Source of the DNA: Sedimenticola sp.
GTDB lineage: Bacteria > Pseudomonadota > Gammaproteobacteria > Chromatiales > Chromatiaceae
Direction of reading: 5' to 3'
NCBI GenBank assembly: GCA_026983675.1
Contig: JALSTP010000159.1
Location: forward strand, 1-41,074
DNA: 41,074 nucleotides
Numbering within the stretch: position 1 is the first letter of the stretch; each line of letters opens with the position of its first letter. The position numbers were made by a program, and so were the translations under genes. Shown here piece after piece: positions 1 to 41,074 of the stretch. Under the pieces are notes generated by a model. The model worked only from the letters and a program-made list of their open reading frames with translations. It was not told where the DNA came from and did not search any database.

Positions 1-245
1 CCTTGGCAGGAAGGGCGGACGACCTCGATATACCAGACCTCAAGACCGCGTGGGCTTCCCCCTCGATTCGATACGATCGTTGCCAGGAGGCAGGTCAAGT
101 GACACTGGCGGGGATTGCGGATATGTTCGGTCTCGCCAGCTATGCCAGCGCCGGTTCTTCCATAAGGCGTATACGCCAGCGCATGGAGGAAGAGGGCGGG
201 TTCACAGAGTTGGTTAACTATATATTGCTAGATTTGACCCCATAA
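1..245 (+). CDS. C-terminal fragment of a REP-associated (IS200-like) transposase-type protein, partial
   Basis: The reading frame is open from the window edge and ends at TAA 243-245. Its C-terminal half (GIADMFGLASYASAGSSI, then RRIRQRMEEE) resembles the DnaA-like helix-turn-helix tail I associate with REP-associated tyrosine transposases (RAYTs). The catalytic HUH/tyrosine domain would lie upstream, outside the window. The first in-window start is a TTG at position 3, which is probably internal rather than the true start. The ending LLDLTP is encoded by the first copy of a 22-bp direct repeat, so the stop comes from repeat sequence. It could be an intact gene cut by the window or a decayed remnant. 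The family call rests on a short stretch and is moderate. Confidence 0.45.
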   Translation, partial: LAGRADDLDIPDLKTAWASPSIRYDRCQEAGQVTLAGIADMFGLASYASAGSSIRRIRQRMEEEGGFTELVNYILLDLTP

Positions 246-274
246 CCCCGTTTTGCTAGATTTGACCCCATAAC
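225..274 (+). repeat. 22-bp direct repeat, two copies (225-246 and 253-274)
   Basis: TTGCTAGATTTGACCCCATA followed by AC occurs at 225-246 and again, identically, at 253-274, with 6 bases between copies. The first copy supplies the last codons and stop of the transposase-like frame. Repeats of this kind next to RAYT-type genes are often the short repeats those enzymes act on, but I see no hairpin inside the unit. Confidence 0.8.
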
Positions 275-301
275 GCCCGAAGAGGAAATTGATCAGTTTT
301 A

Positions 302-345
302 TTAACCCGGCAACAATATATATCGTATTCAGGGTTTCAGGCAGG
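302..345 (+). repeat. Left copy of a 44-bp inverted repeat bounding the cbb block
   Basis: This segment starts TTAACCCGGCAACAATATAT and matches the reverse complement of 8873-8916 at 41 of 44 positions (differences at 326, 335 and 343). The TTAACCCGG tips face outward at both ends. The stop codon of the adjacent minus-strand gene (TGA, complement of 337-339) lies inside the repeat. No target-site duplication is visible outside the tips. I do not recognise the repeat as the end of a named insertion sequence. Confidence 0.85.
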
Positions 346-1920
346 CATGTGCCGTTCACCGAAAAGGGGCAGTCCGTGGATGAGAACATGTGCCCGCATC
401 GCCGGTGGCAACGAAAAGACCGGCACTTCCAGATGGACCGTCCGGCTGTGGCGCTGCGCCAGAAGGAGTGCCTGTTCCCGGCTGCGCGGCCTGCGGGTAG
501 CAAAGCGACCGTCGCCATCGCTCACGAACCATCCCTCTCCCCGGCGACGAATACAGAGCCAGGGACGCCGGGTGCGGATCGTCGCGGTCCCGATGGCCCC
601 GCCCCAGGGTGCGGCCAATGTGGACAGCCGATGGGGAATCTCGTGGTCGTAAAGGTGGGCCAGGAAACGGCGATCGCAGCGGAAGCGCTGTTGTTGCACC
701 CCACCTGGCACCCACGCGATCCGTTCGATCCCCTCCTCTGCGGCGTGGAGCAGTATTAACTTCAACGCCAGAGACACCCATTCGCGGGCAAAGGGGGCCG
801 CGGGGACTGGCCGGTCGCTGTTTGCCCCCATGCGCCGTCGCGCGACGGGCAGTTGGTGCCAATCGCTCTGGATTTCCTCAATGAGCCACAGGGGGCGTCC
901 CCGCGCATCAAGGTGGCGCGCGGTGCGAAAGTGCAGGAGCAGGTTGCGCTCGGTGAAATGGGGACTGAAATGGGATTCGGGGAACTCCGGCAAGGTCAAC
1001 AGCCATTCCCGGTAGTCGTCGCCACCGTGCAAGGCCAGATAGCCATACCGGTCGCTGGGCCGAAGCGGCGCCTGGAGGCCGAAGCGACGCGCCGCGTGGT
1101 CGCTTGCCAGCGCGATGGCGTCAGCGGGGCTCTTCTGGGGTTCGGCCAATTCCCGTCCATCGGGGGCGACCGCCAGCCACGCGGACGTGGCAATACCGTC
1201 CCTTGTCATTAGAATTCGGTATCCGAAGGCGGGGTCCTGGTATCGGCGAACCACGCCTCGACCCCACTCCGGCGCCATGCAGGCCACTTCTTGGAACGGC
1301 AAGCGATAGGATCCCTTGCGCACCAGTTCGTTGCTCAACCGCATGGACAGACCGGGAAAACCGATGCGCCGCCGAAGGTCCTCGCGGTGGATCCTGCGCT
1401 CCGGTCCGGTGGCATTGAGAAATTCGAGTACTCCAGACCAGCGGATCTCGTCGCGGCGCACGCCACGGCGGGAGAGATTGACGATGGTGTTGCGCCACTG
1501 CCGGGCGGTTGCGCGCGGCAGGTCCAGCTCGGCAATACAACGCGCCAGTCGGCTGTAGAGGCGCTCGGGGTAGGGATACGTCCGAATTCGCTGGGGCAGC
1601 CGATCGTACATCACCCGCCGGCGCGCGGCCTCGATCTCCTGTTGTTGGGGGCGTTTCCGCACCCACGCGCGGAACGCATGCCGGTCCTCGCGGGGCCACC
1701 GCGCAAACCAGGATCGGTCTGCCAGCGTAAACCCGGTGAAATACCGCCCCGACGAGACACATCCCGCCCCTGCGGAATCATCCAGAAACAATACGTCCAC
1801 GAGTTGCCACAGTGCGCCCGGCGGGGTCTCGCCATCCACACACAGCTTCCTTCGAGTGGCGTGAAAGCGGGCGCGCTCGCTGCTGATGGCGACCCGCTGA
1901 CCGCTGGGCAACTGGATCAT
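337..1920 (-). CDS. Unknown protein with motifs of large phage/plasmid polyvalent proteins
   Basis: This is the last gene of the cbb run and encodes about 527 residues. ATG 1920 is chosen because GGAGG lies 8 bases upstream; ATG 1935, 5 codons earlier, is an alternative. Numbered from 1935, two stretches stand out. Residues 158-190 (GVRRDEIRWSGVLEFL) resemble the 'GVK-EEL-W-GL-DWL' segment I recall from large polyvalent proteins of phages and plasmids. Residues 304-420 (GGDDYREWLLTLP, then LIEEIQSDWHQ, PAAPFAREW and GIERIAWVPGG) match the conserved order in the same proteins. I know no established biochemical function for that region. There is no signal peptide or membrane segment. Its position after cbbO suggests co-expression with RuBisCO. 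The last codons and stop fall in the inverted repeat. Confidence 0.7.
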   Translation of the reverse strand: MIQLPSGQRVAISSERARFHATRRKLCVDGETPPGALWQLVDVLFLDDSAGAGCVSSGRYFTGFTLADRSWFARWPREDRHAFRAWVRKRPQQQEIEAARRRVMYDRLPQRIRTYPYPERLYSRLARCIAELDLPRATARQWRNTIVNLSRRGVRRDEIRWSGVLEFLNATGPERRIHREDLRRRIGFPGLSMRLSNELVRKGSYRLPFQEVACMAPEWGRGVVRRYQDPAFGYRILMTRDGIATSAWLAVAPDGRELAEPQKSPADAIALASDHAARRFGLQAPLRPSDRYGYLALHGGDDYREWLLTLPEFPESHFSPHFTERNLLLHFRTARHLDARGRPLWLIEEIQSDWHQLPVARRRMGANSDRPVPAAPFAREWVSLALKLILLHAAEEGIERIAWVPGGVQQQRFRCDRRFLAHLYDHEIPHRLSTLAAPWGGAIGTATIRTRRPWLCIRRRGEGWFVSDGDGRFATRRPRSREQALLLAQRHSRTVHLEVPVFSLPPAMRAHVLIHGLPLFGERHMPA

Positions 1921-1942
1921 GGCGCGGTCCTCCATCGCCCTT

Positions 1943-2368
1943 TCATGGCCTGCCCTGCCCTTTGCGAGGGATCAGGGGAACGACGTCGCCCGGGGCCGGG
2001 GAAGACCCCGGATGACGCAGCTCATGCTGGGCAAGCGCCTGCCCGAATTCGCCGCGGAGGCGGGCCGCCAGAGGATCCAGTTGCGGTGAATAACGGCACT
2101 CCTCGAAGGGCACTGGATCGCCGAGCCGTGCGCAACGGTGCGGTTGGAAACGCCGCCACGCGATCTCGATACGATGCTTTACCATTCCATCGACGAAGAC
2201 CACTTCCTCATCATCGATCACCGCCAGATATTGCAGGCTGCGGATGGGGATGAAGGCGCATCGCCCCCGCTGACGTGCGAGTTGGTGACGGATGCGCCGA
2301 TAGAGTTCGGCCGGCAGGCTGAGATTCCGACAGACGACAGGGGTCCCGCGTTCCAGCCAGATTTCCAT
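1943..2368 (-). CDS. Hypothetical protein, cbb-operon associated
   Basis: The predicted product has 141 residues and is soluble-looking, with no signal peptide or membrane segment. ATG 2368 lies 5 bases after the stop of the upstream frameshifted gene, with GAGG about 10 bases ahead. A longer reading back to 2512 would run through the coding sequence of that upstream gene in another frame and is rejected. Recognisable stretches are PIRSLQYLAVIDDEEVVFVD, which looks like a small beta-rich core, and a basic region around HRIEIAWRRFQPHRC. I cannot assign a family. It stops 23 bases before the next gene's preferred start, so it is very probably in the same transcript as cbbLSQO. A role in RuBisCO maintenance is guilt by association only. 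Confidence 0.65.
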   Translation of the reverse strand: MEIWLERGTPVVCRNLSLPAELYRRIRHQLARQRGRCAFIPIRSLQYLAVIDDEEVVFVDGMVKHRIEIAWRRFQPHRCARLGDPVPFEECRYSPQLDPLAARLRGEFGQALAQHELRHPGSSPAPGDVVPLIPRKGQGRP

Positions 2369-2373
2369 GGTGG

Positions 2374-2627
2374 CTATTCCTCGTCTTGGATACGATCGAA
2401 TCGCTGGCGAATTTCGTCCGGCAGGCGGGCCACGAGATAGCCATATCGTCCCCACGCCTCCTGCACCTGGCCCCATAACGTCTCGATCTCCTGTGGCCTC
2501 CAGCCGGCGCACGTCTCACTTCGGGGAGAATGCCGAACACCCAGACATCGCGGATGATCTTTCCCGTCTCGGTCATGCCGCCGTAGAGGTCGTCGTAAAT
2601 GCCGGGGTAGCGCTTGTCAGGGTTCAT
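2374..2627 (-). pseudogene. Small cbb-associated gene broken by a one-base frameshift
   Basis: From ATG 2627 the frame reads 36 residues (MNPDKRYPGIYDDLYGG ... VFGILPE) and then turns into arginine-rich nonsense. A second frame takes over near 2518-2522 and reads ETCAGWRPQEIETLWGQ through GYLVARLPDEIRQRF to a TAG at 2374-2376, 5 bases before the next ATG. The second part has no start codon of its own after an in-frame stop upstream. Joining the two parts with one extra base gives a plausible 84-residue protein containing GILPE-x-ETCAGW. I have a loose memory of similar small proteins beside RuBisCO genes but cannot name the family. The break may be a real mutation, a recoding site or a sequencing error; no slippery heptamer is evident. 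Confidence 0.6.
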
Positions 2628-2636
2628 GGGGATGCC

Positions 2637-4970
2637 TCAACGGGTGAGACTGGCAAACAGCAGCGGAAGTTGCTCCGGCAACCGGGTCACATGGTCGACT
2701 ATAGTGTATTGATTGGCGCCGAAGATGCGTTTCACATAGGCATCCGCATTGGGGTCCAGGGTCAGGCAGTAGCTCATGATGCCCCGTGTATGCAGCTCCT
2801 CCACCGCCTTGCGGGTGTCGTGGCGCAGGTGCTGGGGATCCCGTTCGTCGATGTCTGCCGGTTCCCCGTCCGTGATCAGTAACAGCAGTTTGCGTCGTTC
2901 GGTCTGCCGCAACAGGTGTTCCCCGGCGTGGCGCATGGCCGCGCCCATGCGGGTGGACAGTCCGCCCTCCATGCCCGCCAGCCGCGCCCGCGCCTCGTCG
3001 TTGAAACGTTCGGCAAAGTCCTTGATGCGATAGTAGTGAACGTCGTGACGGCCATCGGAGGCGAACCCATGGATGGCGAAGGGATCGCCGATGCCGTTGA
3101 TGGCCATGGCCACCAGGGCACTGGCCTCCCGGGTCAGTTCCAGCACCGTCTTTTCGGAGCCCTCCACCTTCTCGTTGGTGGACTCGGACAGGTCCAGCAG
3201 CACCACCACCGCCAGATCGCGGGTCTTGAGCACATTGCGCATGGTAATGCGTGGATCGGGCTGACGGTCCATGCGAATGTCGATCATGGCCTCCACAGCG
3301 GCGTTGATATCGATCTCGTCGCCATCCTCGAGGCGCCGCTCGCGCTTGACCCCTTGGGGCTGAAGCAGGTCGATGATCTGGCGAATGCGCTGGGTGATGG
3401 GCCGGTGTTCCAGCAGGATGCGGTCGATCTCCTCCGGATTTCCCTTCTTCGCCCGGCGCTCGTAGACCGTCACCCAGTCGGGCCGGAAGAGTTGCACTTG
3501 ATAGTCCCATTCGTGATAGTGGAACGGCTCGGAAACCGGCTCCTTGCCCCACATCTGATTGTAGCTGAGCTTTGCCTCGCGGGCGTCTTCATAGGGGAAG
3601 AACTCGGTGGAACAGATCCAGATCTCCTGGGCGTCGTCCCCCGCCAGCTCGCAGTCCACCTCGTTGGCCATCTCGATGGCCGAGACCTGTCTGCGCACCT
3701 GCTGCGGCGCATGGGAAAGCGTGCCACCGCCCTCCCACGAAAGCTCCTCGAAGCGCCAGAGATACCGGTTGTCGTCCCGATAGGGGATGCGGAGGTGTTC
3801 GAGGAGGCGCAGACTGGGAACCTCGCGGCGAACGCTCAGGATACCGTACAGTTCCAGGCCCATGTGATAGGAGAAGCGGTTATCGTCCCGGCGCGCATCG
3901 ATCTCCTGGTGGAAACGGACCGCCAGCGCATCGATCGGGTCGTCACCGGTGCTTTCTCGGGGATCCAGCAGGGCCAGTGCCGTGCGCTCCAGCAGATCCA
4001 GGGCGGGATGCTCCGCGGGCGCTTCCCGGGGTTGCCGCATAAGGCGGCCAAACAGATGCCCGAGACCGGGGAAAGCCTGCGCCGCTTGGTACTCCACCCG
4101 GGCATCCTCGAGCATGCCGATGAAAAACATCTGCGCCGGAGAGAGCCCTTCACCGGTGAGGGTGGCGTGCGTATAGACCAGGTGAGCGGCCATGTGGGCG
4201 GCCGTGGCCCGCATCACTTCCAATCCCTTCACGTCGCCGAAATCGTCCACTGCGTCGGGCATATGGATCACGCGGGCCTCGATATAAGGCCGGAAGCTGT
4301 CGTTCTCCGCCGAGACCGGCCGCAGAAAGAAGTCCCGCCCCCACAGCGCCCGCAGGTAAAAGTTGAGTTTGCGTTGGGTGTCGACGAACAGGGTGCCCCG
4401 GCGCTGTTTGCTCAACATGCCCAACGAGTCGCTGGTCTCGAGATTGAAGTAGGCCACCAGGTTCTTGAGATCTCGCTTATAGGCTTCGGCGCCAAAGAAG
4501 GCCCAGCGCTTGAGCCCGCCCAGGGTGAGCTTGCCCAGCAGTTCGTCGATGTGTGCGAGCATGGGCCGTAAGCCCCGCGCTCCCCTGGCAGCGAGCTGAT
4601 GGATAAACTGCAGATAGGCACGCAGCAGTTCGGCATCACCCAGACGCCGGGCCGCGGTGGGCAGACTGGAAAAGAGCAGGGAAATGACCTCTCCCGAGGT
4701 CATGGAAGAGAGCTTCATGGCCGCAGTGACACAGTCGGTAATCACGTCTTCCCCGACCTCTCTTGCCACCAGCGGCATTTCCTGCAGGTAGGAGAACACC
4801 AGATCGGTGCCCCGCCCCAGCTCGCACAGGCCACGGGCGCCCTCCAGATAGTTCTGCAGTCCCACGGGCGACATCAATCGCGCGGCTTCGGCGAAGGAGC
4901 CTTCGAAGGCCTCCAGCAACTCCGGGGATTTATCCAGGCAGGCCTTGTAGTCGTCGAGTTCGATGCTCAT
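2637..4970 (-). CDS. cbbO: CbbO, RuBisCO activase adaptor with von Willebrand A domain
   Basis: This 777-residue protein is the partner of the AAA+ protein CbbQ. In characterised CbbQO activases, one CbbO docks on a CbbQ hexamer and recognises inhibited RuBisCO so that bound sugar phosphates can be removed. The C-terminal third (about residues 585-775) is a von Willebrand A domain. Its metal-site motif DLSEST lies near residue 591, and LLLITDGEPADID follows as the core strand with acidic residues. The long N-terminal part is helical and typical of the family. ATG 4970 (MSIELDDYKA) is chosen over an upstream GTG-type start. The gene lies 87 bases downstream of cbbQ, and the next small gene starts 10 bases after its stop. 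Confidence 0.92.
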   Translation of the reverse strand: MSIELDDYKACLDKSPELLEAFEGSFAEAARLMSPVGLQNYLEGARGLCELGRGTDLVFSYLQEMPLVAREVGEDVITDCVTAAMKLSSMTSGEVISLLFSSLPTAARRLGDAELLRAYLQFIHQLAARGARGLRPMLAHIDELLGKLTLGGLKRWAFFGAEAYKRDLKNLVAYFNLETSDSLGMLSKQRRGTLFVDTQRKLNFYLRALWGRDFFLRPVSAENDSFRPYIEARVIHMPDAVDDFGDVKGLEVMRATAAHMAAHLVYTHATLTGEGLSPAQMFFIGMLEDARVEYQAAQAFPGLGHLFGRLMRQPREAPAEHPALDLLERTALALLDPRESTGDDPIDALAVRFHQEIDARRDDNRFSYHMGLELYGILSVRREVPSLRLLEHLRIPYRDDNRYLWRFEELSWEGGGTLSHAPQQVRRQVSAIEMANEVDCELAGDDAQEIWICSTEFFPYEDAREAKLSYNQMWGKEPVSEPFHYHEWDYQVQLFRPDWVTVYERRAKKGNPEEIDRILLEHRPITQRIRQIIDLLQPQGVKRERRLEDGDEIDINAAVEAMIDIRMDRQPDPRITMRNVLKTRDLAVVVLLDLSESTNEKVEGSEKTVLELTREASALVAMAINGIGDPFAIHGFASDGRHDVHYYRIKDFAERFNDEARARLAGMEGGLSTRMGAAMRHAGEHLLRQTERRKLLLLITDGEPADIDERDPQHLRHDTRKAVEELHTRGIMSYCLTLDPNADAYVKRIFGANQYTIVDHVTRLPEQLPLLFASLTR

Positions 4971-5057
4971 GCTGCTTCCCGGCGGAACCCTTCCCGCCAC
5001 CTCGGATCAGGGGAGAACCGGCGTTCCAAAAGATGCACTGTCAGGCGCCCCGGCGAA

Positions 5058-5864
5058 TCAGCCGAAGAAGGTGGCCACCGCCGCGTCCAGGGTATCGCGC
5101 ATGTCGGGATCATCGGTGAGGGGCCGCACCAACGTCATGCCACAGGCCGCAAGCGGCGTGGCGCCCTTGGCGATGAGCTGACCGGCATAGACCAGCAGAC
5201 GGGTGGAGATGCCTTCGTCCAAGCCGTGCCCCTTTAGGTTGCGCGCACGATGGGCGATCTGCACCAGCTTGTCGGCGGTCTCGGCGTCCACGCCGGTCTC
5301 GTGGGCAACGATCTGCGCCTCCACATCGGCCGCGGGATAGTCGAAATCCAGCGCCGCAAAGCGCTGCTTGGTGGACTGCTTGAGATCCTTCATCAGGCTC
5401 TGGTAGCCTGGATTGTAGGAGATCACCAGTTGAAAATCGGGATGCGCCTCCACCAGTTCCCCCTTCTTGTCCAGGGGCAGGGTGCGGCGATGGTCGGTGA
5501 GGGGATGAATCACAACGGTGGTGTCCTGACGCGCCTCCACCACTTCATCCAGATAACAGATGGCGCCTGCGCGGGCCGCCATGGTCAGAGGGCCGTCCTG
5601 CCAGCGGGTACCGTCCTTGTCCAGGAGGAAACGGCCCACCAGATCAGAGGCGGTCATATCCTCGTTGCAGGCCACGGTAATCAGGGGCCGCCCCAGTTTC
5701 CAGGCCATATATTCCACAAAGCGGGACTTGCCACAACCCGTGGGACCCTTGAGCATGATGGGCATACGTGCGCCATAGGCGGTCTCGTACAGATCGATCT
5801 CGTCCTGGACCGCACGGTAATAAGGCTCGCGGCGGATGACGTATTGGTCAATTGAATTACTCAT
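5058..5864 (-). CDS. cbbQ: CbbQ, MoxR-type AAA+ RuBisCO activase ATPase
   Basis: This 268-residue protein is of normal length for the CbbQ/NirQ/NorQ group. Walker A is GPTGCGKS at residues 40-47 and Walker B is ICYLDE at 102-107. [10 protein letters not shown], a conserved sensor-region motif of this group, follows. Acting as a hexamer with CbbO, it uses ATP to remodel inhibited RuBisCO. The adjacency to cbbL-cbbS and cbbO in this order identifies it as CbbQ rather than NorQ or GvpN. Start ATG 5864 begins [11 protein letters not shown] hairpin followed by four Ts lies in the 71-base gap after cbbS, which may lower cbbQO expression relative to cbbLS. Confidence 0.93.
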
Positions 5865-5893
5865 GTGCGACTTCCAGATTCAGGAAAACCCGC

Positions 5894-5914
5894 CCGCGTC
5901 CCGGTGGGACGCGG
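5894..5914 (-). terminator. Hairpin with short T run between cbbS and cbbQ (attenuating terminator)
   Basis: Read on the minus strand, a perfect 9-bp stem CCGCGTCCC / GGGACGCGG with a 3-base loop is followed by GCGGG and then TTTT. The T run is short and offset, so partial termination or 3'-end protection of the cbbLS message is more likely than a full stop. Confidence 0.5.
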
Positions 5915-5935
5915 ACGCCTTCTGGCCTGTAGCGG

Positions 5936-6310
5936 TCAGGCACTGCGGGCGGCCGGGCTGCCACGATAGATGACCATTGCGGCCCCTTGAGACTGCGCAT
6001 AATTGTCGTAGCCGATCAGGCGCACGTGATGGTCGGGATAGGCCTTGTGGCAGGCGTCGGCCTCTCCCAGGATCCTGTCCACGTCCGTCTCGCCGAACAT
6101 GGGCAGTTTCCACATGTACCAGTAATGGTCGAAGGCATTCTCTGGCTCCACGTGTTCGATGGCCGGGTTCCAGCCGCGGGAAACGATGTATTCCACTTGC
6201 TTCCGGATCTCGTCCTTATCCATCTCCGGCAGGTAGGAGAAGGTCTCGAACTTGCGGCTGGAGGGATCGCTTACGCTGGATTTGTAGTCTTGTACTTCAC
6301 TCATTGGCAT
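5936..6310 (-). CDS. cbbS: RuBisCO form I small subunit
   Basis: This is the small subunit (124 residues from ATG 6310) of the L8S8 enzyme that carboxylates ribulose bisphosphate. The core [14 protein letters not shown], then [29 protein letters not shown] and [13 protein letters not shown] is classic form IA CbbS. Two starts are close together, ATG 6310 (MPMSEVQ) and ATG 6304 (MSEVQ). GAGG lies 5 bases before the first and 11 before the second, so the first is chosen, although family members usually begin MSEVQDY. It follows cbbL after 64 bases that contain a strong stem-loop. Confidence 0.95.
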
Positions 6311-6344
6311 GAATTCCTCGGTTGGGTACTTCGTTGTCGGAACG

Positions 6345-6368
6345 GGGCGCCGGCCCATGCCGGCGCCC
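6345..6368 (-). promoter_or_regulatory. Perfect 10-bp stem-loop between cbbL and cbbS
   Basis: GGGCGCCGGC pairs perfectly with GCCGGCGCCC across a CCAT loop, starting 6 bases after the cbbL stop. There is no T run, so it is not a standard terminator. An mRNA-stabilising or processing element that tunes the cbbL:cbbS ratio is the likeliest role (inference). Confidence 0.6.
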
Positions 6369-6374
6369 TGAACT

Positions 6375-7796
6375 TCACTTGTGGGCCACGTCAAGCTTAT
6401 CCACGGTGTCGAACTCGAACTTGATCTCTTTCCAGGTTTCCATCGCCATCTTCAGCTCCGGACTGTGCTCGGCGGCGGCGGTGAGGATCTCTTTGCCCTC
6501 CTTCTCCAGTTCACGCCCCTGGTTGCGCGCCTCCACGCAGGCTTCAAGCGCCACACGGTTGGCCGCGGCTCCCGCTGCATTGCCCCAGGGATGGCCCAGG
6601 GTGCCGCCCCCGAACTGAAGCACCGCGTCGTCGCCGAAGATGGTGACCAGGGCTGGCATGTGCCAGACATGGATACCGCCCGAAGCCACGGCGAAGGCGC
6701 CGGGCATGGAACCCCAATCCTGGTCGAAGAAGATGCCGCGGGAGCGGTCTTCCTTGACGTAAGGTTCGCGCAGCAGGTCGATCCAGCCCAGGGTGGCCTC
6801 GCGGTCGCCCTCCAGCTTGCCCACCACGGTGCCGGTATGCAGGTGGTCTCCGCCGGACAGGCGCAGGATCTTGGTGAGCACGCGGAAATGGATACCGTGA
6901 TGCGGGTTCCGGTCGAGCACCGCATGCATGGCGCGATGGATGTGCAGCAGCAGACCATTGTCACGGCACCACTGGGCAAGACCCGTGTTGGCGCAGAAAC
7001 CGCCGGTGATGTAGTCATGCATGATGATCGGAGCGCCGATTTCCTTCGCATACTCGGCACGCTTGAACATCTCGTCAGGCGTGGGAGCCGTGACGTTCAG
7101 ATAATGCCCCTTGCGCTCGCCGGTCTCGCGCTCGGCCTTTTCGATGGCTTCCATGACAAAGTCGAATCTCTGCCGCCAACGCATGAAAGGCTGGGAATTG
7201 ACGTTTTCATCGTCCTTGGTGAAATCCAGACCGCCCCGGAGACACTCATACACCGCGCGTCCATAGTTCTTGGCCGACAGACCCAGCTTGGGCTTGATGG
7301 TGCAACCCAGCAGGGGGCGACCGTACTTGTTCATGATGTCGCGCTCCACCTGGATGCCATGCGGCGGGCCATTGCAGGTCATGACATAGGCGATGGGGAA
7401 ACGCACGTCCTCCAGCCGCAAGGCGCGCACCGCCTTGAAGCCGAACACATTGCCCACCAGAGAGGTGAAGACGTTGACCACGGACCCTTCTTCGAACAGA
7501 TCGATCGGATAGGCGATGAAGGCGTAGAAGGCCTCATCGTCGCCAGGCACATCCTCAATGGCATAGGCGCGGCCCTTGTAGTGGTCGAGATCCGTGAGCA
7601 GATCGGTCCAGACCGTGGTCCAGGTGCCAGTGGACGATTCGGCGGCGACTGCAGCCGCCGCCTCTTCCCGGGGCACGCCGGGCTGAGGGGTGATCTTGAA
7701 ACAGGCCAGCAGATCGGTGTCTTTGATACTGTAGTCGGGTTCCCAGTAGGTTTCGCGGTAGTCCTTGACGCCCGCGGAATAACTCTTGGTTGCCAT
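6375..7796 (-). CDS. cbbL: RuBisCO form IA large subunit
   Basis: The 473-residue catalytic subunit has its active-site elements in place. K168 is in TIKPK, the carbamylated lysine K194 is in FTKDDE with its metal ligands, H287 is in LHIHRA, and the loop-6 lysine K327 is in GTVVGKLEG. The N-terminus ([14 protein letters not shown]) and overall sequence fit form IA, the non-carboxysomal IAq branch given the downstream cbbQ-cbbO and the absence of carboxysome shell genes. GGAG lies 8 bases before ATG 7796. It is the first gene of the operon and is divergent from cbbR across 149 bases, consistent with CbbR control. Confidence 0.97.
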
Positions 7797-7885
7797 GCTT
7801 GGAGTCTCCTTGGTGAATGGAAGGTGCGTGTCCCGACAAGGTGCGAAACAGCGCGGAATCTCGTGTGGGAAACAATGTAGTTGAC

Positions 7886-7939
7886 GCCAATAATAAATAA
7901 CAGTTATTTTTATTTATCATTTACATTTATATTTGTTAA
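7886..7939. promoter_or_regulatory. AT-rich CbbR operator region between cbbL and cbbR
   Basis: AAATAACAGTTATTT (7895-7909) is a perfect 7+1+7 palindrome. TTA-N7-TAA occurs at 7927-7939, and further TNA-N7-TNA spacings overlap in the same stretch. TNA-N7-TNA is the known binding pattern of CbbR-type LysR regulators. The AT-rich block stands out sharply from its GC-rich surroundings. I could not place a convincing -35/-10 pair for cbbL. Confidence 0.65.
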
Positions 7940-7945
7940 TGCATC

Positions 7946-8881
7946 ATGTTCCACTCCACCCTCCAGCAGTTGCGGCTGTTCGAAGCAGTCGCCCGCCATC
8001 TCAGCTATACCCGCGCGGCGGAAGAAGTGCATCTCTCCCAGCCGGCGGTGTCCATTCAGGTGAAAAAGCTGGAGGAACAGGTGGGCATGCCCCTGTTCGA
8101 GCGCATGGGGAAACGGGTGTACCTGACGCCGGCGGGAGAGGAACTGCACGAGGCCTGCCGGGCGATCTTCGAGCGTCTGGATCATGTCGCCAACCGCTTC
8201 GACGAACTGCGCGGCGAGGTGGCCGGACCGCTGCGTATCGGTGTGGTGACCACGGCGAAATACATCCTTCCCCACCTGCTCGGCGCCTTCCTGAAGACCT
8301 ATCCCCGGGTCGAACCGCAACTCAAGGTCTCGAACCGCGGACGCATCCTGGACCGGCTCGACGAGAACCGGGATGATCTCTACATCTTCGGCACGCCGTT
8401 GAAGGACCGTGACGTGGAAGACCGGCCCTTTCTGCCCGACGAGCTGGTGTTGTTCGCCAATCCGGCGCACCGCTGGGCAGGGCGCAGGTCCATCCCCGCC
8501 GGTGCACTGGCGGAAGAGCATCTCCTGTTCCGGGAAGAAGGTTCGGGTATCCGCCGCACGCTGGAGCGCTACCTGGTGGCCCACGGGGTGCCGCCGACCC
8601 CGTACATGACCCTTGGCAGCGGCGAAGCGATCAAACAGGCGGTGATGGCCGGACTCGGCATCGGCATGCTCTCCACCCTGAGTCTGCGGCTCGAACTGGA
8701 GAACCGGCTGGTGGTGGTACTGGACGTCGAAGGGCTGCCCATCGAGCGGCACTGGCGGGTGGTGCATGCCCGCGACAAGCGACTCTCGAAAGCGGCGAGA
8801 CTCTTCATCGACTTCGTCCAAAGCAATGCGTCCACCCTCCTCCCTGCCTGCGGCCGTCCCGCCAGCACCACGCCAGCCTGA
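7946..8881 (+). CDS. cbbR: CbbR, LysR-type regulator of the cbb operon
   Basis: This 311-residue LysR-type regulator has an N-terminal winged helix-turn-helix (LRLFEAVARHLSYTRAAEEV, then HLSQPAVSIQVKKLEEQVG, about residues 7-50). The effector domain follows, with the family stretch GEVAGPLRIGVVTTAKY near residue 90 and QAVMAGLGIGMLS near 230. Its position divergent from cbbL marks it as the operon's activator, which in relatives responds to Calvin-cycle metabolites or NADPH. ATG 7946 has no clear ribosome binding site. The gene ends ...PA-TGA inside the right inverted repeat, at exactly the position where the gene at the other end of the block stops. Confidence 0.92.
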   Translation: MFHSTLQQLRLFEAVARHLSYTRAAEEVHLSQPAVSIQVKKLEEQVGMPLFERMGKRVYLTPAGEELHEACRAIFERLDHVANRFDELRGEVAGPLRIGVVTTAKYILPHLLGAFLKTYPRVEPQLKVSNRGRILDRLDENRDDLYIFGTPLKDRDVEDRPFLPDELVLFANPAHRWAGRRSIPAGALAEEHLLFREEGSGIRRTLERYLVAHGVPPTPYMTLGSGEAIKQAVMAGLGIGMLSTLSLRLELENRLVVVLDVEGLPIERHWRVVHARDKRLSKAARLFIDFVQSNASTLLPACGRPASTTPA

Positions 8882-8916
8882 AGCCCTGAATGCGATATAT
8901 ATTGTTGCCGGGTTAA
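8873..8916 (-). repeat. Right copy of the 44-bp inverted repeat bounding the cbb block
   Basis: The reverse complement of this segment matches 302-345 at 41 of 44 positions. It begins within the last codons of cbbR and runs outward, ending GGGTTAA at 8916. Weak similarity continues a few bases further inward (CGTG against CATG). Confidence 0.85.
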
Positions 8917-9067
8917 CAGAAGGGGATATACACGCCTTCAAAATGAACGTCATTCCTGAAACCATTGACCGGGATCAGACGGCATCGGATCTCCACTATG
9001 CACATTCGAAATACCGCAGTATCATTTGATCGAACACGCACTCAACACCAGAGAGGCCACCCGAATC

Positions 9068-10015
9068 ATGACCGACGGCAACACCCCCGACATCGTCTCC
9101 CTCAACCCGGACGGCGCGCCAGAACAACACCCCGAAGCCACCGGTGGCAGTCCGGATGTTGCTGCTCTCATGGAACGTCAACGCGCGCTGGAAGAGGAGT
9201 TGCAGCGCCTCAAGAAGGACCGGCGCAAGGCGATCCGCCGCTACCGCCGGGAGAATCAGCTCAAACCCTATCAGGCGGAGCTGATTCGCATGCAGCAGTA
9301 CCTGGAGGACACCAACCGGCGCATGATCATCCTCTTCGAGGGGCGCGACGCCGCGGGCAAGGGTGGCACCATCCGCCGTGTAACGCGCTATATGAACGAG
9401 AAGCACTACCGCATCGTCGCCCTCGGAAAACCGACCGAGACGGAAAAGACCCAGTGGTTTTTCCAGAAGTATGTGCGCCAGTTCCCCCGCGGCGGCGAGG
9501 TGGTGTTGTTCGACCGCAGTTGGTACAACCGGGCGATGGTGGAACCGGTATTCGGCTTCTGTACCCGTGAGGAGTATAAAAACTTCATGCGCGGCGTCGG
9601 CGGCTTCGAAAAGGACTTGGTGCGTCAGGGCACCATCCTCATCAAACTCTATTTCAGCGTTACCCGGGAGGAACAGGCGCGCCGCTTCGAACGGCGCAAA
9701 ACCGACCCGCTGCGGCAGTGGAAACTGAGCGAGGTGGACGTGCAGGCCCAGGACCGCTGGGACGACTTTACCAATCAGAAGTACGAGATGCTGAAACGCA
9801 CCAACACCACCCATGCCCCCTGGACCGTGATCCGTTCGGACAACAAACATCTGGCGCGGCTGAACGCCATGAAGGTGATCCTGAACGCCGTGCCCTATGA
9901 ACGATTCAATCCGGACCTCGACTTCGTGCCCGATTCCCAGGTGGTGATCTCCGGCGCCCGCGAGATCGAGCTGATGGAAGCAGAGCGGCTGCGCAGCGGC
10001 AAGTTCTCACATTGA
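9068..10015 (+). CDS. ppk2: Polyphosphate kinase 2 (class I-like)
   Basis: The predicted cytosolic enzyme has 315 residues and transfers phosphate between polyphosphate and nucleoside diphosphates. Class I members usually make ATP or GTP from polyP. Visible motifs are Walker A EGRDAAGKGG (91-100), the Walker B-like VVLFDRSWYNRA, and the lid segment RRFERRKTDPLRQWKLS. A charged helical extension lies at residues 35-65. ATG 9068 (MTDGNTPDIV) is preferred over a TTG at 9026. The 186-base gap upstream contains the right inverted repeat, so its promoter must lie within roughly 150 bases downstream of that repeat. The pairing with CO2-fixation genes is probably chance neighbourhood. Confidence 0.93.
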   Translation: MTDGNTPDIVSLNPDGAPEQHPEATGGSPDVAALMERQRALEEELQRLKKDRRKAIRRYRRENQLKPYQAELIRMQQYLEDTNRRMIILFEGRDAAGKGGTIRRVTRYMNEKHYRIVALGKPTETEKTQWFFQKYVRQFPRGGEVVLFDRSWYNRAMVEPVFGFCTREEYKNFMRGVGGFEKDLVRQGTILIKLYFSVTREEQARRFERRKTDPLRQWKLSEVDVQAQDRWDDFTNQKYEMLKRTNTTHAPWTVIRSDNKHLARLNAMKVILNAVPYERFNPDLDFVPDSQVVISGAREIELMEAERLRSGKFSH

Positions 10016-10025
10016 TCCGCCGGGT

Positions 10026-10044
10026 CGCGGAGCGCCCCTCCGCG
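10026..10044 (+). terminator. GC-rich hairpin after ppk2
   Basis: CGCGGAG pairs perfectly with CTCCGCG across a 5-base loop (CGCCC), 11 bases after the ppk2 stop. No T run follows, so any terminating effect would be weak. Confidence 0.35.
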
Positions 10045-10062
10045 GCCGGGGCTGCGATACCC

Positions 10063-10097
10063 CACAAAGCCAGTCCTTGAAGTGGGGGCGCAAAGCC
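10063..10097 (+). promoter_or_regulatory. Half-motif resembling a c-di-GMP (GEMM-I) riboswitch
   Basis: CACAAAGCCAGTCC, a GAA-containing loop and then GTGGGGGCGCAAAGCC line up with the 5' half of the GEMM-I consensus (CACAGGGCAAACC ... GGGACGCAAAGCC). The downstream half, with the second helix, is not recognisable, because the next gene starts 14 bases later. It may be a degenerate remnant, an unusually placed aptamer or chance. Confidence 0.25.
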
Positions 10098-10111
10098 GCT
10101 ATTGATGGGGC

Positions 10112-10768
10112 ATGGAACTTACCGAAACCTCGCGCCTCGCGCTACTGTCCACGGCGTGGATCGCCTATTTCGCGCTTCACTCCCTCCTTGCCTCGCTGCG
10201 TGTCAAACGGTGGGTGGCGGAGCGCCACCCCGATCTCATGCCTGCTTACCGCTTGATGTTCAATGCGGTCGCCCTGCTCTTCATCATCCCTCCTCTGGCC
10301 ATGACCTACCTGTTCCGCGGTGAATGGCTGTGGCAGTGGACAGGACCCGGAGGGTGGCTGGTGAACGGGATCGCCCTGCTGGCGGTGGGGGGGTTCGTCT
10401 GGTCACTGCGTTACTATGACAGCGGAGAGTTCTTTGGCACCAAGCAGTGGCGGGAGCGTAGCCGTGAGGTGGAGGACCAGGAACAGCTGCACATCTCGCC
10501 GCTCCATCGCTTCGTTCGGCATCCCTGGTACAGCCTGGGCCTGCTGCTGATCTGGACCCGCGACATGGACCCCGCCTTTCTGGTCACCGCGACCCTGGTA
10601 ACCCTTTACTTCATCGTGGGTTCACGGCTGGAAGAGCAAAAGCTGATGGTCTATCACGGTGAATCCTATCGCCGCTATCGCGACAAGGTGCCCGGTCTGG
10701 TGCCATTGCCCTGGCGCTGGCTGAGTGAACGCGAGGCGATGGCGTTGCAGGCCCGTTCGGATCAGTGA
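10112..10768 (+). CDS. Integral membrane methyltransferase-like protein (isoprenylcysteine/MddA/NnrU-like)
   Basis: This 218-residue protein has about five hydrophobic segments. The first is near residues 8-28 (LALLSTAWIAYFALHSLLAS). The C-terminal block LHRFVRHPWYSLGLLLIWTR, then SRLEEQKLMVYHGESYRRYR and VPGLVP, is the hallmark of membrane methyltransferases of the isoprenylcysteine carboxyl-methyltransferase/PEMT superfamily, which bind S-adenosylmethionine near the RHP motif. Methanethiol S-methyltransferase (MddA) and NnrU-type proteins are the closest groups I can think of. The substrate cannot be read from sequence. The gene ends 7 bases inside the convergent gene at 10762. Confidence 0.7.
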   Translation: MELTETSRLALLSTAWIAYFALHSLLASLRVKRWVAERHPDLMPAYRLMFNAVALLFIIPPLAMTYLFRGEWLWQWTGPGGWLVNGIALLAVGGFVWSLRYYDSGEFFGTKQWRERSREVEDQEQLHISPLHRFVRHPWYSLGLLLIWTRDMDPAFLVTATLVTLYFIVGSRLEEQKLMVYHGESYRRYRDKVPGLVPLPWRWLSEREAMALQARSDQ

Positions 10769-11139
10769 TAGGTGAGCGGCCGCTCCTCTGAAAGAAAGCG
10801 CAGCCACTGGGTCCACAGCGACCACCCTGGATGCAGATGGTAGTCGGGATGGTTGAGACTGACGATGCGAATCCCGTAGTCCAGCTCCCACACCCCTTCG
10901 TCCACCTGCCAGGGCGATCCCGACAGCACGGCCACCTCGGGCTTGCCGTCGTTCTCCATTGCGAAGGGTTCGATATACCCCAGTCCCTCGTTGTGAGGGA
11001 AGATCTCACGCACCAGTTTCCAGCTGCCATTGCGATGCAGGATGAGGAACGGGGGCGACACAGCAAAGATATCGCGCTGCTGTGAACCCATTCTGTTCCT
11101 CTGTCCCTGTAACGGCCTGTTCGAAGAGAAATCCGCCAT
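10762..11139 (-). CDS. Hypothetical protein at the end of the mla operon
   Basis: The predicted product has 125 residues, with no signal peptide or membrane segment. Recognisable stretches are PPFLILHRNGSWKLVREIFP and GYIEPFAMENDGKPEVAVL, which look like short beta strands. I do not recognise a family. Its ATG (11139) lies 3 bases after the stop of mlaC, which argues for translation in the same message. Its 3' end overlaps the convergent membrane methyltransferase-like gene by 7 bases. A later ATG (MGSQQRD, about 16 codons in) is an alternative start that gives a more compact domain. Confidence 0.6.
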   Translation of the reverse strand: MADFSSNRPLQGQRNRMGSQQRDIFAVSPPFLILHRNGSWKLVREIFPHNEGLGYIEPFAMENDGKPEVAVLSGSPWQVDEGVWELDYGIRIVSLNHPDYHLHPGWSLWTQWLRFLSEERPLTYH

Positions 11140-11142
11140 GAC

Positions 11143-11730
11143 TCAGCTCTGCCCCACCTTCTTTTCCAGTCGCTGCAGCAGCCCGGCGATGCCCTCGCGC
11201 TTGACGATGCTGCGGAATGTGCTGCGGAAGTTGTTCACCAGGCTGACGCCCTCGATAACCACGTCGTATACGCGCCAGCTCCCATGGCGATTACGCAGCT
11301 TGAATCGCAGCGGCGCTGCCACTCCCGTTTTGAGAATGATGCTGACCGGCACCACTGCCCGTTTGCCCTTGGTGCGCGCCTTGCCGAATACCACTTTTTC
11401 GGAGGTATAGGACTCGATGGCGGTCATGTAGGTATTCTCCAGCAGGGTCTGCAACAAGGCGGCGAAGCGCGCCCGTTCTTCGCGGCTGGCCTTCTTCCAG
11501 TTACGCGCCAGGATGGAGCGGGACATGGTGTCGAAGTCGAAATGCCCGGCGATCAAAGTGCGCATCTTGTTGCGCTTCGCCGCCTGCTCGAGAGAGGCAT
11601 CCTTCACCACCGCCAGAACCTCGTGGATACCCTGGCGCACCACCTCCGAGGGCGAAGATGCAGCGGTAACCGCCATTGAGACGGCCCACAGCAACAGGAC
11701 AAAAATGGTAGAACGGATCGGATTCTTCAT
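11143..11730 (-). CDS. mlaC: MlaC/Ttg2D-type periplasmic phospholipid-binding protein
   Basis: This 195-residue exported protein has a signal peptide (about residues 1-24, hydrophobic core IFVLLLWAVSMAVTA). The mature part has the MlaC pattern: AGHFDFDTMSRSILARNWKK, then RARFAALLQTLLENTY, VPVSIILKTG, and WRVYDVVIEGVSLVNNFRST near the end. MlaC ferries phospholipids between the outer-membrane complex and the inner-membrane MlaFED transporter. ATG 11730 (MKNPIRST) is chosen because it opens the signal peptide; upstream in-frame codons overlap mlaD. It lies 34 bases after mlaD. Confidence 0.92.
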   Translation of the reverse strand: MKNPIRSTIFVLLLWAVSMAVTAASSPSEVVRQGIHEVLAVVKDASLEQAAKRNKMRTLIAGHFDFDTMSRSILARNWKKASREERARFAALLQTLLENTYMTAIESYTSEKVVFGKARTKGKRAVVPVSIILKTGVAAPLRFKLRNRHGSWRVYDVVIEGVSLVNNFRSTFRSIVKREGIAGLLQRLEKKVGQS

Positions 11731-11764
11731 ATCGCGCTGTTCTCCTGACCGGTGGACAATGGGC

Positions 11765-12220
11765 CTATTCGCCGCTGTCGTTCTGAAACATGTACTTGCC
11801 GATGAGTTCTTCGAGGTTGACCGCCGATTCGGTCTCCGCGATCTCATCTCCGGGCTCAAGCAGTTCATCGGCCCCTCCGGGGGAAATCTTTATAAATTTG
11901 CCACCGATCAGGCCGGTGCTGCGCACCGAGGCGATGGCATCCTCCTGCAGGCGCACCGACTTCGGCAGAGACACCTCCACCACCGATTCGAACGCCTCGG
12001 GATCGAGCCGGATCCGCTTGACCTTGCCCACCACGACGCCGGCCACCTCCACGTCCGAACCCACTTTGAGTCCTGACGACGAGGTGAAACGGGCCTCCAA
12101 GGTGTAGTGGTCGTTATCCAATCCGCCCACGCCCCCCAACTGCACCGCTAGAACGGCGAAACTGGCCAATCCGACCAGCAGAAAAAGCCCTACCATGGTT
12201 TCAATCTTGATCCGATTCAT
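11765..12220 (-). CDS. mlaD: MlaD, MCE-domain lipid transport protein
   Basis: This 151-residue protein has a single N-terminal membrane anchor (ETMVGLFLLVGLASFAVLAV, about residues 7-26). One MCE domain follows: YTLEARFTSSSGLKVGSDVE, then VAGVVVGKVKRI and STGLIGGKFIKISPGG. MlaD forms a periplasmic hexameric ring on MlaFE that threads phospholipid. The length is normal for MlaD. It lies 19 bases downstream of mlaE. Confidence 0.94.
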   Translation of the reverse strand: MNRIKIETMVGLFLLVGLASFAVLAVQLGGVGGLDNDHYTLEARFTSSSGLKVGSDVEVAGVVVGKVKRIRLDPEAFESVVEVSLPKSVRLQEDAIASVRSTGLIGGKFIKISPGGADELLEPGDEIAETESAVNLEELIGKYMFQNDSGE

Positions 12221-12239
12221 ACGTCGATACTCCTGGCGC

Positions 12240-13028
12240 TCATAACATCACTGCGCCGATGAGATAGTCCCCAAAAAGAATGGCGATGGCAGAGAGCACC
12301 ACCGCGTCGGTGGTCACCCGGCTCACCCCCTCCGCGCCGAAGGCGCCACCCCGCTCCAGGTGCAGAAAGTAGCCCTTGGCGGTGGCAATCCAGGTGATCA
12401 CCAGGCCGAACAACAACGACTTGTAGAGACCCATGGCCACGTCGTTCCATTCCACCCCCGCCGCCATGCTGTCGAAATAGGCCCCCTCGCTGAGGCCGAA
12501 GATCACCACCCCCACCAGATAGCCGCCGATGATGCCCACCACGTCGAAGATGCTGGTGAGTATCGGCACCGAGAGGACACCGGCGATGATCTTGGGGGCG
12601 ATGAGGAAGCGATGGGGATCGATGCCCATGCACTCCAAGGCATCGATCTGCTCCGAGGTGCGCATGATGCCGATCTCGGCGCACATGGCGGAACCCGCGC
12701 GCGCCACCACCATCAACGCCGCCATCACCGGTCCCAGTTCGCGGATCAGGGCCAGCGCGGTGGTGGAGCCAAGCATGTCCATGGAACCGAAGCGGTCCAG
12801 GGTGTTGTAGAACTGCAATGCCAGCACCATGCCCGTGAACAGCCCCGAGACCACGATCACCAGTAGCGAACGCACGCCGATGAAGTGGATCTGTCGAACG
12901 ATGGAGAAGGGGTCATACGGCGGTCTCAGGATGGCCACCATCGACCGCGCAAGCATCAGCGCCATGCGGCCCGCCTGATCGAGCGTATGCAGCGTGACAT
13001 CTCCGATGCGATAGAGCAGCCGGGTCAT
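12240..13028 (-). CDS. mlaE: MlaE, phospholipid ABC transporter permease
   Basis: This 262-residue inner-membrane permease has about five to six hydrophobic segments. The MlaE family signature is clear: GVRSLLVIVVSGLFTGMVLA, then LGPVMAALMVVARAGSAMCA and EIGIMRTSEQIDALECMGID. ATG 13028 overlaps the stop of mlaF (ATGA), indicating translational coupling. An open frame extends far upstream only because it runs through mlaF in another frame. Confidence 0.95.
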   Translation of the reverse strand: MTRLLYRIGDVTLHTLDQAGRMALMLARSMVAILRPPYDPFSIVRQIHFIGVRSLLVIVVSGLFTGMVLALQFYNTLDRFGSMDMLGSTTALALIRELGPVMAALMVVARAGSAMCAEIGIMRTSEQIDALECMGIDPHRFLIAPKIIAGVLSVPILTSIFDVVGIIGGYLVGVVIFGLSEGAYFDSMAAGVEWNDVAMGLYKSLLFGLVITWIATAKGYFLHLERGGAFGAEGVSRVTTDAVVLSAIAILFGDYLIGAVML

Positions 13029-13840
13029 GCGTCGGTCCCCGTCAGGCGCCGCAAATAGGCGTCGCCATCCAGCACGGCGTCGCGCGGGCGCCGGTTGAGC
13101 AGATTCTGGATTCGTTCGTCGTCGCTGTTGCGCACCGCCTCCACGCTGCCGGTCATCAGCACCCGGCCCTCGCCCAGCACCGAGATGCGGTCGGCGATCT
13201 TGAAGGCGCTCTCCAGTTCGTGGGTGACCACCACGATGGTGGTTTTCATGGCGTCGCGGAGGCGCAGGATCAACTCGTCCAGCTCCGCCGAGGTGACCGG
13301 ATCGAGCCCTGCCGAGGGCTCGTCGAAAAAGAGCAGTTTGGGATCCATCACCACCGCGCGGGCAAAGGCGGCACGCTTGACCATGCCGCCCGACAACTCC
13401 GCCGGCATCATATCCTCGAATCCCGCCAGGTTGACCAGCTCCAGCTTGAGCCGGGTCATGATGCGCATGGTGTTCTCGTCCAGCCGGGTGTGCGCACGCA
13501 GTGGCAGGCGCACATTCTCGCCCACGCTCAAGGAACTGAGCAGCGCCCCACCCTGGAAGGCAACCCCCATCTGGCGGCGCAGCGCCAGCCGCGTTCTGCG
13601 GTCGGCCGTATGGATGTTGTGCCCCAGCACCTCGACTTGCCCGTGGCTCGGCGCTTTCAGTCCCAGCAAGGTGCGCAGGAAAGTGCTCTTGCCCGAGCCG
13701 CTGCCGCCCATCACCACCATCACCTCGCCGCGCCGGATCTCGAGGTCGATGCCCTTGAGGATCTCGCGCTCGCCATAGCAGACCACCAGATCGCGCACCT
13801 GCACCACGGGATCGGGAGCCGTTTGCGCGCGGTTGCCCAT
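13025..13840 (-). CDS. mlaF: MlaF, phospholipid ABC transporter ATPase
   Basis: This 271-residue ABC ATPase has Walker A GGSGSGKST at residues 45-53, the signature LSGGMVKRAAFARAV, Walker B LLFFDEPSAGLDP and the switch histidine in VVVTHELES. The LSGGM-(K/R)R form is characteristic of Mla/MCE ATPases. ATG 13840 is chosen because GGAGG lies 7 bases upstream; a TTG at 13858 is rejected. The start sits 2 bases after the stop of the STAS gene, so the partner-switching and lipid-transport genes form one tight operon. Confidence 0.95.
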   Translation of the reverse strand: MGNRAQTAPDPVVQVRDLVVCYGEREILKGIDLEIRRGEVMVVMGGSGSGKSTFLRTLLGLKAPSHGQVEVLGHNIHTADRRTRLALRRQMGVAFQGGALLSSLSVGENVRLPLRAHTRLDENTMRIMTRLKLELVNLAGFEDMMPAELSGGMVKRAAFARAVVMDPKLLFFDEPSAGLDPVTSAELDELILRLRDAMKTTIVVVTHELESAFKIADRISVLGEGRVLMTGSVEAVRNSDDERIQNLLNRRPRDAVLDGDAYLRRLTGTDA

Positions 13841-13842
13841 GT

Positions 13843-14169
13843 TCACGCCTCCAGCCAATCGTCGATCCGGGCCCGAATGGGAAACACCGTATCCAGCCGG
13901 GTGAGGTGCAATACCTGACGCGGCGCCTCCTGCAACCCGGCAAGCCCAAAACGCCGGCCCTTCTCTTTCGCCTGCTGCAGCCCTTCCACCAGACTGGCGA
14001 TGGCCGAACTGTCGACGAAGCTCACCGCCGCCATGTCGATGAGCAGGTCCCGGCCGCGCCCCAGGACATCGAGGATCTGCCGGCGCAGCCGCGGCGATGA
14101 ATGAAAGTCGATCTCGCCCCGCGGGGCGATGACCGTGTAGTCGCCTTCGTTTCGAATCTCAAACTCCAT
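13843..14169 (-). CDS. STAS-domain protein (anti-sigma factor antagonist / MlaB-like)
   Basis: This 108-residue single-domain STAS protein has the pattern EGDYTVIAPRGEIDFHSS at the start and VSFVDSSAIASLVEGLQ around the canonical phospho-acceptor serine (S54 or S55). Such proteins are de-phosphorylated by SpoIIE-type phosphatases and bind RsbW-like kinases. MlaB, a STAS subunit that binds MlaF, is the alternative. The usual mlaB slot after mlaC is occupied here by an unrelated gene, so this protein could serve either or both roles. ATG 14169 follows the kinase stop by 1 base. Confidence 0.88.
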   Translation of the reverse strand: MEFEIRNEGDYTVIAPRGEIDFHSSPRLRRQILDVLGRGRDLLIDMAAVSFVDSSAIASLVEGLQQAKEKGRRFGLAGLQEAPRQVLHLTRLDTVFPIRARIDDWLEA

Positions 14170-14170
14170 A

Positions 14171-14605
14171 TCACCCACTCTCGTGTTGTACGCGCATGAC
14201 CAGGCCATCCACACGTTTACTCATTTCCAGCACATTGCCCTCTCCCGCTACCGGGGTCCCGCACTCAACCCGGTCCATGATGCGGCGCATCAAATAGACG
14301 CCCCATCCCCCACAGCGGCCCTCACCCGGGGGCAGACAGGGCCATGGCCGGCCGTCCGCCTCCGGGGCATAATCGGCCAAACGAAACAGCAGCCGGTCAC
14401 CCTCCCGGCGGATACGCAGCACCAGCCGTCCCGACAGGTCGCCGCCATAGGCATGCCGCACCACATTGGCGGCCGCCTCCTGGACCGCAAGCACGATCTC
14501 GGCGGTCTCGCTGCTGTTGCATCCCAAGGCATCCAGCCATCGCCGGACCCGCTGCCGGAGATCGCGGAAGCCTGCTTCATCACCGGTAAAACAGATCTCC
14601 TGCAC
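14171..14605 (-). CDS. RsbW-like anti-sigma / serine kinase (HATPase_c)
   Basis: This 144-residue single-domain GHKL ATPase has an N-box EAAANVVRHAYGG (residues 43-55, with E43 and N47) and a glycine-rich lid region GGWGVYLMRRIMD near residue 100. It is of the size and layout of RsbW/SpoIIAB-type kinases that phosphorylate STAS antagonists. The start is GTG 14605, 4 bases after the phosphatase stop. No sigma factor gene is present in the window, so its second partner is unknown. Confidence 0.88.
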   Translation of the reverse strand: MQEICFTGDEAGFRDLRQRVRRWLDALGCNSSETAEIVLAVQEAAANVVRHAYGGDLSGRLVLRIRREGDRLLFRLADYAPEADGRPWPCLPPGEGRCGGWGVYLMRRIMDRVECGTPVAGEGNVLEMSKRVDGLVMRVQHESG

Positions 14606-14609
14606 CGCC

Positions 14610-15860
14610 TCATCCCTCCCACGCGAGGCCGATCAGGGCCACATCGTCGCCCGGCGCCGACGAACCCCGCCACGCATCGACCGCCTGCAGCACCGCATCC
14701 AGGCCTGTCTCCAGGTCGCCCTCCGCGCAGGCCTCCAGCATCCGGCCGAGCCGCTCCCTGCCAAAGGGTTCCCGCTCCGGGTTGCGCTCCTCGCTCAGCC
14801 CGTCGGTGGCGAGATAGAGATGATCGCCCGTTTGCAGTTGCACCACCCCCTCCTCATATTCCACCTCCGCCATCATGCCGATGGGCAACGCCGGCAGGTC
14901 GTGGACGATCGCCTGGCCCCTTCTCACCAGCACCGGTCCCTGGTTCCCCGCGCTGACGAAACGAAAAACACCGGTGAGGCGATCCAGCACACCGTAGAGA
15001 AAGGTGAAGTAGAGCCCCGACCCCGCGCCCATGGGAAACAGCCGGTTCAAATGGCGCGCCACGGTCGCCGGCGCCTGCGGGCGACCAGCGGCGCGCGGCC
15101 CACCGTGCTCCATGATCAGGCCACCCCCCGGATTCAGGTGGTGGGTCACGGAGACGGCCAGCAACGACGACGGCACCCCATGGCCACATACATCCAGTAC
15201 CCAGGCCACCAGATAGCGATCACCGATCCCGCGGATGTCGAGGGCGTCTCCCCCCAGTTCCTCGCACGGACGGTACCGCCAGGCCGCCGAGACCCCCTCC
15301 ACCTCGGGCGGCGCGACCGGCAACAAGGCCCGCTGCACACGGGCCGCCGCCTCCAGGTCCCGCTTCATGCGCGTATTGGCGGCCTCCATCTGGCGATGGG
15401 CCCGCGCCAGCGCCCGCTCGGCCCGCTTGCGGCCAGTGATGTCCCAGGTGACGCCGATCATCCGTTGGATACGCCCGTCCCGGTCCAGCAACACCTCGGA
15501 ACGGTCGGCCAGATAGCGCTCGCGGCCATCCGGCAACCGGATGCGAAACTCCACTTCATGGGCCTCGCTACTGCGGGTCTCGCCGATCCGCATCAACTGT
15601 TCGGCGAGGATGCCCCGGTCGTCCGGATGCAACCGTTCCAAAAGATCGGCATGACGCCCGGAAAAGCGCCCGGGCGGGATGCCGTAGAGTTCGTGCATCC
15701 GCTCATCCCAGGTGATGCGTCCGCTGGCCAGATCCCAGTCCCAGGCACCAATGCCGCCGGCCGCCAACGCCAGCCGCAGCCGCTCTGCCTGCCACTGTCC
15801 GTCCCGGTCGGGACACTCCCCCTTTTCGAACCGGCCGGTGATGCCCTCGGCTTGCTGCAA
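14610..15860 (-). CDS. PAS-SpoIIE (PP2C) serine phosphatase, RsbU-like
   Basis: This 416-residue protein starts at TTG 15860, with GAGAGGG about 7 bases upstream. A PAS domain (about 28-150: GGIGAWDWDLASGRITWDER, then HPDD and GVTWDITGRKRAE) joins through a coiled linker to a SpoIIE/PP2C domain (about 175-414). Metal-binding acidic motifs include GGDALDI, VLDVCGHGVPSSL, LYLATDGLSE and GDDVALI. It would de-phosphorylate the STAS protein encoded two genes downstream in response to a signal sensed by PAS. It is the first gene of the operon and is divergent from the phosphohexomutase gene. Confidence 0.9.
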   Translation of the reverse strand: MQQAEGITGRFEKGECPDRDGQWQAERLRLALAAGGIGAWDWDLASGRITWDERMHELYGIPPGRFSGRHADLLERLHPDDRGILAEQLMRIGETRSSEAHEVEFRIRLPDGRERYLADRSEVLLDRDGRIQRMIGVTWDITGRKRAERALARAHRQMEAANTRMKRDLEAAARVQRALLPVAPPEVEGVSAAWRYRPCEELGGDALDIRGIGDRYLVAWVLDVCGHGVPSSLLAVSVTHHLNPGGGLIMEHGGPRAAGRPQAPATVARHLNRLFPMGAGSGLYFTFLYGVLDRLTGVFRFVSAGNQGPVLVRRGQAIVHDLPALPIGMMAEVEYEEGVVQLQTGDHLYLATDGLSEERNPEREPFGRERLGRMLEACAEGDLETGLDAVLQAVDAWRGSSAPGDDVALIGLAWEG

Positions 15861-15936
15861 CGGGCTGCCCTCTCATTCGATTTCACCTACTGATACAATT
15901 GGCGTCCAATCGCATGAAAGCTTGACGGGAGACCCC

Positions 15937-17427
15937 ATGAATCAAGGAAGCGTGTTGATCGGCGATCTGATGCGGGAGAGCGGCGTGGGTTTCGGCACCA
16001 GCGGCGCCCGCGGGCTGGCGGAGGACATGACCGACGCGGTGTGCTACGCCTATACGCGCGGATTCCTCCAGTATCTGCGCGACTCGGCAGGCCTGCCGCC
16101 GGGCGGCGAAGTGGGTCTGGCCGGGGATTTTCGGCCCTCCACCTCACGCATCCTCGAGGCCTGTGCCCGGGCAGTTCGCGACAGCGACTGCCAACCCCTT
16201 CATTGTGGACGCATCCCCTCGCCGGCCATCGCCGCCTTCGGCCTGCAACAGGGCATCCCCACCTTGATGGTCACCGGCAGCCACATCCCTGACGACCGCA
16301 ACGGCATCAAGTTCAACACCGCCCGCGGCGAGATCCTCAAGGAGGATGAGGCCGGGATCCGCGAACAGCGCGTCGAGATTCCCGCCCACCTGTTCAACGA
16401 CGAGGGCGGGTTGCGCGAGACCGGCGCCCTCCCCTCCGTCGATACGGCGGCCACCGAGGCCTATGCCGCCCGATATCTCGATTTTCTGCCATCGGGGATC
16501 CTCGCCGGCCGCCGTATCGGGCTCTACGAACATTCCACCGTGGCGGCCGCCCCTTTCCGCCGGGTGCTCGCCGCACTGGGCGCGGAGGTGACCCGCCTCG
16601 GCCCCTCCGAAACCTTCATACCGGTGGATACCGAGGCGATCCGGCCGGAGGACGTGGAGCTCGCGCGCAAATGGGCGGCTGGCGGCCGCTTTGACGCCAT
16701 CGTCTCCGCCGACGGTGACGGCGACCGGCCGCTGGTCAGCGACGAACGGGGAGAATGGCTGCGCGGCGACGTGGCGGGGATCCTCTGCGCCCGTTTTCTG
16801 AAGGCCGATACGGTGGTGGCGCCGGTGAGCTGCAACACCGCCCTGGAAAAATCCGGCTGGTTTCCCCACACCCTGCGCACCCGCATCGGTTCGCCCTATG
16901 TGATCGCCGGCATGAACGAGGCACTGGCGGACGGCCGGGCGCCGGTGGTGGGCTACGAAGCCAACGGGGGTTTTCTCACCGCCAGCGCCATCGAACGCGA
17001 TGGCCGCAGCCTCCCCGCCCTGCCCACCCGGGACGCGCTGATTGTGGTGCTTGCCGTGCTGCTGCTGGCCGATCATCAGCCGGTCTCATCGCTGCTCGGC
17101 GAACTGCCCCCGCGCTACACCGCCAGCGACCGGTTGAAGGCGTTCCCGACGGCCCTGAGCCAGGCCCGCATCGCCGCCCTCCACAGCGGCGATTTCGAAC
17201 AGGACCGGACGGCCATCGAGGCCCTGTTTGGAGCCGACTTCGGCGAGGTGGCCGCCATCGACACCACCGATGGACTGCGCATTACCTTTGCTTCCGGCGA
17301 GATCGCCCACCTGCGCCCTTCGGGCAACGCGCCGGAGCTGCGCGCCTACACCGAGGCGGACACGCCGGAACGCGCCGCGGCGATCAACCGGCGCTGCCTT
17401 GAGATCCTGGAGGGATGGCGACCTTGA
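15937..17427 (+). CDS. Phosphomannomutase/phosphoglucomutase-family enzyme
   Basis: This 496-residue alpha-D-phosphohexomutase has the four family loops: FGTSGARG near the N-terminus, the catalytic-serine loop TGSHIPDDRNG (serine near residue 115), the metal loop DGDGDRP (about 259-265), and the sugar loop GYEANGGF with the phosphate loop RPSGNAPELR (about 461). It would interconvert mannose or glucose 1- and 6-phosphates for surface polysaccharide precursors. ATG 15937 has GGGAG 5 bases ahead. The open frame extends upstream, but that part is antisense to the phosphatase gene. TGSHIP in place of the commoner TASHNP is within family variation. Confidence 0.9.
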   Translation: MNQGSVLIGDLMRESGVGFGTSGARGLAEDMTDAVCYAYTRGFLQYLRDSAGLPPGGEVGLAGDFRPSTSRILEACARAVRDSDCQPLHCGRIPSPAIAAFGLQQGIPTLMVTGSHIPDDRNGIKFNTARGEILKEDEAGIREQRVEIPAHLFNDEGGLRETGALPSVDTAATEAYAARYLDFLPSGILAGRRIGLYEHSTVAAAPFRRVLAALGAEVTRLGPSETFIPVDTEAIRPEDVELARKWAAGGRFDAIVSADGDGDRPLVSDERGEWLRGDVAGILCARFLKADTVVAPVSCNTALEKSGWFPHTLRTRIGSPYVIAGMNEALADGRAPVVGYEANGGFLTASAIERDGRSLPALPTRDALIVVLAVLLLADHQPVSSLLGELPPRYTASDRLKAFPTALSQARIAALHSGDFEQDRTAIEALFGADFGEVAAIDTTDGLRITFASGEIAHLRPSGNAPELRAYTEADTPERAAAINRRCLEILEGWRP

Positions 17428-17481
17428 AGCCGGTATGACCCACCGAATGGGGTTCAGTATTCCCCCGCGCCGCCGACGTAT

Positions 17482-17503
17482 AGCGTAGAGGACGCTTTGT
17501 TTC
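17482..17503 (+). terminator. Weak hairpin with T-rich tail after the phosphohexomutase gene
   Basis: AGCGT pairs with ACGCT across a 5-base loop and is followed by a T-rich stretch (TTTGTTTCT). The stem is only 5 bp, so termination would be weak. It sits between the phosphohexomutase stop and the PilZ gene. Confidence 0.3.
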
Positions 17504-17525
17504 TGAACAAGACGGAGTTGCAGTG

Positions 17526-17849
17526 ATGCTGAAGTATGCAGACCAGCGGCGCTTCCCGCGGATGGAAGTGGAATGTCCCGCCCGCTTTCGGGTGATGGAC
17601 GAAAACGAGGCCACCGGCGCCATCGTAAAGAACCTCAGCGGCAGCGGCCTGCTGATGTGGATCGACCACGAAGTGGAAGTGGGCACCCGCATGACCCTCG
17701 AGGTCTACCCCAAGATGGATGTCACCCCCCCCCTCTACGCCGAGGTCGAGGTGGTGCGCACCGTGGACGTGGAAGACGGCAACTTCGCCATCGCCTGCCA
17801 GATCGAGCGGGTGCTGGACGAAGGCGAACTCACACCGACACTCATCTGA
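17526..17849 (+). CDS. PilZ-domain c-di-GMP-binding protein
   Basis: This 107-residue single PilZ domain has both c-di-GMP contact motifs, RRFPR at residues 8-12 and NLSGSG at 36-41. ATG 17526 is chosen with GGAG 8 bases upstream; GTG 17523 immediately before it is equally readable. Single-domain PilZ proteins act as c-di-GMP adaptors for motility or exopolysaccharide machinery. The sugar-phosphate mutase just upstream makes polysaccharide output a reasonable guess, but no synthase gene is present. Confidence 0.88.
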   Translation: MLKYADQRRFPRMEVECPARFRVMDENEATGAIVKNLSGSGLLMWIDHEVEVGTRMTLEVYPKMDVTPPLYAEVEVVRTVDVEDGNFAIACQIERVLDEGELTPTLI

Positions 17850-17867
17850 TCCAGCTCGACGCCACCC

Positions 17868-18671
17868 TTACGATTCGGGCGGGGTCATTGCCATCGGCTG
17901 CACTGGCGGAACAATCTGTGGCACCACCAGGGCGCCGTCCTCGCTGAAGCGGGTCAGGGGCAGCAGGATGGGGGTGTGCGAAACGCCCCGCCCCAGCGGC
18001 ACCAGCCGTAGCACGGCATCCTGATATCCATCCAGATTCACATCCGCAAAGGCCACCGAGAGGAGCCTGAACCCCGGATCGTGGCTGTGGTGGGAGGGGA
18101 TGCAGCGGACCCCCGCCGGCCCCTGCGAGAGAAAACCGTGGAATACACCGTCCTCGATACGGCAGACCTGGTCGAGGCCGGGCGGAATGGACGCCTCGCC
18201 GTCACGGAAGGGGATCAGGCCGGCAAAATCGGTGAAACCGGGCGGCAACGGCATGCATCCGGGGGGCGGCGGCATACCCGACGCCTGGTCCCCACATCCC
18301 GCGGCGAGGGGGAAATCGGAGAAGCTGGCGTTGCGGAAGTCGTAGCCACTGACAAAATCGTGCGCCACTGGATGCCGATACGCACGAATGAATTCATAGT
18401 ACTCACAATCGTTGGCCACCTTCGCCCACAAGGTGCGGTCCAGCCGCGACCCCCAGCGATCGGCGCCCATGGAGCGCGCCGCCAACACCGAAGGACATTC
18501 CGCGGGGATGTCGAACGCCTGCTCATCGCGGCGGTTGATCAAAAGCTTGACCTGATAGCTGCTCACCTTCTCGCCGCTGCCAGGCTTGGCAAAGCTGAGT
18601 TGCAGTGGTGTATCACCGGCCAGCGCCGGCAGGGCCAGCATCAAACCGAGTAGTGAAGCGATAATTTTCAT
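17868..18671 (-). CDS. Exported protein of unknown function, coupled to MMPL transporter
   Basis: This 267-residue protein has a clear signal peptide (about residues 1-18, MKIIASLLGLMLALPALA). Near the C-terminus DVNLDGYQDAVLRL resembles the calcium-binding D-x-N-x-D-G loop of FG-GAP/EF-hand type repeats. A proline-rich patch (SGMPPPPGCMPLPPG) and several cysteines (in ECPS, NDCEYY, GCGDQ, GCMP, VCRIE, RCIPS) suggest disulfides in a periplasmic or secreted protein. I do not recognise the family. Its ATG overlaps the transporter stop (ATGA), so the two are translated together and may act together. Confidence 0.75.
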   Translation of the reverse strand: MKIIASLLGLMLALPALAGDTPLQLSFAKPGSGEKVSSYQVKLLINRRDEQAFDIPAECPSVLAARSMGADRWGSRLDRTLWAKVANDCEYYEFIRAYRHPVAHDFVSGYDFRNASFSDFPLAAGCGDQASGMPPPPGCMPLPPGFTDFAGLIPFRDGEASIPPGLDQVCRIEDGVFHGFLSQGPAGVRCIPSHHSHDPGFRLLSVAFADVNLDGYQDAVLRLVPLGRGVSHTPILLPLTRFSEDGALVVPQIVPPVQPMAMTPPES

Positions 18672-21469
18672 GTTTCCTCCTTTTGGGTGGTCCGTCCCCC
18701 GGGCGTGTTTCCCCTCTTCATCCGCCTTTGCCGTATCAGGCGCACCAGGCGCCGACTGACATCCTGGGCCAGATTGACGAACAGCTTGGCGGTTATTTTT
18801 GGATGACTGCGTATGGTGTTCTCGATGGATTCCCGGTTGATCACCAGGAGCGTGGTCGGTTCGGTGGCGACCGCGTCAGTGCGGCGGGGACTGTCGGCCA
18901 GCAGCGCGACATCGCCGAAGACATCGCCAGGGCCGAAGGGCTCGACCAGGGGCGGGGCATTGCCATCGCTGTCGAAACGCACCTCGACCCGGCCATTCAT
19001 CACCATGTACATCTCGTTTGCCGGGTCGTCTCTATGAAAGACCACCTCATTGGGCGAGAGTTTCTGCAAGGTGCTGGAAAGGATGAAGCGGCGAATCTCC
19101 CAGGGTTTCATACCCTTGAACAGGAGACTCTTGGCCACCACCTGTTCGCGCAGGTGCAGGGAGAGCATGTCCCACAGGGTGATCAGCCGCAGCGAGGAGA
19201 TGAACAACGGCGTCAACACGAAGTCCACCAGCAGCGCGGTGGAGATCACCAGCGCGCTGAGCATGCCAAACTGCACGATGGGTTCGAAATCGGAGCGCAG
19301 AAAGACCAGAAAACCGGCAATCAACGCCACCGAAGTGGCCAACACCGGCAACGCCTCGCTGCGCACCGTGGCGACCATGGCGCGGCCCTGGCGGCGAGTG
19401 ACCCGCAGTTCCTGGTTGTAGCGCAGCATGAAGTGGAGGGTGTCGTCCACCGCGATGCCGATGGCGATGGCGGCCGCCATGGTGGTGCCGATATTGAGCG
19501 GGATGCCCAGATAGCCCATCAGCCCGAACAGCACCACCACCGGCAACACATTGGCCAGCGCCGCGAAGACGCCCGCGCGCCATTCGGTGAACAAGGTGGC
19601 GACGATCAGGACGATGATGACGATCAACAACACGATGGACTGTAACTGGCCGTTGATCATGGAGCGGGTGGCCGCCAGGGTGAGCACCGAGTCGCCGGTG
19701 ATTCGCGCCCGCAGGCCGGGGTCCAACCTCGTCTTCAGGTAGGTATTCAGGCGGTCGACCATCGCCTGCAATGCAGCGGTGGACTCCACGTTGTGGCGCA
19801 CCAGGATACGGGCCATGCTGAAGTCCTTGGTCACGTAGTCCTTCACGTGCTTGTAGTCGAGAAAGATCATCAGTTCGTTGACCTCGTCGTCCGACTCGGG
19901 GGTCAAGGGCTCGTCCAGCTCCTGGAAGGCGCCGTTGAGAAGGGCCAGATAATCGGCGAACGAGGTGGTGGATCGCGCCAGTCCCGACTGGGCGATGAAC
20001 TTCTGGATCTTGACCAGTTCATCCATATAGCGCACCTTGAGAAAGGTGTCCTCAATGCCGGATTCGAGCACGATGGAGAGGGACTCAAGGCCGGCGAGAC
20101 GCCTGTTGACCTCCTCGAAGTGGGCGCGCACCGCGGAATCCCGGCCCAGGCTGTCGAGCGGGTTGTGGTTGATCTGGATGCGGGGGATGCCCAGGGCGGC
20201 GACGCCGACGATCAGTGCCGACACGCCATAGATCGGCCAGCGGTTATTCGACAGCCAGCGCCAGTACCCCTCGGCCAGGCGGCTCTGCCCGCCGTCATAG
20301 AAGCGGCCGCCACCGTCCAGTTGCAACTGTCCCGCCACCCGCAGCAGCGCGGGGATCAGGCTGATGGTAATGAGAAAATTGAGCAGCAGCCCCCCGGAGG
20401 CGACCACACCGAACTGCCACAACACCTGGATACCCGACAGACCCACGGACAGAAAGCCAACGAAGGTAGTGGCGAAGGTGAGCAGCACCACCCGCCCCAT
20501 CTTGCGCGCCATCAGCTCCAGCGCGCGGCGGTTGTCGAGGCCCTGGCGCTGGCCTTGGCGAAACTCCGAGATCAGATGGATATCCTCGGTGGAACCGACG
20601 ATGATGATCAGGATCGGCACGATGGAGGTGACCACGTTGAGCGGGATATCCACCAACGCCATCACGGCCAGGGTCCAGAGAATGCTGAGCGCCGCGGTCA
20701 TCACCGGAATGAGGATGTCGATCAACTGACGCAGCAGCAGGAACAGGGCGATCAGCAACGCCCCCACCGCCCAGGGGAAGAGTTGCAACTGCTCCTGCTT
20801 GATCTTGCCGGCGATCTCGGTGCGCACATAAGGAAAGCCGATGTTGAAATGCTTGGCATAGACGCCCCGCAGGCCATCGGTGAGGCGACTGATTCCTTCT
20901 GTCACCTGGGCGTCCGTGGCCCCCGCCTCCGTCTCCTTGAGCACGATGGCCACGGTCATGGTGTGGCCATCCGGCGACAACAGCACGTTACGCACGAAGG
21001 TGTTCTTCAGCGCCGCCGCCACGATGCGCTGCTCCTCTTTGGGCGTCGCCGGCAACCTGGCCAGATAGGGGTCCTTGTTGAGGTAGCCCCCCACGGTCTT
21101 CAGCCAGGGCACGCTGAACAGGCTCTCCACCCGCGCCACATAAGGCAGCGACTCGAGCGCCGTGATGATGCGCTTCAGCACCACCAGCTTGGACTTCTCC
21201 AGCGGACGCTCATCCTCCAGCACCAGCAACGTCAGCTGCTCCTCGCCGAATTGTTGTTTGATGCGCTCGTAATACTGGCGGTCCGGATCGTCACGCACCA
21301 GCAGATCGCCGGAGGTGACCCGCACCTGGACATGGGGCAGCTGGGTCGCCGCCGCAATGGAGATCGCCAACAGGATGAACAACACCCACCAGGGGTGAGC
21401 GATGTAGATCCCCATCAGCCGATCGATGGCGAAACGCGCCAGAAGGGGGCTGCTCTTGTCTTTTATCAT
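18668..21469 (-). CDS. MMPL/RND-superfamily transporter fused to a cyclic-nucleotide-binding-like domain
   Basis: This 933-residue protein opens with a membrane segment (HPWWVLFILLAISIAAATQL, about 26-45) and then a periplasmic loop. The remainder of the RND duplication follows, with two clusters of membrane helices (for example AVGALLIALFLLLRQLIDIL and IGIAVDDTLHFMLRY). This fits the MMPL/HpnN-like RND group, which often moves lipids or other hydrophobic cargo. The last about 120 residues form a CRP/cNMP-type beta barrel (LSPNEVVFHRDDPANEMYMV, then NGRVEV, PGDVFGDVALL and SPRRTDAVA). ATG 21469 (MIKDKSSPLL) is chosen; longer readings run into the divergent intergenic region. Ligand binding by the barrel is unproven. 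Confidence 0.85.
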   Translation of the reverse strand: MIKDKSSPLLARFAIDRLMGIYIAHPWWVLFILLAISIAAATQLPHVQVRVTSGDLLVRDDPDRQYYERIKQQFGEEQLTLLVLEDERPLEKSKLVVLKRIITALESLPYVARVESLFSVPWLKTVGGYLNKDPYLARLPATPKEEQRIVAAALKNTFVRNVLLSPDGHTMTVAIVLKETEAGATDAQVTEGISRLTDGLRGVYAKHFNIGFPYVRTEIAGKIKQEQLQLFPWAVGALLIALFLLLRQLIDILIPVMTAALSILWTLAVMALVDIPLNVVTSIVPILIIIVGSTEDIHLISEFRQGQRQGLDNRRALELMARKMGRVVLLTFATTFVGFLSVGLSGIQVLWQFGVVASGGLLLNFLITISLIPALLRVAGQLQLDGGGRFYDGGQSRLAEGYWRWLSNNRWPIYGVSALIVGVAALGIPRIQINHNPLDSLGRDSAVRAHFEEVNRRLAGLESLSIVLESGIEDTFLKVRYMDELVKIQKFIAQSGLARSTTSFADYLALLNGAFQELDEPLTPESDDEVNELMIFLDYKHVKDYVTKDFSMARILVRHNVESTAALQAMVDRLNTYLKTRLDPGLRARITGDSVLTLAATRSMINGQLQSIVLLIVIIVLIVATLFTEWRAGVFAALANVLPVVVLFGLMGYLGIPLNIGTTMAAAIAIGIAVDDTLHFMLRYNQELRVTRRQGRAMVATVRSEALPVLATSVALIAGFLVFLRSDFEPIVQFGMLSALVISTALLVDFVLTPLFISSLRLITLWDMLSLHLREQVVAKSLLFKGMKPWEIRRFILSSTLQKLSPNEVVFHRDDPANEMYMVMNGRVEVRFDSDGNAPPLVEPFGPGDVFGDVALLADSPRRTDAVATEPTTLLVINRESIENTIRSHPKITAKLFVNLAQDVSRRLVRLIRQRRMKRGNTPGGRTTQKEET

Positions 21470-21614
21470 TCGTTGTTCGTCCGCGAGACGCGGAACACTC
21501 CTCTCTCCCCGATTATGCCTCAATACGTGGGGGAAAAAAGGGGCGCGGGAGATTTGGCTTCCCAAAGGGTAAAATAGCCGCCCTTGTTCCAAACCCAATG
21601 GATGGCCCTTCACC

Positions 21615-23345
21615 GTGCGCCTCGACCGCCTCACCCCGCTGCTCTTTGTCCTGCTCGCGTGCGGGCAGGCTGTCGGCGCGCCCGGATCTCTTCGACTCCG
21701 TCTCGAAGGCATCGACGGCGAACTCGAAAGAAATGTCCGGGCTCACCTTTCGCTGGCCCAGTTGAAGTGCGATACCCCGGAGTGGCGCGTTCACGCCAAC
21801 CTGGAGCTGGCCGGGACCCAGGTTGCCCGCGCCGCGCGCGCCCTCGGCTACTACCACACGCAGATCCGGGAGCGAAAGGCGGAGCACCGCGACGACTGCT
21901 GGGCGGCCACGCTGCGGATCGAGGCCGGTCCCGTCACCCGGCTTGCGGGGGTGGATGTCGCCGTCACCGGTCCGGGCAAGGACGACGCGGCCTACCGTAA
22001 GCTGCTCACCGAACTGCCATTGCATCCCGGCGACGTCCTCCATCACGATCGCTATGAGTCGCTGAAAAAACGCCTGCAGGACATCGCCGCGGAACGGGGC
22101 TATTTCGGCGCCCGCTTTGTGCGCCATACCCTGCGTGTGGACCCCGCCAAGAACCGCGCCTGGGTGCAACTGACCTTCGACACCGGCCCGCGCTACCGAG
22201 TGGGCGTGATTCACATCCACCAGCAGGAATTCAATGACGATATCGTGCGCCGCCACCTGCACATCCACCCCGGCGAGCCCTACGACGCCTCCCGCCTTGC
22301 CGCCACCCAGGAGGCCCTCAGCGGCACCGCCCTGTTCCGGGAAGTGAGCATCACGCCCGAGATCGATCAGGCCCGTGATGGCCGCATACCTATCGACATC
22401 CGTCTCACCGCCGCCAAACGATTCCTGTACAAAGCAGGCATCGGCGTCTCCACGGATACCGGCCCGCACCTGCGCCTGGGATTCGAAAACCGCCGCATCA
22501 ACCGGCGTGGCCACCGCCTCGCCATGGAGCTGAAACTGTCGCGGAAGGAGTCCGAATTCAGCACCGAGTACTTCATTCCCCTGAACTGGTCCCACCACCA
22601 CCTGTTCACGCTCAACGGGGGCCTGAACCACGAGGAGACGGAATCCACCACCAGCGACCGCTTCAGCCTCGGCACCCACCTGGTCGGCCGCCGCGGCCCC
22701 TTCGACGAGACCCTGTCTCTCTCCTACAGCCAGGAGCGCTCGGACATCGGCGAGGACCGGGTGAAGAGTGAACTGCTGGTGGCGGGTGGCCAATGGACGC
22801 GCCGCGAGGTGATCGGGCGCACGCCGTTCCTCTTCGGCCACCAATACAGCTTCGACCTGCGAGGTGCTTTGAAGGATCTGCTCTCCGATGCCAGCCTGCT
22901 GCAGGGCCGCGTGCGGGGAAGGTGGCTGCAGCCACTGGGCCGGGGGCGGCTGCTGATGCGGGCCGAGCTGGGACTGACCCTCACCGACGACTTCGACGCC
23001 CTGCCCGCCTCCCTGCGGTTCTTCGCCGGCGGCGACCTCAGCCTGCGTGGCTACGGATACAAGGCCCTTGGGCCGAAGGATGATGCAGGCCATGTGGTGG
23101 GCGGCAGAAACCTGCTGCTGATGAGCGCCGAATATGAACATCCCTTGACGCCGAACTGGTCCCTCGCCGGGTTCGTGGATGCGGGAAACGCCTTCAACGA
23201 TACCCGGGTACCGCTCAAGACCGGCGCGGGCATCGGCGTGCGTTGGTATTCTCCGGTAGGCCGCTTCGGCCTCGATCTCGCCTTTCCCTCCGACACCAGC
23301 GAGGACGACTGGCGAATCCACCTGACCATGGGCGCCCTGTTGTGA
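21615..23345 (+). CDS. tamA: TamA, outer-membrane Omp85-family translocation assembly protein
   Basis: This 576-residue protein starts at GTG 21615 and has a signal peptide (LTPLLFVLLACGQAVGA, ending near residue 22). Three POTRA-like domains span roughly residues 25-265 (for example GYFGARFVRHTLRVDP, then GEPYDASRL and LSGTALFREV). The C-terminal 16-stranded Omp85 barrel carries the lid-lock motif SLRGYGYKALGP. TamA works with TamB in moving lipids or proteins to the outer membrane. The stop overlaps the GTG start of tamB, which fixes the pairing. Confidence 0.94.
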   Translation: MRLDRLTPLLFVLLACGQAVGAPGSLRLRLEGIDGELERNVRAHLSLAQLKCDTPEWRVHANLELAGTQVARAARALGYYHTQIRERKAEHRDDCWAATLRIEAGPVTRLAGVDVAVTGPGKDDAAYRKLLTELPLHPGDVLHHDRYESLKKRLQDIAAERGYFGARFVRHTLRVDPAKNRAWVQLTFDTGPRYRVGVIHIHQQEFNDDIVRRHLHIHPGEPYDASRLAATQEALSGTALFREVSITPEIDQARDGRIPIDIRLTAAKRFLYKAGIGVSTDTGPHLRLGFENRRINRRGHRLAMELKLSRKESEFSTEYFIPLNWSHHHLFTLNGGLNHEETESTTSDRFSLGTHLVGRRGPFDETLSLSYSQERSDIGEDRVKSELLVAGGQWTRREVIGRTPFLFGHQYSFDLRGALKDLLSDASLLQGRVRGRWLQPLGRGRLLMRAELGLTLTDDFDALPASLRFFAGGDLSLRGYGYKALGPKDDAGHVVGGRNLLLMSAEYEHPLTPNWSLAGFVDAGNAFNDTRVPLKTGAGIGVRWYSPVGRFGLDLAFPSDTSEDDWRIHLTMGALL

Positions 23346-26300
23346 AGCGCGCCGCTTACGCCTTTCTGCTGCTCCTCCTGCTGCTGGCCCTGGCGATCGG
23401 GCGGCTCGTCGGTACCCCCGCCGGCAGCCGCTGGCTGGTGGCCCATGCCCTGCGGGCGGGCGGCGCGGAGGCGCAACACATCGATGGCACGCTGTGGCGG
23501 GCGCTAAAGATCCAGGGGCTCCGCTGGCGCGAGGGTGAACGGCACTTCAGCGCCGACCGTCTGACCCTCCGCTGGCGGCCCGTGGCGCTCGTGGGCGGCC
23601 GGTTGCACTTGACCCGCCTGGAGGGCGCTGACATCCGCCTGACCCTGCCCCCGTCGCCCGCCTCCACGGAACCCCCCGGGTTCGATCTGCCACTGCCCCT
23701 GGCGGTGACCGTGGACCACCTCGCCGTCGCCGATCTGGAGATCGCCATCGGCCCGAGACGTTACGCCGTACAAAAGATCGACGGGGCGATGACGACAGAC
23801 GGCCGGTCTTTGCGGATCGATCTCGACGCCCTGGAGGCCTGGGGCGGCACCTTGCGGGGCAACGCCCGCCTGGCGCTGGAGCGGCCCAATGCCCTGAAGG
23901 CCGACCTCCACTGGACCGGCGCCCTGGCCGATCTCGGTCCGGTGCGCCTCACCGCCACCCTCGGCGGAAACCTCACCGTGCCCCGGATCGACGCCCGCCT
24001 GACGCAGCCCTTCGCCTTCGGCGCCAAAGGTCACATCGACCTCACTGGCGCCACCCCGCGGCTCGATCTCAGCGGCGAATGGCAACAGGCGCGCTGGCCG
24101 TTGACAGGACCGCCCGGGGTGGCGAGCCGTACCGGTCGCTATCACCTCACCGGCCCTCTCGACGACTACCGCCTGCAGGCCGAGGCACGGCTCACCACTT
24201 GGCGATTGAAGGCGATGCGGCTGCGTCTCGACGGCCGGGGCGACACCCGGGGACTGCGCCCCCTCACCCTCGAAGCGGAACTCCTGGGTGGCAACGCCAC
24301 CGCACGGGGCGCGCTGTCGTGGTCACCCTCGGTGACCTGGCGTCTCGACCTCACCGGCCACCACCTCGACCCCGCCGCACTGGACACCCGCTGGCCCGGC
24401 CGCCTCGACCTGAAGTCGGCCGTCAAAGGCCGGATCGCGGACAACGGCCTGCATCTCGATATCCCCATCGACCGCCTCAAGGGCCGGCTGCGCGGCTATC
24501 CCGTCGACGGCAGCGGCGCCTTCGCCATGAACGGCGACCGTTACCGCTTCCAGACGATACGCCTGGAGAGTGGAAAAAACCGCCTCTACCTGAACGGCCA
24601 CATCGGGGACACCCTCGATCTGGATTTCCGGCTCGATGCACCCCGGCCCGACGCCCTGCTGCCCGATCTCGACGGACACATCGAGGGCAAGGGCCACATC
24701 GGCGGCCGTCTCGCGCGGCCGGAGCTGAAACTGGAGGCAACGCTTGCCGATCTGCGCTACCGCGACACCTCGGTGGACACGGGCGACCTCCAGCTCGACT
24801 GGCGCAAGGATGGCGGCCGGGGCGAACTGCGCCTCAGCGGCGCCAATCTCGCCGGTCTCCGCCAGCAGACGCTGACCCTGAGGCTCGCCGGACGGCCGGA
24901 CCGCCACACCCTCGTCCTCGCCGGCCAGGGCCCAAGGCTGAACCTCCACGCCCGGGCCAGCGGCGGCTGGCGGAGCGGACGCTGGCAGGGCGAACTGAAA
25001 CGCCTCGATCTCCGCCCCCCCCACTCCCGCGCGTGGCGGCTGCAACGCCCCGTGTCGCTGACGTTGGGCCCCGGTCAATACCACACCGGCCGCCTCTGCC
25101 TGGCGCGCCACCAGGCCCGTTTGTGCGCCACCGCCGGGCTGGCGCGGAAACGGTTGGCCGGCGCGCTGGAGGTCAACCGCCTGCCCCTCAGCCTGCTCCG
25201 TCCCTGGCTCCCCCCCGACTACAGGATCCAGGGCGAGGCCGACGGCCACGCCACCCTCGGCGGCACCCTCGACGCCCCCCGCCTGCAGGGAGCTCTTGCC
25301 CTGCCGAAGGGCCGCATCACCCTGCGTCCGCGTGGCAAGCGGGCCCATCACATCCTGCTCGCCAACGGCCGTATGGACCTTGACTACCGCCAGGACCGCC
25401 TGGAACTCGAGGCCCATACCGCCATCGAATCTTCCGGCGCCCTGCGCGCTACCCTGGAGGCCGGCCCGGGCCAGAATGGCATCCGCCCCCTCCAGGGCCG
25501 GATCCAACTGGTGTTCACCGACCTGACCCCCTTCCGTACCCTGCTGCCCCAGGCCGAAGGACTGAAGGGCCGGATGCATGGCGATTTCCGCATCGCCGGC
25601 GACAGCCGGCATCCGCGCCTGAGCGGCGAACTGCAACTCCAGGAGGGCACCATGCGCATCCCGCCCCTGGGCATCACCCTCGACGCGATCCAGGTGGCTG
25701 TGCGCAGCACGGGGGCCGATCGCATCCGCCTCGACGGCAGCGCCCGCTCCGGCGACGGGGCGCTCAAGATCGGCGGAGAACTGCAGCTGAACGCGGCGCG
25801 GGGCTGGCCGGCGACGCTGGAGATCAAGGGCCACGACATCACCTTCCTGCAACGCAGTGAAGTCTTCGCCACCGCCACCCCGGACCTGCGCCTGGAACGG
25901 GCCCATGGCCGCACCATCCTGCGCGGCCGGCTGCTCATCCCCAAAGCGGAGATCACCCTCGACACCGTGCCGAAAGGCGCGATCAACGTCTCCCGCGATG
26001 AGGTGATCGTCGACACCCACCCACCCGGAGGCCCGCCTGCCCGGGAGGAGACCGCATTGCCCCTCCAGGGCCGCGTGCGGGTCACCCTGGGCAACGAGGT
26101 GCGATTCAAGGGACTCGGACTCAGCACGCGACTGAACGGCGATATCGAACTGCGCATCACCCCCCACGGCACCACCGCCTTCGGCCAACTTAACCTGGTG
26201 GACGGCCGCTACAAGGCCTACGGCCAGAACCTCGCCATCGACCGCGGCCACTTGCTGTTCGCCGGACCGCTCGACAATCCCGAGCTCAACGTCCGCGCCG

Positions 26301-26749
26301 TGCGGCCCTCCAACGACGGCGCCGTCACCGCTGTCATCCAGGTCACCGGGACCGCCCGCGCTCCCCAGACCCGCATCTTCACCGAACCGCCCACCTCCAG
26401 CGACGAGGCCCTCAGCTACCTACTGACCGGCGACCCCCTCGACCGGCTTGGCCAGGGCGATAAACTCGACCTGAAACGCAAGGCCATCGGCTACGGACTG
26501 GAAAAACTCGCCCCCGCCTTCAGCGCCCTCGGCAGCCGGGTGGGACTTGACGAACTCAAACTCAGCAGTGACGCCGTCACCCTCGGCAAACGCCTCTCTC
26601 CCAAGCTCTACGTCGGCTACCTGGTGGACCTGTTCGACAACGAGGGCGTCTGGCTGCTGCGCTACCAGATCAACCGTTTCCTGCAACTCGAAACCCGCTC
26701 CGGCGAGCAGAAATCGGTGGACCTGCTGTACAGCTACGAGCGGGATTGA
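23342..26749 (+). CDS. tamB: TamB, inner-membrane-anchored AsmA-like bridge protein
   Basis: This 1135-residue protein has an N-terminal membrane anchor (YAFLLLLLLLALAIG, about residues 5-19). A very long repetitive beta-rich region follows, as in AsmA-like lipid-bridge proteins. The C-terminal TamB (DUF490) domain includes KAYGQNLAIDRGHLLFAGPL, then DEALSYLLTGDPLDRLG and KRLSPKLYVGYLVDLFDNEG. Start GTG 23342 overlaps the tamA stop by 4 bases. TamB spans the periplasm and partners TamA, probably forming a hydrophobic groove for phospholipid. The protein is somewhat shorter than E. coli TamB (about 1260 residues). Confidence 0.93.
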   Translation: MKRAAYAFLLLLLLLALAIGRLVGTPAGSRWLVAHALRAGGAEAQHIDGTLWRALKIQGLRWREGERHFSADRLTLRWRPVALVGGRLHLTRLEGADIRLTLPPSPASTEPPGFDLPLPLAVTVDHLAVADLEIAIGPRRYAVQKIDGAMTTDGRSLRIDLDALEAWGGTLRGNARLALERPNALKADLHWTGALADLGPVRLTATLGGNLTVPRIDARLTQPFAFGAKGHIDLTGATPRLDLSGEWQQARWPLTGPPGVASRTGRYHLTGPLDDYRLQAEARLTTWRLKAMRLRLDGRGDTRGLRPLTLEAELLGGNATARGALSWSPSVTWRLDLTGHHLDPAALDTRWPGRLDLKSAVKGRIADNGLHLDIPIDRLKGRLRGYPVDGSGAFAMNGDRYRFQTIRLESGKNRLYLNGHIGDTLDLDFRLDAPRPDALLPDLDGHIEGKGHIGGRLARPELKLEATLADLRYRDTSVDTGDLQLDWRKDGGRGELRLSGANLAGLRQQTLTLRLAGRPDRHTLVLAGQGPRLNLHARASGGWRSGRWQGELKRLDLRPPHSRAWRLQRPVSLTLGPGQYHTGRLCLARHQARLCATAGLARKRLAGALEVNRLPLSLLRPWLPPDYRIQGEADGHATLGGTLDAPRLQGALALPKGRITLRPRGKRAHHILLANGRMDLDYRQDRLELEAHTAIESSGALRATLEAGPGQNGIRPLQGRIQLVFTDLTPFRTLLPQAEGLKGRMHGDFRIAGDSRHPRLSGELQLQEGTMRIPPLGITLDAIQVAVRSTGADRIRLDGSARSGDGALKIGGELQLNAARGWPATLEIKGHDITFLQRSEVFATATPDLRLERAHGRTILRGRLLIPKAEITLDTVPKGAINVSRDEVIVDTHPPGGPPAREETALPLQGRVRVTLGNEVRFKGLGLSTRLNGDIELRITPHGTTAFGQLNLVDGRYKAYGQNLAIDRGHLLFAGPLDNPELNVRAVRPSNDGAVTAVIQVTGTARAPQTRIFTEPPTSSDEALSYLLTGDPLDRLGQGDKLDLKRKAIGYGLEKLAPAFSALGSRVGLDELKLSSDAVTLGKRLSPKLYVGYLVDLFDNEGVWLLRYQINRFLQLETRSGEQKSVDLLYSYERD

Positions 26750-26822
26750 CGCCCCGTTCCCTTCGCCGCGTTTGCATATGGGGCGTAAACATGGCAAATT
26801 TTACCTTAAAGAAGAATCTAGG

Positions 26823-26897
26823 AGTCCGTCGGGTTTGGGTGATCGTCGCGAGCATAGGGGGCAAAGCGCAGTAGATTAATCCTAAATCCGACAGGCT
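26823..26897. repeat. Imperfect inverted repeat (17-bp arms, 41-base spacer) upstream of the VPLPA-CTERM gene
   Basis: Arm 26823-26839 (AGTCCGTCGGGTTTGGG) pairs with 26881-26897 (CCTAAATCCGACAGGCT). Thirteen positions match strictly and three more are G-U pairs in RNA, leaving one true mismatch. Together with its spacer it fills much of the 170-base gap between tamB and the next gene. It could be a miniature inverted-repeat element or a 5'-leader structure. It has no T run and is not a standard terminator. Confidence 0.55.
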
Positions 26898-26919
26898 TCT
26901 GAAATCGATGGAGTTCAAC

Positions 26920-27828
26920 ATGAAACAACGCAATGCCGCCCGCGCTGCAATCCTTCTTCTCGCCGTCTCCGGGCCTGCCGGGGCCCTCACCATCCAGTTC
27001 GACTACAGCTACGACAGTAACAACTTCTTCTCCGACTCGACCAGGAAACAAATATTGCAGGCCGCCGGCAACTTTTTCGCCTCCCGCATCACGGATAACC
27101 TGGGCGCCATCACCTCGTCGGGAGGTAATCACTTCAATGCCAAGTTTGACGATCCCGGTACGGGCAATCCCCGCACGATCGCCGATTTCAGCGTCGCGGA
27201 AGACACCTTGGTCGTCTACGCCGGGGGACGCGACCTGGATGGCCCACTTGGGCAAGGCGGACCGGGTGGGTACAGCGCCAGCGGAAACCAAGCGTTTATT
27301 GACAGCATAAATCGTGGCCAGGGACTCACGCAGGGATCCGGCGCAACCGATTTCGGCCCCTGGGGCGGCGCCATCACCTTTGACACTTCCGGCCCCAACT
27401 GGTTTTTCGACACCTCGCTCGATACGGACAACGACATTCCAAACAGTGCAAACGACTTCTATTCTGTTGCCCTCCACGAACTCGGTCATCTGCTGGGCAT
27501 CGGCACCTCGTCGTCGTGGGGAAACCAGATCAGCAACGGCACATTCACCGGCCAGAACGCAGTGGCGGAATACGGGAGTAACGTACCCCTCGCCAATACT
27601 GGCCACTGGCAGGAAGGGATCGCAAGCACCGTCGACGGCCAGAACCAGGAGGCCGCCATGGACCCCACCCTACTGGCGGGCACCCGCAAGGTCTTCACCG
27701 ACCTCGATCTGGCAGGACTCAAAGACGTGGGCTGGCAAGTGCAAACCAGCCCCGTACCCTTGCCGCCCGCGGTGTGGCTGTTCGGCAGCGGCCTCGCCGC
27801 GCTGATGGGATTCCGCCGCAACGCCTGA
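26920..27828 (+). CDS. Putative zinc metalloprotease with VPLPA-CTERM sorting signal
   Basis: This 302-residue exported protein has a signal peptide (ARAAILLLAVSGPAGA, ending near residue 22). The zinc motif HELGHLLGIGT sits at 186-196: two histidines and the catalytic glutamate are present, but the third histidine of HExxHxxGxxH is a threonine (T196). A later GHWQEG and AMDPTLLAG may supply another ligand and a Met-turn. The C-terminus VPLPPAVWLFGSGLAALMGF followed by RRNA is a VPLPA-CTERM (PEP-CTERM type) signal for exosortase processing. ATG 26920 has GGAG 6 bases ahead; ATG 26908 is the alternative. No exosortase gene is in the window. Confidence 0.85.
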   Translation: MKQRNAARAAILLLAVSGPAGALTIQFDYSYDSNNFFSDSTRKQILQAAGNFFASRITDNLGAITSSGGNHFNAKFDDPGTGNPRTIADFSVAEDTLVVYAGGRDLDGPLGQGGPGGYSASGNQAFIDSINRGQGLTQGSGATDFGPWGGAITFDTSGPNWFFDTSLDTDNDIPNSANDFYSVALHELGHLLGIGTSSSWGNQISNGTFTGQNAVAEYGSNVPLANTGHWQEGIASTVDGQNQEAAMDPTLLAGTRKVFTDLDLAGLKDVGWQVQTSPVPLPPAVWLFGSGLAALMGFRRNA

Positions 27829-27884
27829 ACTCACCGGGTGCGGCCGGGTCCAATGGCATATTGGGTCCGATTCGAGAGGCCACC

Positions 27885-28376
27885 ATGCCCTTTTTATTGC
27901 TGCTCTTGTTGCTCGCTCCTTCGTTTGCCGGGGCGCTCGACCTGCCCGACGGCCGCATCCTCAGGTTGCGCGCCTTCACGCCCGCGGGCCACGCCGAAGG
28001 CTTGCCGGCGCGCGCGCAATGGCGCGCAGCCAACCCCGGTAACTACGCATACCGGCTTCAGCGCCAGTGTTACTGCCCGCGCCCGCTGGATACCCGCGTC
28101 TATGTAGTACACAACCGGGTGGTGGCGGCGGAAGACCTGAAAACGGGGGAGACCATCACCAATCCCGCCACGCTCCGTGCATTCCACCCCATCGAGGGCT
28201 ACTTCAAGCTGCTCGATACCAACTGGCAACGGCAGCCCGCCGTGTTTGAGGTCCGCCACCACCGCCGATACGGTTTCCCGGAACGCATCTTCATCGATCC
28301 GGCTTACAACGTCGCCGACGACGAAGTGGAAATCCATATTGGCGAATTGCGCGGACTCGCGATCTCAGGGACCTGA
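27885..28376 (+). CDS. Exported DUF6174-like protein
   Basis: This 163-residue protein has a short signal peptide (MPFLLLLLLLAPSFAGA). The pattern YAYRLQRQCYCP, then TRVYVVHNRVVAAEDLKTGE, HPIEGYFKLLD, YGFPERIFIDPAYNVADDEV and IHIGELRGL follows the layout of DUF6174 proteins, with a paired cysteine motif (CYC) and a closing DDE. Function is unknown for the family. ATG 27885 is chosen because it opens the signal peptide; an in-frame open stretch upstream overlaps the preceding gene in another frame. Confidence 0.7.
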   Translation: MPFLLLLLLLAPSFAGALDLPDGRILRLRAFTPAGHAEGLPARAQWRAANPGNYAYRLQRQCYCPRPLDTRVYVVHNRVVAAEDLKTGETITNPATLRAFHPIEGYFKLLDTNWQRQPAVFEVRHHRRYGFPERIFIDPAYNVADDEVEIHIGELRGLAISGT

Positions 28377-28386
28377 CCCCTCCACA

Positions 28387-28415
28387 TTGGCGCAATCCGC
28401 CGTGGCTGCGATAAT
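28387..28415 (+). promoter_or_regulatory. Sigma70-like promoter for the FAD/Fe-S oxidoreductase gene
   Basis: TTGGCG (28387-28392) and GATAAT (28410-28415) are separated by exactly 17 bases and lie 38 bases before ATG 28454. The -10 matches the consensus at 5 of 6 positions and the -35 at 4 of 6. This is the most convincing promoter by eye in the window. Confidence 0.6.
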
Positions 28416-28453
28416 AGCGGCCCGATCACCCCCGCAGGACCTGCAAGCCATCC

Positions 28454-31400
28454 ATGCCCCAACGCATCCGCGAAATCCCCTACAACTACACCTCGTTCTC
28501 CGACCGCGAGATCGTGATCCGCTATCTGGGCGAGGCGATGTGGCGGCTGATCGAGGAACTGCGCGGTTCGCGGCGCACCGGGCGCTCGGCGCGCATGCTG
28601 TTCGAGGTGCTGGGTGACATGTGGGTGGTGGACCGCAACCCCTATCTGCAAGACGATCTGATGGAGGATGCGCACCGCTTCGCAGCGCTCACCGGCGCGC
28701 TCTGCCACCGGCTGGAACAGTTCGAGGCGCGGGCCAACGGCAACCAGCAGGCGCTGCACCTGCTGGCCGAGGCGCGCGCGGCGGTGAAGCGCTTCTCCGA
28801 CCGCTTCGAGCAGCACCGGGCGTTGCGGCAGCGGGTGGCGAAGCAGCTGAGCCGCATCACCCGCCGCGACAACATCGACTTCAGTGGCCTGGCCCGCGTG
28901 GCCCACGCCACCGACGCCACCGACTGGCGGGTGGAGATGCCCTTCGTGGTGCTCACGCCCGACCGGGAGGAGGAGGTCGCGCCGCTGGTGGCCGCCTGCA
29001 TCGAGGCAGGCCTGACCCTCATACCGCGCGGTGGCGGCACCGGCTATACCGGCTCGGCGGTGCCCCTCGATCCACTCTGCGCGGTGATCAACACCGAGAA
29101 GCTGGAGGATCTCGGCGCGGTGGAGATGCGCGCGCTGCCGGGCGTCGCCGAACCTCAGCCCACGGTACGCGCCGGGGCTGGGGTGGTCACCCGGCGGGTG
29201 GCCGAGGTCGCGGAGGCGGCGGGGCTCGCCTTTGCCGTTGACCCCACCTCGCAGGACGCCTCCACCATCGGCGGCAACATCGCCATGAATGCGGGAGGCA
29301 AGAAAGCGGTGCTTTGGGGCACCACGCTGGACAATCTGGTCGCCTGGCGCATGGTGACGCCGGACGCCCGCTGGCTGGAGGTGGAACGTCTCGACCACAA
29401 CCTGGGCAAGATCCACGAACAGACGACGGTGCGTTTCCGCATCCGCCGCTTTGAGGCCGACGGCGCCACCCCGGCGGGCGACCCGGAGTTGCTGGAGATC
29501 CCCGGCGGCGCCTTCCGCAAGGCCGGGCTGGGCAAGGATGTGACCGACAAGTTTCTCGCCGGCCTGCCCGGCGTGCAGAAGGAGGGCTGCGATGGCCTCA
29601 TCACCTCCGCCCGCTTCCTGCTCCACCGCATGCCAGCCCATGTGCGCACGGTCTGCCTGGAGTTCTTCGGCAGCGACCTCGGCCGTGCGGTGCCCGCCAT
29701 CGTGGAGATCAAGGACTACCTGGACGGCCATTCCGAGGCGGTGCTGGCGGGACTGGAGCACCTCGACGAACGCTACCTCAAGGCAGTGAACTACGCCACC
29801 AAGGCGCCGCGACGGGAGCGGCCCAAGATGGTGTTGATCGCGGATATCGCCTGCGACGACGAACAGCAGGCCGCGGCCGCCGCCTCGAAGGTGGTGACGA
29901 TGGCCAACCTCCGCGGCGCGGAGGGCTTCATTGCCGTCAGTCCCGAGGCGCGCCGCCGCTTCTGGCTCGACCGCGCCCGCACCGCCGCCATCTCCGCCCA
30001 TACCAACGCCTTCAAGATCAACGAGGACGTGGTGATTCCACTGGAGCGGCTGGCCGACTACAGCCGCGGGGTGGAGCGCATCAATATCGAATATTCCACC
30101 ATCAACAAGATCCGCATCGCCGAAGCGGTGGAGGCCTTTCTCGAGGACCGCCTCGACGAGACCCTGAGGGAGGCGGGCCTGGAGCCGAGCGAGGAGAACA
30201 ACGCCATCGTCGAGGCCAAACGGCGGGCGGCGCTGGAGCAGGTGCGCCTGGCCCGCGGCCGCTGGCAGTTTCTGCTCGAACTGCTCGACGCCCCGGCGGC
30301 CGGGCACGTGGAACTGCTGAGTGGCGAGGAACAGGCCAACATCCAGGTGGGTGACACCCTGCTCGATCTGCTGCTGCGCCGCGACCTGGTGGTCTCCTGG
30401 CGCCGCGAGGTAGCGGAACGGCTCGACGCCATCTTTGCCGGGCGCGAACATGCGCCCGTGCGCGAGGCGCTCCAGGCGATTCATGCCCGGATACGCGACG
30501 AGCGTCTGTTCGTCGCCCTGCACATGCACGCCGGCGATGGCAACGTCCATACCAACATCCCGGTCCACTCGGCCAACTACCGCATGCTGCACGAGGCGGA
30601 GCGTATCGTCGACCGCATCATGGCGCTGGCCGACGCCCTGGGAGGCGTGGTCTCCGGCGAGCACGGCATCGGCCTGACCAAGATCCAGTATCTCGACCCG
30701 GAACGACTCGCGCCCTTCGTCGAGTACAAACGGCGGGTGGACCCCGAGCGCCGCTTCAACCGGGGCAAACTGATGCCCGGCTCCGGGCTCGACGGCGCCT
30801 ACACGCCCTCGCTACGGCTGGTGGAACAGGAGGCGCTGATCCTGGAGGCCAGCGAACTGGGGGCGTTGAACGACGAGATCCGCCACTGCCTGCGTTGCGG
30901 CAAGTGCAAACCGGTGTGCCAGACCCATGTGCCGCGCGCCAACCTGCTCTATTCGCCGCGCAACAAGATCCTCGGCACCGGCCTCATCATCGAGGCCTTC
31001 CTTTACGAGGAGCAGACCCGGCGCGGCCTCTCGCGGCATCACTTCGACGAGATGAACGACGTGGCCGACCACTGCACGGTATGCCACAAGTGCCTCGACC
31101 CCTGTCCGGTGAATATCGACTTTGGCGAGGTGACGGCCCACATGCGCACGCTGTTGGTGAAGCGGGGCGAGAAGCGACGCAACCCCGGCGCGGCGCTGGC
31201 CATGGCCTTTCTCAATCTCACCCGCCCGCGTGCGGTCCGGGTGATGCGGCTGGCGCTGGCGCGCTGGGGCTTTCGCGCGGTGAACCTGGCCCATGCCGGC
31301 TTCCGGCGGCTGGGTCTGCTCGGTGACGGCGCGCGCCCCCCTGCCGCCACCGGCGGCGCACCGACGCTGCGCAGTCAGGTGGTGGAGTTGGCGCGGCGGC

Positions 31401-32293
31401 CCCTGAGGGTGGAGGTGCCACGTTTCACCACCCGCGCCCTGCTCGGCCTGGAGGACGCCGGCACGGTGCCTATCCTGCGCGATCCGGAGCACGCCACGGA
31501 GGAGGCGGAGGCGGTATTCTATTTCCCCGGCTGCGGCTCGGAACGACTGTTCAGCGACGTGGCGCTGGCGTCGCTGGCGATGCTCTACGATCTGGGCGTG
31601 CAGACCGTTCTGCCGCCCGGCTATCTCTGCTGCGGCTATCCCCAGCAGGCGGCGGGACTGGAGGAGAAGGCGCAGGCCATCAGCACCGCCAACCGGGTGT
31701 TGTTCCACCGCGTCGCCAACACCCTCAATTACCTCGACATCCGCACGGTGCTGGTCTCCTGTGGCACCTGCATCGACCAGTTGCTGAAGTATGAGTTCGA
31801 GCGCATCTTCCCCGGCTGCCGGCTGATGGACATTCACGAATACCTGATGGAAAAGGGCGTATCGCTGGACGGCGCGGGCCGCCGTTATCTACTCCATGAC
31901 CCCTGCCACAGCCCCATGAAACGCCACGACCCGGTGGCGGTGACCGAGGCCCTGCTGGGCGACACGGTGCGCCTCTCCGACCGCTGCTGTGGCGAGGCGG
32001 GCACCCTCGGCACCGCCCGTCCCGACATCGCCGAGCAGATCCGTTTCCGCAAGGCGGAGGAGCTGAAACACGGCCTGCGCGACCTCACCGGCCAGGAACG
32101 CGCCGACGGCGAGACCAAGATCCTCACCACCTGCCCCGCCTGTCAGCAGGGGCTCTCCCGCTACCGCGACGAGACCGGCCTCGCCACCGACTACGTGGTG
32201 GTGGAGCTGGCCCGCCGCCGTCTGGGCGAAAAATGGCAGGCGGCGTTTGTCCGACGCGTGACCCAAGGGGGGATCGAGCGGGTGCTCCTGTAG
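28454..32293 (+). CDS. FAD-linked oxidase / Fe-S oxidoreductase fusion (DUF3683 family)
   Basis: This 1279-residue protein has an N-terminal DUF3683-type segment ([20 protein letters not shown]). A PCMH FAD-binding domain follows ([17 protein letters not shown], then [20 protein letters not shown]), and then the C-terminal oxidase part ([31 protein letters not shown]). Two 4Fe-4S motifs come next, [11 protein letters not shown] near residue 811 and [12 protein letters not shown] near 874. Two CCG-type cysteine domains close the protein ([10 protein letters not shown] with [10 protein letters not shown], then HDPCHSPMK with CCGEAGTLG). The layout is that of large respiratory D-2-hydroxyacid dehydrogenases such as D-lactate dehydrogenase. 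The exact substrate cannot be read. All cluster cysteines are intact. Confidence 0.9.
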
Positions 32294-32374
32294 GCGCGAC
32301 GTCCCCTCTTGGCAACCCGCGGTTTCAGCGGTAGATTTTCTCTCCAGACCGTTTTTCAGAACAGCAACGAAACA

Positions 32375-33256
32375 GTGAATTCGCTCCAGGACAAAACCGG
32401 AACGAACACGCCCATCTCTCAGCAGGCCGCGAGCGAACTGACCATACGTTCACGGCTGGACGGGCCCATCGAGCGCCTGGGCCTGCTGGGGCGCTCGCTT
32501 CTCTTCGCCGAACTCTCCATGATCGCTTACCTTCGGCAAGGGGAGGCGGGGAAGGCCGCCTGGACCGCCGGTTTCGGCGATATCCGCTACTACGAACGGG
32601 ACGGCTCCCAAGCCTATTCCTTCATCAGCGAAACCGATCATGTCATCGCCTGCCGCGGCACGGAACCGAACGAGTGGAACGACATCCGCGCCGACCTGGA
32701 CGCCACCACTGCCGTGGCCGAGACCCTGGGCCGGGTGCACCGTGGCTTCAAGCGGGAGGTGGACGACCTCTGGCCGCTGCTGCAAGAAGCGCTGGCCGAC
32801 AACCGCCGGACCCTGTGGTTCACCGGCCATTCGCTGGGCGGCGCCATGGCCACTATCTGCGCGGGCCGCTGCCTGCTTTCCCACATCCCGTCCACGCCGC
32901 GGCAAGTCTATACCTACGGCAGCCCCCGGGTGGGCAACAAACGGTACGTCAACTATACGAAAATCGACTATATCCGATGGGTGAACAACAATGACATCGT
33001 GACCCGCGTCCCGCCCCTGTGGATGGGCTACCGCCATGTCGGCCGTCTGATGTACCTGAACGCCCACGGAAAGCTGCGCAAACTCACCCCCCTGCAACGC
33101 GGCAAGGATCGCTGGCGGGGATTCGTAAAGGGGCTGAGGGAAGGCAGAATCGACTACTTCACCGACCACTTCATCGACAACTACGTCGCATGCATCCACC
33201 GGGAAGCCATCCTGGCTGGAGAAGCCCCGGCACGCCCCTCGGATTCAGCCGTTTGA
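32375..33256 (+). CDS. Class 3 lipase (alpha/beta hydrolase)
   Basis: The predicted protein has 293 residues and a Lipase_3 core. IACRGTEPNEWNDIRADLDA forms the oxyanion-side strand, FTGHSLGGAMATICAG carries the nucleophile (serine near residue 153), YGSPRVGNKRYV follows, and WVNNNDIVTRVPP supplies the likely catalytic aspartate. A histidine in AHGKL or DHFIDNY would complete the triad. No signal peptide is seen, so it is probably cytosolic or membrane-associated. The start is uncertain: GTG 32375 (VNSLQDKTG) is chosen over TTG 32309, and neither has a good ribosome binding site. The 3' end overlaps the convergent gene by 12 bases. Confidence 0.85.
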   Translation: MNSLQDKTGTNTPISQQAASELTIRSRLDGPIERLGLLGRSLLFAELSMIAYLRQGEAGKAAWTAGFGDIRYYERDGSQAYSFISETDHVIACRGTEPNEWNDIRADLDATTAVAETLGRVHRGFKREVDDLWPLLQEALADNRRTLWFTGHSLGGAMATICAGRCLLSHIPSTPRQVYTYGSPRVGNKRYVNYTKIDYIRWVNNNDIVTRVPPLWMGYRHVGRLMYLNAHGKLRKLTPLQRGKDRWRGFVKGLREGRIDYFTDHFIDNYVACIHREAILAGEAPARPSDSAV

Positions 33257-33958
33257 ATCGGTATCCATGGATTTCATCTGCGCCGGCGTGAGCCCCTCGC
33301 TTCGCGTCACCATCTGTGCCAGCCGGGCACGGGGGGCTGCAACGTCGTGACCGGCAAGCTCCACCTTCACCAGGAGCCTGCGGGCGTCGCGCACCATCAT
33401 CGCGATCTGATCGTCATCGAACAGGGTTAGGGCGGCGGCCAGGGCGTTCCTGTCCGCGCTCAACAGGGTGGGCACCAGTTCCTCGGGCGTGATCAGCGTT
33501 TCGGGATGGAGCAGGTCGGCCACCAGCGGGGTGGCCAACAGCTCGAAGTGGGCGGCACGCGCCTGCTCCTCATCGTCCAACTCCCGATGGGCCAGGGCAT
33601 CGTTGCCGGCGCCTTTGCGCACCGCCGCCATGATGACCGCCACCAGCCGGCGGATGGCCTCCTGCACCGGGGCCAGGTCGCCCCCAAGGCAGGCCGACTC
33701 TTCATAGGCCTTGTCGAGCCGCTCCTTGAGGGAGAGGATCACCTCGGCATCCTCGTTCGGTTTGAGCGCCGCCGCCTCCTTCACCAATTGCCTGAACCCC
33801 TCCAGGAAGGTCTCCCGCTCCACGTCGTCCTTGTGCCCCGCCTCCACCAGTCTCTCGGTGTTGACGCTGCGCGGCGGCAGGGAAAACAGGGGATTGTTGT
33901 GGCGGCGCTGGAGGTGACGCTCGTGGCGCCCCGGTCTGTCACTGAATTCGATGATCAT
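33245..33958 (-). CDS. Hypothetical helical protein
   Basis: This 237-residue protein is rich in charged and alanine/leucine helices (RETFLEGFRQLVKEAAALKP, then EVILSLKERLDKAYEESACL and PVQEAIRRLVAVIMAAVRKG). It has no signal peptide, membrane segment or recognised motif. The N-terminus (RPGRHERHLQRRHNNPLFSL) is basic. It is convergent with the lipase gene, overlapping its stop by 12 bases, and divergent from the efflux adaptor. I cannot assign a family or function. Confidence 0.65.
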   Translation of the reverse strand: MIIEFSDRPGRHERHLQRRHNNPLFSLPPRSVNTERLVEAGHKDDVERETFLEGFRQLVKEAAALKPNEDAEVILSLKERLDKAYEESACLGGDLAPVQEAIRRLVAVIMAAVRKGAGNDALAHRELDDEEQARAAHFELLATPLVADLLHPETLITPEELVPTLLSADRNALAAALTLFDDDQIAMMVRDARRLLVKVELAGHDVAAPRARLAQMVTRSEGLTPAQMKSMDTDSNG

Positions 33959-34063
33959 AGGGTTTGGTCGGAGGCCGTCCGGTTACGATTTCGCAAGGAG
34001 TAAAGGAAGAATTTACGTTAGACTGCCCGGTCGAACAACCCGGTGCGGTCAATATTTGGACGA

Positions 34064-35404
34064 ATGGCTTCCACAAAGAGAAAATGGGTTTTGCTGATCC
34101 CGGTGCTCATCGGCCTGGCGGTGCTGTTTTTCCTGACCCGGGGCCAACAGGCGCCCAAACGCAGCCCGGCGGAACAACCGGCCAGGGCGGTGCGGGTGAT
34201 CGCCGTGCCCGCCATCCCAGTGACCCCCCGGGCCCGGGGCTTTGGCGAGGTGCGTCCCGCCGCCACCTGGGAGGCGGTAGCGCAGGTGCGCGGCATCATC
34301 GCGCACAAGAACCCACGCCTCAAGCGGGGCAACCTGCTGGAGAAGGATACGGTGATTCTGCGCATCGATCCCGCCGACTACGAGGCCAAGGTGGCGGAGG
34401 CCGAGGCCGACATTCAGGCGACCCAGGCGCAGATCGCGGAGTTGGCGGTCAAGGAGAAGAACACCCGCGCGTTGCTGAACATCGAGGAGCAGGCGCTGGC
34501 GCTGGGCATGAAGGCGCTGGAACGCAAGAAGAAACTGGCGGGCAAGGGCAGCGTCAGCCGTTCCGGGCTGGAACAAGAGGAGAACAATCTGCTCCAGCGC
34601 CGCCAGGGGGTGCAGGCGCAACGCAACGCCCTGCGTCTCATCCCCGCCCGCCGCGCCGCCCTGGAGGCCCAGCTCGCCCGCCAACGGGCGCGCCTGAAGT
34701 CCGCGCAGCGCGATCTCGAACGGACCGTGGTCCGCATGCCCTTCCGCGGCCGCATCAGCGCGGTAAAGGTGGAACAGGACCAGTTCGTGCGCGAGGGCGA
34801 GGTCATGGCCGCGGCGGACGATATCCATCTGGCGGAGATCGAGGTGCAACTGCCCGTCTCGCGCTTTCGTCCCCTGGTATGGCAGAGATCGGCCCAGGGC
34901 CGGACCCGCGGCCCCGTGGCGCTGGCGCAACCGCGTGACATCCGCGCCCGCGTGCGCCTGCAACGGGACACCGGCGAGAGTACGGAGTGGCCGGCCCGCT
35001 TCGCCCGCCTGAGCGATACGGTGGACCCGCGTACCCGCACCGTCGGGGTGATCGTGGAGGTGCCGGACCCCTACGCCAATGCCGGCCCTCCGCCCCTGGT
35101 GAAGGGACTCTATGTGGAGGTGGACCTGTATGGCCCCCCTCTGCCCACACACCCGGTGGTTCCCCGCCACGCCCTCCACGGCCATCGGCTCTATGTGGTG
35201 GGCAAGGATAACCGTCTGGAGATCCGCCCGGTGAAGGTGGCGCTGCTGCAGCCCGCACTGGCGGTGATCGCCAGCGGCATCGCGCCTGGAGAGCGGGTGG
35301 TGCTCTCCGACCTGATGCCCGCCATCGAGGGCATGCGGCTGGCGCCGCAGACGGATCCCGAGGCCCTCGACGCCCTGCGCCAGGAGGCGGGCCGCGCCCC
35401 ATGA
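34064..35404 (+). CDS. RND efflux periplasmic adaptor (membrane fusion protein)
   Basis: This 446-residue protein has an N-terminal membrane anchor (WVLLIPVLIGLAVLFFL, about residues 8-24). A lipoyl-like half-motif (GEVRPAATWEAVAQVRGIIA) and a long alpha-helical coiled-coil hairpin follow (about 110-220, rich in Ala/Glu/Gln/Arg). Beta-barrel and membrane-proximal domains come last (RTVVRMPFRGRISAVKVEQD, then VDPRTRTVGVIVEVPDP). It links the permease encoded next to an outer-membrane channel; no TolC-type gene is in the window. ATG 34064 is chosen over GTG 34043. Its stop overlaps the permease ATG (ATGA). Confidence 0.9.
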   Translation: MASTKRKWVLLIPVLIGLAVLFFLTRGQQAPKRSPAEQPARAVRVIAVPAIPVTPRARGFGEVRPAATWEAVAQVRGIIAHKNPRLKRGNLLEKDTVILRIDPADYEAKVAEAEADIQATQAQIAELAVKEKNTRALLNIEEQALALGMKALERKKKLAGKGSVSRSGLEQEENNLLQRRQGVQAQRNALRLIPARRAALEAQLARQRARLKSAQRDLERTVVRMPFRGRISAVKVEQDQFVREGEVMAAADDIHLAEIEVQLPVSRFRPLVWQRSAQGRTRGPVALAQPRDIRARVRLQRDTGESTEWPARFARLSDTVDPRTRTVGVIVEVPDPYANAGPPPLVKGLYVEVDLYGPPLPTHPVVPRHALHGHRLYVVGKDNRLEIRPVKVALLQPALAVIASGIAPGERVVLSDLMPAIEGMRLAPQTDPEALDALRQEAGRAP

Positions 35405-38400
35405 TCCGCTTCTTCGTCGACCACCCTACCGCGGCCAATCTGCTCATGGCCTTCCTCATGGTGCTGGGGCTCTCGCAACTGCCGGAACTGCAGCGGGAGA
35501 CCTTTCCCAATTTCGCCCCGCGCCGGGTGCAGATCCAGGTGCCCTATCCCGGCGCCGGCGCGGAGGACGTGGAGCAGGCCATCTGCCTGCGGCTGGAGGA
35601 TGCCCTCGACGGCATCAACGAGGTGGAGGAACTGACCTGCACCGCCCGCGAGGGATTGGGGACGATGGTGGCGGAGATGATCGACGGCGCCGATTTCGAC
35701 CGTTTCTTCGAGGATGTGAAGAGTGAGGTGGAGGCGATCGACAGCTTTCCCGACGTGACCGAGCGCCCCGTCATCCGCCAACTCGGCCGCACCGACCGGG
35801 TGGTGGACATCGCCATCACCGGGCCAATGGCGCTGCCCGACCTGAAGGCCTACGCGGAACGGATCAAGGACCGCATGCTGCGGATCCCCGAGATCTCCCA
35901 GGTGAAGGTGGAGGGCTTCTCCAAGCACCTGCTGCGGGTGGAGGTGAAGGCGCGTGACCTGCGCGCCCTCGGCCTGAGCATCTCCGACATCGCCGACGCC
36001 ATCCGCCGCCAGAACATCGATCTCCCCGCCGGCAGTCTGGAGACCCGCGACGAGGAATACCTCTTGCGCTTCACCGACGAACGCCGGACACCGCGCGCGC
36101 TGGCCCAACTGGTGGTGGTGAGCGGCGCCAGCGGCGCGGAGCTGCGCCTCGGCGATATCGCCCGCATCTCCGACCGGTTCGAACAGGCGGAAGCCAAGAC
36201 CTTGTTCAACGGCCGCCGCGCGGCCGTGCTGCAGGTGATCAAGACCAAGAAGGAGGACACCCTGGTGGTGATGGACGCCGTCACCCGTTTCCTCGACCAG
36301 CTTCGGCGCGAGGCCCCGCCAGGGGTCGTCTTCACCACCACCTCGGACCGCTCCACCATCGTCCGCGACCGGCTCGACATGCTGCTCAGGAACGGCGCCC
36401 AGGGGCTGGTGCTGGTATTTCTCGCCATGTGGCTCTTCTTCCGCCTGCGTTTCGCCTTCTGGGTGGCAATGGGACTGCCCGTGGGCTTTCTCGGCGCGCT
36501 CTATCTGATGGGCCTGCTCGGCTACTCGGTGAACATGATCACCATGGTGGCGCTGCTGATCGCGCTCGGCCTGCTGATGGACGATGCCATCGTCATCTCC
36601 GAGAACATCGCCGCCCGGCTCCAGCGTGGCGACAGCGCGCGCGACGCCGCCGTTCATGGCACCCGGCAGGTGGCGGCAGGGGTGGTCTCCTCCTTCCTCA
36701 CCACGGTGGCGGTGTTCGGACCGCTGGCCTTTCTCGCCGGCGACATGGGGAAGGTGCTCAAATTCATCCCCATCGTGCTGATTATGGTGCTCTCGGTCAG
36801 CCTCATCGAGGCCTTTCTGGTACTGCCTCATCACCTTGCCCACGCCTTGAAGCGACACGAGAATACGCCGTCCTCCGGCTTCCGCGCCCGTTTCGACGCC
36901 GCACTGGCGCGCTTCCGCGAGCGGGTGCTGGGACATGCCATCGACCGCGCCATCGCTCACCGCTACTGGTTCATCGGCGGCATCGTGGGGGTGTTTCTCA
37001 TCAGCCTTGCGATGCTCACCGGCGGCATCCTCAAGTTTCAGGCCTTTCCCGACATCGAAGGCAACTTCATCGAGGCGCGCCTGATGATGCCCCAGGGCAC
37101 CCCGCTGTGGCGCACCGAGACCGCGGTGAAGCGCATCGTGGCGGGCCTGAAGGCCACCGACGCGGCCTTCACCCCGCGCCAGCCGGACGGTGCGCACCTG
37201 GTGAAGAACATCCAGGTGCGCTACAACACCAACGCCGACGCCGGCGAACCCGGCCCCCATGTGGCCACGATCACCGCCGATCTGCTCGACGCCGAGCGCC
37301 GGGTGGGGGTGCTGGACGCAATCATCGCCCACTGGCGCAAGGCGGTCGGGCCCCTCCCCGATGTGGTGACCCTGAACTTCAAGGAACCCACGGTGGGACC
37401 GGCGGGCATCCCGGTGGAGATCACCCTCAGCGGCGGTGATCTGCATCGGCTCAAGGCCGCCGCCCAGGCGTTGGAGACATGGCTCGGCGGTTACCGCGGC
37501 CTGTTCAACATCCAGGACACCTTGCGCCCCGGCAAGCCGGAGCTGCGCCTGCGGCTGCGCGAGGGGGCCCTCGCCCTCGGCCTCGACGCCCGCCGCATCG
37601 CCGCGCAGTTGCGCGACGCCTTCCACGGCGCCGATGCCGGCGATGTGCAGGTGGGCCGCGAGGCCTACGAGGTCAATGTGCGGCTGGCGGAGGCGGACGG
37701 GACCCGGCTGGGCGCCTTCGAGACCTTCCTCGTCACCACGCCCGAGGGGGCGCAGGTGCCCCTCGACGCGGTGGCGGTCATCACTCTGGATCGTGGTTTC
37801 AGCCGCATCCAGCGCATCGACGGCCAACGCACCGTGACGGTGACCGCCGATCTCGACCCACGCGTCGCCAATGCCCGCGAGATCACCCGCGATACCCAGG
37901 CGCGGTTCCTGACCGGACTGGCGAAACGCAATCCCGGTCTCGGCATCAGCGTCAAGGGCCAGGCGCGCCAGTCGGCCAAGACCGGCTTCTCCATGCTGCG
38001 CGGCTTTCTCATCGGCCTGATCGGTATCTTCATCCTGCTCAGCTTTCAGTTCCGCAGCTATATCGAGCCGCTGGTGGTGATGGCGGTGATCCCGCTGGCC
38101 TTGGTGGGCGTGGTGTGGGGTCACCTGCTGCTGGGGCTGAAGCTCTCCATGCCGGGGCTGATCGGCTTCTTCTCCCTGGCCGGGGTGGTGGTGAACGATT
38201 CCATCCTGCTGGTGGAGTTTCTCAAGCAGCGCGCCCGCGACGGGCTGGCGGTGGTGGACGCCGCACGGGAGGCGAGCCGCGCCCGCTTCCGCGCCGTGCT
38301 GCTCACCTCGCTGACCACCATGGCCGGGCTGGTGCCGCTGATGCTGGAGCGCAGCCTGCAGGCCCAGATCCTCATCCCACTGGCCGCGGCCATCGTCTTC

Positions 38401-38514
38401 GGCCTGCTCGCCACCACCCTGCTGGTGCTGCTGGTGGTACCGGTGCTGTACGCCATCCTGGCGGACTTCGGGGATCCCCGCCCCGGCAATCCTCACGAGG
38501 GGCCGACCCGTTGA
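35401..38514 (+). CDS. RND-family efflux permease (AcrB/AcrD/AcrF type)
   Basis: This 1037-residue permease is of full length for an HAE1-like RND pump. It has the internal duplication, a first membrane helix at TAANLLMAFLMVLGLSQL, and the proton-relay aspartate pair in LGLLMDDAIVISENIAARL. The matching second-half segment is LAGVVVNDSILLVEFLKQRA. It is driven by the proton gradient and exports substrates taken from the periplasm or membrane through the adaptor encoded immediately upstream. Substrate specificity cannot be inferred, and no linked regulator is visible. Confidence 0.93.
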   Translation: MIRFFVDHPTAANLLMAFLMVLGLSQLPELQRETFPNFAPRRVQIQVPYPGAGAEDVEQAICLRLEDALDGINEVEELTCTAREGLGTMVAEMIDGADFDRFFEDVKSEVEAIDSFPDVTERPVIRQLGRTDRVVDIAITGPMALPDLKAYAERIKDRMLRIPEISQVKVEGFSKHLLRVEVKARDLRALGLSISDIADAIRRQNIDLPAGSLETRDEEYLLRFTDERRTPRALAQLVVVSGASGAELRLGDIARISDRFEQAEAKTLFNGRRAAVLQVIKTKKEDTLVVMDAVTRFLDQLRREAPPGVVFTTTSDRSTIVRDRLDMLLRNGAQGLVLVFLAMWLFFRLRFAFWVAMGLPVGFLGALYLMGLLGYSVNMITMVALLIALGLLMDDAIVISENIAARLQRGDSARDAAVHGTRQVAAGVVSSFLTTVAVFGPLAFLAGDMGKVLKFIPIVLIMVLSVSLIEAFLVLPHHLAHALKRHENTPSSGFRARFDAALARFRERVLGHAIDRAIAHRYWFIGGIVGVFLISLAMLTGGILKFQAFPDIEGNFIEARLMMPQGTPLWRTETAVKRIVAGLKATDAAFTPRQPDGAHLVKNIQVRYNTNADAGEPGPHVATITADLLDAERRVGVLDAIIAHWRKAVGPLPDVVTLNFKEPTVGPAGIPVEITLSGGDLHRLKAAAQALETWLGGYRGLFNIQDTLRPGKPELRLRLREGALALGLDARRIAAQLRDAFHGADAGDVQVGREAYEVNVRLAEADGTRLGAFETFLVTTPEGAQVPLDAVAVITLDRGFSRIQRIDGQRTVTVTADLDPRVANAREITRDTQARFLTGLAKRNPGLGISVKGQARQSAKTGFSMLRGFLIGLIGIFILLSFQFRSYIEPLVVMAVIPLALVGVVWGHLLLGLKLSMPGLIGFFSLAGVVVNDSILLVEFLKQRARDGLAVVDAAREASRARFRAVLLTSLTTMAGLVPLMLERSLQAQILIPLAAAIVFGLLATTLLVLLVVPVLYAILADFGDPRPGNPHEGPTR

Positions 38515-38591
38515 TCCGTCCCCCTGTCGGTCGCGAACGCCACCGATGCCACACCCTTGCGCCATCCCGTGGCGAACAGTGGCGGGAATCG

Positions 38592-38640
38592 CGGGCTAAA
38601 GCCTGTTGCTCGCTTGCCGTTAGTTCCTGTGTGGCAGGAA
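38592..38640 (+). other. Two small hairpins in the leader before the chemoreceptor gene
   Basis: CGGGCT-AA-AGCCTG (38592-38605, one G-T pair) resembles the core of common REP-type palindromes. TTCCTG-TGTGG-CAGGAA (38624-38640) is a perfect 6-bp stem. They lie in the 180-base gap between the efflux permease and the chemoreceptor gene, and neither has a T run. Confidence 0.35.
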
Positions 38641-38694
38641 ACGCCCTGCCAGTACATGGAATTGGAAACGGATAGCATCGATCGGGAGGCCCCG

Positions 38695-40314
38695 ATGTCC
38701 TTCAAACTCAGCATCAACCAGCGCTTCCATCTACTGAGCGGCATCATCGCCGTGTTCGGGCTGGTGGCGGTATTCTTTGCCTATCGCAACATCTCGCCGG
38801 TGAGCGACGGCTTCAACCAGTACAAGACACAGGTGGCCCAGCGCGCCAACCTGCTGCTGGAGATCCGCGAAAACTTCGGCTACGGCGGTGGCATCCACAA
38901 CTTCAAGAATTACGTCCTTCGCGGCACCCCCAAGTATGCCGCGCGTCTGGAAAGGCAGATGGGCAAGCTGCATGCCGCCATTACAGCCTACCGCAAACTC
39001 GCGGGCGTGACCCCGGCGGAGACCGCCGCCCTCGACGCCATTGGCGCCACCATCAACGCCTACAACGCCCAGATCCCCCGCGTCCGCGCCATGCACGCGC
39101 AGGGCAGGACGCCGCGCGAGATCGACCAGATGGTGAAGATCAGCGACAAGGCGGCACTGGCGGGGTTCAGCACCCTGGCGCAGCAGTTCAGGCAGTTGAC
39201 GGATACCTATACGAGCCGGCTTTCCGACAACATCGACACGGGCATCAGTTTGGTGGTATGGGGCACCCTGCTGGGGGTCTTGATCAGCATTGTCGCCGTC
39301 CAGTGGCTTCGCTTCCAGCTTGTCGGCCCCATCGACAAGGCCGTGGACGCGATGGCCGATATCGCCGACGGAGAAGGCCGTCTGGACCAGCGGCTGGCCC
39401 CTTCACCCCTGCTGGAACTGGATCGGCTGGCGCGCGCCTTCAACCATATCATGGACAAGCTCGGCGGGGTGGTGGAAGGGATCATGGGCGCCGCCTCACG
39501 CATGGAACAGTCCGCCGCACAGGTGGTGGCGCTTGCCGAACAGACCTCCCAGGGGGTCGCCACCCAGCAACAGGAGATCGAGCAGACCGCCACCGCTGTC
39601 ACCCAACTCGCCAGCTCCGCCGGGGAGGTCGCCACCAGTGCGGCGGACTCGGCCGACGCCACGCGGCGGGTGGATGAAGAGGCGCGTTCCGGCATCGCCG
39701 TGGTGGAGCAGTCGGTGACCACGGTGGACAGCCTCGCCCGTGAGGTTATCGAAAGTGAAGCAGTGATTCGCAAGCTGGAGGCCGAGAGCCAGAACATCGG
39801 CAGCGTGCTCGACGTCATCCTCGGTATTGCGGAACAGACCAACCTGCTGGCGTTGAACGCCGCCATCGAGGCCGCACGCGCCGGTGAACAGGGGCGCGGC
39901 TTTGCGGTGGTGGCCGACGAGGTGCGCGCATTGGCGCAACGCACCCAGGACTCCACCAGTGAGATTCAGGAGATGGTCACGCGCCTGCAAAAACGCACCC
40001 AGGCGGCGGTGGCCGCCATGCAACGGGCGCGCGAGCAGGCCGACAAGGGCGTGGAGCAGGCGGGCCAGACCGGCGACTCACTTCGCACCATCGCCGAGGG
40101 GGTGGCCGACATCAACGCCCGCGGCGACCAGATCGCCGTCGCCGCCCGTGAACAGAGTGCCACCTGTGAAGCACTGCATCGCAGCATCACCCAGATCATG
40201 GAAGTGGCGCGGAACAGCACCGAGGTGGCGCAACAGACCCATCAGGTGGGCGCTAATATCGTGGCGCTGGGCGAGGAGCTGAACGCGCTCTCCGCGCAGT
40301 TCAGCCTGCGCTGA
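38695..40314 (+). CDS. Methyl-accepting chemotaxis protein
   Basis: This 539-residue chemoreceptor has one membrane segment at about residues 12-30 ([18 protein letters not shown]) and a periplasmic helical sensor of about 150 residues. A second membrane segment lies near 183-204 ([20 protein letters not shown]), followed by a HAMP domain to about 257 and a long signalling coiled coil. The conserved hairpin tip is [20 protein letters not shown] near residue 380, followed by [18 protein letters not shown]. The C-terminus has no NWETF-type tether for CheR. ATG 38695 has GGGAGG 6 bases upstream. The ligand is unknown. Confidence 0.93.
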
Positions 40315-40333
40315 CGGAACCCGGGGCCGCCCC

Positions 40334-41074
40334 TCAGTCGGATCCACCGGCTGAGACGGCCGCCTCGTACAGCGCCGAGTAGTCGGCGTCCGCCCACCCC
40401 GCCGCCGCGGCGCGCTCGAACAGGGCCTGCATCGCGGCGGGGACGCCCGTCTCCATCCCCCTGGATTCGGCCACCCGCCGGAACAGGCCAATATCCTTGA
40501 TCAGGTGCTTGAGGGGAAAGTTGGCCTGCGCATAGTCATGGCGCAGATACTTCTCCAGCTTCTTGTCGAAGGTGGGGGCATAGAGGGCGCTCGTGCGCAA
40601 CAGTTCCATGAACAGGGTCACCTCCACCCCTTCGCTTCGCACCAGCCCCAGGCTGAGCGAAAAACCGGTGGTCAGGGCGGCGATAAGCTGGTTCATGGCC
40701 AGCTTGAGGGCCGCCCCCTGCCCCACCCCGCCCACCCGCCGCGGGGCCTCACCGAGTGTCCGCAGCAACGGCAGACATCGATCATAGAGCGCCGCGTCGC
40801 CTCCCGCCATGACGATCAATCGGCCGCCCCGCGCCTCCGGCAGACTGCCCAGCACCGGGGCCTCCAGATAAGCGCCGCCCTGCGACTCCACCCGGCGGGC
40901 GATGGCGCGGCTCTCGTCCGGCGCGATGGTGCCCATCTGGATGACGGTGCGGTCTTTCAAGGCCCCGTCCGCTGGCAGGGTTTCCCCGATCGCCTGGGCA
41001 TCCGCCAGCAACAGCAGGACGATTTCGCTCTCCATCACGGCCGCCGCCGCGGTGTCGGCCCGCCGCATCCCTTC
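40334..41074 (-). CDS. Beta-hydroxyacid dehydrogenase (3-hydroxyisobutyrate dehydrogenase-like), N-terminus cut off
   Basis: The frame is open to the window edge and ends at TGA 40334-40336, leaving about 246 residues. The N-terminal nucleotide-binding GxGxxG start is missing, outside the window. Remaining family features are IVLLLLADAQAI, the substrate-loop TVIQMGTIAPDES, EAPVLGSLPEARGGRL, and the catalytic-lysine helix GGVGQGAALKLAMNQLIAAL. Members reduce or oxidise small beta-hydroxyacids such as tartronate semialdehyde, succinic semialdehyde or glyoxylate with NAD(P). It is convergent with the chemoreceptor gene. The ATG at 41068 is internal, not the true start. Confidence 0.88.
   Translation of the reverse strand, partial: EGMRRADTAAAAVMESEIVLLLLADAQAIGETLPADGALKDRTVIQMGTIAPDESRAIARRVESQGGAYLEAPVLGSLPEARGGRLIVMAGGDAALYDRCLPLLRTLGEAPRRVGGVGQGAALKLAMNQLIAALTTGFSLSLGLVRSEGVEVTLFMELLRTSALYAPTFDKKLEKYLRHDYAQANFPLKHLIKDIGLFRRVAESRGMETGVPAAMQALFERAAAAGWADADYSALYEAAVSAGGSD

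Follow-up and report, generated by a model that had tools for sequence, protein, structure and literature searches.

A partner-switching gene set in an Mla-type transporter operon and a candidate phospho-switched STAS partner of the MlaF ATPase

Genes for a partner-switching phospho-module were found directly ahead of the genes for an Mla-type lipid transporter in the window (the whole 41,074-nucleotide stretch of Sedimenticola sp. DNA analysed). The STAS protein of the module is likely to replace MlaB, its phosphorylation gating the MlaF ATPase and the unphosphorylated form being the active one, and a phospho-switch that toggles the transporter motor through a small subunit is probably present in the lipid-transporter operons of many bacteria. 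The model of an MlaB-like, phospho-switched STAS subunit, put forward in the first-pass annotation, was supported by comparative tests, because one class of MlaF accompanies the module in cis and in trans, each locus carries at most one STAS gene, no convincing sigma factor lies nearby, the catalytic and phosphosite residues are invariant and the C-terminal extension of MlaF is kept. Both binding and phosphorylation are what we infer from these sequence comparisons.

The seven genes between 15860 and 11143 all lie on the minus strand, without internal stops. They encode a PAS-SpoIIE (PP2C-type) serine phosphatase (14610..15860, TTG start; Pfam SpoIIE 123.8 bits, PAS_3 62.1 bits), an RsbW-like GHKL serine kinase (14171..14605; HATPase_c_2 85.4 bits), an RsbV/SpoIIAA-type STAS protein proposed as the MlaB-like switch subunit (13843..14169; STAS 75.7 bits; candidate phosphosite Ser54), an MlaF ATPase that belongs to a distinct class and has a C-terminal extension (13025..13840; ABC_tran), a type 1 MlaE permease (12240..13028; MlaE 248.9 bits, spanning residues 43-257 of the 262, in which Pfam found no fused STAS domain), the MCE protein MlaD (11765..12220; MlaD 75.4 bits) and the periplasmic lipid carrier MlaC (11143..11730; MlaC 154.3 bits). 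The gene order and coordinates first annotated were correct and agreed with the Pfam matches, and mlaF, E, D and C are clustered, as in an Mla transporter. Spacings of 1-4 bases, which had been given for the whole set, were measured between SpoIIE and kinase (4), kinase and STAS (1) and STAS and mlaF (2, as originally stated), and mlaF and mlaE overlap by 4 bases, but mlaE/mlaD (19 bases) and mlaD/mlaC (34 bases) are wider. The usual mlaB position 3' of mlaC is taken, as had been noticed, by another ORF (10762..11139, minus strand, 125 aa), which has no Pfam match and no counterpart in the loci scanned by phmmer and possibly stands outside the Mla/switch system. A scan of 10500-16100 gave no sigma-70-type promoter-like sites against a shuffled mean of 1.1, which is weak evidence only, and five terminator-like sites (mean of 2.5 after shuffling); three of the latter lie on the minus strand within the operon (an overlapping pair in mlaE and one in the kinase gene). 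Neither kind of site was weighed as an argument about co-transcription. The seven genes are tightly packed and form a candidate single operon. The same genome carries a second operon, mlaF-E-D-C-B, on contig C206, with its own MlaB-like STAS gene last. A separate mlaB elsewhere had been named in advance as grounds for rejecting the model; one is present, but it ends an operon with its own MlaF, and the objection applies only in form.

Conserved residues were counted in alignments in which the window is represented twice, the second time as locus L106 (as also in the STAS and MlaF alignments, the tree and the tail survey below). Kinase residues E43, N47, D78, G99, G100 and G102, which we take to be the N-box and G-boxes of GHKL kinases, were invariant in 131 of 131 rows, as in the GHKL kinase of a partner-switching module. 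The catalytic aspartates of a PP2C/SpoIIE phosphatase were likewise retained (D205, D223 and D353 in 119/119 aligned rows; D405/D406 in 118/118). The suggested PAS sensor input has a basis in the PAS_3 domain of the window phosphatase but is unusual, since among 84 SpoIIE ORFs PAS was present in one, GAF in 44 and HDOD in 36.

In the STAS protein, D53, S54 and S55 were invariant (134/134 aligned rows), so that the substrate serine or threonine of a partner-switching module is in place, and Ser54 aligns with Thr52 of E. coli MlaB. By sequence the protein is RsbV/SpoIIAA-like in descent, not MlaB-like: its profile aligns with TM1442 and SpoIIAA over nearly the full length, and its structure model (pLDDT 93.8; helix at 102-107) is nearest in fold to TM1442, SpoIIAA and RsbV. 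Because it scores 70 bits to TM1442 and 21 to E. coli MlaB, MlaB-like binding is not implied by descent, and the earlier designation as MlaB-like stands for the proposed role only. MlaB is described as a short STAS protein from which the fifth strand and the final helix present in SpoIIAA are missing (PMC7367683); the window protein does not fit this description, and its gene sits ahead of mlaF rather than 3' of mlaC. Residues E62, G63 and Q65 of helix alpha-2 were considered as marks of MlaF binding and dropped, being found in 23-24 of 37 weaker relatives when these were compared with the 53 family rows that had not been picked by the scan pattern; the conserved alpha-2 residues are mostly common to STAS relatives outside the family. 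The ASLVEGxQ stretch is inflated in the 80 named loci because it served as that pattern. Mutual information between STAS and MlaF (76 pairs) and between STAS and kinase (129 pairs) was highest mostly for terminal and variable columns.

The neighbourhood survey called for by the first-pass annotation bore out the linkage. MCE-transporter genes lie directly 3' of the STAS gene at 64 of 80 named loci (none adjacent at 14, contig ends at 2), with the kinase upstream at 78/80 and the phosphatase at 71/80; L144 and L176, from the same contigs as L061 and L062, are included in these counts and were excluded from the alignments and the 114-locus scans. The arrangement exceeds chance, because it was found again at dozens of loci. 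Named strains with the operon family are Methylohalomonas lacus HMT 1 (L168) and Thiohalobacter thiocyanaticus Hrh1 (L185). Fourteen low-scoring matches from the order search (L047-L060), taken as negative controls, had no mla match within 1.5 kb. At 23 further loci (L113-L135), kinase and STAS genes were present in 23/23 and UbiD in 22/23; their use as a second negative control was rejected, as an MCE operon lies just upstream in three of five extended loci of that family (three of these five belonging to L113-L135).

Among 369 gammaproteobacterial genomes, scored at cut-offs of at least 100 bits for STAS and at least 300 bits for MlaF, 56 had both STAS and the MlaF class, 2 STAS only, 4 MlaF only and 307 neither (Fisher p 8e-59, which ignores shared ancestry), the 58 STAS genomes being spread over 33 families. 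In a second sample, 210 genomes of the source organism's order, all 14 genomes with the MlaF class fell within the 16 with STAS. The class was encoded elsewhere in 14 of 17 genomes that have the module but show no adjacent mla genes, a group that includes loci at contig ends (L150, L173) or with less than 2.2 kb downstream (L163, L196), and also L070. Eleven of these 14 unlinked MlaF loci were extended; MlaF and MlaE were found in 11/11, MlaD in 10/11, and STAS genes in none by a profile search that recovered 7/7 left-out STAS proteins or domains, including E. coli MlaB and the MlaB of the window's own genome. Across 114 loci, exactly one STAS gene was present at 98, none at 16 and two at none. 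Real exceptions to the pairing are G022 (95% complete), which has kinase and STAS but yielded neither an MlaF match at 1e-40 nor any MlaE match, and G443 (100% complete) and G275 (97% complete), in which the MlaF class is present and the module is missing. In G966, G968 and G521, STAS is accompanied by MlaF-like ATPases of other classes only.

The window MlaF scored 306-398 bits to its own class and 159-266 bits to other MlaF-like proteins, among the matches listed, and the module MlaF rows formed one clade (96 rows, SH-aLRT 87) after 9 short rows had been removed from the alignment and a further 15 rows of less than 235 residues before tree building. To the type-2 MlaF proteins of the source organism's order it scored 343-363 bits, whereas the window MlaE scored just 116-138 bits to type-2 MlaE. 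As two dissimilar permeases but a single MlaF class go with the module, MlaF is the likely target. The C-terminal tail measured 18-38 residues in the module class (93/94 rows), 24-30 in 11 canonical MlaF proteins and 5-17 in 14 MlaF proteins beside long MlaE ORFs, 6/7 of which, where scanned, had a fused STAS_2 match. The window tail was aligned with E. coli Tyr261/Leu265 (16 of 109 rows lacked the C terminus and fell outside the Tyr/Leu counts), and in the MlaF model (pLDDT 82.8) a C-terminal helix at 259-267 was placed with low confidence (block means 53-60). MlaF depends on MlaB to assemble and to be active, the T52E exchange weakens binding to MlaF (PMC7367683), and T52A stays bound with ATPase activity abolished, according to PMC5016091 and PMC7367683. 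Neither the extension nor the Thr52-site residue is a simple proof, because E. coli MlaF deleted for the extension is reported still to bind MlaB, and T52A is bound yet inactive.

In the proposed mechanism, the output of the phospho-module would be an ABC ATPase and not a sigma factor, with STAS filling MlaB's place as small subunit of the Mla-type transporter. The helical face of unphosphorylated STAS would dock on the helical subdomain of MlaF, allowing MlaF to function together with MlaE. The RsbW-like kinase would bind the same face and phosphorylate Ser54, upon which STAS would leave MlaF and lipid transport would stop; the SpoIIE phosphatase, governed by PAS, would remove the phosphate and transport would resume. 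STAS-MlaF binding, phosphorylation, mutual exclusion, polarity and the PAS signal are all inferred steps. On balance, we also favour a widespread module that gates MCE ATPases directly, one module being able to serve two transporters per cell (a type-2 one in cis and type-1 MlaFED in trans).

In classical partner switching, an anti-sigma kinase binds and inhibits a sigma factor and the STAS protein titrates the kinase. The module might be an ordinary partner switch that acts on transcription through a sigma factor, or some other factor, whose gene lies elsewhere, mla being a co-transcribed neighbour or regulon member, which would suit the RsbV/SpoIIAA-like sequence and fold of STAS, the retention of kinase and STAS in G022 and the related kinase-STAS pair that adjoins ubiD in another family. 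This was judged unlikely, as a single MlaF class co-occurs even when unlinked, and no other STAS gene adjoins the MlaF genes of that class at the loci scanned. Moreover, the sigma gene that accompanies a SigB/SigF-type anti-sigma module was not found at 114 loci (1.3 Mb), where a search with E. coli RpoE, FliA and RpoS, confined to the loci and of a kind that distant sigma factors could escape, gave one 17-bit match (L215).

The same classical logic could apply to MlaF itself, free RsbW-like protein inhibiting the ATPase and STAS merely titrating the kinase. The co-occurrence data fit such a scheme equally well, but MlaF proteins of this class would then lack a STAS subunit despite a C-terminal extension of the sort seen with free MlaB, whereas an MlaB-like STAS is encoded in the canonical operon and most scanned long MlaE ORFs have a fused STAS match; we give it a low probability, about one in ten. 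Very improbable is an arrangement in which STAS is the MlaB-like subunit but is active when phosphorylated, or in which the enzymes only tune assembly: the bound but ATPase-dead T52A protein indicates that the hydroxyl itself matters (PMC5016091, PMC7367683), while the lowered MlaF binding of T52E points to the unphosphorylated state as on (PMC7367683). Replacement of MlaB by a STAS protein that is active when unphosphorylated remains the preferred reading.

Phosphorylation of MlaB has already been proposed, with no kinase named in the passages cited (PMC5016091, PMC7367683), which raise phospho-control of MlaB, and hence of lipid traffic to the outer membrane, as a question. The operon family places candidates for the kinase, the phosphatase, the substrate and the ATPase next to each other and makes this question directly testable, including in named strains. 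If the model is true, it supplies the kinase absent from the MlaB phosphorylation hypothesis and extends partner switching beyond gene expression to transport, with an ABC transporter as output. A literature search found no report of a partner-switch/mla operon.

The window operon resembles E. coli MlaFEDCB in having MlaF, E, D and C with a small free STAS protein encoded alongside, Ser/Thr at the same aligned STAS site and a Tyr/Leu pattern in a C-terminal extension of MlaF; unlike in E. coli, the STAS protein is of RsbV/SpoIIAA type with a C-terminal helix, its gene is ahead of mlaF and preceded by kinase and phosphatase genes, and MlaF is of another class. With SpoIIE/SpoIIAB/SpoIIAA and RsbU/RsbW/RsbV the module shares a PP2C phosphatase, a GHKL kinase and a STAS protein that are co-encoded and whose key residues are invariant, but no sigma factor was found nearby and the module is linked to, and co-occurs with, an ABC ATPase. 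The order STAS-MlaE-MlaF-MlaD of STAS-fused-MlaE MCE systems is that of the type-2 module operon, whereas STAS is covalently fixed there and the MlaF tail is short; at 16 such loci (L269-L284) there was no match of RsbW type, and a SpoIIE-like gene was a neighbour at one (L284, other strand). In SypE/SypA of Vibrio fischeri, a STAS protein is active when unphosphorylated, under a combined kinase/phosphatase, with an output that is no known sigma factor (PMC8256260), as is proposed for the module; the SypA target is given there as unknown, whereas the module has a candidate target in an ABC ATPase.

The operon reported in the first-pass annotation was confirmed, with exact coordinates, by Pfam matches, gene order and spacing. 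It runs on the reverse strand as PAS-SpoIIE phosphatase (15860-14610), RsbW-like kinase (14605-14171), STAS (14169-13843), mlaF (13840-13025), mlaE (13028-12240), mlaD (12220-11765) and mlaC (11730-11143), with successive gaps of 4, 1, 2, −4, 19 and 34 bases, and a 125-aa ORF without a Pfam match follows 3 bases past mlaC. Also in the window are a small PilZ-domain protein close to the operon (17523-17849, forward strand) and an MMPL-family exporter with a cyclic-nucleotide-binding domain at its C-terminal end (18668-21712, reverse strand). The genome itself (G000; 3.08 Mb in 232 contigs) contains one further MlaE: contig C206 carries an operon in the canonical mlaFEDCB order that codes for MlaF, MlaE, MlaD, MlaC and a 102-aa STAS protein. 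Totals of 7 STAS_2, 4 SpoIIE and 17 HATPase_c_2 matches were obtained for the genome; the window locus is thus not the only place with partner-switch parts. A second cluster, on contig C130 (about 1260-7530; L005-L007, L015), has three matches to STAS_2 and one to HATPase_c_2 and is possibly another partner switch.

Homologous loci were collected by several searches. The STAS protein, used as query against 210 genomes of the order, scored at least 70 bits in 16 of them (next score 52.7 bits); 14 of the other 15 loci of the order examined had kinase and STAS adjoining MCE genes. The STAS-family profile A1 matched 62 of 369 gammaproteobacterial genomes (E <= 1e-15); 58 of these, spread over 33 families, reached at least 100 bits. 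In a phylum sample it matched 63 of 398 genomes, mainly with weaker matches from one family. A scan of GTDB contigs gave 292 confirmed stretches, the best 80 of which are the named loci. Going by the records' own titles, of which at least one seems questionable (Klebsiella pneumoniae, L188), these are mainly gammaproteobacterial MAGs, with a few beta- or alphaproteobacterial and one acidobacterial.

The neighbourhood survey proposed in the annotation was run on these best 80 of 292 stretches. MlaE or MlaF directly followed STAS at 64 of the 80 (MlaE in 55, MlaF in 9); of the other 16, 14 were without adjacent MlaE or MlaF and 2 stopped at a contig edge. The kinase was present upstream of STAS at 78/80 and the phosphatase at 71/80. 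Thirty profile-found gammaproteobacterial loci with 1.5 kb flanks gave mla genes in 25, kinase in 29 and phosphatase in 27. Two arrangements were distinguished. Type 1 (STAS-MlaF-MlaE-MlaD-MlaC) is that of the window; type 2, which is commoner, reads STAS-MlaE-MlaF-long MlaD and lacks MlaC. At L138 and L175 a type-2 set is followed by a second MlaE and MlaD of type 1, and the stretch has just one MlaF, as if one module-class ATPase served two permeases. Downstream of the module or of the type-2 operon, many loci carry a gene encoding CHASE2 and guanylate-cyclase domains (L172, 6331-8613, by Pfam; L136, L156, L168 and others by similarity); on the upstream side are an endonuclease III-like gene and DUF1841.

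Against type-2 MlaF from the order sample, window MlaF scored 343-363 bits; with E. coli MlaF it reached 183 bits and with P. aeruginosa MlaF 195 bits, whereas window MlaE scored only 116-138 bits against type-2 MlaE. In a quick MlaF tree (131 rows, some branches long), the 94 module-class rows formed one clade (SH-aLRT 87) together with L267 and L268, type-1 MlaF paralogues from the module-bearing genomes G300 and G421, and types 1 and 2 were intermixed inside it. Scores and tree thus indicate one ATPase class with two permease types, the module following the ATPase; as judged from sequence, the target of the module is probably MlaF.

Co-occurrence was scored in the same 369 genomes with cut-offs of at least 300 bits for MlaF and at least 100 bits for STAS. 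Both were present in 56, STAS only in 2, MlaF only in 4 and neither in 307 (Fisher p 8e-59, shared phylogeny ignored). In the STAS-only genome G423 the contig stops in MlaE right after STAS; in the MlaF-only genomes G220 and G279, respectively, the contig starts inside MlaE, and the module adjoins MlaF but its STAS scores lower. In the order sample, all 14 MlaF-class genomes fell among the 16 STAS genomes, the remaining two being G022 and G013 (40% complete), where a broken mlaF adjoins the module (L075). The coupling of the partner-switching module to one MlaF class is real and conserved.

In 14 of 17 genomes without mla beside the module, the MlaF class was found elsewhere (at least 305 bits), the other three being G966, G968 and G022. 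Eleven of these 14 unlinked loci were extended, giving MlaF and MlaE in 11/11, MlaD in 10/11, a nearby MlaC gene in 11/11 (same strand in 2) and, by the STAS profile, a STAS gene in 0/11. At L156 and L172 the module lies between the DUF1841 and CHASE2-cyclase genes, the same site that in L160, L162, L167 and others is also occupied by the type-2 trio; at the former two loci this trio thus appears to have been lost (or not gained) and the module kept. A STAS subunit acting in trans would produce this pattern. Counting against an MlaB-like role of the STAS protein are G966, G968 and the second STAS-only genome, G521, with STAS but without the MlaF class; the other MlaF-only genomes, G275 and G443, with the transporter but without the module (G443 is 100% complete, and its sole MlaE adjoins module-class MlaF); and G022 (95% complete), with kinase and STAS but without MlaF or MlaE matches. 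In G022 the pair adjoins a PP2C gene without mla (L070, 196-1861) and may have another target. Across 114 loci (window included, 1.3 Mb), queries with E. coli RpoE, FliA and RpoS gave no sigma factor match beyond one of 17 bits. The STAS profile found one STAS in 98 of these loci, none in 16 and two in 0; since it recovered 7/7 STAS proteins or domains left out in turn, E. coli MlaB and the genome's own MlaB included, a second MlaB probably would have shown.

The C-terminal extension of E. coli MlaF wraps around the partner MlaF and inserts Tyr261, Leu265 and Leu266 where MlaF meets MlaB (PMC7367683). Module-class MlaF retains it: among the 93 rows reaching the C terminus, 89 have the Tyr and 92 the first Leu. 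The tail measures 18-38 residues in 93 of 94 module-class rows (one stops before it), 24-30 in 11 canonical MlaF, 5-17 in 14 MlaF adjoining long MlaE ORFs and up to 16 in the 10 remaining, short-tailed rows. Among the long MlaE ORFs scanned, 6/7 had an N-terminal STAS_2 match (E <= 1e-3), 3 above Pfam's cut-off; in the sample studied, the extension thus accompanies a free STAS partner. The E. coli data complicate this picture, since MlaF without the tail still bound MlaB (PMC7367683). Class-specific D121, T124, I127, M128 and R130 (101-107 of 109 rows) fall within helix 122-135 of the MlaF model or immediately ahead of it, and by our own reading this helix would be part of the helical subdomain where MlaB docks; with about 40 class-specific positions elsewhere, these residues are merely suggestive.

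Profile A1 aligned nearly full length with TM1442 (70 bits), RsbV (42 bits) and SpoIIAA (33-42 bits), and partially with MlaB (19-21 bits). The STAS model (pLDDT 93.8) had TM1442, SpoIIAA and RsbV as nearest folds (Z 17.7-18.5) and matched P. aeruginosa MlaB with Z 12.6 and rmsd 2.0 over 95 residues. D53-S54-S55 is invariant (134/134 rows); S54, the first residue of helix 54-69, aligns with E. coli MlaB T52. The T52A mutant is inactive yet bound (PMC5016091, PMC7367683), a second complication in the E. coli data. Conservation of alpha-2 showed no specificity for the family, and the top mutual-information columns, STAS against MlaF (76 pairs) or kinase (129 pairs), were mostly terminal or variable. 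Catalytic residues of kinase and phosphatase are invariant in the aligned rows. Of 119 phosphatase ORFs, 21 encode the kinase and phosphatase domains in a single reading frame, an arrangement consistent with two enzymes on one substrate. Input domains in 84 SpoIIE ORFs, window included, were GAF (44), HDOD (36), receiver (2) and PAS (1, the window itself); varied input with a constant output side is the pattern to be expected if the genes form a signalling module.

Loci L303, L304 and L305, from another family of the phylum, have an MCE operon (MlaE, MlaD, TPR protein) followed by kinase-STAS-UbiD. The MlaF position (e.g. L303 8114-8875, reverse strand) holds a 254-255 aa protein without a Pfam match and with weak ABC ATPase likeness (best PDB E 0.003); no Walker A motif was present in the alignment, and a pseudo-ATPase is possible.

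The best explanation, and a likely one, is that the STAS protein takes the place of MlaB and that its phosphorylation gates MlaF. Phosphorylation of MlaB has been proposed by analogy with SpoIIAA (Thong et al. 2016, PMC5016091; Kolich et al. 2020, PMC7367683); in the passages covered, neither paper assigns a kinase to MlaB. Fusions of STAS to MlaE were already noted in 2016. A term search of the main text of a 2021 review of STAS-only proteins returned neither 'MlaB' nor 'ABC transporter', and among the matches listed for open-access PMC, whose coverage leaves out subscription papers and preprints, none reported a module-mla operon. Both halves of the system are known; no description of their coupling was found, and it is the coupling that is new.
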